Part shown: positions 1 through 64,000 of the stretch, piece after piece
How positions within the stretch are numbered: the first letter of the stretch is position 1
How the letters are laid out: each line of letters starts with the position of its first letter
Assembly (NCBI GenBank): GCA_963682055.1
Contig: OY821742.1
Span: forward strand, 7,277,816-7,341,815
DNA from: Primula veris
Taxonomy: Eukaryota; Streptophyta; Magnoliopsida; Ericales; Primulaceae
DNA: 64,000 nt
Direction: 5' to 3'
Notes under the pieces: generated by a model
Database searches by the model: none
Seen by the model: only the letters and a program-made list of their open reading frames with translations
Told to the model about the DNA's origin: nothing
Made by a program: the position numbers and the translations under genes

Positions 1-2759
1 CGTACGGTTAATGGTTCTTGAACAGTCTATTTTATATACCATATTTCTTATTTTTTTAATAATTCTGGTAACTTTAACACGAGATGATACCCAAAAAATG
101 ATTCTAAACACAATGTAGTTTTAACCCATCCATGGAAGTTATTTAATCAATGATAATTTGTTATTGCTAAAGATCCATCACATGAAATGATACCAAACAA
201 ATGAAACTAAAAGTATTAAGTTTTGACTCACCCAGAATATTATTTATTTAATCGATGATAATTTGTTACGGTTGTAGTAGATTTGTATATCACGTCATGG
301 TCTTTTATAATGCTCACATTATCATGTTTTCTAGATCATAACAAGAGGGGTAAGATTTTAAAAGTAAGTTAATTATGATTCACCATTAATATTAAATAAT
401 TTTGATCAGACTAAAGCGGTTGCAGATATATATATAAATGCAGTTTCTTTCATAATGGTCAGTTTTTTTTCCTAATTTCTAGTAATAGTCCTTGTCATGG
501 CAAAGATAGGATACCTACCAAATCATTCTGTTATAATCAAAAACTTAAAGATGCAATGGGGCTTTGATTAAAATTATGGAAAGCACTGCTATAATTTTGG
601 ATACTGAATTCTAAAAGATAAGAACAGTCTTGCAGTATCGGAAAAGAATTATTCTTGCTTATTATTTGGTTCATGTTTATTTGTTTATACTTGGATTAAA
701 GTGAGAGATTAAAGGTCGGTGTTTAGATAGTTAGATTTATTATAAAAAGATGTTTATAGTAACGTTATAGAGCCGGAATGGCTCAAACAGACTGATTACC
801 AGACAGTACTATATGTAATTTTTAGAATTATTTTGACACTCAACCAAACTAAAAATAAAACCTCAAATATAATATTTATGAAACCCTAGTTGAGACTACA
901 CTAAACTTAAATATTAATTAAAAATATTAAATATATGGCCGAATAGTATACTCTTAAATTTCGGGATGAAAATAAAATTTTAAATTTACATTAAGGCTAA
1001 TTAACATTATTGTAGATTTATATTCATTCTGATTTTATTGCGGTAGAACCACGTTTCCCAGGCCAGCACAATTTAAATAAACAATTATGTTAAGTAAAAA
1101 AAAGTTATCAAATTATTGTTTTTAATAAAAAATATAAAGTCAACTATCCTCGGTTTTCGTTTTTTCTGGTGTAAAAGAAAAATGGAAAACTAGTTAAATT
1201 CATATAAAGATCAAGAGAATGGACAACAAACATGGTAGCTAGCAAGAGTTAATAAAACAGATGTTTCGAAATCTCTTTATTAGTTTCAGACTTTCAGTTC
1301 ATATATAAAAGAGAAATTACATGTGTTTTACATGTTCTGAATATCCAATATATATATGTGTTTTATAAAGCAGATAATTAGTGTGATCGCAATAAAATTA
1401 TGCACATAACTGTTACACTCCCCAAATAGTCATTGTAATAAAATTGAGTTATGAAAAACGTTACGGCAAAACTGTAACTAACATAACAAATGTGTACAAT
1501 TATTATTTGTAAAATAGTGGTGGAAATAAATCCACGTCGAGAATAGGTGTAACAAATGGTACTAAACTGTTTAAATTTATATCATCAATGGTGCTATGTC
1601 CCAGTACAGCAACTTGGTGGGTTCTCTCTAAATGGTCCTGGTCATGTCATTACAATTAATTTAAAATAAAAAACGTGTTACACTTCTAATTGATATATGT
1701 AAGACTTGTCTTTGTTAAACAGTGTACCTTTACTTGTCTATATTTAAAACATAATTTTTTCTAGCGTATCTGATAAGTTAAAACATAATTTTTTCTAACG
1801 TATCTGATAAGTTAAAACATAATTTTTTCTTTGTCACGTACGTTTAAGTCAATAGCATGTACTATTATATAAGTTATTAATCTTTATTAAGTGCGATGAA
1901 TGATAATTACTATCGTTTATTTTAATAAAAGACTTAGACTAGGTTGGCAAACTTATTGACAAATTTATTGACCAAGAGGCTTATAAATTTATTAAATTTC
2001 AAAAATCACAAAATTCACTTTATATATATATATATGATAAATGTATATTATTTTCTTGGTGAAAATAATAGTAATAAACTATTATGGGGTCCATGTTTTT
2101 GTGTTTGTAAATTGTTATGATTATTAAATGATAATAAATATAAAAAATGTAGGGTTTTTATAAGGAAAATATTTGAGTAATTAGAAAAAAAAATATAGAA
2201 TGGCTAAATTAGATAGGCTTATTTGATTTGAGTTGATTTATTATAATAGAACGGTGATATCGGCAATTTCCTCTATGTTGTAAAGTAAAAGGAAAGAAAA
2301 AGTTCATTTCAATCGGATTAGTATACTACAGTCTGTATACATGGTCGAAAATCAATTTCCAGTCTGGCTCCCCTTTTCCATGATTTTGTGTATGGGGAAT
2401 AGTTTAAAAAATTTAGGTTACTTTTCAGAGCTTTCTTCATGTAAATATATTGAAAATAGACATTATATATGTTGCAAAATAAATGGAAAGAAAAAGTTTA
2501 TGTCAACCAGATTTCACTACTGTCAGTACTATTAGAATGTACGTAAATATATATTATTGAGATTTGATTGACTAAATTAGATTTAAATATGAAAATATAT
2601 AATCAGATTGGATTCGACTAAATTAGCTAGATTTGATTTATTTCTCTTAAGGTAAAGATCTGTTTATTCTTGACTATCTTTGGTTATATTCATTGTTGTA
2701 CAAGTTACAACCACAATACAATTATTTATTTCCATTTTAATATATAGATAACAAATAAT
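1..2759. other. AT-rich spacer without a recognisable gene
   Basis: No coding region with family resemblance is visible on either strand; the only open frames are short and of low complexity. The stretch holds a 34-bp tandem repeat (1746-1830). At 2100-2260 it holds a segment resembling the 5' part of the Helitron-like repeat seen at 4142-4439 and 23782-24134. Confidence 0.6.
1746..1830. repeat. Three-copy 34-bp tandem repeat
   Basis: The unit begins AAAACATAATTTTTTCTA and continues to TCTGATAAGTT. Copies start at 1746, 1780 and 1814, a constant period of 34 bp, with single-base differences. No function is suggested. Confidence 0.8.
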
Positions 2760-3194
2760 CACCCCCAACAAACTTAGAATTACAAATAATATTTTTAGAG
2801 ATAATTAAAAAATTTCTTTAAATGGTAATTTTTTGGACAAAACAATCTGTTAAGACACAAAAATATTTTTTTTGTCCCCAAATATAACTTTTAAACACAT
2901 AATTTGAATTTTTTTTTGTCTCTAAAACAATCACATACGAACATAAATGAAACAATTAAAATTTGTCTCTAAATACTTTTTGAGACGATTAAATTGTGTC
3001 CTTATATCCGTATGAGATTGTCTTTTGAGGTAATTTTTTTTTTAAATTATGTGCTTAAAAGTTAGATTTTGAGACAAAAAATTTATTTAATTTTGTGTCT
3101 AAAAGATTATTTTTGTTCCAAAAAATAATTATTTTGAGATAAAATTTAATTGTTCCTAGAATAATTGTCCATCATTGTTAAGTTTGTGGTAGTG
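2760..3194. mobile_element. Degenerate CACTA-type MITE
   Basis: The left end starts CACCCCCAACAAACTTA and the right end reads TAAGTTTGTGGTAGTG, so the ends are inverted repeats of CACTACCACAAACTTA with the left CACTA decayed. A 3-bp duplication, AAT, flanks it (2757-2759 and 3195-3197). CACTA elements make 3-bp duplications. The 435-bp interior is AT-rich and non-coding, with repeated GTCTC/TGTCCC-like words in both orientations. Confidence 0.55.
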
Positions 3195-3318
3195 AATATC
3201 AACAATATCAAACCAAATCATAATTATATATTTTAATTCTAATAGTTAATTAGGAATAAAAATATATATCAGTGGTATATATTTCAAGTTACGATTTCAT
3301 AGTGGTATCACTACCTTA

Positions 3319-3511
3319 CACTACAAACTAATGTTTGATTTAGTAAGAGTCAAAAGCTGTCACAAGTCTGTCGCTAATTTAAAAAATTGTCACAAATCTA
3401 TCGCAAATTGACTAAACTGTCACAAAGCCGTCACAAAACCCGTCGCTAATAATCTCGTAACAAAAAATACCGTCACTAATTCCGTCGTTATTTGAGTATT
3501 TTTTTGTAGTG
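3319..3511. mobile_element. CACTA-type MITE, family 1 copy 1
   Basis: Ends are CACTACAAAC and TTTTTTGTAGTG, flanked by the 3-bp duplication TTA (3316-3318 and 3512-3514). The 193-bp interior carries repeated TGTCACAA and CCGTCGCTAAT words and no reading frame. A second copy lies at 33910-34091, about 85-90% similar by eye. It is a non-autonomous element that would need a CACTA transposase in trans. Confidence 0.8.
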
Positions 3512-4141
3512 TTAATTAATAGCGGGTGTTCAAAAAATACCACTATACAAACTAACAGCCATACTAAATTAGGAATACAATAATTGCAGCCACGAACATC
3601 AAAACATGTCATTTTTTTGTTAAATATGGAACAATATACAGTGTAGAAATAAATGGATTACGAAGTTTCTTTTTATCTTATCACAGTTGTGACTCATATT
3701 GCGTTTTATACTCGATAACTTGTTTTGTGCTGATTTATAATAATAATAATAATAAGCATAATAACATAAAAAGATTCGATTTTGTAAAATTATCAAAATG
3801 TTATGGCATTAAAATATAGTAAGAATGACAAATGACAAATTTTAATTTAGTATATTTTATATGTAAGCCGTTATGGGTACAAGTGAAAGGAAAGAAGTGA
3901 GCAGACTCCTATCCGGGTTGAAGGCAAGTTTATCCCATTAACTATATACTATCGGTTACAATATTGGACAGGCCACATTCCTCTTATCAAACATTCCCCT
4001 TTTTTTTTTTTTTTTTTTATTAAATATGAGCATGGTATTATTATAATTAATAAAAAAGTATAGAGATATTTTTGAAAAAAAAATGGCTAAATTGGACAAA
4101 CTCATTTGACTTGGATTGGTTTATTATAATACATATATATG

Positions 4142-4439
4142 CTAGTAATCGTGTCTCACATGTTGCGTGTGCGACGCATAATGCAATAAAAATATATAAA
4201 ATAAATATAGTTATGATATAAATATGTGCATAATACAAAAAAAATATATTTTTTAAAATTTAAAAGAATATTTGGTTGTTAAAGAGTGACAAATAACTTT
4301 ATTAGTTTTTACTTTTTGTATTTTTATTTGAGTATGATATTATTATAATTAATATAAATGTGTAAGAGTATTTTTGGAAAAAAAATGGATAAATTGAACT
4401 GACTCATTTGATTTGGATTGACTTATTATAATATAACGA
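4142..4439 (-). mobile_element. Helitron-like non-autonomous element (tentative)
   Basis: Read on the minus strand it starts TCGTTATATTATAATAAG and ends CACACGCAAC...CGATTACTAG, which matches the TC...hairpin...CTAG layout of Helitrons. The same termini and interior words recur on the plus strand at 23782-24134. The base after CTAG is C rather than the expected T, and the small hairpin is weak. Partial 5' copies also lie at 4012-4130 and 2100-2260. It could equally be a SINE-like repeat. Confidence 0.4.
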
Positions 4440-5006
4440 TACAAATGCCAAAAATAGTGACCATCAGCGGTCATGACACCCCGGCCTATATACAACTCCA
4501 TACCTTCAACGTTTATCATGTATTTTTTTTATTAAATTTGCTATATTGATAATTTGGCAACCATGATAATTACATATTTCACTTTAACATAAGTTTATAC
4601 TGTTGGAAAAGCATGTGAAAACATGGGTGTTTCCGAATGGTCACTGGACCAACTTCGAGTCATTATTTCGTGTAACAGCGCTGAGTTGTTTATACCGTAC
4701 TCAACGTGGTTGAGTAGCCCGTGTGACGAGCTTCGTAACGGTATATCACATGACCTATTCGGAGAATGGGTGTGAATACAAAGTGGCTTCAAAGTTGGTA
4801 CCTCGGAAGCTCAAATCTGGAAAATCTGGAAAACGAAATGGTTAATGAGAAAACCATTTAGAATAATCCCATATTGGAAGATTAAGAGTTAATCTTACAA
4901 TATATATACCATACCAACCCATGTAGTTATTAAACTAACATGTCCACATACACCTAAGAATATTAGTGTGTACCACACACGCGCGCTCGCTCGTGTCTCG
5001 TGTCTC

Positions 5007-5031
5007 GGGTCTCGGGCTCGGGCTCGGGCTT

Positions 5032-5083
<52 letters not shown>

Positions 5084-5114
5084 ACGGGCACGGGCACGGG
5101 CTTGGGATTTGGGG
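5007..5114 (+). repeat. GGGCTC hexamer array, G-quadruplex type
   Basis: About sixteen GGGNNN hexamers run in tandem, mostly GGGCTC with a few GGGCTT and GGGCAC, followed by GGGATTT. G-triplets spaced by three bases are a classic intramolecular quadruplex pattern. The array lies about 215-320 bp upstream of the TATA box. The open frames through it encode only Gly-Leu, Ala-Arg or Pro-Glu dipeptide runs and are not genes. Confidence 0.9.
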
Positions 5115-5329
5115 AATGTCTCGTGTCTCGGGTCTTGGGTCTCGGGTCCAAACCCGAATAGGGAGTTTTGTATAAATTACAGAAAGCAGTCCCTAGAGTT
5201 TCCAGCAAGAGAAACGCCAGCAATAAATGGAATTGATTGTTGCTGTTTCAGAATTAAAGTGAGCGGATTCTGGGGGTGTAACTCCCAGAATTGATGACCT
5301 ATATTTATGGCTGCGGTTTCAGTAGAGCC

Positions 5330-5336
5330 TATAAAA
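5330..5336 (+). promoter_or_regulatory. LTR TATA box
   Basis: TATAAAA lies in the context GAGCCTATAAAAGGCAGCCC, followed by a C/A-rich stretch suited to transcription start. The same sequence is at 11954-11960 in the 3' LTR. Confidence 0.75.
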
Positions 5337-5730
5337 GGCAGCCCTCCCTCTCTCATTTGAACACACCTTCAAACACACAACTCACAGTATAAGCATCATA
5401 TATAGAGAGAGAACCGCACCACCAACAGCTCGACCTGTGGTTCGGTGCCGGTTTCCATACGAGCCACTCTGAGATAGAAGTTGTACCTTGGGAACAAAGT
5501 CCCGAAATCAGAAACCTTTAAAGGTGGTTCGGAAAATATTGTTTAAGGGAAACTGCTCAGCAGTTGCCTCTTCTTTTACTTTTCTGTTATTTATTTTTCA
5601 GTCATTTACTTTCTGTCCATTTCATTTCAGTACCGTTTCATTTCTGTAATTTACTTTTCAGTACTGTTTACTTTCAGTCTTTCAATTCTGTAATTTACTT
5701 TTCAGTTCTGTAATTTCCAGTATTTACAAA

Positions 5731-5895
5731 AAAACCAGTCCGGCAGTTTTTTATTTGTTAAAACCAGTCCGGCAGTTTGTTTAAAACCAGTCCGGCAGTT
5801 TGTTAAAACCAGTCCGGCAGTTTATGTAAAACCAGTCCGGCAGTTTATGTGTTAAACCAGTCCGGCAGTTTCTTTATTACAGTCCAGCAGTTTTA
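5731..5895 (+). repeat. Imperfect 18-bp palindromic repeats in R/U5
   Basis: The word AAACCAGTCCGGCAGTTT occurs about seven times with spacers of 3-11 bp; the last copy is degenerate. The word is an imperfect palindrome (AAAC...GTTT around CCGG), so the transcript could form serial small hairpins. The array is downstream of the presumed transcript start and is kept in the 3' LTR (about 12385-12550). Confidence 0.85.
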
Positions 5896-6030
5896 TTTAT
5901 TTGTTGAGTCATGAATTGTAATTTATATTCCAATTGTGAGAAATAAAATTGTTTATTTCCATTGCATTCCTGTCTTTTTTATTTTATTGTCCTTTCATTT
6001 ATTGTATTCCAAATAGTACCAAAACCAACA

Positions 6031-6375
6031 ATTTTAAACAATATCATTTTTTGGTTTTTCTATTTTTGAAATAAGAAAGGACTTTTCTTTTTTATTGTTG
6101 TTGACGTCTCGGTTTTTATTCTCGCAAAATCATTGCTAGTTTACTAGAAATTGAAATTTGCACATAGAATAAATCCGAATTGGTTTTAATCTTTTTATTC
6201 TATAATACTATAAAGAATTCTTAGTGAAATCAAAAGTGATTTGATTTTCACGCTAGAATCTCTTTCATTGGTTTTTATTCTTTTGAAGCAATCTAATTAA
6301 GTTATAATTAGTATTTGCGATAAAGAATTTAGTTTTCTTGCGAGAAACTAAACGGTTTTTATATTGTCATTTCAG
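6031..6375 (+). other. Untranslated leader of element A, no standard PBS
   Basis: The 345 bp between LTR and Gag are AT-rich. The sequence immediately after the LTR is ATTTTAAACAATATC, not the TGGTATCAGAGC complementary to plant initiator tRNA-Met used by most copia elements (present for element C at 53197). Either another primer is used or the site has decayed. Confidence 0.6.
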
Positions 6376-7527
6376 ATGACTAATGAGGATCAAATACCCA
6401 CCGTTTCTTCGAAAAACGTGCAGGGCGCACTTGTGATTGGTAGTAGCCATAACAATGCGAGCGCTGCGAGTGGGGGGGCTCAGGCTCAGGCTGAGGCCGA
6501 AGCTGCTGCGGCAAAGGCTGCGGCCGACGCTGCTGCGGCAGAGGCTGATGCTATGGCTGCGGCTGCGGCCGCAGCACAGGCTGCTGCTAAGGCTGCGGCC
6601 AAGGCAGCGCTTGTGGCTGCGGCCAGGGCAAAGGGCAAGGCTCCGGCAACACCGGCGATGCCAATGTTGCCAACCTCTCAACTGGAAAGACCGGAAAAGT
6701 TTAGGGGCAACAACTTCAAACGTTGGCAGCAAAAGATGCTGTTTTATTTAACTGCCCTTAATCTGACCCGGTTTCTTAAGGAGTCTGCACCCGTCCTAAG
6801 CGAGGACGATGAGGACGTGCAGACGGTTTCGGCGGTGGAAGCATGGAAACACGGCGACTACCTATGCCGGAACTACATCCTGTGTGCTCTGGATGACACT
6901 CTCTTCAGTGTATTCGAGCCCAAGGATTCTGCAAAGGAGCTTTGGGAGTCTCTCGAACGAAAGTACAAAGTGAATAACGCTGGCGCAAAGAAATTTGTCG
7001 TCACGGACTTTCATGAGTACATGATGACTGATGGGAAGAGTGTCATCGAGCAGGTTGAGGAACTCCAACTCATATACCATAGGCTTGAGGTTGAAGGGTT
7101 AGTTATCAACGAACCTTTCCAAGTGGCATTAATGATTGAGAAACTGCCACCTTCTTGGAAAGAGTTTCAAAACTACCTGAAACACAAGCGAAAGGCTATG
7201 ACCTTGGAGGGACTCATTGAGAGGCTCAATGTTGAGCAAAGCAACCGCCGATCCAGAAGGAAAGGCGGTGGCGGAGCAGGCAACACAGTTGCCAAGGCCC
7301 ATGTGGTTGAGGACGCTGTGTCTAAGCGGAAACGCTTTGACAGCGGAGTCGGTGCCTCTCTCAAGAAGAAATTCATGGGAGACTACTTTGTGTGCAACAA
7401 ACCGGGCCATCGTGCCGCGGATTGTAAGATGCGCACCGACAAGCCCAAACTCCCCCCCCCCCCCCCAAAAGAGGAAGTTCCAAGGGAAAGGGAGGAAGAG
7501 GGCACCTGCTCAGGCAAATGTGGCTGA
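6376..7527 (+). CDS. gag: Gag of copia element A, frame broken at a C run
   Basis: I start at ATG 6376, the first in-frame ATG after the leader. Residues 30-92 are an alanine-rich low-complexity arm with interspersed Lys, Glu and Asp. A UBN2/retrotrans-gag capsid domain follows (LERPEKFRGNNFKRW near residue 103, then ALDDTLFSVF and the region to LNVEQSNRRS). The zinc knuckle near the C-terminus reads YFVC-NKPGH-RAADC: the first Cys of the CX2CX4HX4C pattern is Tyr, so metal binding is probably impaired. After the proline codons made by a long C run (7452-7466) the frame ends at 7525-7527, whereas the protease continues in the next frame. Gag coats and packages element RNA. Confidence 0.85.
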   Translation: MTNEDQIPTVSSKNVQGALVIGSSHNNASAASGGAQAQAEAEAAAAKAAADAAAAEADAMAAAAAAAQAAAKAAAKAALVAAARAKGKAPATPAMPMLPTSQLERPEKFRGNNFKRWQQKMLFYLTALNLTRFLKESAPVLSEDDEDVQTVSAVEAWKHGDYLCRNYILCALDDTLFSVFEPKDSAKELWESLERKYKVNNAGAKKFVVTDFHEYMMTDGKSVIEQVEELQLIYHRLEVEGLVINEPFQVALMIEKLPPSWKEFQNYLKHKRKAMTLEGLIERLNVEQSNRRSRRKGGGGAGNTVAKAHVVEDAVSKRKRFDSGVGASLKKKFMGDYFVCNKPGHRAADCKMRTDKPKLPPPPPKEEVPREREEEGTCSGKCG

Positions 7528-7656
7528 GGGAGGAGATGATGCTGGACAAGACTACATGCACCTGAGTGCTGTGGTTTCTGAAGTGAATCTGGTGGGGAGC
7601 AACCCAAAGGAATGGTGGCTGGACACAGGCGCCACTAGTCACATCTGTGCCAGCAA
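7467..7656 (+). pseudogene. Protease segment of element A, frame-shifted
   Basis: Reading frame 2 after the C run gives the Gag-Pol linker and then [14 protein letters not shown], the copia aspartic protease active site (D-T/S-G-A). The original frame resumes near 7655, where one base appears to be missing, and the rest of the protease ([20 protein letters not shown]) is read there. The two shifts compensate, so a single Gag-Pol frame was interrupted only over about 190 bp. I read this as mutation rather than programmed shifting, because plant copia elements normally use one uninterrupted frame. Confidence 0.8.
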
Positions 7657-8830
7657 GTGGTGTTCAAGACCTATACGGCCGTGGACAATGAGAGCTGCTT
7701 CATGGGGAACTCGGCTACTTCCAGGGTGGAAGGAAAAGGAACCGTGTTGCTGAAGATGACGTCGGGAAAGGAGCTAACACTGAACGGCGTGCTCCATGTG
7801 CCAAAAATTCGCAAGAATCTAGTCTCCGGCTCAGTGATGGTGAACAAAGGGTTTAAACTTGTATTTGAATCCGCAAAAATTGTAATCACCCTTAATGGAA
7901 TGTATGTAGGCCGTGGCTATATGACCAACGGCATGTTTAAATTAAATGTTGGTACTCCGGCTCCTAAAGCCGAGTCTGCTATTGTGGGTACTAAGACTGA
8001 GGCCAGTACCAAGAATAATGTAACTGTTAATGTTGCCCAAGTGGCCAATAAAACTTCATTTGCTTATTCTTGCGATTCATTTAATTTATGACATGGAAGA
8101 TTAGGTCATGTGAATGCTAATTCTATGAAGAAATTAATATCACTGAATCTACTACCTAATTTTGTATTTGATAAACAACATAAATGTGAGGTTTGTGTTG
8201 AAGCAAAATTAACCAAGTCTTCGTATCAACATATTGAACGAAGTACTGAACCTCTCGGTCTAATACACACGGATGTATGCGACTTAAATTTTATACAAAC
8301 GCGAGGAGGGAAAAAGTATTTCATCACGTTTATAGATGATTGTACTAGATACTGCTACGTCTACTTAATGAGAAGTAAAGACGAAGCGGTAGAGAAATTC
8401 GCTCTTTATAAGACCGAAGTAGAAAATCAACTCAATAAAAAGATTAAAATATTGAGGAGTGATAGAGGCGGTGAATACGAGGCACCGTTTGCGCAGATAT
8501 GCGCAGAAAGTGGCATTGTACATCAAACCACAGCCCCCTACTCTCCGGAGCAGAATGGGGTTGCCGAGCGTAAGAATAGAACGCTCAAGGAAATGATGAA
8601 TGCTATGCTAATAAGTTCTGGGTTACCCCAGAACATGTGGGGGGAAGCCCTGCTTTCCGCCAACTATGTATTGAACAAGCTACCGCATAAGAAGCGTGAT
8701 AAACCACCTTATGAACTATGGAAAGGCCATAGGCCGAGCTATAAATTCTTAAGGGTTTGGGGTTGTCTCGCGAAGGTCCTTGTCTCGCTTCCGAAAAGAA
8801 CGAGAATAGGGCCAAAGACGGTAGACTTGT
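7657..8830 (+). pseudogene. Protease C-part, GAG-pre-integrase and integrase of element A
   Basis: After the protease tail the frame reaches a TGA at 8089-8091 where the family has Trp (the pre-integrase motif LWHGRLGH). Downstream, in the same frame, are the HHCC zinc motif (HGRLGHVN ... CEVC) and the integrase core: LIHTDVCDL (first Asp), [11 protein letters not shown] (second Asp) and [14 protein letters not shown] (Glu). A one-base loss near 8828 shifts the frame, and the continuation [17 protein letters not shown] is read in another frame. The catalytic DDE residues themselves are intact. Confidence 0.88.
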
Positions 8831-10766
8831 GTTCATAGGATATGCACAAAACAGTAGTGCTTATCATTTTCTCGTGCACAAGTCGGATAATCTCGATGTG
8901 CATGTAGATACTATCATCGAAGCTCGAGAAGCTTCTTTCTTCGAGGAGATCTTTCCCCGCAAGTCTTCCATAACTGTAGAGACTGAGGAGTCAAACAGTG
9001 AGGAAAATGTGGGGACAAGTGAACCGTTGGAGGAAGAAGAAGAAGAAGAGCCTCGACGTAGTAAAAGGGCTAGAAAGGAAACGTCTTTCGGTCCAGATTT
9101 TGTAACCTTCATGATAGAAGGCGAACCGGCGACATTCAAACAAGCAATGTCATCCCCGGAAGCCCAATATTGGGAGGAGGCGATCAACAATGAGGTTGAA
9201 TCAATATTACAAAATCACACTTGGGAACTAGTGGATTTACCACCCGGGTGTAAGCCACTAGGACACAAGTGGATCTTCAAGAGGAAGAGAAAGCTCGATG
9301 GAACGATCGAGAAATACAAGGCGAGGCTTGTAGTAAAAGGTTTTAGACAAACCGAAGGTGTCGACTATTTCGACACCTATGCTCCTGTCTCCAGGAAGAC
9401 GTCAATCCGGATAGTCATTGCTCTCGCAGCACTGTTCGATCTGGAAATACATCAAATGGATGTTAAAACGGCGTTCTTGAATGGTGAGTTGGAAGAGTAA
9501 ATTTACATGGAACAACCGGAAGGGTTTGTGGTTCCAGGTAAAGCTCACAAAGTGTGTAAACTTGTGAAATCCTTGTATGGACTTAAACAAGCACCTAAAC
9601 AATGGCACGAAAAATTTGATAGAGTGATGCTATCAAACGGTTTTCGGATAAACGAATGTGGCAAATGCGTCTACGTAAAAGGAAATGAAAAGGACTACGT
9701 GGTAGTCTGCCTCTACGTAGATGACATGATTATAATAGGGAGTATTGATAACATCAACTCCACTAAGAAAATGTTGTCACAAAAATTCGAGATGAAAGAC
9801 TTGGGTGTCGCTGATGTTATACTTGGTATGAAAATTACCAAGACATCAGACGGATATGCGCTATCTCAAACTCACTATGTCAAGCGGATGCTTGACAAAT
9901 TTGATAAAGATAGTAGAGCTACATCCAGAACTCCGATAGAGATCTCAACCACCCTGAAAAAGAATTTTGGGGAGAGTATGAGACAATTGGAATATTCTCG
10001 AATAATAGGCAGTCTGATGTACGTCATGAACTGTACTAGACCAGACATAGCCAACTCAGTGAGTAGACTGAGTAGGTACACCAGTAATCCCAATGAGGAA
10101 CACTGGAAGGCCATCATGAGACTTCTCAGATACATGAGATACACAGCAGACCGAGGGTTGCATTATACCAGATATCCAGCTGTACTGGAAGGGTATTCTG
10201 ATACAAACTGGATCTCGGATTCCAACAGTACACGATCCACTAGCGGATATGTGTTCGTGATGGGAGGAGCAGCTGTCTCATGGAGATCATCCAAGCAGAC
10301 GTGCATAGCTAGATCAACTATGGAATCCGAGTTCATAGCGTTGGATCTAGCAACAGAAGAGGCTGATTGGCTGAGAAGCTTTCTGGAAGGAATTCCAATG
10401 TGGCCGAAACCTGTCCCAGCAATAAGCATGCACTGCGATAGTCAGTCGGCTATTGGACGGGCGCAAGATCATATGTACAATGGAAAGTCCCGACATATTC
10501 GTCGGAGACATAAATCCGTAAGAGAATTGTTAGCTAACGGTGTGGTGTCATTAGATTTTGTGAGATCTAAAGACAATATAGCGGATCCATTTACAAAAGG
10601 CTTGACTCAGGTAGGAGTTGAAGTTTCATCGAGGGGAATGGGGTTGAAGCCCATCAAACTGGAAACCTCCTCAGAGGCAACCCAACCCGAACTGGATTCT
10701 CCAGCCTCGGGTTCAACGGGAAAACCGAACTGTGGGGGTGACCGAACAAAGCACTCGGTAACTTAA
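8831..10766 (+). pseudogene. Reverse transcriptase and RNase H of element A
   Basis: The frame runs from FIGYAQ through an acidic linker into RT: HKWIFKRKRKLDGTIEKYKARLV, then HQMDVKTAFLNGELEE. A TAA at 9498-9500 replaces what should be a Glu codon. Past it, in the same frame, come [21 protein letters not shown] and the catalytic CLYVDDM. RNase H follows with its first Asp in GYSDTNW, STMESEF (Glu), HCDSQSA (Asp) and the [14 protein letters not shown] end. The terminal stop is at 10764-10766. All catalytic residues are present; only the nonsense codon and the upstream shift break it. Confidence 0.9.
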
Positions 10767-11244
10767 GTTCCCAGCCCATTTCTAGGATGAAAGAGTGATA
10801 GACCTAGACCATCTTAAGGGTGAGCATGAGGCTCTTAATGAAAACAAGTATCTCGAAGGTCGAGAGGGGTGAGTCAGGACACCCTTGACTTGAAATCACC
10901 TATGACGAGTGTGTATGGCCGATACTATGTGATGAGCCATGGGCTAAATCACTAGAGCACTCGGTTGAATTTTGCTAAGGCAGTCCACGGCCAAATATGG
11001 ACAACAACCAAAGGGCTTAGTAAGTGGTGTAGAGAGGACACTGTGTGTGCATTACCCTAGTATGCACAAACGCTAAAGGGTTCAAGGCTTAAAGGCTACC
11101 CAATAGTAGCATATCAGATTTTACGTCACTACGGCAGGTTCAAGGCGCGCGCTACCTGTCCTTATGCAGTGAACTCTTGCGGTTTTCTCTCGTATGCATT
11201 TAGGAGCATTTTTATTTTCAGCCAATTGCATTCATGTGGGGGAT
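10767..11244 (+). other. 3' untranslated region and polypurine tract of element A
   Basis: About 480 bp of non-coding sequence follow RNase H. The last bases before the 3' LTR are CATGTGGGGGAT, a purine-rich tract that fits the plus-strand primer site. No gene is seen. Confidence 0.75.
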
Positions 11245-12684
11245 TGTTGGAAAAGCATGTGAAAACATGGGTGTTTCCGAATGGTCACTGGACCAATTTC
11301 GAGTCATTATTTCGTGTAACAGCGCTGAGTTGTTTATACCGTACTCAACGTGGTTGAGTAGCCCGTGTGACGAGCTTCGTAACGGTATATCACATGACCT
11401 ATTCGGAGAATGGGTGTGAATACAAAGTGGCTTCAAAGTTGGTACCTCGGAAGCTCAAATCTGGAAAATCTGGAAAAAGAAATGGTTAATGAGAAAACCA
11501 TTTAGAATAATCCCATATTGGAAGATTAAGAGTTAATCTTACAATATATATAACATACCAACCCATGTAGTTATTAAACTAACATGTCCACATACACCTA
11601 AGAGTATTCGTGTGTACCACACACGCGCGCTCGCTCGTGTCTCGTGTCTCGTGTCTCGGGTCTCGGGCTCGGGCTCGGGCACGGGCACGGGCGTGGGCTT
11701 GGGCTTGGGATTTGGGATTTGGGATTTGGGATTTGGGAAATGTCTCGGGTCTTGGGTCTTGGGTCTTGGGTCCAAACCCGAATAGGGAGTTTTGTATAAA
11801 TTACAAAAAGCAGTCCCTAGAGTTTCCAGCAAGAGAAACGCCAGCAATAAATGGAATTGATTGCTGCGGTTTCAAAATTAAAGTGAGCGGATTCTGGGGG
11901 TGTAACTCCCAGAATTGATGACCTATATTTATGGCTGCGGTTTCAGTAGAGCCTATAAAAGGCAGCCCTCCCCCTCTCATTTGAACACACCTTCAAACAC
12001 ACAACTCACAGCATAAGCATCATATAGAGAGAGAGAACCGCACCACCAACAGCTCGACCTGTGGTTCGGTGCCGGTTTCCATACGAGCCACTCTGAGATA
12101 GAAGTTGTACCTTGGGAACAAAGTCCCGAAATCAGAAACCTTTAAAGGTGGTTCGGGAAATATTGTTTAAGGGAAACTGCTCAGCAGTTGCCTCTTCTTT
12201 TACTTTTCTGTTATTTATTTTTCAGTCATTTACTTTCTGTCCATTTCATTTCAGTACCGTTTCATTTCTGTAATTTACTTTTCTGTACTGTTTCTTTTCT
12301 GTATTTACTTTTCAGTACTGTTTACTTTCAGTCTTTCAATTCTGTAATTTACTTTTCAGTTCTGTAATTTCCAGTATTTACAAAAAAACCAGTCCGACAG
12401 TTTTTTATTTGTTAAAACCAGTCCGGCAGTTTGTTTAAAACCAGTCCGGCAGTTTGTTAAAACCAGTCCGGCAGTTTATGTAAAACCAGTCCGGCAGTTT
12501 ATGTGTTAAACCAGTCCGGCAGTTTCTTTATTACAGTCCAGCAGTTTTATTTATTTGTTGAGTCATGAATTGTAATTTATATTCCAATTGTGAGAAATAA
12601 AATTGTTTATTTCCATTGCGTTCCTGTCTTCTTTATTTTATTGTCCTTTCATTTATTGTATTCCAAATAGTACCAAAACCAACA
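11245..12684 (+). repeat. 3' LTR of element A
   Basis: The 1,440-bp copy matches 4601-6030 with the same TGTTGG and CCAACA ends. Its G-rich array (11658-11738) has fewer GGGCTC units and instead gains GGGATTT units, and it has one extra CTTTTCTGTA-type unit near 12280-12310. The TATA box is at 11954-11960 and AATAAA at 12596-12601. The target duplication TATAC follows at once. Confidence 0.95.
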
Positions 12685-13208
12685 TATACTTTATATACAA
12701 ATTGGGAATCCCCATTTTTACTTTTATATAAGTATATATATAGCATTAGTGTATTCGGTATGTATATATGTGTGTGTATTTATAAACGAAACCTTAAATA
12801 TTTTCAGGTAAAGAACTACGTGAATACAGTTGGTCTTCGCCTCCGGGTGAAAAAAGTTATATGTATTTGATTAGATTTTTTTCAAAAATTAGCGTTTCAG
12901 TCCTGCCCATTTGTAGCATTTGGCTTCGTCTTGATTATTTCCATATTTTTATTTCGTGTTGAGAGTCTTCTGGTGTATGTACTTATTAGAAGAATGCAGA
13001 CAGGGTTTTCCCCTTGTTTTTAACCTTAATGAAAACTCGAAGTCCATAATTTCAGCGTTTTCTTTTTTGACATTCTTTTTGGATCTGGTGTGAAATAAAT
13101 TGGGAAAACTAACTAGTCTGAATTTCATACCGTCGTATTTGGTTAAGTAGTTTATACCTTCATTCTACTGAAACATTGTTAAGTTGTATTGTTAATTTTC
13201 AGTAAAAA
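12685..13208 (+). other. Upstream flank of pseudogene F1
   Basis: There is no separate gene. Segments (GAGTCTTCTGGTGT, AGAAGAATGCAGAC, TTTTTGACATTCTTTTTGGAT) match the upstream flank of F3 near 29390-29520, so the 5' region was duplicated with the gene. A TTTTCAG just before the ATG (as at F3) may be the acceptor of a 5' UTR intron. Confidence 0.55.
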
Positions 13209-15026
13209 ATGTCAATTCTACCGTTGAAAAAGGACTTTCAAGTTAAAGGAGTGCAAGAGGACAGAATAAGCATTTACCTGATGAAATTATTTGTTGCATT
13301 TTATCTAAAATATCAGCAAGGCATAGCATTCAGACAAGCGTCCTATCCAGGAGGTGGGAGCATCTTTGAATTTTTGCTCCCAAGCTTGACTTTGAGTTTT
13401 ATCGGTACTACTGTCCGAGTCATATGGACGTTTATAAAAAAATTGACAGGGTTTTTCGGGAGCAATGTATGGATAGTTTCACTCACTCTCTTAATAACCT
13501 TTTGCTTCTTCGAGGCAATTATTGTATCGAAAGCTTTCGGCTATCTCATGTATGGTGTCATACCCAGACTGATTGTATACCAGCTAATGCATTGCTATGT
13601 CGTGCTCTTACTTTCAATATTCGTGAATTGGATCTTAAAACAAAGAGGTATAATGAGGTGCAATTACCTCAGAAGCTTTTCACTTGCAGGATCTTAGTGG
13701 TTCTAAAACTTAATAGTGAATTTGTCATTGATGTTCTTGAATTGATAGTGTTTGCTTGCCAAACCTTAAAACCCTTGTTTTAAAGCATGTCATTTGTTTG
13801 GGGGACGAGTCGGTTCCCAAGTTGCTTTCTGGATGTCCTGTTCTTGAAGATTTACAACTCCGAAGAGATAAAAGTGGATGTAGTAAAGTGTTTGTATATG
13901 GTGTTTCTCATCCAAAAATGAAAAGGTTGACATTGGAAGTTGGTAGTACTATATGCAATAACTACGATGATTTAGCACCTGAGATAATAATAAATTCCCC
14001 AAATCTTGAGTTCATCAACTTAGAATGTTCTTGGCCGGGTGATTTCGTGGTATGTTATTTGCCTTAGGTTGTCGAAGCGCACATAAGCATTGGTGAACAT
14101 TGTTTAGATGATGGCGGAGGCGAATTCGATGAAAAGAAGTTGCTAGCATTTCTAATAAGTATCGCAAATGTTGAGCGTTTATTTCTAACACTCGTGCATT
14201 TCATAGTAAGTTTTACACTGACATGAGTCGAAGTCTCCTCCTTTTTCTCTTTTTTTTTTCAACTTACTTTTATCTTATGGATGCAGTATTACTATTTTCT
14301 CCATGCCATCACCCCGGACCTGCCAAAATTCTGCAATTTGGTCTATATGGAGATATCAGTGCTTTCACATAATTTCCCAATATTATTGATGGGTTTTTTG
14401 GAAAGTTCCCCTAAACTTGAAGTTCTATCTTTGCCTAGGGTAAGTTGTTAAATTGTGTATAGGACAGTTTACTTCCACATCCAGGGGAGCTTATGTGACA
14501 ATCTTACACCTCTGTATCAAACCAATTTTCCATTAAATAGGAATATTTCCGATGTGATATGTAGTCATATCGTATAGAGAATATGGTAAATGTCAAAGAG
14601 TTCACTGCTTGTATATTAAATTTGTCTGGAATTCATGGTAGAGCATGTAACTGGAACATTTTATGATGCTAATTTCCTCATCTTACTTTTTAACAGGGAA
14701 TTTATTTCGATAGTTTTCTATTTGGAACGCATTCCCGCTGGCATGAAGCTGAGTCCGGCTGGCATGAACCTCAACATGTACCTAAATGTTTACTTCATAG
14801 CATAAAGATCATCCATTTACATTTGTTGCGGGAGGGGAAAGACGAGCGCAACATAGTGAAGTACTTTCTGAAAAATGTAATGAAATTGGAAAAGATGACA
14901 GTTTTTTGTAACCACCCACCAGAAAGTGTTTACTTTATCGAGCTTCAGAGAGAACTAAAAAATCATCTACGCGGCTCTTCAACTAGTCAGCTTGATCTTT
15001 TACTTTGTCACGCTTATGCGATGTAA
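13209..15026 (+). pseudogene. F1: F-box/LRR/FBD pseudogene, F3 subtype
   Basis: Alignment with F3 gives exon 1 at 13209-14205, exon 2 at 14287-14439 and exon 3 at 14697-15026, with conserved GT-AG sites. The F-box is broken: one base is missing near 13272 (the ISHLPDEI codons) and the conserved Trp of LWIF is TGA. Another stop replaces a Ser codon at 14065-14067. The LRR stretch (LPNLKTLVLKHVICLG, LLSGCPVLEDLQLRRD) and the FBD exon (GWHEPQHVPKCLLHSIK ... NIVKYFLKNVMKLEKMTV) are still easy to read, so loss is fairly recent. It lies just downstream of retrotransposon A. Confidence 0.9.
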
Positions 15027-16851
15027 ATTGACTGTTGTGTATTTCATTTTGAGGTACTTCGAATTGAAACTTGAAACTTTATGGTGCCTTTTTGGCCAGG
15101 GTTTTCATAATTTCCCGTTCTTGCAAATTCATCCTTTATAACTGGGTACACGGTCATTCTCTAATTTTAGCAAGTTATTTCCATTTCATACCCGTCCGTT
15201 TGAACTGGCTACACAGTCGTTGTGTACTTATAGCAAGTTTAGTTCATAACTGATCTATCAGTACTAAGTTCGAAGTAGTGTGGGATAAAGCATAAATTAA
15301 TAACTTATAATTTGTTACTCTAGTTTACAAACATATGCTTTACGCTGATTCATATATCAAGATATCGATGAATAATAAGCATGGAAAAGTAAAGTAAAAC
15401 CATCTTTAACCTATGCCAACTTCCGGCTCGCCTTTTGGCCGTTTCTCAGTTTCCGACTTCGAGCCATCCTCTCTCATCTCTTTGTTTACATCTACATTTT
15501 GTGCACTAAACATATTTATGCTGATTATTGTGTGTATATAAATGAACCCATTCCTGACTTCCATGTTAGTGTTTGGAGTTAGGACTCTTCGGGGGTTTGT
15601 TTCCTTAACATCGAAGTCTTTCCATCGATATGAATCAAATGTTCAAAAATCGGAAATAAAGAGAATTAGAACAGTATTTCAAACCCCTTGATTGGACACA
15701 ACAGATACACGATAATTAAGTAAAAAAATTCCGAGGCAGGATCTTACAATGAGTGATATTCATCAACAAAAGATTTTGTAACTTTCTTGCTATGTGTTCG
15801 GCTCGTTAAGAGTTTAGATTTTTTGTTATAACTGAACATGAATAAGTATTCTGAACTAATGAACCGAGGACGAACAATGTCAGAATCGCCTCGTTTGTTC
15901 ATTTCTAGCCCTATTGCCTATGGGTGATGTAGCCCTTTGGATCTGGTCTTATTTTTGCTCAATCTTTAAATTGTTAACCAGAGAAGTGCAAATGGAAAAC
16001 ATGAAGCATTTTACAAATCAATCTCTACCGTAAAATTGTGAGTCACGAATATTAAACATTTTACAAATATATTTAGGAAAGTATGCTCACAAAAAATAGC
16101 AAAAAAAAGTGCTTGTCGAGACTGGGTTCCGGACTTCATCCAGAGTCCGAATTGAGAGATGGGGTCTGAAATCGTAAGATCATTCCCAAATCCGTTATGT
16201 GAATCTCGCAGCAATTACGTTAGGAAGTTCCATTGATTCTCCCCATAGTTGCCAATGTATTGCATCAAAATTTTCAATTAGTTTATAGGATAATAATTTT
16301 CACTCATATTTTTAGTAATTTAATTATGAAAAGGACAATGTATACAACTAAGTTACTAGCTAATAAATAATATCTACGGAAATTAAACTTATAAACTGTA
16401 ACAAACTAAAATAAAAACATAAAACTATAATTTACAGTGGAAGGAGTAATAAATAACATGCCTCAACCGTCTGGACGAGTTACATTACTCTTATCAAACG
16501 TTTGATATTACTCCATATTTTTATCTTTTTATCAAGTAGTCCTAGGAATAAAAAGATTCAAAAACAAAAGAAATATTTAACATAATAGAAATACGGAGTA
16601 TTATTTTGTACGTTTTATTTTGACCTGTTCGATCAAATTGATTTATACTTCCAGATAACTAAAAGTAATGGACCGTGTTTATACTATTGTTTCTCGCAAT
16701 CACTGCGGTCACATGTGTCCCTTTACGACATCAAAATCGTAAAAAGTTATTTTATGGTCATTAAATCAATATAGTTTTATAAACATAGATCACTAAATCA
16801 ACATTTTGAAAACCGGTATCACTAGTATATATTTTGATAGTCTAAGGTTAT
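15027..16851. other. F1 downstream flank and spacer
   Basis: No gene is seen. The first few hundred bases (TTCTTGCAAATTCATCCTTT, TAGCAAGTTATTTCC) match the F3 3' flank near 32220-32310 and a stretch near 20190-20300, so 3' flanks were duplicated too. A segment at about 16740-16840 (GGTCATTAAATCAAT, ATCACTAAATCAA) recurs near 17150-17210. Confidence 0.5.
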
Positions 16852-17055
16852 CACTATAAAAAAAAATTCATATATCAACAGTTTAGTTACAGTTTGTCTA
16901 ATACTATACGGCTTGTTGCTGAAATTTAGCAACAATATAACAATAATTTCTGTTGCTTAAGTGCTTATAACTGTTACTATACCGTTACTGGATTTTCTGC
17001 AACAAGCCGTATAGTAACAGACTAATTGTTGCTATCCGGTCATTTTTTTGTAGTG
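16852..17055. mobile_element. CACTA-type MITE, family 2 copy 1
   Basis: Ends are CACTATAAAAAAA and TTTTTTTGTAGTG, flanked by the 3-bp duplication TAT (16849-16851 and 17056-17058). Subterminal inverted words ACTATACGGCTTGTTGC and CAACAAGCCGTATAGTAACAG could pair. The copy at 32865-33069 shares these. It is non-coding, 204 bp. Confidence 0.8.
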
Positions 17056-17058
17056 TAT

Positions 17059-17704
17059 AAAAGTGAATTTTTTTCGTCTAAAATAAGGTTGATTTAGTCA
17101 TATTGCTCGTAGTAACACTTTTCTTCGGCATTAAAATTGGGAAAAATGACTTACGGGTCATTAAATCAATTCAATTGCATAAACGCAAGTCACTAAATAT
17201 TGTAGAAAGTTATATTTTAGTGCCATGTGTTTACAAAAAGTTTCTAGTTAGTGTATTTATTTAGTGTACCGAGTTTACCAAAAAACTTGATTTAACTTAC
17301 TGACGTTTCAAATTCTTGATTTATTGTACCGAGTTTAGCAAATAAAATTGATTTTGTATACTACCATCAACTTTAATCGGTACACTAAATCAAGTTTAAA
17401 TGGTAAACTCGGTACACTAAATCAAGAATTTAAAACTTCACGAGACTAAATCAAATAAGATGTTAAAATCGAAACACCTAATCCAAGTTTAAATGATAAA
17501 CTCGGTACACCTGATCAAGATTCTAAAACCTCGCGAGACTAAATCAATTAAGTTTGTAAAATTGAAACACTAAATCAAAGATTCTGAAAACTAGCTAACA
17601 TTAAACTGGTATTTGTGTTAACACGAGTTAGTAAAATGTAAATTTACACATATTTAATATATTTTGACAAACTGTAGAAAAACATTCAATTTATATTCGT
17701 AGGA
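17059..17704. repeat. Spacer of dispersed direct and inverted repeats
   Basis: The words GGTACACTAAATCAAG, TAAACTCGGTACAC and GAGACTAAATCAA recur several times between 17270 and 17590, some as reverse complements (CTTGATTTATTGTACCGAG). The stretch looks like a decayed, internally repetitive non-coding element. Neither termini nor a target duplication could be fixed, and no gene is seen. Confidence 0.5.
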
Positions 17705-17713
17705 GAAGAGAAA

Positions 17714-18002
17714 GAGCCTGGATTTTTATACTACACTTTTTCTGAAAAAACGCACAAACCGTACAAAAAATGTACGGTTTGCAGTAATTTGGGGCAAACC
17801 GTAGATTAAATCTACGGTTTGCAACTGTGTAATTTTTCAGAAACTGTGTAATTTTTCAGATGATTGACGTGGGCTTTAATTACACTTTTATTTATTTGAA
17901 GGCTACACGGTACGGTACATAGGATTTGAATTGCTTTAGAGACATGAGTGACCTATAAATCCCCACAGTAAACCTTAGGTTTCCAGTTTGGACAGGCTTT
18001 AG

Positions 18003-18039
<37 letters not shown>

Positions 18040-18378
18040 AATATTATATGAACATTATGAAAAACACCCAACTAGACACTTTTTCGTAAAAACGTTTCAA
18101 ATCAAGATTTGGTTAATGCAAATCTCAATGGTTTCACGACGGGAACACAAATATGCATCTTGTTTTTTTTTTTTCTGAGATGTATAATGACATGTTTTGA
18201 ATTTTTAAATTTTACCATAATTTCGAAAATATGTCATTATACATCTCGGAAAAAAAAACAAGACGCATATTTGTGTTTCCGTCGTGAAACCATTGAGATT
18301 TGCATTAACCAAATCTTGATTTGGAGCGTTTTTACCAAAAAGTGTCTAGTTGGATGTTTTTCATGATGTTCCTATAAC

Positions 18379-18422
<44 letters not shown>

Positions 18423-18713
18423 CTAAAGCCTGTCCAAACCGGAAACCTAAGGTTTACTGTGGGGATTTATAGGTCACTCATGTCTCTAAAGCAATTCAAA
18501 TCCTATGTACCGTACCGTGTAGCCTTCAAATAAATAAAAGTGTAATTAAAGCCCACGTCAATCATCTGAAAAATTACACAGTTTCTGAAAAATTACACAA
18601 TTGCAAACCGTAGATTAAATCTACGGTTTGCCCCCAAATTACTGCAAACCGTACATTTTTTGTACGGTTTGTGCGTTTTTTCAGAAAAAAGTGTAGTATA
18701 AAAATCCAGCCTC
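17714..18713. mobile_element. 1,000-bp Mutator-like foldback element
   Basis: Two long inverted arms (17714 to about 18193 and about 18231 to 18713) are near-perfect reverse complements around a loop of about 40 bp. The termini are GAGCCTGGATTTTTATAC and its complement. A perfect 9-bp duplication, GAAGAGAAA, flanks it (17705-17713 and 18714-18722); 9 bp is diagnostic for the Mutator superfamily. Each arm also holds shorter nested palindromes (CAAACCGTACAAAAAATGTA and CCGTAGATTAAATCTACGG) and a TA microsatellite. It has no transposase, so it is non-autonomous. A transcript would fold into a long duplex that could feed small-RNA pathways. Confidence 0.92.
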
Positions 18714-18797
18714 GAAGAGAAATACACTCATTTTTTTACTCTCTCTATTCTCAGGTAACCTTAGCCACCATCCTTTCTTTTGTTATATACATATAAA

Positions 18798-18980
18798 CAG
18801 CGGGAAGCTAAGTGGGGACGATCGGTTGTCACGGCCACCCTCATAATTTTAGAAATCCCAAGTGACGTAATTTTTTTTTAGTACAATTTCTTATGAAGGA
18901 TAGATTTGGCACCCCATAAAAATATGTTACTTGTACATGTATTTTGACACCCCCATCTACACATCCTGAATTCGCCCCTC
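18798..18980 (-). mobile_element. hAT MITE, copy 1
   Basis: This is the reverse complement of the element at 63419-63602 with scattered differences. It starts CAGCGGGAAGCTAAG and ends GAATTCGCCCCTC, a decayed CAGGGGCGAA terminus. A perfect 8-bp duplication CATATAAA flanks it (18790-18797 and 18981-18988), as expected for hAT. It is 183 bp and non-coding. Confidence 0.88.
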
Positions 18981-19140
18981 CATATAAATCTATATATACA
19001 TACATAAACTATTTATATTAATGTTATATGTAAAACTTAGCATTATTTTAAGACTTGGGTACTGTTGGAAATTAGTATTTTTTAGGTTATTTGCATAAAC
19101 TAAAAGAAAAGTTGAAATATTTCATCTTTTTTTCCAAGAC

Positions 19141-19766
19141 CTTTTTTTAATTTGGGTTTAGTAATAAATAATAGAAATACCCAAATACTGAATATTTTCA
19201 TCACTTCATTGTAGAGTTCTGAAGAGTATAATATTAAGGAAAAAAGACGCATTCTTTAATAACTTTTCGGGTTTGGTGTGAATTGAATATGAATACTCAT
19301 TTTTTGTAGGAGTGAATTTTTTAAGTAAATTTGAATTGTGATTTGTTTCAGTTGTGTAGATTTCATTCATTTCATTTTGTTTATGTAGATTTCAATCTTT
19401 CATATACTCGCTAATTTCCATGGAATTGTTTGGTTTATGTGTACGTGTTGCTTTTTTAAATTGGGTTTAGTAGAAAAATAATAGAAATAACCAAATACTG
19501 AAATTTTCACCACTTCATTGTAGAGTTCTGAAGAGTATAATATTAAGGAAAAAGACGCATTCTTTAATAACTTTTCGGGGTTGGTGTGAATTGAATATGA
19601 ATACTCATTTCTTGTAAGAGTGAATTTTTTTAAGTAAATTTGAAAATTTGAAGTGTGATTTGTTTTGAATGCATATATTTCATTCCATTTCATTTCATTT
19701 TGTTCTGCGGATTTTATGTACTCGGTTATTTTCATGCGATTGTTTGGTTTATGTGTACTTGTTGCT
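19141..19766. repeat. Tandem duplication of about 313 bp
   Basis: Unit 1 is about 19141-19452 and unit 2 about 19453-19766; both start near TTTAATTTGGGTTTAG and end at GTACKTGTTGCT. Shared words include TTCTGAAGAGTATAATATTAAGG and the CTTTTCGGGKTTGGTGTG region. Differences are scattered single bases and small indels. No coding content. Confidence 0.8.
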
Positions 19767-21583
19767 ATTTAATGTTTATTTACAGGTAAGGTTCGCCTAA
19801 ATGGCTAAATCCCCGCTGATGTGGAGTGTTTTGGATTTAAAAAAAAAGTGTAAATTTGAACTTTTATGCAATATAACCATTAGGATTGCACGTGTTTGGA
19901 AATTTTGGGAGCGAGATTTTGAATGAATTGTTTTAGACATTTAATTAGAACGAAATAATAGATTGAGGAATAAGCCTTGTGAACTGTAGGTTTGGAAAAA
20001 TGGATAGTGTTTAGTTCATTGCATTATTCTTTTGGATTTTGTTCTATTGTATTGTTACTAGTACTCTGATTTTAAAACCATTATATCGGACCCCTGGTGT
20101 AATTTTAGTAAAATTAAGAATCTTACCTACTTTGAGAACTGAAGGGGATTTTACTGATTTTATTTTTATTTTTTTTGTGATTTTTGGCCAATGTCTTGAC
20201 AGTTTCATTACCCCGTGAACTCGTCCATTTCAACTGGGAATACACTGATGTCCATTTGAGCAAGTAATTTTCATACCCTGTTCATATTCTTCCATTAGAA
20301 CCATGTGCTGCCAATTGCCATTATCTACTTTTAGCAAATTTTATTCGTAAACCATGAGTACTTTATGTCCATTATGTCCATACTCCATAATAGCGTCCGA
20401 TGAAACATATTAATGTATGATTTTTAACTCACGTTATCGTTCCTAGAAATGTTTACTCCTATTTTCAGACATATAGTATTTCATGTTGTAACTATAAAAT
20501 TAAATTGTTTTCCATTGGTCTCTGATTTGTCCTTTTCTTTTATGAATATAGCTGGTAGCATTGTGCTTTTAAGATTAATTTTCACATAAAAAAATTAAGG
20601 ATCATGTATTTTTGTAATATTTACTAGCTGATTTTCCATTTAATCATTGAGTTTACTTTTTTTTTAAATTTCCCGACTGTTTTTTACTACAAAAAGATAA
20701 CAGGTTTTAATACTTTTATTGATTTACTGATTGAAGTTGGATACTGCCTTTCAGCAAGTTAGCATCCACTTACCAACCAATACTTTACTTTGAAATCGTC
20801 GGCCTATATGGTTTTCAGTTATTATTTTTTTTTGGTGAAAATTGTCTGATTAAAAAAAAATCACTCTATAAATACTTATAAACATATAATTTTGACATTG
20901 ACGCCTGCAATTCTGTAGAGGATGGGCATTTTCTTGTAAAAGAAGAAGACCTTAGTCCTTACTTTCATCTTCTTAAGTTGCATAACATGACATATTAGTA
21001 AACGGTTCATATATTAAACTTTATCATAGGATCCACTCATGATGTTGTTAGTTTTTATCCTTTCTCAGAAGCTTGTCGTAGGTATACCATAGGTTACATT
21101 ATTTTTGGAACAAGTCATAGAAGTATTAGTTACTCATATTACTTGATAGTATGCAGAAATTAGAATACAAGTAAAACAACTAGCACTTTACTGCACAAGC
21201 ATCTTTTACGTGGTTTAAAAAAAGGAAAATTAGTGTTGAATTTTTTCCAGTGTCACTTGGAGTAGCTCGTCTTATCAGGTTTTGGACCAATGGCGTAATT
21301 TCTTAGACTGAGAAATGATTACTATGAAGAAGAGAGAGGAATTTAATTTGAGATAGTGGTTGATTGTTCTAAAAAGTAGTTTTTCCGTTTCCTATTTCCA
21401 CTCCCGCTTCCCTTTTCTAATAAAGAGGTGCTAGCTAGTACTCAAACCCCGAACCTTTTATAAACATCCATCACTTGTGAGTTACATTACGTTCTATTGA
21501 TTTCTTAATGAAGAAAAGAGCCTCTTCTTAAACTTTATAGTCTTACTGTTTATAAATGTATGTTCACTGTAACAGATTTTAGA
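19767..21583 (+). other. Upstream flank of F2
   Basis: No separate gene. From about 20620 to the ATG the sequence parallels the upstream flanks of F4 (34740-36309) and F5 (41440-42199): TGATTTTCCATTTAA, CACTACAAA, GTCCTTACTTTC, GATGTTG. The gene was therefore duplicated with roughly 1 kb of 5' sequence. AACAG just before the ATG may be a 5' UTR intron acceptor. Confidence 0.55.
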
Positions 21584-23332
21584 ATGGGGTCATCAAACGT
21601 GAGTTCAGGAGTGAGAGCAGTCAAGGTCGACATGATCAGCCATTTACCTGATGAAATTATTTGTCGCATTTTATCTTTAATGCCAACAAAATATAGCATC
21701 CGCACAAGCGCCCTATCCAAGAGGTGGGAGCGTCTTTGGATTTTTCTCCCCAAGCTTGACTTTGAGTTCAATCCATATGACTATGAATCCCCTATGGGAG
21801 AGCAACTTGAGAATAGTTTCACTCGATCTGTTGACCTTTTGTTTCTCCAAGACGATTTGTGCATTCAAAGTTTCCGTCTATGTCTTCCGCATGACGATTA
21901 TGATGATGCAAGGATAAATGGTTTACGCCTTATGTCATGGTTTTTTGGTGTTTTGAAACACAATCTTCGTGAATTAGATCTTGAAATAGGGTTGTGTAAG
22001 CTTCCAGACTTGCCTTGGATGCTTTTCACGTGCAAGACCTTGGTGGTTTTAAAGATATGCGGTCTTTTTGTCGTTAATGTTCCTTATTACGTTAGGTTGT
22101 CAAACCTGAAGACTCTTGTTTTAGACCGTGTTATATATTCGGACGCTGGATCAATTCCAATGTTGCTCTCGGGTTGCCCCATTCTTGAAGATTTAGAACT
22201 TCTAAGAGATGCGAGGGGTGACCTGTCACTTTATGATGTTTCTCACCCAACAATAAAACGATTGACATTGCAACTTGATGACCCAGATGATGGCCCATTC
22301 TTACAATCTAAGATAATGGTTGATGCCCCAAACCTTGAATTCTTTGAGTTAAACCATCTGTCGGAGGGTAGTGTCCTAGTGAATTCGTTGCCTTCTACTG
22401 CTGAGGTACATGCCACTTTCTATCAATATTCAAACAGTATGGAAGACCATATCGAGCATGGAAACATTGTGGTAACATTTCTGAAATGTATCGCAAATCT
22501 CAAGTCTCTAACTTTATCCCATGATAATCTGCAAGTAGGTATTCTCCTCTGTTTTGGTTCAAGCAAACTCAAACTTTGTCCTGTGTGTTTCTATTTGTTT
22601 CCTCTTGATTTAAATAGCTATACATTTGTTTTTTGAGTGCAGTATTCTTCCCATGTCATTGGACCCAACCTGCCAATATTTTGCAATTTGGTTCAACTGA
22701 AGATTGATATGGTGTCTGCGATTTTCCCAAAAATGTTGATGAGTTTTCTTGAAAATTCCCCTAAACTAGAAGTTCTTTCGCTGCCATATGTAAGTTTGTG
22801 ATGTTTGTATATAAGAAAATTTAGTTGTTCTACATCTTGGGGACTGATATAGAAAGTCTTGACCTTTTCTGTATGTTTACGTTGTTGTCATATTATAACT
22901 TTTTTTAGTAAATATGAAAATAGTTTGATGCAATAACTTTGAAAGCAAGTAAAATAGGTGCATATATTTTGCTTATGAATTTATGATGGAACTTGTTTTC
23001 CCTTTATCTTACTTTGATAGGGAATACCATCAAACAAAACAAAGTTACTCTATGCAATGGATGTTGAACCTGAATATGGCTGGCACGAACCTCAACATGT
23101 ACCCAAATGTGTACTTTATAGCCTCCAGACCATCGAAATCCATTCCTTTGGCTTTGGTGAAGATGAGCTCAGCGTGGTGAAATACTTGTTGGAAAATGCA
23201 ATGGTTTTGGTGAAAATGATAATCTCTTCCCACCGTTCCGATACGAGTGTTGAATTTGTCAGGTTCCAGACGGAATTAGTGGATCACCCACGGGGTTCAA
23301 TAAATTGTGAAATGGATTTTTGGCATTCCTAG
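21584..23332 (+). CDS. F2: F-box/LRR/FBD protein, intact
   Basis: Exons by consensus splice sites and paralogue alignment: 21584-22534, 22643-22789 and 23021-23332, all phase 0, giving 469 residues. I chose ATG 21584 (MGSSNVSSG) over the upstream in-frame ATG at 21560 because the MGSS/MGSL start is shared with F4 and F5. The F-box is at residues 18-60 (ISHLPDEIICRILSLMP ... LSKRWERLW), LRR-like segments follow (LSNLKTLVLDRVIYSDAG, LLSGCPILEDLELLRD), and the FBD motif is in exon 3 (GWHEPQHVPKCVLYSL ... LSVVKYLLENAMVL). F-box proteins of this class bind SKP1/ASK and present substrates to a CUL1 ubiquitin ligase; the substrate is unknown. No disabling change was seen. Confidence 0.9.
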
Positions 23333-23781
23333 TGTGTATTCAACAACAATGGTTGACGAGTTTCTTTCTTATCTCTTAGATTGTCAAAGTCTGCTCTACA
23401 GCGTGTTGGATATCACTTGAATCTATGTTATTCGTACTTATTCTATTAGTATGTTTGTTTGGTTCCCGGTCTTGCTCCGAATGTAAAGCTCCATTGCAAG
23501 TCTGTTGTGTTGAACCAAGGAGATAGATGCTTTATGTCACCACAAATCGTTAAAAAAAATCATCATCCGCTTAATAGGAGGATACATCATACATGGACCA
23601 ATTGTGTTTTTAATGTTTTTAATTTGAACCAACAGTTGATGCTCTATTGGTTTGAGATTTTTGAGTAGAATTCATGGATGGAAATAGCAATTCTCGTAGT
23701 TTATGACCTATGCGCTTCTCATTTTTACTCCCATATACTGGCCTGATTGTGTACTAATTATGGAAAGAATTACACATGTTT
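23333..23781. other. F2 3' flank
   Basis: The presumed 3' UTR and spacer. No further gene or clear repeat boundary is visible. Confidence 0.5.
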
Positions 23782-24134
23782 TCTCTATGTATCATACTAT
23801 TAATATAAGTCAATCCAAGTATTTTGAGACTGTCTAATTTTGCTCAAATTTTTCAAAAATACATTCACTCTAATATTGTAATTACTCTCATCACTCAATT
23901 CAAATACATAAATAACTTAAAAAATGTTATTTTTCACACATTTATGTTCCAAACAAAATCGTTGTGTATTTTTTATAAGAGTAAAACATTATGTTACTCT
24001 TTATATACGATTGTTAATTAATTATATTTAATTATTTGATATTTAAATTTTAAAAAAAATATTAAGTTTATTTTTCGTGATCATATCTATGCCACTACGT
24101 ATCGCACACGCAACGCGTGGGCAACGATTACTAG
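23782..24134 (+). mobile_element. Helitron-like non-autonomous element (tentative)
   Basis: It starts TCTCTATGTATCATACTATT after a T and ends with a small hairpin (CACGC/GCGTG, 24107-24119) followed 11 bases later by CTAG and then T. That is the Helitron layout: TC start, 3' hairpin, CTRR end, no target duplication. The same family occurs reversed at 4142-4439. The 353 bp are AT-rich and non-coding. Confidence 0.45.
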
Positions 24135-25943
24135 TAGTAGTATATATGAGGTGAAGATTAATAATTTCGTCTATAAATTTATAAAGTGAGACAACATATC
24201 CGATTTACAGAATTCGCTGTTTTCTCTAGACTTCTTCGTTGCGTTGGTTTGTGACTCTTGTTTCTTGGATGTCTGAACCTTCGTTTTTATCTGAGTTTTG
24301 AGACATGACCAAAATAACAATGGTAAATATTTGAAGTTGGGCACGTCACTACTTACGGGCTCAAATCCTATAAAAAAAAGTGTACTATTAGAGAAAACAT
24401 TCACTATCCGCTTTACAATGGATATTGTAGGTTATATGTAATGTAGGTCGCAATCAAGGTCGGCAGATCCGGAATCTGAACTGGATACGGATACGAATAA
24501 AGAACAAAACGATAACGGAGTACTAATTTAGACTATCGGCGCTAGTTTGGATCCGTATATGTAAACATTTTGAATATCTGCAGTATGCTTTATTTACACA
24601 ACATCATTAACGTCTTAACTAAAGAATAACAAGTAAGCTTGCAATCAAAACTACCCTTCTTTAAGGCTTGCTGGAAATCGCCATACACGACCATCCTGAC
24701 CGACTTATTTTGGGATCGGATTGGTTGTAAAATATGATACTTATTTCAAAAACATAAAATAAAATAATATACCAATCGGGATCAGATTGATGGCTTCAGG
24801 GTCGGGTGATTATAGCATGCCTAATGGCGAGGTTCCGTGCGAAGACTCGCAAGGACCAACCACAACGAATTGAGATTTTGCATGGCTCCGCCCCCCCTCT
24901 ACTCTGCAGCGGTTGAGAACGAGACGAGACAGTCTGTCTCTTGTAGAATCACTTGAACTTTCCTACTCCTAATAAATAAAATCAAGCTTTTATAATTCAT
25001 AAAAAAAAAAAGTTGAAAGAAGCTCAAAACAAATGACAGAAAAAATTGCTCTAGAAAGCTACAATGCAGTGTTTGAAAACACCTCGACCTTTTTTTACTT
25101 ACAACTGAATTTGTAACTTGTTTTCACTAATAATTCCTTTTTAGTTATTTATTTAGTATATATATATATATATATTTGACTTTTAATATACAAACAAATG
25201 ATGTTATTAGGAAAATTCTATTTCCGGCAATTTTTTATGGTGAAAAACTTAAAAAAAATAATCATGGATTCTATACGCTTTTGAGTTTTTTCTTCTCCCT
25301 TTTTTTTTTTTGCTTTTGTGACGCAAAACAAGCTTTCTGAAAACCAAAAATCTAACAAATCAAATTCCCATAGCTTTTCTTAAAGCAAAAATCTAAAAAG
25401 CTAGTCAAAAAGACATCGTCTGTATCTCGTGGGTTCAAATTTTATCACGTTCGAATTGTAGATTTTCGTCAAGTTTTTGATTTTTTCTATTCGTAATTTT
25501 TTTTTGATTTTTTTTGTAAATCAACATATTCTTTTATTTACAAAGTGTTTGTTCAAACAAACTGTAAAATATGATATTTTATATATTTTTTGGGTATTTA
25601 TTAATATTAATACCTTCTAAATTGTCAAACAAACAATTAAATATAAAAAAAAATTATAAATGTTAAAATTTACATATTTTTCTGAACAAATAAATTAGAA
25701 ATAAAATAGTAAATTGATTTAAAAAAAAAAAAACTACAAATACATATGAAAAAATCGAAAACAACCGACTAAAATATAACATTTCGAACCGATAAAATTT
25801 GAACCCCTACCTAAAATATATATATACATATATATATTATAAAAGTAGGGTTATCTAAATCGGCCCACAAGAGAGAGACAGTTATATATATAACTCCCGC
25901 CGACTCTCTCTCTTATGCGCCAATTTAGGTAACCCTACTTTTA

Positions 25944-25988
<45 letters not shown>

Positions 25989-26096
25989 TTTACATATGAA
26001 ATCTTAATTATTTCCATGTTTCTTTGAAATTATATACATTTGTGGGGTTTATACTTATAACAAGAATGCAGACGAGATAATTAGGAAATATATAAA
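24135..26096. other. AT-rich spacer between F2 and element B copy 2
   Basis: No gene is seen. It contains TA microsatellites (about 25158-25172 and 25947-25984), a short hairpin MITE (25838-25945), and from 26041 on a stretch (TTTATACTTATAACAAGAATGCAGAC) duplicated at 29416 upstream of F3. Confidence 0.55.
25838..25945. mobile_element. Small hairpin MITE of 108 bp
   Basis: The ends are inverted repeats of about 27 bp: TATAAAAGTAGGGTTATC and its near-complement GGTAACCCTACTTTTATA, enclosing GAGAGAGA and CTCTCTCT arms. Flanking TA-microsatellite sequence hides any target duplication, so the superfamily is not assigned. Confidence 0.6.
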
Positions 26097-26310
26097 TCAA
26101 AAATATATTATTAGCCATTCTGGAGGTTACTCTATTTGGCCTATGTTGGACTTTCATAGTATATGTAACTCTACCATCTATTATATAAGGAGAGTCAGGG
26201 TCTCTATCTCTCTGTACACTCATAAATAAACATTTTGTCTTGTTGTCTCTCTCTATATTCTCTCTTAATATCTATATACATATATATGTGAGCTAATATG
26301 TTACACAACA
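26097..26310 (+). repeat. LTR of element B copy 2
   Basis: It aligns along its length to the 223-bp LTR at 50223-50445 (TTGGCCTATGTTGGACTTTC, TATATAAGGAGAGTCAGGGT, TGTTGTCTCTCTC, GAGCTAATATGTTACACAACA) but is much more diverged than the two LTRs of element B are from each other. Its 5' boundary is approximate. Confidence 0.75.
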
Positions 26311-27539
26311 CGTTATCGACACTTTGCTCGCAGAAATAAAATATACGCTCGCGAATATTAGAAATTTTGGGTAAACGCACGTATATTGTGTGTGTATCTA
26401 TAAACCTTGAGGTTTATCCGGGTTTTATTGGATTCGTTTCGACCTTCTACAGCATACCAGGAGTACGGTATATTTTTTATATAGTTACACCTATCAAACA
26501 CATGTTTAAAAGAAAAAAAAAATGTAAAATTGCATGTGTACCTAATTTGCTACTGTATAAAAAAAAACCAAATAACATGAGTTATATATATAAAATATGG
26601 ATACGGTGATGCTATGGTAGTATACTGGTTTTTTTTAGATTATCATCTAAGAACGTACATATGATTACAAGTTTTCCTTTAACGAAAAAGAAAGAAAAAG
26701 AAATTCATGGTGTGAATTGTGATAGTATACGAACATGTCATGTGATAATTTATATATCTCATATTGTATGGCCCCTGTGTAGGTTAAGTTATATTTTTTT
26801 AGAACAACCTTGTAGTTCACACTATTATTGTTAAACTAGATCAGATTACTAACATGTTTTCAATCTGTGATTGCATGATGATTTGTTATGCCTATGAACA
26901 ACGTCACTAATTACATGTTCTAACATAAAATTCATAGCATAGCTTATGTATAATGTATGTATGCACGTTAGTAATTATATCTTCTAGTATATTGATGTTG
27001 AACCCAGTGTAATGCATGTTTATACTACCATAACTAGATATTTAGCATATTGAATTCGGGGGAATAGGCAATAAATATTGGTGTGTATTATTAAATCTGC
27101 TTGATTGTAGTGTATCGTGTATGTTACCATGAATATTAATTACACATATACCAATAGTATAATAAAAGATTGTGTTATATTTTGTTAGTGTAACGGGTAC
27201 AATTTAAATATTTAATTACAATCTATGTATTTATTTACAGCCATGTATACTTGTGTAAAATATGATAATTTGCGAAATCATATATTTTCACATTTAAGTT
27301 GAAAAAATTATGAACCTTCACCAACTAGGCTCACCTATTTGGATACGATGTCTAGGAAAGATATAGGCGGAAGTCGATATCCTAATGAGGTCGGGTTTTA
27401 AGTGGCATTCGTGTCCTCCACCCTCACCGTCTTTCCTGGTCGTTTTTCAAGTAGAGCTACCGAAAGGGGTTGACTAAATAATAATTTTCCCGAGTGTGCT
27501 TATATAGTGATGTATATTTCGCCGAATTGGTGTTTCAGT

Positions 27540-27802
27540 ATCGACCCGTCGTTCGATCAATGAGAACCGATTCACATAAGAAGTAAAACTAATGTTTTCG
27601 AACTTGTCGTTTCGAAAAAACGTTTGTGCTTGTACAAACCATAAACATATAAACCAGTCGTTTTATATGATAAATAATCCAGAACTCTCAACACATGTTG
27701 GATGCCATCTATGATGAGAAAAATCGTAAAACATACTTGTGAAATGACTGTTTAAACGTTTATTTTAATCCGTTACCACATGTTACTCACCCTGATGTGT
27801 GA
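27540..27802 (+). repeat. Four same-loop hairpins in element B copy 2
   Basis: Stem ATCGA/TCGAT around loop CCCGTCGT at 27540-27557; TTTTCGAA/TTCGAAAA around CTTGTCGT at 27595-27618; CATATAAA/TTTATATG around CCAGTCGT at 27646-27669; TCAC/GTGA around CCTGATGT at 27787-27802. The loops are alike while the stems are unrelated in sequence. The equivalents in element B are at 51483-51500, 51539-51560, 51590-51613 and 51731-51746. Confidence 0.8.
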
Positions 27803-28806
27803 AAATGTGATGCCCAAATTTTTTTTGGATGCCATCTTTGATGAGTAAAACACGAGTTTGTTGTTACCCTCATGATGAATGCTAAGGCGTTGATTTTATT
27901 CCGCCGCCACATTTGAGACGTGATGACGTCTATGGTGAACAAATGTCTGAAATTGACATATTGGAGCAATCTTTCACCGAAATACTAGCTTGAAAATTGT
28001 ATTCCATAAGCAGTATCATGAATTTATATTCACCATGTTCTTTTATCGCCCATCTGTTATTGGATAAGAAAATTACCCCGGTGAGTAGTTTTAATCCTAT
28101 TGGGTCAATGGCGAATTGTTTGCCTGATATTAATGCTCTTCGTGTATATTTTTTTTTCCACGAATCGAGAACCGAGACAAGTGTTATTTGTCTCGAACTG
28201 TCGCGATCCCGATGAATCGCCTAGCCAAGAGAGATTTTAGACAATCGTCAAAATAAAAAACTTGTGGCTCCAAGACAGTAATTGAAAAGAACAATATGAC
28301 CCGTTGTCACAAAGTAAGAGATAATGCTTAAGGAGGCAACTCTATGCTATAAAGACAAATGTCATGCACGGTTACTCCTTAAATAGTTCAAAACTATTAT
28401 AAATGTGAAAAAACCGATACTAATGTGGTTAAAGCTAACTGAAAGTAAATTATTGAGACCCCCGGTTTTGTGGCTCAAATGAGTTTGGGACATTTCTTTA
28501 TTGATTTTGATAAATCATTGAGCCATTTTTTCGCTCATCTGGATTTTTATTTTTTCATTTGGATTATTATTTTTCCACTTGGACCATACTTTTGGATTGT
28601 GGTTTGCCTGTTTATAAAATTTCTCGAAATAATTTAAAGTGTTTTGACCAAGTTTTTTTGATAAATGTGACCAAAGTTTAAATTATAAAATTTTAGGCAA
28701 TAGTTATAGGGAAGTTGGTTTTCTGAAAATAGTGGGTAGCCGATACCACATAATTTCACCAACTAATTGACTAAAAAGAGTGATTCTCGAAATGTCGTTC
28801 CAAAAC

Positions 28807-30284
28807 ATTATATTACATAATTTTCATTTTTTAACATTCTTTTTGGGTTTGATGTGAAATGAATTGTACATAAAATAAACTGAGTAGTCAGTTTATCTGT
28901 TTATGGAAATTGTTGATTTATGTACTAGTATAATTTTGTTCAGGGATTAATTGACTGTATTTGTGATTGAGTATTTGTTTGGTACTAACTTTTTTGGTCA
29001 AAAAGGTACTTAATAATGAGAAAAAAAAAATCTTACTTTTGAAGTGTGTTTGACACCACCTAACATTTTCTTACTTATAAGCTACCGGTACTTTTTTTCT
29101 TATTTGAACTTATAATTGACTCCTAACTATGCAAACAAATTTACGTTCAAAAAGCGAGAAAAGCATCAAATTCTTAGTTTTTATGCTTTTGAGTTTTTTT
29201 TTTTTCATTTTTTGACCCAAAAGCTTGGTTTCTTAAAGCTAAAGAAACTAGTAAAACCGAACATCCCTAGCTTTTAAAATCTTATTTTTACAATAGTACT
29301 AAAGTTTGGGTCTGGTTTTTAACATGGGGGTGACAAATTTGCGTTTTTTTTTTCCCGAGATATATGAAACCTTCATTATTATTAAAGTTTTCTTTGGAGT
29401 TAGGAGTCTTCTGGTGTTTATACTTATAAGAAGAATGCAGACAAATAAATAAAGAAAACACATAAATGAAACTTTAAATTACATAATTTTCATTCTTTAA
29501 CATTCTTTTTGGGTTTGATGTAAAGTGAATTGTGTATAAAAAAAATGAGTAGTCGGTTTATGGAAATTGTTAATTTATATGCTATTATATTTTGTTCTGG
29601 GAGTTATATTGACTGTTTTTGTGATGGATCGAGTGTTTGTTTGGTACTAACTTTTTTGGTCAAAAAGGTGCTTAATAATGAGAAAAAACGCTTACTTTTG
29701 AAGTGTGTTTGGCACCACCTAACATTTTCTTACTTATAAGTTGCCAGTATTTTTTTTTACTTATTTGAACTTATAAGTGACTTAATTCTAACTATGTAAA
29801 CAAATTTATGAGGAAAATTCTACTTTTTAAAATTTTACCTTGAGAAAGCTAGAAAAGCATCAAATTCTTAGCTTTTATGCTTTTGAGTTTTTTTAATTTT
29901 CTTGACCCAAAAGCTTGGTATTTAAAAAGCTAAAAAAACTAGTAAAACCAAACACCCCTAGCTTGGATAAAAGTCACATAATAACTTATTTTTACAACAG
30001 CACTAAAGTTCGAATTATGTGTTTGGATATATTTGAGGGTCAATCCAGGATAAAGATTTGTGGTGTTAAGTTGGATTTGTGTGTTAGGGATTTAGTTTAG
30101 AATAAGAGAAGACCAAACAGAACTGCAGGTTTCGATCAGTGTGACTTTAATACTGACCATTTTGGTTTTAAGTTATTTATACAGCCGCTTTTGGGTAGGT
30201 AAATTTATATTGTTATTCTACTGAAATCTCATTAAGTTGTATAATGTATTGTTAAGTCAGGCTTTCTTCTTGTTTTCAGTTAAA
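28807..30284 (+). other. F3 upstream flank, tandemly duplicated
   Basis: About 28810-29320 and 29476-29990 are direct repeats (CATTCTTTTTGGGTTTGATG, TTTGGTACTAACTTTTTTGG, CACCTAACATTTTCTTAC). Together with 26041-26096 the first unit reconstructs a complete copy of 29400-29990 into which element B copy 2 inserted. A TTTTCAG at 30273-30279 just before the ATG suggests a 5' UTR intron acceptor. No other gene is seen. Confidence 0.7.
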
Positions 30285-32041
30285 ATGCCACTGCCACTGT
30301 TGAAAAAGAACGTTCAAGTTAAAGAAGCGCAAGTGGACAGAATAAGCCATTTACCTGATGAAATTATCTGTCACATTTTATCTTTAATACCAGCAAGATA
30401 TGGCATCCGCACAAGCGTCCTGTCGAAAAGGTGGGAGCATCTTTGGATATTTGCCCCCAAGCTTGACTTTGAGTTCAGTAAGTACGACTATCCGAGCCAT
30501 CTGGACGAAAACAATAATTGTGAGACGGGTTTTTTGGAGCTATGCATGGATAGTTTCACTAACTCTCTTAATAACCTTTTGCTTTGTCGAGGTAATTTGT
30601 GTATTGAAAGCTTGAGGCTATCTCATGTATGGCGATATAGGCAGACTGATCGTATACCAGCTAATGCATTGCTATGTCGTGCTCTTACTTGCAATATTCG
30701 TGAATTGGATCTTAAAACAACAAAGTATAATGAGGTAGAATTGCCTCAGATGTTATTCACTTGCAAGACCTTAGTGGTTCTAAAGCTTAAGAGCGAATTT
30801 GTCATTGATGTTCTTGATAATGTTTCCTTGCCAAACCTTAAAACCCTTGTTTTAATGCATGTTATTTGTTTGGTCGAAGAGTCGATTCCCAAGCTGCTAT
30901 TGGGATGTCCCGTCCTCGAAGAATTACAGCTCCGGAGAGGAAAACGTGGATATAGTAAAGTGTTAGTGTATGATGTTTCTCATCCAACAATGAAAAGATT
31001 GATATTGCAAGTTGGTGATATGGGCAACGATGCCGATGATTTAACCCGTAAGATTATAATGAGTTCCCCAAATCTTGAGTTCATCAACTTAGAATGCTCT
31101 TGGCCGGGTGATTTCGTGGTATGTTCTTTGCCTTCGGTTGTTGAAGCGTACATAAACATTGATAAATACAATTTATATGGCGAGGAAGGAGAAATAGAAC
31201 ACGGAAAGAAGTTACTTGCTTTTCTAACAAGTATCGCACATGTTAAGCGGCTATTTATAACCCAGGTGGATTTCATTGTAAGTAACAATCTCCAATAGTT
31301 TTCAAAACATTATTCAAAATCTCCTTCTTTTCCTCCCTTGCCTTTTTCAACTAATGTTTACCTTATGGATGCAGCCTTTACTCCATGCTATTGCACCCGA
31401 CCTGCCAAAATTCTGCCATTTGGTCAATCTGGAGATATCGGTGGTATCTCATAATTTTCCAATATTATTGATGAGTTTTCTGGAAAGTTCTCCTAAACTT
31501 GAAGTTCTTTCATTGCCTTGGGTAAGTTGGTATATTGCTTATAGGACAGTTTACTCCCACATACGATGTGACTTATTACTCCTCTGTATCAAACCATTTT
31601 CTATTTAATAGAAGTATTTTCCAATGTGCGTAATCGTTTTCTTTCTTTGAACTTCTTTGGAATTTAAGGCAGAATATGTAACTTGAACACGCTACAATGC
31701 CTTTTTCGTTGTCTTAATCTGTCTTACACTAACAGGGGTTTCTTTTGGATTGTTTTTTGGTTGGAGTGGAGTCCGGCTGGCATAAACCTCAGCATGTACC
31801 TGAATCTTTACTCCATAGCATAAAGAGCATCCATATAAATTCATTTTGGGGTTACGAAGATGCGCTCAATATAGTGAAGTACTTTCTGGAAAATGCAATG
31901 AAATTGGAAAAGATGACAGTTCTTTGCAACCACTCACCAACTAGTGTAAGATTCATTGAGATTCAGAGAGAGCTAAAAACCCAACCACGGGGATCCTTAA
32001 ATTGTCAGCTCGATATTTATAGTGAATTTTCAAAAATGTAA
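30285..32041 (+). CDS. F3: F-box/LRR/FBD protein, intact
   Basis: Exons 30285-31277, 31375-31521 and 31736-32041, all phase 0, give 481 residues. The start is the first ATG after the presumed acceptor and is shared with F1 (MSILPLKK/MPLPLLKK). The F-box is at residues 20-62 (ISHLPDEIICHILSLIPARYGIRTSVLSKRWEHLW region), LRR-type repeats include LPNLKTLVLMHVICL and LLLGCPVLEELQLRRG, exon 2 gives FLESSPKLEVLSLPW, and the FBD exon reads GWHKPQHVPESLLHSIK ... LNIVKYFLENAMKLEKMTVL. Predicted role: substrate receptor of an SCF ubiquitin ligase, target unknown. It is the intact partner of pseudogene F1. Confidence 0.9.
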
Positions 32042-32864
32042 GTCGAGTGTCTTGTTCATCCCGAGGTACTTTAATGGTCTAGTTGAAGTGCGTGAATGCA
32101 CCACTTTTTTTTTCTTTTTTTTCTTTTTATAAGGTCGCAACCCTTCTCTGGATGGGAAAGTTCATCTGTATTGTGAAGTTGTGTACTTGTGTTGCATTCA
32201 AATCATGTTAATGCCCCTTTGGCGTTTTTACAGTTTCATGATCTTGCAAATTTATCCTTTTAAACGTTGTATATTGATTGTCTAAATTTAGCAAGTTATT
32301 TCCTTACTATTTCATACAAGGGTAAATTTTGAATTTGTAACTTATCTACAAATTAATTAAGGATTAGTCTATGAAATTGAAACTAATCCTTAAATAATTT
32401 AGTTTTGGTAGACCAATCCTTAATTTTTCCTTCATACAATCAGTTTGAACTACATACACGGCTACACAGTCGCTTACTATTTAGTACACACTAGTCACTA
32501 CTTACCTAATTAAGTGATTTACATTTTGGCACTTCCCAAAACAACTGCCAGTCTCATTTAGTGTTCTAAAAGGTGCACCTATGCGGAACCTAGACGGGAT
32601 TAGTGATTAGACGGTGATTAAGCGGAATTAGCTAGCATCAGGCGCTAGGCGAGCTATTTCCGCCTGTAATCTGTTTTGCGCATTTCAGAACATTGCTCTT
32701 ATTTTTTTGAGTTGTTTTTTTTTTTGGTTATCTTTTGAAAAAACTCTTTTTAACAATTATAAGAATCAAATTTATACTTACAGTTTCTTAGTTAAGTAAT
32801 ATTTTTGTTGATAAATTTGTTTATTTTTTATTGAATTTTGGATGAAATTGTTTTATTAGACATC
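32042..32864. other. F3 3' flank
   Basis: No gene is seen. Parts match the F1 3' flank. A compact palindrome (AATTAAGGATTAGTCTA against TAGACCAATCCTTAATT, 32355-32425, with one mismatch) contains a third, internal arm CTAATCCTT, so two alternative hairpins are possible. Confidence 0.5.
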
Positions 32865-33069
32865 CACTACAATAAAAAAAATCTATGTAGCAACAGTTCA
32901 GTTACAATTTGTCAGATACTATACGATTTGTTGTTGAAATTTAGCAACAATATAGCAACAAAAATTGTTGCCAAGTATTGATAAATGTTGATATATTGTT
33001 GCTGAATTTTCAGCAACAAGCCGTATAGTAACAGACGGGTTGTTGTTATCCAGTTATTTTATTGTAGTG
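32865..33069. mobile_element. CACTA-type MITE, family 2 copy 2
   Basis: Ends CACTACAATAAAAA and TTTTATTGTAGTG, with 3-bp duplication ATC (32862-32864 and 33070-33072). The interior matches 16852-17055 (ACTATACGATTTGTTG, CAACAAGCCGTATAGTAACAG). 205 bp, non-coding. Confidence 0.85.
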
Positions 33070-33397
33070 ATCATAGTTTTCAATACAAATACTTCTCAAC
33101 ACGTATGTACACAACATTATAAACTTCTATTTATATTTATACAGCATTTTAAACCTGGTACTTACACAAACGTCGCAATTATTAATTATAGAAAATAAAA
33201 GAAAAACATTTCCACTATTTACTGAACTTTTGTAGCTTTTTTTTCTACCCAGAAGCTAAAAAAACTGAGGACAAAAAATGTTGCCAAACACGTATTGTAT
33301 GTAAATGTGTATTTGTGTTTCAAAGCTGTTGGCTGAACTTTTTTTTAACTTGGAATTGCATGTGTTTCGAATTCTGGAACTTTGGTTTAGTATCGAC

Positions 33398-33603
33398 TTT
33401 GGGAACAAATAATCTGGCCAGATTTAAAAAAAAACGCTTTTTCAAAAATCCAAAGAAAATCCTGAATTTTTATGTCTGGACAATTTAGTTCTTTTAGCTT
33501 AAAAACCTTATTTTTAAAAAGATTAATAATCTGTCTGTCCAAACATCCAAAGATTTTTAAAACTTGAAAATGTAAAAACCAATCCAGAAAATCTGTTCCC
33601 AAA
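33398..33603. mobile_element. Probable MITE with TTTGGGAACA termini
   Basis: Left TTTGGGAACAAATAATCTGG and right CCAGAAAATCTGTTCCCAAA are inverted repeats over about 20 bp with a few mismatches. A target duplication could not be recognised, so the superfamily is open. 206 bp, non-coding. Confidence 0.5.
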
Positions 33604-33909
33604 CAAAGGCTATATAGTGTTTGAAATTAGTAAAGAGTATTTTGTTGATCTGCTTCTACAAGTGCTTTTATGATTTACTTTGAAATAAATTGAAAGGGTA
33701 GAAATCTGACGGAACCAGTATGGTGCTAGAGGGATCCATATGAGATATTAAGTTAATTACAAAATTAGCATTTCATTTAAATAGAAATTTTGTATTATGC
33801 ATATACAAAATTCTCTCTATATATAAGTGATGAAATTAACACTAACAAAGCTCAAACCCACTTTATTTTACGATAACTAATCATACATGTTATTCTCAAT
33901 ACAAGATAA

Positions 33910-34091
33910 CACTATAAAATAATGTTTGATTTAGTGAGAGTTAAAAGATATCACAAGCTTGTCACTAATTTAAAAAATTGTCACAAATTGACTAAACTGT
34001 CACAAAACCGTCACAAAAACCGTCGCTAATAAGATCGTAACAAAAAATACCGTCACTAATTCCGTCACTATTTGGATATTTTTTTGTAGTG
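33910..34091. mobile_element. CACTA-type MITE, family 1 copy 2
   Basis: Starts CACTATAAAATAATG, ends TTTTTTTGTAGTG; the interior matches 3319-3511. The flanking triplets are TAA and TAG, so the 3-bp duplication has one change. Confidence 0.75.
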
Positions 34092-35696
34092 TAGGTTGGA
34101 GCACAACTATTCTTTTTCTCTTTCTTAGTCTTTTTTTTATCCTAACTAATTAACTAGTTCGTAAAATTAATAATCTAATGTAATTTATTAATTCTATCAT
34201 TGTTTGCTTAACAATTGTTAATTATTTAAAAAAGTTAGGATAATTTTTAATAGATTTTTATTAGAAAAACCTAGGTAATGTATAAATTTGGAAAAAATTT
34301 AGTTAGTTTTTTATTAAGATAAATTCTTAATGGAACATTTATAAATCAGTTGTGACTTTTAAATTAGTTAGTTATTTAGTAGTTTGTTTACAGAATGTAT
34401 AGCTTGTTATTTACACGTATTAATTAAGTTGGGTAAATTTACTGTTTGACTTATTTTAGTTTATTTAGAATAAAATTGTTGTATCATTTTGTAACTTATT
34501 TAACTAGTTAACTTTATCGGGTTTTTTTTCTTGTTTATATGATTTAGTCGTTTATATTGAAAATGATATAGTTAACTTATTATGCATCGCTTTCAAGATA
34601 TGTGTGACCGTATGAGTTGATTGTAAATTAAGTAACAATATTTGATCTTTTGCAGTTTCGTTTTTCTTTATTTTATTTTGTCAATATTTCGACCCCTCTG
34701 TTTTGAAGTTCTGCCTGAGTAGAATCATAGAAATTTATTAATTTGTTAAAAAGATCAAAATCTGATTTTCCATTTAACCTGTGTTACTTTGTTTTTTAAA
34801 TTTCTTGAATGTTTTTCACTACAAAATGATGATAACTTTTGATACTTTATTGATTTGCCAAGCGGAGTTGGCCATAGATTTATTCTCTAATATCATTTCA
34901 ATAGCCACTGCCTTTTTCTCTAATGAGTCAATATGGCCCGAGTTATGGTCATTTATGTTGTACGATTCTCATTAATATCACTCTCTTCATTTCAAAAAAA
35001 AAAAAAAAAAAACCACTACCTTCAACAACAAATTAGCTTCTGTTTGCTAATTGAAGTATTGAACTTTGAAATTGCCAGCCTATATATACGGTTTTCGGTC
35101 ATTATTCCTTTTGGACCACCGTTTTCTAACTAAAAAAATCACTCGATAAGTACGTATTTCCATGTGATATCGACATTGATGCCTGCTATTCCTTAGAGCA
35201 TTTGGCATTTTCTTGTAGTGGGAGGGAACTTGGTCCTTACTTTCGTTTTCTCAAATTCGCAAAACATAGCATATGCATCAACGGTTCATATTTGACTTTA
35301 CCCGTAAGATCCCCTGGTGTGCGTATCCTAATGTCTCACAAGCTCGTCGTAGAGTGATTAGTTCTTTTTTCTTTCCAATGTCACATGTCGTAAGTTCGTC
35401 ATTGTTTAAATTCTAATCAGAAAAATGATTACTGCAACGAAGAGAGATATTTTGACGGAGAAACACAAATTTTGCACTTATTTTTTATGTCTACAGTAAT
35501 ACAGTAATAATTAATATTTACACAACATTCAAAACGTCACAACTACACAACATTCTAAACGTAAAAAATAATCAACAATTACACAATTTTCTAAACGCCA
35601 TAACCGTCCTAAGTTACTTGCTCATTACAGAAAAAAAAAACATTTCCACTATATATTTAGCCCTCCTCGTAGACTATTCTTCACTTCACAATTTTT
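34092..35696 (+). other. Spacer and upstream flank of F4
   Basis: No gene is seen. From about 34740 the sequence parallels the F2 and F5 upstream flanks. It includes an A run (about 34995-35013). Confidence 0.5.
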
Positions 35697-36064
35697 GGGG
35701 TAAATTATAGTTTAGTGACATGAATTTTGGCCAATTTTAGGATAAGTGATCTAAATTTTTGTAATTTCAGTTTTGTGACATAAGTTTAACTTTATTAGCA
35801 ATTTAGTGACCTGCCATCGTATTTTTCGAAAAAAAAACATATTTCTTGCTAAAATGACTAAAATACTCTCAGATTTTACCTTTTTAGCTAACAGACGTGA
35901 GGGTACGTGATAGCACGTGTAACGTATTCCTTTAACTGAATTGACGCAAGGTCACTAAAATAATACAAAAGTTAAACTTAGGTCACAAAACCGAAATTAC
36001 AAAAACTTAGGTCACTTATCCTAAAATTGACCAAAATTCAGGTCACTAAATCATAATTTACCCC
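35697..36064. mobile_element. MITE with GGGGTAAATTAT termini in the F4 5' flank
   Basis: Inverted arms of about 100 bp: GGGGTAAATTATAGTTTAGT at the left and its complement ending AATTTACCCC at the right, with repeated TTAGTGAC/GTCACTAA words. It is flanked by AATTTTT (7 bp) or CAATTTTT (8 bp, if the terminal C is shared), which best fits hAT. It sits about 250 bp upstream of the F4 ATG and is absent from the F2 and F5 flanks. Confidence 0.75.
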
Positions 36065-36309
36065 AATTTTTATGATTTCCTCTCTTTTTAATTACCCTAG
36101 CTAACACTTGTATTTTGACTTTTGAGCGAGAAAAAAAAAGTAGTTTTGTCTTTTTGTTTTCCCCTTCCCGTAAAAGATGTACTAGTATCCTAAAACTTGT
36201 GAGTAATACCATGTTCTATGCTTATAAGTATTATTCAATAGAGGACCTTTTTCTTTAGATTTCTAATCTTACTTTTCTAAAAATTCTGTCCACTGAATCA
36301 GATTTTAGA

Positions 36310-38245
36310 ATGGGATCATCAAATGTTAGTTTAGAACTGAGAGCAAGCCATATCGACATGATCAGCCATTTACCTGAAGAAATTATTTGTCGCATTTTAT
36401 CTTTAATTCCAACAAAAGATAGCATCCGCACAAGTGGCCTATCGAAGAGGTGAGAGCATCTTTGGATCTTTTGTCCCAATCTTGATTTTGAGTTCAAGAC
36501 TTATAATGGCTATAACAGTTTCACTCGATCTGTTGACCGTTTGTTTCTTCGAGATAATTTGTGCAATGAAAGTTTCCGGCTAGTTCTTCCATACACCGAT
36601 TGTGATGATGTAAAGATTGGTGGTTTGTGCCTTAATTCTTGGATTTTTTATGTTCTAAACTGCAATGTTCATGAATTAGATCTTGAAATATGGATGAGCA
36701 AGAATTCAGAACTGCCAGGGATGCTTTTCACATACAAAACCTTGGTGGTTTTAAAGATACGCCGTTTGTTGGCTGTTAACGTTCCTTGTGACGTTTGGTT
36801 GCCAAACCTTAAGACTCTTGTTTTAGGCATGGTTATATACTCGGGTGATGAGTCTCTTCCCAAGTTGCTTTCTGGATGCCCAATTCTTGAAGAGTTACAA
36901 CTTATAAGAGATGAAAGGGAGGTGACAACTTATGATGTTTCTCATCCAACTTTGAAAAGATTGAAATTGCAAGTTGACCCATATGGTGATATTTTAGAAT
37001 GTAAGATCAAGGTTGATGCCCCGAACCTTGAATTGGTCGAGTTAAACCGTTTTATGGGTGATGTTTTGAATTTGTTGCCTTCCATTGCGGAAGTGCATGT
37101 CGATTTTTATGAAAATTCAGACAATCGGGAAGAAGAAATTGAGCATGGAAACAATTTGGTGGCTTTTCTGAAATGTACCGCTAATCTCAAGTCTCTATTT
37201 CTATCCCATGATAATCTGCATGTAGGTATTCTCCTCTGTTTTGGTTCATGCAAACTCAAACTTTGTTCTATGTGTTTGTTTCCCTGTTTCCTCTTTCCTC
37301 TTGGTTTTTGTGTAAATAGCTATGAGTCTATGACCTATCAGACAATTTTCCCTCTTTCTCATACTATTATAAAAGAATTTGGTAAATTAATTTTGAAATA
37401 GTTTGCATATGATAAGTTTTGAAAAGTTGAGATGTTTACTTGTATTCCTTTTATCTTGCTTTGATAGGGAATACGATCGGAAGAAGCAGATTTCGATTAT
37501 GAGATAGATGTTGAACCTGAATACGGCTGGCACAAACCTCAACACGTACCTCCATGCTTACTTCATAGCCTTAAAAGCATCGAAGTACGTAATTTTTATG
37601 GTCTAGAACATAGTTATCCGGAAACTCTGTTTAGGCTACATATCACGTTTTCTCGGAAATGCGTTTCGGAAACGGGTACGGTACTCTTACAAAATCTTAG
37701 AGGAAACGTTTCGGAAACTTAGCAAAACTTTTTTAAAATCTTAAACTATAATTCTCGGAAGTCTCAATAAAACATTCAAGAAACTTGTTTTTGAATAAAA
37801 GTGAAAAAATGCATTTAAAATATGATGAAATCAAATTAATAAAAGAGCATGTTATTTTGATAAATTATCTATTAAATCATAAGAATTTAACTAATTGTTC
37901 ATTGTATTATTGTATTCCTCATAAACTTTGGCGTATTTATAAATATTTGCAATATGTTATATTCTATTTTTTTTTTATTATATTGGCGTTTCTTATTTCT
38001 CATTAAAAATTGGTTTGTGTTTCTTGTATCATATCCCGTTTCCGTTTCCCGGCTTGATAACTATGGTCTGAAAGTTGAGCTCAAAGCGGTGAAGTAATTT
38101 TTCGAAAATGCTTTGGTTTTGGAGAAAATCACAATCTTTTGCCGCTACTTACCAGCTAAAACTGAAATTGTCAGGCTTCAAAAGGAAATAGCAAAATCAT
38201 CCGCGGGGTTCAACTAATTGTCAGCTTCATTTTTTGCATAATTAG
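36310..38245 (+). pseudogene. F4: F-box/LRR/FBD pseudogene
   Basis: Exon 1 is 36310-37221. Its F-box Trp (KRW) is TGA at 36451-36453, in frame. The 147-bp exon 2 found in every other member is missing: the intron-1 donor GTAGG is followed by sequence that runs straight into the intron-2-type acceptor TTTGATAG. Exon 3 starts at 37468 (GIRSEEADFDYEI, GWHKPQHVPPCLL) and is split by a 457-bp insertion (37605-38061). After the insertion a TAC codon of VKYF is TAA. The end of the original frame is about 38245. Because exon 2 is a multiple of three, its loss alone would have kept the frame. Confidence 0.9.
37605..38061. mobile_element. hAT-like insertion inside F4 exon 3
   Basis: TATGGTCT occurs on both sides (37597-37604 and 38062-38069); removing one copy and the insert restores the paralogous exon. 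Eight bp fits hAT. The perfect decamer palindrome CATAGTTATC/GATAACTATG spans the ends. The interior holds repeated GTTTCGGAAAC words near the left end and GTTTCCCGGCTT at the right. No transposase frame is present. Confidence 0.75.
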
Positions 38246-41200
38246 TTACTAACCGTAAGCCGTCAAGATTGATCGTTTTGTATTGCATATCCTTAACTAT
38301 CAAAGTGACAAAATCTATCCACGAGCATGTTGAATCATTGCTCGTATATTTATTTTTGTTTCCTATGAACGAGAGAAGCTTCATGTTATTTCTATAAGTT
38401 TGTTTTGCAGTAAGGATGTTTTCTGTACTGATTAGACTAAAAATTGTCACTTTGACATAATTCTAGTAGATGAGTGAAATGTCTGCTCACAATGGGGTTC
38501 GACAAAATGCCTACATAAACTGAGTTTGGCTAGTGACTCTTTATTTTTATTTTATGTAAAAGTGCATTTTTTTATTATAATTAGCCACTCATTCTCATCC
38601 CCTCCGGCGTAGAAAAACATTCTCATCCCCTCCGACGTAGAAAAAGAGACGATTGTGAAAGAAGACTGTACTTTTTATAAGAAAAAAGTCCCCTAAGTAT
38701 TGAACAAACACACTTCACCCTTTTAGGCGTGATACCAACAAAAGTCAAACGGACAACGGAATTTCATGGTATAATATCGATGTGCAAAGAGAAAGCGCAA
38801 TCGAGAAAATACAAATATCAAACGGACAACGAAATTCTGTGGTATAACATCGATGTGCAAACAGAGAGCGCAATTAGGAGAAGACAAAAATCAAACTGAC
38901 AACGAAATTCCATGGTATAACATCGATGCGCAAAGAGAGCGCAATCATGAAAAGAAAGTGGAGACGGCCTAGTTAATCTGTGATGAGTAGTTTTTTATAT
39001 ATATACTAGCGCATACCGTCCATACAATGCGTGGTGTAACGTGTGTTTAATTTAGTGTGTTTAATTTGTAATTATCGATCTATTCATAAAGACATTGGAA
39101 TGTAAAAGTATGAATTAAGTGTAAACTAATTATAAAATTTCAAGGGCATACACAAACTTAAAAACGTAAGTAACATTAAAATATAAAAAAAATATATCTA
39201 AGAGGAATAACAGGTATTATAAGTTACTCATTTTTTAATCATGCATAAATTTTTTATATTTAACCGTGTATTAATATTTATTTTATTAATAATTTGTAGT
39301 ATTAGAGATATTTTACTTAATTATTTATTTCAAATCCTCCTAAATTATACATATAATCAACCGTTGATGCATAGCTAGTTGAAATTTAATCTTAATTACA
39401 TAAAATTCTTACAAGTCTTAAATTTTGTACCCATATGCTACTTTATATCTTAATTACATAAAATTCTTACCCATATATTGTATTTACTATTTTCATCCAA
39501 AAAACTTCACGTCACTTATAAGTTTAAAAAAAGTAAAAAAAAATGGTTTCTCAACAAAATTATATTACAAATAACTTATAAGTAAAAAAGAAGAAGCTAA
39601 GAACAAATCTTTTTTTTAAATTATTTTTACAGTTTTTTCTCCATAATGCAGACAAAACCCCTAACTCCAAAGACTATTATCTACTGCTATAATAATGATA
39701 ACCAATGGTTCAATTATTTATATATAACTATAAACAAGTGCGGAACTATGATTCTTTCTTTTTTTTTTTAGAATAGAGGAAAAAATAAATAATATCTAAT
39801 ACAAAAATAAAGAATAGAATAAAAACATGTATTAAATATTAATACTGTATATATGTAAGTAAACAAAAAGAATAGAATAAAAAGGGTTACCTGAATTAGG
39901 GCAAAAAGAAGAGAGAGAGTAAAAAATCAGAAGAAAAGTGAAAGAGTAGTCTACTAATTTAATATTCAAAATGTTAATTTATGTCATTAAAAAAGTTCAA
40001 AATGTTGCGTGAATGTAAGATATCCGATTATTATACTATTTTGTAGAGTCCCTAAATAAGTGATTAATTTTCTTAAACTATACTTTCATTCCCAATTAAT
40101 TGTTCATTACGAAATTACGTACAATTTGGATCGGTCAATAACTTGTATCAAAATTATCGAAGTGAAAATTTTGATATATCTTATAAATCGATTAAAATTA
40201 CACGTAATTTCATAAAAAACAATTAATTGAAAACGAATGGAGTAATAAATTTGCTATTGTGTTTTAGAGTACAAAGATTGCCTTATTGTGTTTATTTACG
40301 TATTGTAACTTCTAAGTTAAATCTAAGACCCGCCTAAGGTTTATAATTTCCTAAACTAACAATAATTTAGGGATATACAGATAAAAGATATGTGTAAATA
40401 TTAAAGATAGGTTAATGACTAAATTGTATCAAAAACCAAACTCGATGACGAGATAAGAATTAAAGACCATTTATGTATGTAATGATTTGGATTTTGAAGA
40501 AATAGTTAATACTTGATTTATACATGAATGATAGGACATCAACCAATCCCCAAATTCCCAGCTGCTTTTGAGCCTTTTTAGCTTTTTTGTGCCACAAAAG
40601 CTAAAAAAACTGAGAAAAAACTGTTGCCAAACAGGTACTAATGGTGTTTGAAACTAGATAAGTGAAATTTGTATATTGTTCCTTTGTCAAAATCTGCCTT
40701 TACAAGTGCTTTTATGTTTTACTTTGAAATGGAATGAATTATGTGTAGTAGTTATGGGTTTTGCATATAATCGAAGAATGTAGTCATTTTCAGCGTCTGT
40801 TTGACATTCTTTTTAGATATGTTTGAAATGTTAAGGAAATATGTCTTGTCCTTTTTTAAAAAATCGGATATTTAAGTAAATATGTGTTTTGGTTTGAAAG
40901 TTGTTGACTGAATTTGGGATGTGTCGATAACTTAATACCGGAAATTCAAATTTGCATGTGTTTGGGTCTTGTATCTTTGAATTTATATTTTTCACATTAT
41001 GTTAAATCTTGTTTTTTCAACATTTTTTCCAGTTAGTTTTTAGTAATCTTTGGAGTTAAAGAGTTCTTTTGGGTTTTGCTTTCATTAGAAGAATGTAGCT
41101 AAAAATGGGGAAAAACTGTAATTATGAGCAGTTCTTATTTTTAAATTTGTTTATATGGGAACGTTTGGCATATTTTATTTTCTTTCAAAAAGTTACTTTT

Positions 41201-42199
41201 AATAAAAGCTTTTTTTTTTAATCTAAAAGCTAAAAAAACTGAGAAAAAAACTGTTGCCAAACAGGTCCTCCTAATAGTCTTTGAAATTAGATAAGAGCAT
41301 TTTGTACATTGCATATTGTTTGAAATTAGGAAAGAACCTTTTGTTCCGTTGTCAAGATATGCCTTTAGAAGTGCTTTTATGATTTACTTTTGAATAAATT
41401 TAAGGGGTAGAATTTTATTAATTTGTTAAAAGATTCAATATTTAATTCTCCATTTAATAATGTTTTACATTGTTTTTGAAATTTTTCGAATGTTTTTCAC
41501 TACAAAGTGATGATAAGTTTTGATACTTTATTGAGTTACGGACTTGAGTTGGCCTTAACAAGTTAGATTCCGCTGACTAGCTGAAGTACAGTACATTCAA
41601 ATTGCCGACCTATATGTTTTCCGGTCATTATTCCTTTGAACCACTGTTTTCTGACTAAAAAAAATCACTCGATAAAGTGAATTCCGATATTGATGCCTGC
41701 TATTCCTTAGAGGATTGGACATTTTATTATACTGGGAGAGACCTTGGTCCTTACTTTCGTTTTCCCAATTTTGCAAAACATATCATATTCATCAACGGTT
41801 CATAAAGTCATAAGATCCACTGGTGATGTTGCCAGTTTATCCTAATATCGCACAAGTTTTTCTTTCCATTATCACTTGTAGTAGCCTAGTAGGCTTATCA
41901 TGTTCCGGACCAATTGTTTAAATTCTAAAACAGAAAAATGATTACTGCAAAGAAGAGAGAGACATAATTTGAGAGAGAATGTGGTTGAATTTTGTAAATA
42001 GTAGTTGGTCTTTTCGTTTCTTATTTAAACTTCCCGTTCCCATAAAAGAGGTACTAGACCCAAATCACTGACCAACTATTAAATTTTATCACTTATGAGT
42101 AATACAATGCTTTATTCATACATTATTCAAGAGAAAAACCTTTTTTAGGTTTCCAATCTAACTATATCTAAGAAACTATCCGCTGAATCAGATTTTACA
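38246..42199. other. F4 3' flank, spacer and F5 upstream flank
   Basis: No gene is seen over nearly 4 kb. It holds two 28-bp units (CATTCTCATCCCCTCC, from 38589), a three-copy repeat (38745-38955), AT-rich spacer, and two copies of AAAAGCTAAAAAAACTGAG...TGTTGCCAAACAGGT (about 40598 and 41226; also near 33255). The F5 upstream flank starts at about 41440. ACTAGCGCATACC at 39006 resembles a Helitron end, but I could not find the other terminus. Confidence 0.5.
38745..38955. repeat. Three-copy 72-73 bp tandem repeat
   Basis: Units start at TCAAACGGACAACG (38745), TCAAACGGACAACG (38818) and TCAAACTGACAACG (38890). Each contains TGGTATAA(C/T)ATCGATG and GAGCGCAAT. Divergence between units is low. 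Confidence 0.8.
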
Positions 42200-43872
42200 A
42201 TGGGATCACTTAATGTTAGTTCAGAAGTGAGGAAAGGCCAGCTCGACTTGATCAGCCATTTACCTGATGAAATTATTTATCGCATTTTATCTTTAATTCC
42301 AACAAGATATAGCATCCGCACAAGCGTCCTATCCAAGAGGTGGAAGCATCTTTGGGTTTTTACCCCCAAGCTTGACTTTGAGTTCAGTCAGAGTGGGGAC
42401 CCTATTGAGAGCAGTTTCACACGCTCTATTGATCTTTTGTTTCTCCGAGACAATTTGTGTTTTCAAATTTTAAGGCTGTGTATACTAAATGCCACGATTG
42501 ATTGTTTACGCCTTAATTCGTGGCTTTTTGGAGTTTTAAAATGCAATATTCGTGAATTAGATCTTGAAATGTGGAGGCGTCACACTAAGCCTTCAGAACT
42601 ACCTTGGATGCTTTTCACTTGCAAAACCTTGGTGGTTTTAAAGATATGTGGCCTGTTTGTTGCTAATGTTCCTTATTTTGTTTGGTTGCCAAACCTTAAG
42701 ACTCTTGTTTTAGATAATGTTATATACTCGGGCGATGAGTCTCTTCCCAAGTTGCTTTCTGGATGCCCAATTCTTGAAGATTTACAACTTCTAAGAGATG
42801 TTGCAAGTGAGGTCATGACAACTTGTGATGTTTCTCATCCAACATTGAAAAGATTGACATTGCAACTTGATGGCGATAAGATCAGGGTTAATGCCCCAAA
42901 CCTTGAAGTGTTAAAGTTGGACCATCTTAGTCTAAGTGATGTTTTAGTGAATTCGCTGCCTTCCACTGCTAAAGTGCATGTCGGTTGTTATCAATATTTA
43001 GACAGTCAAGAAGAAGAAATTAAGCATGGAAACATTGTGCTTGCATTTTTGAAATCAATCGCAAATCTCAAATCCCTAATTCTATTGCATGATATTCCGA
43101 AAGTAGGTATTCTCCTCTGTTTTTGTTCAAATTAATCAGTCCTCGTCCTATGTGTTTCTTTCTGTTTTCCTTTTCCTCTTACTTTTTTTGTAAAAAGTAG
43201 TTATAATTTTGTTTTATGTGCAGTATTCTTCCCATGTTATTGGATCCAACTTGCCAATATTTTGCAATCTGGTTCAACTGAAGATCAACATGGAATCTGC
43301 GATTTTCCCAAAACTGTTGATGGGGTTTCTTGAAAATTCCCCTAAACTAGAAGTTCTGTCGCTGCCATCTGTAAGTTTGTGATGTTTGTATATAAGAAGA
43401 TTTACTTGTTCTACATGCCATGGACTGATATAGACAGTTAATTATTTATTTTGCAAAATCTACGTGACAAGCAAAATAAAATAGGCTGCATATGTTTCTC
43501 AAATGATGGATTTGAAAAGTTGAGATGTTTACTTGTTTTCCATTTATCTTACTTTGATAGGGAATAAGATCAGAGGCAGTAGAGTTCCATTATGCGATAG
43601 GTGTTGAACTTGAACACGGCTGGCACAAACCTCAAAATGTACCCCGATGCCTACTTCATAGCCTTAAGAGAATCAAAATAAGTTATTTTTTGGGTAAGCC
43701 AGATGAGCTCAACGCAGTGAAGTACTTCTTAGAAAATGCAGTGGTTTTGGAAAAAATCACAATCTTGTGCCGCTACTCACCAACTGGAACTGAATTTGTC
43801 AGGCTTCAAATGGAATTAGCAAATCATCCATGGGGTTCAACTAATTGCCAGCTTAATTTTTTGCATAAATAG
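42200..43872 (+). CDS. F5: F-box/LRR/FBD protein, intact
   Basis: Exons 42200-43102, 43224-43370 and 43561-43872, all phase 0, give 453 residues. The F-box is at residues 18-60 (ISHLPDEIIYRILSLIPTRY ... LSKRWKHLW). LRR-like segments include LPNLKTLVLDNVIYSGDE and LLSGCPILEDLQLLRD. Exon 2 encodes VIGSNLPIFCNLVQLKINM and FLENSPKLEVLSLP. The FBD exon reads GWHKPQNVPRCLLHSLKR ... LNAVKYFLENAVVLEKITIL. No disabling change was seen. The expected role is an SCF substrate receptor; the target is unknown. It is closest in exon sequence to F6. Confidence 0.9.
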
Positions 43873-44686
43873 TTACCAATGGTAAAGGTTGACCGTTTTG
43901 TATTTCATGTCTTTAAGTGTCAAAGTGACAGTCTACTCAGCCGCATGTTGGATCATCGTGTAAATCTGTTACGTGAACTTATTTCGTTATGTATGTATTT
44001 TTGTTTCCGGACTTGCTATGACCGAGAAGCTTCATGCTAAGTTTTTTTCTTTTTGAAAGGGATGCCTCATGTTAAGTTTAGAAGTTTGTTTTACATTAAG
44101 AAGTATTCTGTACTAGAGTAGAACTATAAATTCTCACTATGATATTGATATTTACTCCTAATAATTGTATAACTGTGAGTGTCCGCATCAATATCTCTAT
44201 AAGTTTTCATATCTTTCAAGTAAAAAGTCCACTTTTTTTTTATTTTGGTTGACCATTTATGTTTTTAATAAGTATCTATCTCCTCGTAAACTTAACCTAT
44301 CAAAATAAGTACTGCTCGCTCCCTTTCTAAATAAGTGTTTACTATAAAAATACGTGCAAATTTGATCATCGATTTTTTCAAAACTAAATTATCGAAATGA
44401 AAAATTTAAAAATTATGTTATACGGTTCTAATCATGAAACATATAATTGATTTTTGAAATAATTTTTATCGACAATTTACGTATGAGAAAATAGATGGTT
44501 AAAATTATACGTATTTTTATAGTGGACATTTATTTAGTGACAGATGTACTATATTTTTTGATAGATACGTTTAATTTAAGTAAAGAAACATATGTTGGAG
44601 ACAACATCTAAGTAGATGTTGATATATAAAAAAATAAAAAAATAGTTAAATAAATGTTCCGTATAATAAAAAGTATATGTGTACCT
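43873..44686. other. F5 3' flank and spacer
   Basis: Presumed F5 3' UTR followed by AT-rich spacer. No other gene is seen. The last 13 bp before the LINE are its target duplication. Confidence 0.5.
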
Positions 44687-44699
44687 AATTTAACTAATT
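44687..44699. repeat. LINE target-site duplication, left copy
   Basis: AATTTAACTAATT, identical to 48839-48851. It directly abuts the poly(T) that represents the LINE poly(A) tail. Confidence 0.9.
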
Positions 44700-47600
44700 T
44701 TTTTTTTTTTAATTAATTGTGGTATAAACCACATTTTAGCTTTTATATATAAAGATGTTGCCCAGTACAAAATTACAAAAGAGGGGGCCTATCTGTTACA
44801 AAATGTAATATAGCTTCTCCCTCCATAATTAAAAAGACTTAACAGACTAAATTGAACAAAACTTTGGTCATATCAACCTCTTCTAAGCTTTTCCAAAATT
44901 AAAACAAAAACCAAAAAAAACCCAAAACGCTTCTCCTTCTCTCTCTCTATATTATCGCCTGATGGCGATTTCCTCCTTCGTCTTCTATTTCGATACGCAG
45001 GTTGATCATGTCTTCTTTTTCCACTTCCAATAGCCCTATTATCCTTTTAGGGAAATCCTTTAAATCATTAGAAAAAATAGGGGTTGCTTGCTCTCGTGCC
45101 TGTTTGGCTAGCAAATCAGCTATGCCATTTGCCTCTCTAAAGGTATGTTGTATCCTCACCCTTCCTGTTCCCTTTGTTATTAATTGCTTAATTTTAATAA
45201 ACCTTGATCTTATGTTCCATGGGATTTGGCCTTTGTCATTGCATATGCTGGCCATGATTTGAGAATCAGTCTCAATAATTATATTTCTATTGAAAATTAG
45301 ACCTAATTTAATCCCAGCATGTATAGCTTTAGCTTCCGCCATAATAGGTGTATTGGCTTTTACCTTTTTTACAAAGGCTTGTATAAAATCCCCTGCATGA
45401 TCTCTGATTACTCCCCCTATCCCAGCTTTCTTTGTAATCATACAAAAACTCCCATCCACATTGATTTTGATGCTTGTACTGTTTGGTTTATCCCACTTGA
45501 CAGTTTGAGGAACTTTAGTTTTGCCCTGTATAGTCACACTATGTATATTATGGAAATTAATATCTTTTGCATTTTTGGCGCCCTTTTTAATGATCATGTT
45601 GTAGCTATCAATAACCTCTTGTATTATACCCTCTTGCTTCATTGAAATATTTTCCATTCTACTTTTGCATCTGCTTTTCCAAATGTTCCACAGAATGAGG
45701 TGGGGAAAAATCTTATTGCTTTTAGTGATAATAGCTTTTCCTTTTGCCCTTTCCCATTCAATAAGTCTCCCCCTTATTGTAGTATTTGTTTCCTTAATCC
45801 CCATGTGATTTTGAAAGTACTCCCACACCTTTCTAGCCAGTTGCCCATTGCTGAATAAGTGTTCTAAACTTTCTTCTGATTTTCTGCAGCATTCACACTG
45901 GGAAGCTTGTTGGACTTGAAATTTTTGAATTGCAGTGTCTAATGGAATGGCTTTGTTCAGTATCCTCCATACCCCCACTGATATTTTCAAAGGTATATCC
46001 TTTACCCACATACTTTTATTATACCAGTTCATGCTGCTTTTATCCCTTAAAATGTTATAAGCTGTTTTTAGTGTGAAATTGCCATACTCAGTTTCTTTCC
46101 AAATTAGGACATCCTCCTCATCTATTGAGATTTTAGGTTCCTTGCCCACTTTAGTTCTATCTTCTATAGGAATTTCTTCCATTTTCCATTTACCTTCCTC
46201 ATTTAAGTATTGATGTATCTTACTATTAGAGATACAGTCAACATTGATAGGTCCATTCTTATTCCAGTTGTCCATATTGAAATCCACTTCCCCTTTACCA
46301 ATAATCCACATCATGCTTTTTTCAGCTATTTCTGATAACTTAGTCATTCTTCTCCAAACTGTAGACCCTTTCAATTGCTTAGCTTGAACTGGATGCTTTT
46401 TCCTACAGTATTTCCCTTTCATATGTTGTGTCCAAATAGTGTTATTCTTCCTAAACTTCCACCACAATTTGACACTAAAGGCATCTGTTATGCTTTGCAT
46501 GTTTTTTATACCTAAACCCCCTTCTGCTGTTGGTCTACATATTTTGTCCCAGCTCTTCCAGTGGTATTTGCTTTTTCCTTCACTGTCCCCCCAAAAGAAA
46601 TTTGCACATATTTGATCAATCTTCTGAATGATCTTTTTTGGTGGCTGTATAGCTGCTAGAGTGTAAATAGGCATTGATTGCAACACTGAATTGATTAAAA
46701 CCAGTTTAGCCCCCATAGAAAGGTATTTAGCTTTCCATCCTGATAACTTTTGGCTAATTTTATTGATGTTGTCTTGAAAAATATTGGCTTTTTTACGGCC
46801 ATTGAAAATGGGACATCCTAGATAAATGAAAGGGGTTGTTTTAAAATTCATATTCATGATATGGCCAATATCTTTTTTTCTTTTAGAGTTGATAAGCTTA
46901 GAGCAGTACATGTTACTTTTTTCTAAGTTCACTTCCTGACCAGAGATTTTTTCATAGTCTTTAATGGTCTTTTGAATGTTTTTGATGGTCCTTTTATCAG
47001 CAGCAGAGAAAATAACAATGTCATCTGCGAAAGCAAGATGAGTAATAGGTTTGCAAGAAATAGGTGTTCTGTAGGGCCTAATTTTCTTTTCTAACAGTAA
47101 GTCATTAAGCTTTCTTGAGAGAACCTCAGAGCAAAGAATAAAAAGAGTAGAAGAAATAGGATCCCCTTGCTTTAGTCCTCTAGTAGATTTGAAAAAGCCA
47201 TGTTGAGTACCATTAACCAACACAGAAAAGTAATTATTAGAAATAAGCCTCCATATTCTATCTATCATAAGTTCTGAGAAGCCCATTTTTCTCAAAGTTT
47301 TAATAAGGAAAAACCAGTCCACTCTATCATAGGCCTTTTTCATATCCAACTTCATGATAATGTTACCCCCCTCATTTTTCTTGTGCAAGTCTGTGGTCAA
47401 CTCTTGTGTAAGTAGAATATTTTCAATAATATCTCTACCTTTAACAAAACCACTTTGATTCTGAGCCACTAACTTAGTGAGTACTTTAGACATTCTATTA
47501 GAAATAATCTTAGAAATAATTTTATTGCAAAAAGTGCTTAGACTAATAGGTCTAAAATCAGTAAAACTATTAATGGCCTTCTTTTTTGGTAACATTACTA

Positions 47601-48838
47601 TTAAAGTAGAAGTAATAGCTTTAGGTATAATAGCTCCAGCATAGAATTGGTGAACTGCTTTTTTAATATCTTCACTTAGAATATCCCAACTAGCTTTAAA
47701 GAAACAACCTGTGAAACCATCAATACCTGGGGAACTGTTGCTATCTAAGCCCCAAACTGCTTCTTTGATCTCTTCCATTTCTGGAAACATATCCATTTCA
47801 TCTTGCTCCTCCTTGCTGATTAATCCATTAATGTTATTTAATAAACCATCTTGCCCCATATCTTTTTTTGCAGGTGCCAGTAATTCCATATAAAACTCAA
47901 CAGCAGCCTTGCTTATACTATCCTGTGAGGTAACCTTCTTCCCATCCTTATCCTCTATTCCATGTATTTGAGTTTTACTTCTTCTTGCTTTTACAGTGGC
48001 ATGAAAGAATTTTGTGTTAGCATCCCCCTCTAGTATCCACTTTAAATTGGCCTTTTGTCTCCAATAGTCTTCCTCCCTTTTTAGGTGTACCTTAAGCTCT
48101 GCTTTTACTTTATTCATTCTAGTTCTATTGATATCACATGGATCTTCTTCAAACTCTTTTTCAGCCTTTAGAGTGTCATCTTCTGCATCCTTAGTTTTTT
48201 GGAAAATGTTTCCAAATTCCTTTTTATGCCATTCTGTTAACCCTTTCCTTACTCTCTTAAGGTTTTCTGCAAATACATACATGGCATTTCCTTCTTCATA
48301 TTTTTTCCAGTTTGTTCTAATTATCTCTTTATACTTGACATGGTTGACCCAATAATTTTGAAAAACAAATCTCCTAGGCTTGAAATCTAATTCTGTAGCT
48401 GCTGAAAGGAATAGGGGTGAATGATCAGATCCCACTTTATTGAGGTGTTCAAGGCTGATTTTTTTGAATAGATTTTGACACTGATCATTTAAGTAAATTT
48501 TATCAATTCTTTCCCATATTGTTCCATCTCCATATCTACTATTCCACCAGGTAAATCTAGTCCCTATAAATGGCATTTCTTTTACTCCTATGCTGCTCAT
48601 ACAGTCTACACAGTCGTTTGCTTCATTTATATTAATAGGTGACCCTCCAATTTTGTCTTCATTTCTTGTAACAGTGTTGAAGTCTCCCCCAACTAGCCAA
48701 GGCTCTATTGTGTTAATGCTTTCCAGGTAACTCCATAGATCCCTTCTTTCCCTTCTAGTGCATTTAGCATACACTAATGTAATATTAATAATGTTGTCCA
48801 AAATATTACTCTCAATTTTTAAAGACAAGCACTGGTTC
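44700..48838 (-). mobile_element. 5'-truncated L1-type LINE, recent
   Basis: On the minus strand the element starts abruptly inside the endonuclease domain (48838), carries RT, a zinc-finger RVT region and RNase H, then about 235 bp of 3' UTR and a short poly(A), seen as 11 T at 44700-44710. A perfect 13-bp duplication flanks it. 5' truncation, A tail and variable-length duplication are the signature of target-primed reverse transcription. The open frame has no internal stop, so insertion is recent. Confidence 0.95.
44947..48838 (-). CDS. LINE ORF2 remnant: endonuclease (partial), RT, RNase H
   Basis: About 1,297 codons are open but no genuine start codon is present, because the 5' end is truncated; the frame simply begins at the element boundary. 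The partial APE-type endonuclease keeps GGDFN (residues 51-55) and GSDHS (137-141). The RT has FRPISLS (429), NQSGFVKGRDI (461), MKLDMKKAYDRVDW (496), STRGLKQGDP (552) and the catalytic FADD (604-607). A zf-RVT-like Cys cluster (CECCRKSEESLEHLF) and a C-terminal RNase H (INVDGSF, MAEAKAIHAG, ETDSQ, REANGIADLLA) follow. RNase H marks plant L1 lineages. It is unlikely to be translated from its own promoter. Confidence 0.93.
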
Positions 48839-48851
48839 AATTTAACTAATT
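48839..48851. repeat. LINE target-site duplication, right copy
   Basis: AATTTAACTAATT, identical to 44687-44699, at the truncated 5' end of the LINE. Confidence 0.9.
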
Positions 48852-50222
48852 AACACAAATATTAAAGAAACAAATACATGTATCTATTTAACAAGTTAAA
48901 CACATAAATACAAAAGAGTTGGAAAGTCATGAAAATAGCATATTTACGAAAATAGCATATTCATGAAAATAGCATAAATTTAACTAAGTACTATTTGGAA
49001 AATTAAGTACATATATTTAGAAAGATGGAAAGTTATCTAAAAGTTTATCTAATTTTTTTTTTTACATTTATAAATACTAGATATAATTTTACATGTATTT
49101 TAAATCGTCTTAAATTTAATGTAACGACATATATATAAATTTACAATTTATGTAATTTATTCCTATATAGAGGCAAATTTGTTAAGACGGAACCATAAAA
49201 AATCATGTAATATTACAATACGAAAGTTATTCTTATTTTGAATTGGAACGAGTTGGGAATGAATATTTTTATTTTTACATGCGGTTTAGGTTTTAGTGTA
49301 CGTGGTGGAGAATTGAGGATTAAGGAGATTGATTCAGTTGCTCTGAGTGATATATCTGCCAACGTTGGGGTTCGATAAAATGCGTACAAAAGTTAAATTT
49401 GGGTTTAAACTTTTTGTTTCATAAGTGTATAATTTTTAGAAATTAGTCACTCACATCCTTATCTCGTCCAATTTAGAAAATAAGACAATTGTAAAAAAAA
49501 AAACGTATATCTTTTAAAATATTTTCCTTAAATTAAATCATATTTTCTTTTTACTCAAAAACCGAACGCTAATTAACTGGTTGGTTTTGATCCGGTTCGG
49601 TTTTCATTTCCAAAATCATAAAACCAGATTAAAGTTTTCGTTTCTGTTTCACCGAGAGGCGAAAACCGAACCATGGGCACCCTAGTTTAAGTGTTTAACA
49701 ACTGGTCACATTCTAATCATCTTATCTCTATTTACACAAAATTCTAAAAGTCCTAGTTACATTTGCACAACATTTTAAACACGTCATGGTTAGTACTATT
49801 CGGTTCCAAATTATAAGTATACGTTTCATTTTGAGACGTGCCACCTTATAAATTAACTTTTCATAAATAAGTCCTAGTGTACTCGCCGTATTAAATTTTA
49901 TAACAAAATAAGGGAAAATTTTAGAAAGTAGTTGAAAAAGTAGGTGTGGATTACGTACGTATAACATTTTCCAAAAAATACTAATTTCCTAAAAATAACA
50001 TTTTCAAATATTACTTACTTGTTGACTTTACTTATCATATTCAAACTTATTTATAAATTAACTTTTCATAAATATTAACAATATGTTAGGTAATATTCCG
50101 TAGTGTATGTATTAAATTTTATAAAAAAAATAAGGGGAAATTTTAGACAGTAGTTGAAAAAGTAGGTGTGGATTGTGTATAACGTTTTCCAAAAAATACT
50201 AATTTTCAAAAAATAATATTTT
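48852..50222. other. Spacer with a tandem duplication at its end
   Basis: No gene. 49350-49500 resembles the F4 3' flank near 38480-38620 (GGGGTTCGATAAAATGC). Units of about 210 bp starting at 49847 and 50055 (TAAATTAACTTTTCATAAATA, GTAGTTGAAAAAGTAGGTGTG) are tandem repeats. The second unit is interrupted by element B and resumes at 61807, so the first unit (about 49998-50010, ACATTTTCAAATATTAC) shows the empty target site. Confidence 0.7.
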
Positions 50223-50445
50223 TGTTGTAAGATATTATTGGACTATTGGGCCTTACTCATAGTGGGCCTAAGTTGAACTTTCTATCTTGTATAACCCTAA
50301 CCTCTAGTATATAAAGAAGGTTAGGGTCCCCTTTTATTAATATACATTCTGATTAATAAAAACTCTATTGTTGTCTCTCTCATATCTCTCTATATCTGTA
50401 CATATCTATATATATATATATAACGAGCTAATATGTCACACAACA
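50223..50445 (+). repeat. 5' LTR of element B
   Basis: Starts TGTTGTAAGATATTATTGG, ends ATGTCACACAACA. A TATA box (TATATAAA, 50308-50315) is followed by a CT-rich run. The next bases, CGTTATCGGCACTTTGC, do not match the initiator-Met PBS. Confidence 0.92.
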
Positions 50446-52002
50446 CGTTATCGGCACTTTGCTCGCGGAGAATAGGATATACGCTCGCGGATATTGGAGA
50501 TTGTTGGTAAACGCACGGATATTGGGTATTTATAAACCTTGAGGTTTATCCGGGTTTTAGGGTTTTGCTATATCGATCTTCACCAACATACCGTGCGTAA
50601 GGTACCGAATTCAAAACTTAATTTATTCCATATACGTGATCGCACATATTATTTTATGGATAATTAAAACATGATAAATTATATGAAAGATGTAAAACAT
50701 ATTGGGTAATAAGGCATTTTTTTTTGTCTGCATGTGAAACAAATTGATAAGTAAAGACCTGTTAACTCATATGGATATGTTTGATTAGATTATTATTAAC
50801 ATGTATATGCCGTATGCTTTATTATTATGCCGTATGTGTGGTTATGAATTTACAGTCTAAATTGGCTAAGATATAAACCTTTAGAGGTTAAGCTATTATG
50901 TTTGAAAGCACTAGAATCATACCGAAACAGGTCAAGAATTGTGTACTGCCTATGTAATTATAATTATAATCAAACTGGATATAGTTTACTTAATTACAGG
51001 AGAGACCCCTAGTATTGTACTTACATTTAAAACAGTATATATGAGTTTAATTCTAGCTTAATACTCGGCCCATATTAATATACATACATGCATGAATATT
51101 GTTTAGTGATTAGTTAATAAAAAAAATTACATGTTAAGTGAATAAGAATTACCATGTTAATAATCACTGTCATGTAAAATTATTACTGCTGCTATGTATA
51201 TAATATGTAAATTTGCGAAATCATATATTTTCACATTTAAGTTGAAAAAATTATGAACCTTCCCCAACTAGGCTCACCTATTTGGATACGATGTCTAGGA
51301 AAGATATAGGCGGAAGTCGATATCCTAATGAGGTCGGGTTTTAAGTGGCATTCGTGCCCTCCACCCTCACCGTCTTTCCTGGTCGTTTTTCAAGTAGAGC
51401 TACCGAAAGGGGTTGACTAAATAATAATTTCCCCGAGTGTGTTTATATAGTGATGTATGTTTCGCCGAATTGGTGTCTCAGTATCGACCCGTCGTTCGAT
51501 CAATGAAAACCAATCCACATTAAAAGCAAAACTAATGTTTTCGAACCTGTCGTTTCGGAAAAAAAGTTTGTGCTTGTGCAAACCATAAACATATAAACCA
51601 GTCGTTTTATATGATAAATAATCCAGAACTCCCAACACATGTTGGATGCCATCTATGATGAGAAAAATCGTAAAACATACTTGCGAAATGACTGTTTAAA
51701 CGTTGATTTTAATCCGTCACCACATGTTACTCACCCTGATGTGTGAAAAATGTGATGCCCAATTTTTTTTGGATGCCATCTTTGATGAATAAAACACGAG
51801 TTTGTTGTTACTAGCGAGATGAAAGATAAGGCGTTGATGATATTCCGCCGTCACATTTGAGACGTGATGACGTCTATGGTGAACAAATGTCTGAAATTGA
51901 CATATTGGAGCAATCCTTCACCAAAATACTAGCTTGGAAATTGTATTACATAAGTTGTATCGTGAATTTATATTCACCATGTTCCTTTATCGCCCATATG
52001 TT
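50446..52002 (+). other. 5' interior of element B
   Basis: Non-coding or degenerate. It parallels 26311-28050 of copy 2, most closely from 51200 on. Same-loop hairpins lie at 51483-51500 (ATCGA/TCGAT), 51539-51560 (TTTCGAA/TTCGGAA, one wobble pair), 51590-51613 (CATATAAA/TTTATATG) and 51731-51746 (TCAC/GTGA). The element then breaks off at the element C insertion. Confidence 0.7.
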
Positions 52003-52243
52003 TGTTGAACCATGGGGTTCAATAATTGATTTTGATTATAACTTTGATTATGTTTTTAATGATTTTACGACTTCTCTATTTCGATGATATAATGCTTGTT
52101 TTTTCCAAAAAGAGAATTTGTAAAATGCAGAATGCTAGAAAGATAGAGCTCGGAAAAACGAAGCCACAGGTTCAAGCGGAACCAGAATCGGAGCTAAAAC
52201 GAAGGAGTTATGAGCATTCGAAGAAAAGCGAGAAAACAGAGAT

Positions 52244-52388
52244 CGACCGATCGTCTGTACAAAAACGACCGATCGTTTTTGTACCAATTTCTTCCAGTGA
52301 GCAGGTCGAAAAAACGACCGATCGTTTCTCATAAACGACCGATCGTTTTCTGGAAAACGACCGATCGACTGTAGAAAACGACCGATCG
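52244..52388 (+). repeat. Array of six CGACCGATCG motifs in U3
   Basis: Copies start at 52244, 52266, 52315, 52336, 52358 and 52379. Several are centred in longer near-palindromes: 52369-52398 reads CTGTAGAAAACGA and its mirror TCGTTTTCTACAG, and GTACAAAAACG...CGTTTTTGTAC surrounds the second. The array is kept at 55994-56138 in the 3' LTR. Its place, 110-250 bp upstream of the TATA box, suggests binding sites for a dimeric factor or RNA hairpins in the 3' copy. Confidence 0.9.
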
Positions 52389-52494
52389 TTTTCTACAGAA
52401 TTCGAAAACAGCTTTTCAGCTTTTTCTGGAAAATAGCTTAAAACAGCCTCAACCACTTCTAACGGTCATAACCCAAAAAAACAGACCTTTGGTC

Positions 52495-52502
52495 TATATA
52501 TA
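52495..52502 (+). promoter_or_regulatory. LTR TATA box of element C
   Basis: TATATATA in GGTCTATATATACAAGCTC, followed by a pyrimidine-rich leader with many CAATC/ACCA words. The same sequence is at 56245-56252. Confidence 0.7.
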
Positions 52503-53196
52503 CAAGCTCAATCTCTCTTCCAAACCACCAATCAATACACCAATCTATCATCCTAAAACCTCTCTCATTCAAAACCCTAAATATCACCATTTTGGTGTAT
52601 ATATTCGAAAAAAGAGGGAAATCAAGGATATAGCGATTCAAGCCCGACCAACATCAAAGACTCACCAATTAGCTTATTAAGAAGCAATTAAAATAGTGAG
52701 TGTAGTTACATTATTGTAACAAATTTTATTTCAATTTTCGATAAAATTGTAAAGAGTGTTTTATAAACTCATTTGTAAGCGAGTGATCGGGTAGAGGCTT
52801 TGTAAGCAAGTGAAGCTTAAAAGCTCTAGGTCTTTTCATTCGGGACACTCATAGAGCGAGGGGGAGCTTAATCGGTCGATTAGCTCGTTAGGATTGTAAT
52901 ATCCGAAAAAGATTTTTTAGTGAAATACTCGGTAGTACCGAGGAGAGGACGTAGGCGCGTTTTGCCGAACCTCTATAAATCACGGTGTCATCTTCTTCCC
53001 TTAAACTTTTACTTTCCGCAAATATTTATTATTGCTTATTTTCTTGCTTGCGTTTGAATTAATTAACGATTATTAACGCTTAAGCTTAGAATTGCGAAAG
53101 TTGGGTTGTTAGTTGCACTTAGTCTTTAATTAGGCGAAAATCGCCAAAAACCTTATTCACCCCCCTCTAAGGTTTAGCCTCATCGGGGCCAACAAT

Positions 53197-53208
53197 TGGT
53201 ATCAGAGC
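53197..53208 (+). other. Primer binding site of element C
   Basis: TGGTATCAGAGC, complementary to the 3' end of plant initiator tRNA-Met, lies two bases after the LTR. This is the standard first-strand primer site of plant copia elements. Confidence 0.95.
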
Positions 53209-53256
53209 CGAGGCTCTTGCATATAGGAATTTAACGATTTAAGAGTTAAGATCCCG

Positions 53257-55473
53257 ATGGCTAATTTGTACAATTTCGCATCCGGCATAGCTTTATCCCC
53301 AAATACTCCACCTTATTTTGATGGAATAAATTTTTCATATTGGAAGGATAGGATGAGCATGCTTTTACAAAGCTATAATGTTAGACTTTGGATGACCATA
53401 AAAGTAGGATATTCCGCACCTACATCCGAAAATAGCGAAAACCCAATCCCCGTAGAGGACCTAGATAACGCTCAACTAGAAGCCTACTCTACGAACGCCA
53501 AAGCGATGTATGCTATTGTTTGTGCCGTTTCTCCTAACGAGTACAACAAAATTTCCGCTTGTAAAACCGCTAAGGGTATGTGGGATAAGCTAGTAGTTAT
53601 GCATGAAGGGACTAACCAAGTTAAGGATTGCAAACTCCAACTATTAGTTCATGACTACGAGCTATTTAAAATGAGCGAGAGTGAAACTATTTCCGATATG
53701 CTTGCTAGATTTACTACTATTACTAATGGATTAACATCTCTTGGTAAGTGTTTGTCTTGTAAGGAAATGGTCTCAAATGTGATTCGGAGCTTACCGAAAG
53801 AATGGGAACCAAAGGTCACCGCAATTCAAGAGGCGCACGACATGAACACCTACACTCTTGATGCATTGACGGGTTCACTCATTACTCACGAGATCACCCT
53901 CAATAGTCACAAGCCAATCTCGAAAAAGAGGGAGATAGCTTTCAAAGGAACAACTTGTGACGAAAGCGATGAGCTATCCAATGACGACGAAAATTCAATG
54001 CAAATCATTCGAATCGTCAAGGAAATACTCAAGCTAAAAGACCACCGCAAACATAAAGTTAAATCGTCAAATAATTCAATTTATTCTAACGATTTTGTTT
54101 GCTATACTTGTGGCAAGGAAGGACACATGGCTAGAGATTGCATCAAAAATCGCAAGAGCAAAGGCAAGAACAAGATATCCGCCTCAAGCTCTAGCGATAG
54201 CTCGGACCAAGATGAAGTCGCTCACCTTGGTTGCTATATGGCCATGGAAGACAACCATGAACAAAGCCTCTCATCCTCAAGCGAAAGTGACAACGATGAG
54301 GTAAAAGAATTATCTCATGATGAATTAATTCATATGTGTGGAATTTATTCCGAAAAACTTCCTAAGCTTGTAGAGAAGGTTAAATCTCTTAAAAGGATAA
54401 ATTCTTCCCTCAATGAAGAAATAAGATCCTTGAAAAGAGATAAAAATGAAAATGAGTCTATTCCAACATCATCATTCTCTTTACATGATATAGATGACGA
54501 AAAGGAAGACTTGAAAGACAAAAACAATGATCTCGTCATTCATAATAAGTCTTTACAAACCGAGATCAATTTTCTTAAAAATGAAGTATCTAGACTTACT
54601 AAAACTCTTTCAAAACCATCTTCTTTAGATTGTGATTTATTAGAAAATTTTGAAGACTTAAAGGATGCTTTCGATAAATTTAAAAGCAAAAACAAGGTTT
54701 TGAGTTCTCATGCTTTTAACTTAAATGACAAGGTCAAGGTTTTAGAAACCGAGAATGAATCGTTGAAAACTAAAAACAACGATCTTGTCATTTCCATTGA
54801 AAAACTTAATTTAACAATTTCAAAGTTTTCTAAGGGTAAAACCGTTTTAGATAACATTTTGAGTTGTCAAAAAGATCTCAATGATAAGAGCGGTTTAGGT
54901 TTTGATTGCATTGGTTCTACTTCAAACAAAACCCGCTTCGTTAAAACCTCTAATATTTCTACAACTCCTATTCCACCTAAACAAGAGGTTGTTTTTACTA
55001 AAGGGAGTACTTCCAAGATTTTTCAAAAATCTTTTAATAATAGGAAAGGTATAGGTTTTAAAACCAAATTGGATACTCCAAAAAACCTTTCCAAAACTTC
55101 GTATAACTCTCGTTATACTAAAAAGTCTAGGCATTGCATACATTGTAGTAGAAGTGAGCATAATTCTTCCAAATGCCCAAATCGCTTTCAAGTTAGTAGA
55201 AGCGATTTGAAATGGGTAGTAAAGACCCGAGCCACTGACAATGTCGGACCCAAAAGAAATTGGGTACAAAAAGATAAATCTTGTGTTGTAGGTATCTCCA
55301 TCCAAAAGGAGAAAATCAACAAGTGGTTGGCAAAACCGGAAAAAACCGTGGAAGTCAAGAAGATCGACTCCACCATAAAGAAAGAAGTCCCATTAATCGA
55401 CAAAGGTGGAAGGCATACCAACAAATGGTACCACCTATTTGGACTTGGCAATGCTCAATACAAATGCCATTAG
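53257..55473 (+). CDS. gag: Gag of element C, intact, 738 residues
   Basis: ATG at 53257 is 49 bp after the PBS. Residues 1-230 form a UBN2/DUF4219-type capsid (PPYFDGINFSYWKDRM near 18, KGMWDKLVVMHEG near 106). A canonical zinc knuckle, C282-X2-C285-X4-H290-X4-C295 (CYTCGKEGHMARDC), follows. A Ser/Asp-rich linker and a long coiled coil (about 360-530, many ESLKTKN/EEIRSLK heptads) come next. A second CX2CX4HX4C motif lies at 627-640 (CIHCSRSEHNSSKC). Layout and words resemble SIRE/Maximus copia Gag; the frame ends where the protease would start. It presumably packages its own RNA. Whether it also co-assembles with the helper Gag is unknown. Confidence 0.9.
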   Translation: MANLYNFASGIALSPNTPPYFDGINFSYWKDRMSMLLQSYNVRLWMTIKVGYSAPTSENSENPIPVEDLDNAQLEAYSTNAKAMYAIVCAVSPNEYNKISACKTAKGMWDKLVVMHEGTNQVKDCKLQLLVHDYELFKMSESETISDMLARFTTITNGLTSLGKCLSCKEMVSNVIRSLPKEWEPKVTAIQEAHDMNTYTLDALTGSLITHEITLNSHKPISKKREIAFKGTTCDESDELSNDDENSMQIIRIVKEILKLKDHRKHKVKSSNNSIYSNDFVCYTCGKEGHMARDCIKNRKSKGKNKISASSSSDSSDQDEVAHLGCYMAMEDNHEQSLSSSSESDNDEVKELSHDELIHMCGIYSEKLPKLVEKVKSLKRINSSLNEEIRSLKRDKNENESIPTSSFSLHDIDDEKEDLKDKNNDLVIHNKSLQTEINFLKNEVSRLTKTLSKPSSLDCDLLENFEDLKDAFDKFKSKNKVLSSHAFNLNDKVKVLETENESLKTKNNDLVISIEKLNLTISKFSKGKTVLDNILSCQKDLNDKSGLGFDCIGSTSNKTRFVKTSNISTTPIPPKQEVVFTKGSTSKIFQKSFNNRKGIGFKTKLDTPKNLSKTSYNSRYTKKSRHCIHCSRSEHNSSKCPNRFQVSRSDLKWVVKTRATDNVGPKRNWVQKDKSCVVGISIQKEKINKWLAKPEKTVEVKKIDSTIKKEVPLIDKGGRHTNKWYHLFGLGNAQYKCH

Positions 55474-55752
55474 CGAGCGGACTCAACATCACACATATCG
55501 GTATACTCTAATCCTTAATATTTACATATATGTGATTAGTTGGGTAATATGCATCATACTATCATTTTTCATGTTTTGGTTTTTCTTTAAAAACCCTTCA
55601 CATAACCCCATATTTTTTTTATTGATTGCATTTTGATAATGCCAAAGGGGGAGAAAAATGAGATTTAGAGAAATGCGTTTTCTTAAAATGGAGGAGATAT
55701 AGTTATACTTGTAAAATCATCATTATTTTGTCATAATCAAAATGGGGGAGAT
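55474..55752 (+). other. 3' untranslated region with two polypurine tracts, element C
   Basis: AAAGGGGGAGAAAAA (near 55643) and AAAATGGGGGAGAT (55739-55752, touching the 3' LTR) are polypurine tracts. The second is the plus-strand primer. The first, in the context GCCAAAGGGGGAG, resembles internal sequence of SIRE-type elements. No pol remnant is recognisable between gag and LTR. Confidence 0.8.
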
Positions 55753-56945
55753 TGTTGAACCATGGGGTTCAATAATTGATTTTGATTATAACTTTGATTA
55801 TGTTTTTAATGATTTTACGACTTCTCTATTTCGATGATATAATGCTTGTTTTTTCCAAAAAGAGAATTTGTAAAATTCAGAATGCTAGAAAGATAGAGCT
55901 CGGAAAAACGAAGCCACAGGTTCAAGCGGAACCAGAATCGGAGCTAAAACGAAGGAGTTATGAGCATTCTAAGAAAAGCGAGAAAACAGAGATCGACCGA
56001 TCGTCTGTACAAAAACGACCGATCGTTTTTGTACCAATTTCTTCCAGTGAGCAGGTCGAAAAAACGACCGATCGTTTCTCATAAACGACCGATCGTTTTC
56101 TGGAAAACGACCGATCGACTGTAGAAAACGACCGATCGTTTTCTACAGAATTCGAAAACAGCTTTTCAGCTTTTTCTGGAAAATAGCTTAAAACAGCCTC
56201 AACCACTTCTAACGGTCATAACCCAGAAAAATAGACCTTTGGTCTATATATACAAGCTCAATCTCTCTTCCAAACCACCAATCAATACACCAATCTATCA
56301 TCCTAAAACCTCTCTCATTCAAAACCCTAAATATCACCATTTTGGTGTATATATTCGAAAAAAGAGGGAAATCAAGGATATAGCGATTCAAGCTCGACCA
56401 ACATCAAAGACTCACCAATTAGCTTATTAAGAAGCAATTAAAATAGTGAGTGTAGTTACATTATTGTAACAAATTTTATTTCAATTTTCGATAAAATTGT
56501 AAAGAGTGTTTTATAAACTCATTTGTAAGCGAGTGATCGGGTAGAGGCTTTGTAAGCAAGTGAAGCTTAAAAACTCTAGGTCTTTTCATTCGGGATACTC
56601 ATAGAGCGAGGGGGAGCTTAATCGGTCGATTAGCTCGTTAGGATTGTAATATCCGAAAAAGATTTTTTAGTGAAATACTCGGTAGTACCGAGGAGAGGAC
56701 GTAGGCGCGTTTTGCCGAACCTCTATAAATCACGGTGTCATCTTCTTCCCTTAAACTTTTACTTTCCGCAAATATTTATTATTGCTTATTTTCTTGCTTG
56801 CGTTTGAATTAATTAACGATTATTAACGCTTAAGCTTAGAATTGCGAAAGTTGGGTTGTTAGTTGCACTTGGTCTTTAATTAGGCGAAAATCGCCAAAAA
56901 CCTTATTCACCCCCCCTCTAAGGTTTAGCCGCATCGGGGCCAACA
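55753..56945 (+). repeat. 3' LTR of element C
   Basis: 1,193 bp, same ends as the 5' LTR. The differences seen are about nine single bases and one extra C in the C run near 56913. Confidence 0.95.
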
Positions 56946-57680
56946 TGTTATTGGATAAGAAAATTACCCCGGTGAGTAGTTTTAATTCTATTGGGTCAAT
57001 GGCGAATTGTTTGCCTGATATTAATGCTCTTCGTGTACAATTTTTTTTCCACGAATCGAGAACCGAGACAAGTGTTATTTGTCTCGAACTGTCGTGATCC
57101 CGATGAATCGCTTAGCCAAGAGAGATTTTAGACAATCTTCAAAATCGAAAACCTGTGGCTCCAAGACAGTAATTGAAAGGAACAATATGGCCCGTTGTCA
57201 CAAAGGAAGAGATAATGCTCAATGAGGTAACTCTATGCTATAAAGACAAAGGTCATGCACGGTTACTCCTTAAATAGTTTAAAACTATTATAAAGGTGAA
57301 AAAACCGATGCTAATGTGGTTAAAACTAACTGAAAGGAAATTTTTGAGACCCCCGATTTTGTGGCTCAAATGAGTTTGATACCTTTCTTTGATTTTGATA
57401 AATCATTGAGCCATTTTTTCGCTCATTTGGATTATGTTTTCCATTTGGATTATTATTTTTCCATTTGGACCATACTTTTGGATTATGGTTTGCCTGTTTA
57501 CGAAATTTCTCGAAATAATTTAAAGTGTTTTGAGCAAATTTCTTTGACAAATGTGACCAAACTTTAAATTATGAAATTTTAGGCAATACTTGTGGGGTAG
57601 TTGATTTTTTTGGAAATAGTGGGTAACAGTGTACCACATAATTTCACCAACTATTTGCCTAAAAGAGTACTCAGTGACAA

Positions 57681-57707
57681 CGATTCTGGACCTGTCGTTC
57701 CAAATCG
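57681..57707 (+). repeat. Same-loop hairpin with bulged C
   Basis: Loop CCTGTCGT (57691-57698). The stem is TGGA/TCCA, continued by CGATT/AATCG with one bulged C at 57686, nine pairs in all. A weaker member, AGGT/ACCT around CCTGCCGT, follows at 57772-57787. Confidence 0.8.
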
Positions 57708-57949
57708 AAATCTTTGGTAAAACCAAATTGATTTGTCAAATATGAGGTCTTATACTCATGTAGGTCCTGCCGTACCTTGTTGAGTTATAAAATATTCGAG
57801 AAAACCAGTGTTATATGGTAATAGCTCATAAAAGAATTGAAATTTCTTTACATATCCTCCATTCAAATACGATCAAAAGTGTATTTTAGAGGAGTTGAAA
57901 TGTCTTTCAAGTGGTTGCTACCATATTCTTTAAAGCATTTAAAGTTACC

Positions 57950-58036
57950 TTATCATTTCGCCTGTCGTCGAATGATAAATGATTTAGATGCTAAGACATG
58001 ATTGTCTATACTATCATTCGCCTGTCGTCGATTGAT
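57950..58036 (+). repeat. Two same-loop hairpins 60 bp apart
   Basis: At 57950-57978 the loop CCTGTCGT is closed by CG/CG and TTATCATT/AATGATAA with one bulged T, ten pairs. At 58013-58036 the same loop is closed by ATCATTCG/CGATTGAT, seven of eight paired. Confidence 0.85.
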
Positions 58037-59130
58037 CAAAGCATTTTGATATTGTGGCATTGACCGGATCAGATATTCCTGGGTCAAAAGATGATGCTTG
58101 ATTTATAATCGCATCGCATTTGGATTCTCTTTGAGGATATATTTCGTGATTAATCCGAAATTCATGCCACTAATGCTCACCTTGAAACACTAGTATGTGT
58201 AAAGATCACGAAAAATACTCGTAGAATTCTTATAAAGAATTGAAGGAGTTATTGTGGACTTATCCAACCATAAGACGGACCATAAATATAAATGGTAATG
58301 GTTGATGCATCGACAATAGGTCACATGATTATTGTTGTCCACAGAAATGCAGTATTTCCAAAACTTTTAGCCCTATCATTAAGTTGATGGCTCATGATCC
58401 GGATTATCCTGAAAAGTCTAGTCGACTTGATAATTCCGAAGAGTAAGAACCGAAAATTCGATTTGAATTACTTGAGTTTGGAAATTGAAATTAAACATCT
58501 TGTCGATTATGTTCAGACCCAAATGGACTCACGGAAAGTTTGATGATGCGACTGCAAATGATTGCACGCATTTCTTGGTCTTGCGCACCAAGATTTATAT
58601 TTCCGTGTAGGGTTATGCTATTTTACTGCATTGGTCCGTTATGAGGCTCATAGACACTCAAACACCATATGCGTACCAGCTGGTTACTGGTTATGAGCCA
58701 GAAGTCTCATATTAACGCGTGTTTAGAGTGATTAATTCATATTTTGATTGAGCCGCTCTAACGTTCAAAATATGGACCTCTGAAGGGGACATAAGTCGAT
58801 TATGAATCTCCTGCCTATCATTTGATAGAGTAACCTTGGCAAGCGATCTCTTTACCGCATGATATGCGAAAGTGACATCGCTAAGACTGTCCTCCCCGTC
58901 GTTAGGGGGAGATTTGCACGTTACCGTTGATAAGGAACGACGTGAAGTAACATGGCATAACCCACTCAGTCTTAGCTTGTTCCCCAAAACTGCACTTAGT
59001 GATAAGTAAGTGCATAGACTCCCTCAAGTCTAACTAAATGTCAGACGCATTTAATAAATTTATGAGATGTCACGAGATCATTTATACCTACTGCAAAATG
59101 CTTGCAAGGATAGACGTCCTTGTCGGACGC

Positions 59131-59150
59131 CGTGTTCCTGTCGTAACATG
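59131..59150 (+). repeat. Same-loop hairpin
   Basis: Stem CGTGTT/AACATG (one G-T wobble) around loop CCTGTCGT. Just upstream, CGTCC/GGACG around TTGTC (59115-59129) is a shorter relative. CTCGT/ACGAG around TTGTCGT follows at 59275-59291. Confidence 0.8.
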
Positions 59151-59540
59151 TTGCTTTGGCCGAACCCGCCAAGCAAAGGACGCTGCCGTCGGCCGTCAGT
59201 CTGTCATCCTTCCCAAGATATGAGGAAGTTGACCGGTTCTTAATTCGTTCAGCCCCAGGGGTGGTGAACTGAAACTCGTTTGTCGTACGAGATTATAAAG
59301 GATCAAGGAGATGTGTGATTTCCTCCTCATCCTAAGAATCTCGAAATATCTGTCGATCATGATATCTTAGACGATATTGAAGCGAAACGAGATTGTCATT
59401 GATTACTTGTTCATATATTCGGTGACGACTGATAATATGAACAAATTATGACAGAGAACCATGTACCGTTGCCTGAAGTCAACGTAGAATAGACTGTACT
59501 AATGGAAACTTGCAATCCAAGTAGACTCCTTAGCGAAAGT

Positions 59541-59565
59541 GTGTTCGGACCTGTAGTTCCAACAC
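59541..59565 (+). repeat. Same-loop hairpin with bulged C
   Basis: Stem GTGTT/AACAC plus GGA/TCC with a bulged C at 59546, around loop CCTGTAGT. The bulge is like that at 57681-57707 although the stem bases differ. Confidence 0.75.
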
Positions 59566-60834
59566 CACCAATGTTAAACGAGTTCGTTTATTTGATTATT
59601 CGTAAGGAAAAGTGATGAGAATAATGAGATTGTAGAATGCTCGCCTAGTAGCGCAAGACTTCTCTCACACCTTGGAATTGATTACGAGATGGTTGATTTC
59701 CTCGTAATGGACATTATAACAGTCCCCTACTTTACCAGTTTAGTAGTTTCCGAAAAACTGAGTATGCAGCCATGAATGTGGTCACGGTTTTATCTCTATG
59801 GGGATTTAGACAAAGAGATATAGATGAAGGTCCCTGTGTGACTTCATGTGCTTAAATCAAGTAGTTTCTGACCACGGAACACGATCTCAATTGACTGAGA
59901 CGTTCACTATATGGATTAATATAATCCGAGCGGATGTGGTATACCGCCTAAGTGAGTACTTGATTAGCTTGGGATACTTGAACAAGTATTATGCCCTTGC
60001 GTGTTTTATTACGCGATCCATTTTTGGATTTGCCTTCGAGATGAAGGATCTTGGGAAGAAACGGTAGTGACTCGGCCTGATGATCGAGTCCCGTAAAGAT
60101 TGAATCTAAGTCCATGATTCAGAATACACCTAGAAGGTGTTATGACGTTGTACTCATTATGACGCTAAGTCGTCAGAGTTTCCCATGATTGTTCGATCAC
60201 TAGACATTGATATAGACCAAGTCCGTCCCTAATGTGACGATGAAGAGATATTGAACCATAATGTTCATATCTAAGTACAATAAGCACATCATTGTACTTG
60301 GTCTAATGTGCTAGGACGAACATCTCGTCTGTTGTGAATGGTATAGCTCGACACAACATCGCGCTAACACGCTGCCATCGAAATGGCACTAAAGACACAT
60401 TCCCTTATCTTATGGTAATTTTGGAAGTGGGCTATTTTATCCCATTTGCGTCATCGAGTGTACCTACCCCCTTCGGTACTCGAATTAACGCAACCCTTTT
60501 TCGGTTATACCGATGCCGGTTACTTATCAGACCCGCATAAGGGATATTCCTAACATGGTATGTCTTTACCATTAGGAATAAGGCGACATCTTGGAGGTCT
60601 TGGAATGACTCCAAGTGAATCACTCTGATCTATTCGTGCTCTATGAGACGACTAGAGAGTGTATATGGCTTCGAGCTAGTATTAGTCATATTTGAATTAC
60701 ATATGTTCTGTCTCACGATCCAGATAAAACACTTGTCATAGAAGATAACTTGTTGTTATTGATCAAGAGAGACATGAATACATTATGCTATTTAGCATTT
60801 CTCGCCGAAATTAATCTTCACAAATGAAGTTTAA

Positions 60835-61209
60835 GAGCATCCAGTTGAATGCTCGTTCTATTCCACGTTAGATTTTCTTGCATCCAGTCGTATGTAAGTA
60901 AATGAGGCATCCAGTCGAATGCTCGTACTCTTTATTGAAATATGAAATCCTTGCACCCTGTCGTGTGCAAGTGAGGGGGAGCATCTATGTGAATGCTTAT
61001 TGTACTAATTACTACTTAGTCGAAATTCTCGCACCCTGTCGTGTGCAAGTGAGGGGGAGCATCCAGTCGCATGCTCGTGTACTCTTTTTGTCCTTAGACC
61101 AAGGTTTTTTCCCACTGGATTTTCCTTGGCAAGGTTTTTAGCGAGACATGTTCCCATCATATCTCACTTAAGATTGCCGAAATTAGGGGGAGTATCCGGT
61201 TGTATACTT
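60835..61209 (+). repeat. Cluster of eight same-loop hairpins
   Basis: GAGCAT/ATGCTC around CCAGTTGA (60835-60854); CTTGCAT/ATGTAAG around CCAGTCGT (60877-60898); GAGgCAT/ATGCTC around CCAGTCGA (60904-60924); CTTGCAC/GTGCAAG around CCTGTCGT (60950-60971); GAGCAT/ATGCTT around CTATGTGA (60979-60998); CTCGCAC/GTGCAAG around CCTGTCGT (61028-61049, one mismatch); GAGCAT/ATGCTC around CCAGTCGC (61057-61076); GAGTAT/ATACTT around CCGGTTGT (61190-61209). The last shows paired C-to-T and G-to-A changes relative to GAGCAT/ATGCTC. Confidence 0.88.
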
Positions 61210-61373
61210 CTTACCACTGTGTATTCTTTTGTCCTTCGCCTAGAGGTTTTTCCCACTGGGTTTGCTCTAGCAAGGTTTTGATGAGGCACCTGTTTTGTGG
61301 TTGATCCCCTACTACTACCACTGTTGCACTCTTTTTCCTTCGATCAGAGATTTTCTCATTGGGTTTGCTCTGG
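61099..61373 (+). repeat. Three larger hairpins with covarying stems in the element B 3' UTR
   Basis: Stems CCAAGG/CCTTGG (61099-61129), CTAGAG/CTCTAG (61240-61270) and TCAGAG/CTCTGG (61344-61373) enclose a loop of similar sequence (TTTTTCCCACTGGGTTT type). Each is preceded by ACTCTTTTT.TCCTT-like sequence and followed by CAAGGTTTT.ATGAGGCA-like sequence, so a unit of about 105-140 bp is repeated. A fourth, weaker copy lies near 61450-61500. This motif resembles the 3' ends of other plant copia elements. Confidence 0.8.
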
Positions 61374-61583
61374 CAAGATTTTGATGAGGCACACTGTTTT
61401 GTGGTTAGTTACTTACATGATATTTCGGCCTATATCATTCGGCTACACAGTTTCTCCTAGGTACCGGTTTTGTCCCACACTGGGTTTTCCGTCCCTAAGG
61501 TTTTTATGTGTTTAGCACTGCGAATGAACTCGACTCAGATCGAATGCATGAAGACGAATAATTCAAGACGTCCAAATGAGGAG

Positions 61584-61806
61584 TGTTGTAAGATATTATT
61601 GGACTATTGGGCATTACTCATAGTGGGCCTAAGTTGGGCTTTCTATCTTGTATAACCCTAACCTCTAGTATATAAAGAAGGTTAGGGTCCCCTTTTATTA
61701 ATATACATTCTGATTAATAAAAACTCTATTGTTGTCTCTCTCATATCTCTCTATATCTATACATATCTCTATATATATCTATAACGAGCTAATATGTCAC
61801 ACAACA
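61584..61806 (+). repeat. 3' LTR of element B
   Basis: 223 bp, same ends as 50223-50445; six substitutions by eye. TATA box TATATAAA at 61669-61676. It is followed by the target duplication ATTTT. Confidence 0.92.
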
Positions 61807-62204
61807 ATTTTCGAATATTACTTACTCGTTGACTTTACTTATTATCTTCAAATTTATGGAAAAATTAACAAAAATATACCATTTTTGGTCCCCAAATTTA
61901 TCTATATCTCTCTAAACTCTCAGAAATTCCCTCTCTAAAATCTCAGTTCTTTCATTTTTTTTTGTCCCAATTCAGGTAACATTGTACTCTCCTCTATTTG
62001 TTTAATACATTATACATGCTTATCAGCTTATGTATAAATAAATGGACCATTTATTACCATGTTAATGTATTACAGTAGTAGATAGTCGGGTTGTAAGTAA
62101 AATCCGTGAAACCGTGAACCCCAGCTGTTGGTTTGGTTTAAGTTTTGATTTTGTTAATCCGAACAAGACCGATCCAATCCGAATTCACTGATAAAAATTT
62201 AAAA
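61807..62204 (+). other. Upstream flank of F6
   Basis: It begins with the rest of the duplicated spacer unit broken by element B. A CT-rich leader (61900-61965) ends in CAATTCAG/GTAACATT, a good splice donor context. It may be a 5' UTR exon with an intron reaching toward the ATG at 62205; a similar CTATTCTCAG/GTAACC lies at 18747-18760. No other gene. Confidence 0.5.
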
Positions 62205-63403
62205 ATGGTATTATCAGAATTTAGTTCCGAAATGAGAGTCGACATGATCAGCCATTTACCTGATGAAATTCTTTATCGCATTTTATCTTTAATTCCATCA
62301 AGATATACCATCCGCACAAGTGTTCTATCCAAGAGATGGAAGAATCTTTGGGTTTTTGCCCCCAAGCTTGACTTTGTGTTCAATTCGAGTCGGAGCCATA
62401 TGAAAGAACAATATGTAAACAGTTTCACTCGCTCTGTTGATCTTCTGTTTCTCCGAGACAATTTGTTTTTCCAAAGTTTTAGGATGTGTATTCTAAATGC
62501 CGAAGATGATGCCAAGATTGATGGATTACGCCTTAATTCGTGGTTTTCTGGAGTTCTAAAATGCAATATTCGTGATTTAGATCTTGAAATATGGAGGGAT
62601 AGCTGTAAGGTTTCAGAATTGCCTTGGATTCTTTTCACTTGCAAAAACTTGGTGGTTTTAAGGATATGCGGCCTGTTTGTTGTTAATGTTCGTAATTATG
62701 CTTGGTTGCTAAATCTTAAGACTCTTGTTTTTGACAATGTTACATATTCGGGCGATGAATCTCTTCCCAAGTTGCTTTCTGGATGCCCAATCCTTGAATA
62801 TTTACAACTACTAGGAGATCCAAGGGGTATCCTGACGACTTTTGATGTTTCTCACCCAACATTGAAAAGATTGGAATTGCAACTTGATGACCAAGATTAT
62901 GGCGAACTGCTAGAATGTAAGATCAGGGTTGATGCTCCAAACCTTGAATTGTTTGAGTTAAATCATCGTAGTCTGGGTAATGTCTTGGTGAATTCGTTGC
63001 CTTCCACTGCTGAAGTGCATGCCAATATATATCAATATTCAGACAGCCAGGAAGAAGAAATTGAGCATGGAAACATTGTTCTCGCTTTTTTGAAATCGAT
63101 TGCAAATCTCAAGTCTCTATTTCTAATCCATCATAATCTGAACGTAGGTATTCTCCTCTGTGTTTTTTTTCAAATGAATCAATCCTAGTCCTATGCGCTT
63201 TTTCTGTTTCCCTTTTCCTCTTACTTTTTGTGTAAATAGTTATAAATTTGTATTTTGTGTCTGTCCATGTTATTGGACCCGACCTGCCAATATTTTGCAA
63301 TCTGGTTCAACTGGAGATTGAAATGGAATCTGCGATTTTCCCGAAACTGTTGATGGGTTTTCTTGAAAATTCTCCTAAACTAGAAGTTCTTTCGCTGCCA
63401 TAT
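62205..63403 (+). pseudogene. F6: F-box/LRR gene lacking a splice acceptor and the FBD exon
   Basis: Exon 1 (62205-63143, 313 codons) is open and carries the F-box at residues 15-57 (ISHLPDEILYRILSLIPSRY ... LSKRWKNLW) and LRR segments (LLNLKTLVFDNVTYSGDE, LLSGCPILEYLQLL). The intron-1 donor is intact, but the acceptor region reads TTTTGTGTCTGTCCATG where F5 has GTGCAGTATTCTTCCCATG, so about six bases including the AG are gone. Exon 2 codons follow to 63403. Exon 3 (FBD) is absent: intron-2-like sequence passes into the 3' UTR match at about 63748. Read-through of intron 1 would give a 327-residue F-box/LRR protein ending at 63188. It may be a dying copy or a shortened functional one. Confidence 0.8.
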
Positions 63404-63418
63404 GTAAGTTGTTCTACA

Positions 63419-63602
63419 CAGGGGCGAAGCCAGGATGTGTAAATGGGGGTGCCAAAATATATGTACAAGTAACATATTTTTATGGGGGTGCCAAATCTAC
63501 ACCTAAAAAGAAATTGTACTAAAAAAAAATTGCGTCACTTGGAATTTCTAAAATTATGGGGGGTGCCGTGGCACCCGATCGTCTCCACTTAACTTCCCCC
63601 TG
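63419..63602 (+). mobile_element. hAT MITE, copy 2, in F6 intron 2
   Basis: Ends CAGGGGCGAAGCCAGG and CTTCCCCCTG, flanked by the perfect 8-bp duplication GTTCTACA (63411-63418 and 63603-63610). The empty site TTGTTCTACAT is visible in intron 2 of F2 and F5. 184 bp, non-coding, same family as 18798-18980 in inverse orientation. Confidence 0.92.
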
Positions 63603-63610
63603 GTTCTACA

Positions 63611-64000
63611 TGTGATGGAGTGACATAGAAAGTCCAAATTAAAGTGGCAGCTATGACCAAGCAGATAGTTTTTGTTTATCCATTCTCATATTATAAAAGA
63701 ATTTGGTAAACGTTGGAATAGTTTTCTACAATCTCTTCAAAAGCAAAGTAATAAATAGTTACCAACAGTAAGCTTGGCCGTTTTGTATTCTTCCTCTTCG
63801 ATTATCAAAGTCTTCTTTGCAGCAAGCTCGATTGTCACCTTGATATATTAGGAGGTTTTTATTTTATTTTATTAAGGGACTTGCTCGGAACATGAAACTT
63901 CATGTAAACATAATTCTTTGTTGTTGTATCAAGGGAGTACTCTCTACTTTTATCGTGTTTAAAATATTGCTGTATTGTAAACAATGAGTAGATGATATAC
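63611..64000 (+). other. Remnant of F6 intron 2 and 3' flank
   Basis: ATTATAAAAGAATTTGGTAAA matches the intron of F4. From about 63748, AATAGTTACCAACAGTAAG and CCGTTTTGTATT match the F5 sequence just after its stop codon. The junction marks the deletion that removed exon 3. No further gene. Confidence 0.65.

Follow-up and report, generated by a model that had tools for sequence, protein, structure and literature searches.

Several described systems, among them viral ones, resemble the arrangement reported here. Capsid yield in satellite tobacco necrosis virus (STNV) shows a preference for loop sequence and indifference to the stem (PMC3593212). Packaging-signal-mediated assembly, as described for STNV (PMC3593212) and hepatitis B virus (PMC7612645), relies on dispersed stem-loops with a common loop motif, an arrangement that recurs at the Primula veris locus analyzed here. 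Those systems are viruses with tested coat-protein binding, whereas the present hairpins lie in an LTR retrotransposon (element B), have an 8-nt loop, and are described here from sequence.

Two copia-type systems offer further points of comparison. BARE2, a copia subfamily without Gag, lives as a parasite of BARE1 and has its RNA packaged, and its account mentions conserved dimerization and packaging signals; dispersed hairpins with a constant loop were not found in the portion of that account examined (PMC3735527). Like the non-coding (B-type) copies as we propose them below, BARE2 is a Gag-less copy type packaged by a partner (PMC3735527), but B-type copies also lack a working pol. Yeast Ty1 resembles the B lineage in being copia-type and in having a Gag that must select genomic RNA; in the excerpted account, RNA binding by Ty1 Gag is of low specificity, with a preference for a 5' pseudoknot, which counts against a reading in which Gag recognizes loops, and the packaging mechanism is called unclear (PMC8396678). 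The Ty1 signals lie near the 5' end and include the pseudoknot, whereas the B-family hairpins are dispersed, and Ty1 Gag lacks a zinc finger (PMC8396678), whereas the coding relatives L012 and L001 each show a weak zf-CCHC match. In the open-licence literature, which omits most subscription papers, we found no description of constant loops on free stems; one candidate (PMC10578108), as far as its available text goes, was judged not to be the same thing.

Element B and its relatives

The window, a 64,000-nt stretch of P. veris contig OY821742.1, contains element B at 50223–61806 on the plus strand. B has the LTR pair and short target-site duplication of a Ty1/copia element: its plus-strand LTRs, at 50223–50445 and 61584–61806, are 97.3% identical (6 of 223 positions differ), and the duplication ATTTT can be read from the flanks on both sides. 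A younger copia element (about 52002–56945, plus strand; LTR pair 99.2% identical, with 9 of 1,193 positions differing) is nested inside B, and carries a gag frame at 53257–55473 (PF14223, E = 3.2e-32) and no pol that could be seen. Because B is interrupted by this insertion, the interval 57681–61209, given as one span of the hairpins in the preliminary description, does contain hairpins but is only the 3' part of B.

Broken remains of a copia pol occupy 57732–60830 of B (plus strand), as traced piecewise by tblastn with relatives. A protein search with an X-marked piece of this pol reached E = 2.5e-28, and Pfam RVT_2 matched at E = 0.13 only; the copia kinship of B rests on the tblastn alignments and the protein search, not on RVT_2. 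The coding relative L012 has the gag (PF14223) and the pol order of Ty1/copia, with integrase (rve, 219–309) before reverse transcriptase (RVT_2, 687–928). B itself is non-coding, its frames being broken, yet the target-site duplication and the few LTR differences indicate that it transposed recently, as a non-autonomous element does.

A hairpin-bearing relative, copy 2, lies at 26102–28804 of the window (plus strand). A 28-mer from the 3' end of B has 1,137 exact matches in the assembly; related non-coding copies stand at 88–96%, and four of the 20 copies fetched have long open pol frames. Searches of viral contigs, and nucleotide searches of plasmids and phages, recovered no plant relative of the element. 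A plasmid protein search returned three bacterial records at 23–32% identity, and an F-box search pointed to no close host (31% identity over 77% for its top match).

Constant loops on free stems

Hairpins with a constant loop occur where the preliminary description placed them, and the pattern is larger than first noted. All those listed here are on the sense (plus) strand. Ahead of the nested element, they are found at 51483–51500 (loop CCCGTCGT, 5 pairs), 51538–51561 (CCTGTCGT, 4 perfect pairs, or 8 with one G-U), 51590–51613 (CCAGTCGT, 8 pairs), and 51731–51746 (CCTGATGT, 4 pairs; not in A-type, i.e., coding, copies). Copy 2 has hairpins at 27540–27557 (CCCGTCGT), 27595–27618 (CTTGTCGT), 27646–27669 (CCAGTCGT), and 27787–27802 (CCTGATGT), and its counterpart (28203–28220) of the B hairpin at 57096–57109 (CCCGATGA, 3 pairs) has 5 pairs. 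Further along B are hairpins at 57687–57702 (CCTGTCGT, 4 pairs), 57762–57777 (CCTGCCGT, 4 pairs), 57950–57978 (CCTGTCGT, 4 inner pairs plus an outer 8-bp arm; B-type only), 58013–58036 (CCTGTCGT, 3 perfect pairs, or 7 of 8 with one mismatch; the A-type counterpart keeps the stem and has a different loop), 58692–58711 (CCAGAAGT, 6 pairs), 59133–59148 (CCTGTCGT, 4 pairs), 59467–59484 (CCTGAAGT, 5 pairs), and, in pol, 59547–59560 (CCTGTAGT, 3 pairs; the octamer is also in L001). Toward the 3' end, those at 60835–60854 (CCAGTTGA, 6 pairs), 60877–60898 (CCAGTCGT, 3 perfect pairs, longer with G-U), 60907–60922 (CCAGTCGA, 4 pairs), and 60950–60971 (CCTGTCGT, 7 pairs) are confined to B-type copies, and those at 61031–61046 (CCTGTCGT, 4 pairs), 61057–61076 (CCAGTCGC, 6 pairs), and 61191–61208 (CCGGTTGT, 5 pairs) are present in both types.

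When sites were picked by loop alone (at most one mismatch to CCTGTCGT or CCAGTCGT) and stems were scored afterwards, B yielded 16 sense sites, of which 14 are flanked by at least 3 perfect pairs and 11 by at least 4; the octamers at 57088 and 58895 have no adjacent pair. The loop sites average 4.50 of 6 inner pairs, whereas the average over every octamer in the region is 1.61; dealing the right arms anew 5,000 times gave 1.83 ± 0.35 with a maximum of 3.06. All three loop sites in copy 2 have stems of at least 4 pairs. At other places in the window the octamers are without stems, which is the expectation for unrelated DNA (at least 4 pairs at 0 of 12 sense sites and at least 3 at 2 of 12; antisense octamers in the window, at least 4 pairs at 0 of 9), whereas octamers of the family do have them; octamers unaccompanied by flanking complementarity had been named at the outset as a way of refuting the pattern.

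The looser core CCNGNNG occurs at 27 sense sites in B, 21 of which have at least 3 pairs, close to the "about 22" hairpins first reported. Stems of at least 4 pairs are present at 16 of these 27 sites versus 0 of 4 antisense sites in B, at 16/40 versus 0/13 in L012, at 11/25 versus 0/11 in L022, and at 14/28 versus 0/10 in L001. The corresponding counts are 0/20 and 0/8 in the element copiaA, other copia elements that were checked have at most one such hairpin, and the nested element, with core hairpins at neither of its 2 sense sites, is outside the family. In the 20 copies that were retrieved, stems of at least 4 pairs accompany 178 of 311 octamers on the sense strand and 0 of 52 on the antisense strand. 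These counts bear on whether the loops kiss one another in dimerization, as had been suggested, or pair with another RNA. Loops of stable hairpins are typical of loop-loop contacts, and several sites lie in the leader, but the loop is not self-complementary, and the complementary (antisense) core sites, not enriched in B, are few and stemless in all four elements, leaving no matching partner loops; we regard such pairing as highly improbable overall, with a host RNA as the partner keeping some small probability.

The stems were initially described as unrelated, and about a dozen are, by our own reading, once three types shared between sites are allowed for (60884, 60957, and 61035; 60841, 60911, and 61063; 57961 and 58021). 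In a motif-free scan for shared loops, with repeated flanks collapsed beforehand, the tightest loop neighborhood has 8 distinct 4-nt inner arms; log10P is −13.8 in B, where 60 shuffles reached −4.6 at most, and −7.3 in L001, where shuffles reached −4.3. The persistence of the loop family after this collapsing rules out ordinary repeats, and the loop-only selection, arm dealing, and shuffles rule out chance. A known RNA family is ruled out by Rfam, which returned 9 matches up to E = 1 for window positions 50000–62000, none at gathering score.

Hairpins are distributed over the leader, coding, and 3' regions. Synonymous-codon shuffling was applied to the pol of three of the four open-pol copies (L012, L020, and L022) and to that of L001, and in each case 0 of 400 shuffles reached the observed loop hairpins; this result, together with sites in several frames, rules out coding constraint as the cause. 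L001 has its own loop, CCNGAAG, likewise on free stems, with at least 3 pairs at 15 of 21 sites across all three pol frames and the leader; its 2 antisense copies are unstemmed. RNA-level selection on the hairpins, which the preliminary description had suspected, is well supported by their restriction to the sense strand, the near-constant loop on free stems, the excess over synonymous shuffles, and the separate loop variant of L001.

The shared loop could also be incidental, a by-product of selection acting on local hairpins at large in a broadly structured RNA (genome-wide ordered structure). Hairpins with arms of at least 6 number 32 in the A-type pol of L012 and 33 in that of L022, compared with 10.6 ± 3.1 and 10.4 ± 3.3 in codon shuffles; B has 79 with arms of at least 5 at 58100–60830, compared with 33.2 ± 6.1, and pieces of copiaA have z values of 2.1 to 3.2. 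However, copiaA combines this general excess with no loop family, and the loop family remains prominent once repeated flanks are collapsed, and we consider a by-product very unlikely. RNA folding z-scores across the window do not set B apart (mean of −1.21 for 57681–61209, −1.66 for copiaA, −1.40 for the nested element, and 0.02 for a LINE).

Conservation and covariation of the stems

At aligned places, A-type and B-type copies have most of their stems in common. At seven pol sites, stem divergence is 0.127, versus 0.235 and 0.245 for pol, but 289 and 213 of 5,000 random placements were as low, making the conservation borderline. Loops at these sites diverge by 0.273 and 0.291 and are not better conserved than pol, and A-type copies carry another loop at 58021 and 59472. 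Changes in B relative to coding relatives are depleted in arms of at least 4 (10.6% versus 16.3% outside, with no shifted mask as low) and of at least 5 (0.031 of shifts) and are not depleted in arms of at least 6 (0.456 of shifts). Few changes separate B from copy 2: 4 among 104 bases in hairpins and 98 among 1,446 outside.

Covariation, put forward as a check on the original proposal, is strong across unrelated stems and weak between subfamilies at the same site. Of 26 stem pairs that differ between A- and B-type copies, 2 change from one Watson-Crick pair to another and 4 change via G-U. In an alignment of paralogous hairpins (19 rows, 17 distinct), 76.5% of cells are paired, compared with 44.6 ± 4.1, and the covariation score is 0.841, compared with 0.248; the signal is strong on three of five measures, whereas the other two are indistinguishable from shuffles, namely both-side pair changes (equally high in 357 of 500) and the count of further pair types (134 of 500). 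A covariance model gave 30 matches with E values up to 10; the 18 at E < 0.05 are all in B or copy 2, the source of the sites from which it was built, so these matches are not independent; its best match in L001 is at 3201–3222 (E = 0.0033).

Also proposed originally were inverted copying of the flank beside a fixed octamer and template switching by reverse transcriptase at quasi-palindromes, with which switching during replication can be grouped. Mutation of this kind does yield hairpins with unrelated stems, as seen between sites here, and tandem copies occur among the 3' hairpins. A constant loop, confinement to a single strand, and the same stem at aligned places are not among its predictions, whereas most A- and B-type stems are identical at such places (with the borderline conservation given above), and the hairpins exceed synonymous shuffles within open coding frames. 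The newly copied arm and unconstrained loop expected of template switching were not found, and we think this origin extremely improbable.

Candidate readers of the loop

The RNA carries a scattered set of stem-loops that have a loop motif in common and are free in their stems, and of the roles suggested earlier, packaging or another protein-binding function appears to fit best. We give about even credence to the reading that the hairpins serve as recognition sites scattered along the RNA, with the element's own Gag as their most likely reader (i.e., as packaging signals), and that non-coding copies have retained them. The loop would be read by sequence, by Gag, and the stem need only pair; the array would then provide packaging signals at many points, drawing the genomic RNA into the virus-like particle. 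Reliance on the Gag of a partner would explain why B-type copies, lacking coding capacity, retain the array, and these copies may be mobilized by A-type elements. If true, packaging signals of the dispersed kind described in viruses would occur in LTR retrotransposons as well, and coding-dead copies that ride on a partner bear on plant genome growth. The loop motif can be located by sequence, occurs within coding regions, and is retained by a non-coding subfamily, and so supplies defined sites for binding assays, mutation, and exchange.

The B family and L001, a related element in another assembly, share the loop core CCNGNNGN, which reads CCWGTCGW in the B family and CCNGAAGN in L001 (as in CCTGTCGT versus CCAGAAGC); loop letters 5 and 6 are thus TC and AA, respectively, in the two elements of the lineage compared. 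This difference matters to the alternative that the reader is not Gag but a host RNA-binding protein acting in nuclear export, stability, or translation control. Sites all along the RNA, one of them (L012 2159) directly 5' of a likely gag start codon, are compatible with a host protein, and sense-only sites on free stems suit any RNA-binding protein. The divergence of letters 5 and 6, and the lack of the motif in other copia elements of the window, would fit an element-encoded reader better, and a host reader seems to us rather unlikely.

If Gag is the reader, the loops might form a recognition code, which we advance tentatively: a CCNGNNGN octaloop, borne on arbitrary stems along the entire genomic RNA, in coding and non-coding sequence alike, whose middle letters (TC, AA, and others) would be specific to a family and recognized by its cognate Gag. 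Each family, with its coding-dead hitchhikers, would then package its own RNA and exclude others.

The octamers at 58895 and 59550 of B also occur at aligned places in L001. Because a search free to move within 6 bases reaches about 3 pairs at any place (background mean, 3.18), only stems in the exact register are informative. In that register, 4 of 9 L001 CCNGNAG sites mapped to B (1364, 3208, 3499, and 4009, the first of which needs a 9-nt loop) keep at least 3 pairs, whereas at 1473, 2748, 2790, 3238, and 4566 the aligned B sequence is not paired to this extent. Site 1563 of L001 was matched to B 58021 by equal spacing, counted by eye.

Octamer hairpins in element B and copy 2

When sites were picked by loop sequence alone and their stems scored afterwards (cut-off, at least 4 pairs), octamers (the 8-nt loop, consensus CCWGTCGW) on such stems were confined, within the window, to the sense strand of two related Ty1/copia sequences: element B (50223-61806; 11 of 16 sites) and its partial relative, copy 2 (26102-28804; 3 of 3). 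None of 12 sense sites elsewhere in the window or of 9 antisense sites carried a stem of this length. The mean inner pairing in B is 4.50; across 5000 re-deals of its right arms it averages 1.83 and never exceeds 3.06. Among the 16 octamers of B, those at 57088 and 58895 are without any adjacent pair. A motif-free scan over loop lengths 5 to 12 returned P < 1e-5 (uncorrected) only for the octamer and AT microsatellites. With repeated flanks collapsed, B reached a best log10P of -13.8 versus -4.6 among 60 shuffles, and 30-44 kb only -1.9; no three-stem family emerged from the copia element copiaA (6364-10766), the element nested in B, the LINE or 13-26 kb; copy 2 lacks the length to yield one.

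Element B lies on the + strand between two 223-bp LTRs that are 97.3% identical (6 differences), with ATTTT on both sides as read from the printed flanks. Taking a plant substitution rate near 1.3e-8 per site per year, the LTR differences correspond to an age of about one million years. The internal region is interrupted by a younger gag-only copia element (about 52003-56945) whose LTRs differ at 9 of 1193 positions and whose gag matches PF14223. The pol of B has stops in every frame; tblastn places pol pieces along 57732-60830, and one X-marked piece matched plant copia proteins, with P0001 as the best match (E 2.5e-28) and 285 of 438 candidate proteins reaching E <= 10. Copy 2 resembles B unevenly (leader 94%, gag-like part 90%, LTR part only 76%), which, judged from the alignment, may reflect a mosaic or unequal constraint. 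Part of its leader does not align with B.

Genomic copies and their coding relatives

The 436.5-Mb, 34-contig assembly containing the window matches a 28-mer from the 3' end of B (loop, right arm and adjoining purine stretch) exactly at 1137 places, 575 of them forward and 562 reverse; the reversed 28-mer, used as a control, matches nowhere. Twenty copies were fetched as 8.5-kb stretches of element plus flanks, a non-random sample, since all of them lie in the initial 13 Mb of contig C1. The preliminary description had proposed searching family copies for the octamer with flanking complementarity, and the pattern it described recurs: stems of at least 4 pairs occur on 178 of 311 sense octamers and 0 of 52 antisense octamers. 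The best loop family is the octamer or a close variant in 17 of the 20 (octamer family log10P -6.8 or better); the octamer family is weaker in L024 (log10P -4.8), while the two copies that contain just parts of B, L023 and L029, have no octamer loop family.

Sixteen of the copies are non-coding like B (B-type), some truncated or carrying deletions, with main blocks 88-96% identical to B. The other four (A-type) have long open frames of 1195 (L012 and L020), 1188 (L022) and 671 (L018) codons; their identity to B is 66-75% across pol and rises to as much as 89% in the leader and 3' end. In L012, pol contains an integrase domain and a reverse transcriptase domain (RVT_2, E 1.7e-58), and gag matches PF14223, with a zinc-knuckle match slightly below cut-off.

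The core CCNGNNG has a stem of at least 4 pairs at 16 of 27 sense and 0 of 4 antisense sites in B, 16 of 40 and 0 of 13 in L012, 11 of 25 and 0 of 11 in L022, and 14 of 28 and 0 of 10 in L001, a related copia element from another assembly. The corresponding values are 0 of 20 and 0 of 8 in copiaA and, counted on the sense strand only, 0 of 2 in the nested element and 0 of 1 in the LINE. Codons were also dealt among synonyms in 400 trials and loop hairpins with stems of at least 4 counted. The pol frames of L012, L020, L022 and L001 hold 8, 7, 5 and 8 such hairpins against shuffle means of 0.61, 0.53, 0.22 and 0.38, counts reached in 0 of 400 shuffles each, the first three copies being mutually related and their results not independent. 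The L001 gag has 2 (mean 0.01; 0/400) and the L012 gag 1 (mean 0.08; 30/400), or 3 at stems of at least 3 (0/400); copiaA pieces, the nested gag and the LINE have 0 loop hairpins in this comparison. Hairpin 2159 of L012 (2153-2175) abuts at its 3' end an ATG that is likely the gag start, and hairpin 2225 of L022 (2219-2241) is similar.

Tallied over 20 sites in 16 aligned copies, the sites being chosen for hairpin presence in B, loop frequencies are C1 0.94, C2 0.93, T/A3, G4 0.94, T5 0.79, C6 0.65, G7 0.95 and T8 0.79, and 1423 of 1800 stem cells are Watson-Crick and 94 G-U. In some folds C2 pairs with G7, which could close a four-base loop. Covariation, which the preliminary description had also proposed checking, is overt across the unrelated stems of the octamer family but weak when A- and B-type copies are compared site by site (26 differing pairs, 2 exchanged Watson-Crick for Watson-Crick and 4 via G-U). 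Divergence of the four inner pairs, taken over seven sites in pol, is 0.127, compared with 0.235 (L012) and 0.245 (L022) for pol, a borderline reduction (equally low values in 289 and 213 of 5000 random placements); loop divergence at these sites (0.273 and 0.291) is not below that of pol. The A-type carries a different loop at 58021 and 59472 and no counterpart of 51735, 57961, 60841, 60884, 60911 and 60957. When hairpins of all kinds are counted, among those of L012 with arms of at least 6, 19 of 84 changed pairs are compensated in two related B-type rows (control, 6.1%), as are 10 of 105 for B hairpins in two related A-type rows (control, 6.9%). Given this uneven conservation and compensation, the hairpins are partly retained and partly gained and lost, like an array with turnover.

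A second element and general RNA structure

L001 (NZ_QPKJ02000023.1) comes from a record titled Solirubrobacter sp. CPCC 204708 but is evidently a plant copia. Its best segment is 64% identical to P0001, and its pol frame has 1215 codons. Together with L032-L034, it belongs to a set of plant-like copia contigs in that assembly that are probably contamination. Three small actinobacterial plasmid records (NZ_CP115454.1, NZ_CP115302.1 and NC_015657.1) also have copia-type reverse transcriptase matches, 23-32% identical to P0001 over 96-98% of its length.

The L001 loop, CCNGAAG, surfaced in the motif-free scan (flank-collapsed log10P -7.3 versus -4.3 in 60 shuffles) and shares its fixed letters C1, C2, G4 and G7 with the octamer. 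It occurs in 21 sense versus 2 antisense copies (0.68 expected by base composition), in the leader and all three pol frames, and 15 of the 21 have stems of at least 3 around a loop of 7 or 8 nt, compared with a background of 3.9%. Leaving out three tandem copies in the leader gives 12 of 18, whereas 5000 arm deals average 1.1 and never exceed 5. Four sites align with stems of B: 1364 with 57766 (AGAT/ATCT versus AGGT/ACCT), 3208 with 59550 (GGG/CCC versus GGA/TCC), 3499 with 59833 (ATC/GAT versus GTC/GAC) and 4009 with 60256 (GGT/ACC versus GAA/TTC); five other L001 sites mapped onto B have no in-register stem. In two further copia contigs of that assembly, each covered in part, sense cores with stems of at least 4 number 1 of 10 (L032) and 0 of 5 (L033/L034).

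Short hairpins in A-type pol frames exceed codon shuffles about 2-fold at arms of at least 5 and about 3-fold at arms of at least 6 (in L012, 83 versus 42.6+-6.5 and 32 versus 10.6+-3.1; L020 and L022 are similar). The L001 pol has a z of 3.4 at arms of at least 5, yet 11 versus 12.4 at arms of at least 6; z is 2.6 for the nested gag, 1.2 for the LINE and -0.3 for the F-box frame. General RNA structure thus seems to be favored as well. The loop family is distinct from this general excess: copiaA coding pieces share the excess (z, 2.1-3.2) but lack any loop family.

Near the 3' end there is a possible second constant-loop element, a T-rich loop around CCCACTGGG with short, differing complementary arms (B 61095-61132, 61240-61275 and 61345-61378; L001 4785-4825 and 4890-4925). 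The string CCCACTGGGTTTT occurs in none of the open-licence papers searched.

Recognition of the loop and neighboring features

Across the two copia-lineage elements compared, with genomic copies from one contig, the hairpins very probably function at the RNA level and are subject to selection. A reader that recognizes RNA sequence presented on a stem would account for their confinement to the sense strand, for stems that are free to vary, for their occurrence regardless of frame and for their persistence in non-coding copies. The best candidate for this reader would be Gag, given that the B family and L001 differ in loop letters 5-6 and that a coding-dead subfamily would have to be recognized in trans. 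That Gag reads the hairpins as dispersed packaging signals is a proposition we hold with belief and doubt in equal measure. We are more doubtful that each family's Gag reads its own loop letters, packaging its own RNA and coding-dead hitchhikers and excluding others; that the pol loops are no better conserved than pol makes this reading a little less probable. Parallels exist in STNV (dispersed loop-read hairpins; PMC3593212), HBV (dispersed packaging signals; PMC7612645) and BARE2 and BARE1 (packaging by a partner; PMC3735527). Ty1 Gag has low RNA specificity and prefers a 5' pseudoknot (PMC8396678), which disfavors a simple transfer from Ty1.

Elsewhere in the window, 17714-18713 is an inverted repeat of about 1 kb, 94% self-complementary, and 44947-48840 (-) holds a LINE-like open frame of 1297 codons, its kind judged by eye. 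Related F-box/FBD-like frames cluster on the + strand at 13209, 21560, 30237, 36541, 42200 and 62145, one of them with a best database match of 31% identity.
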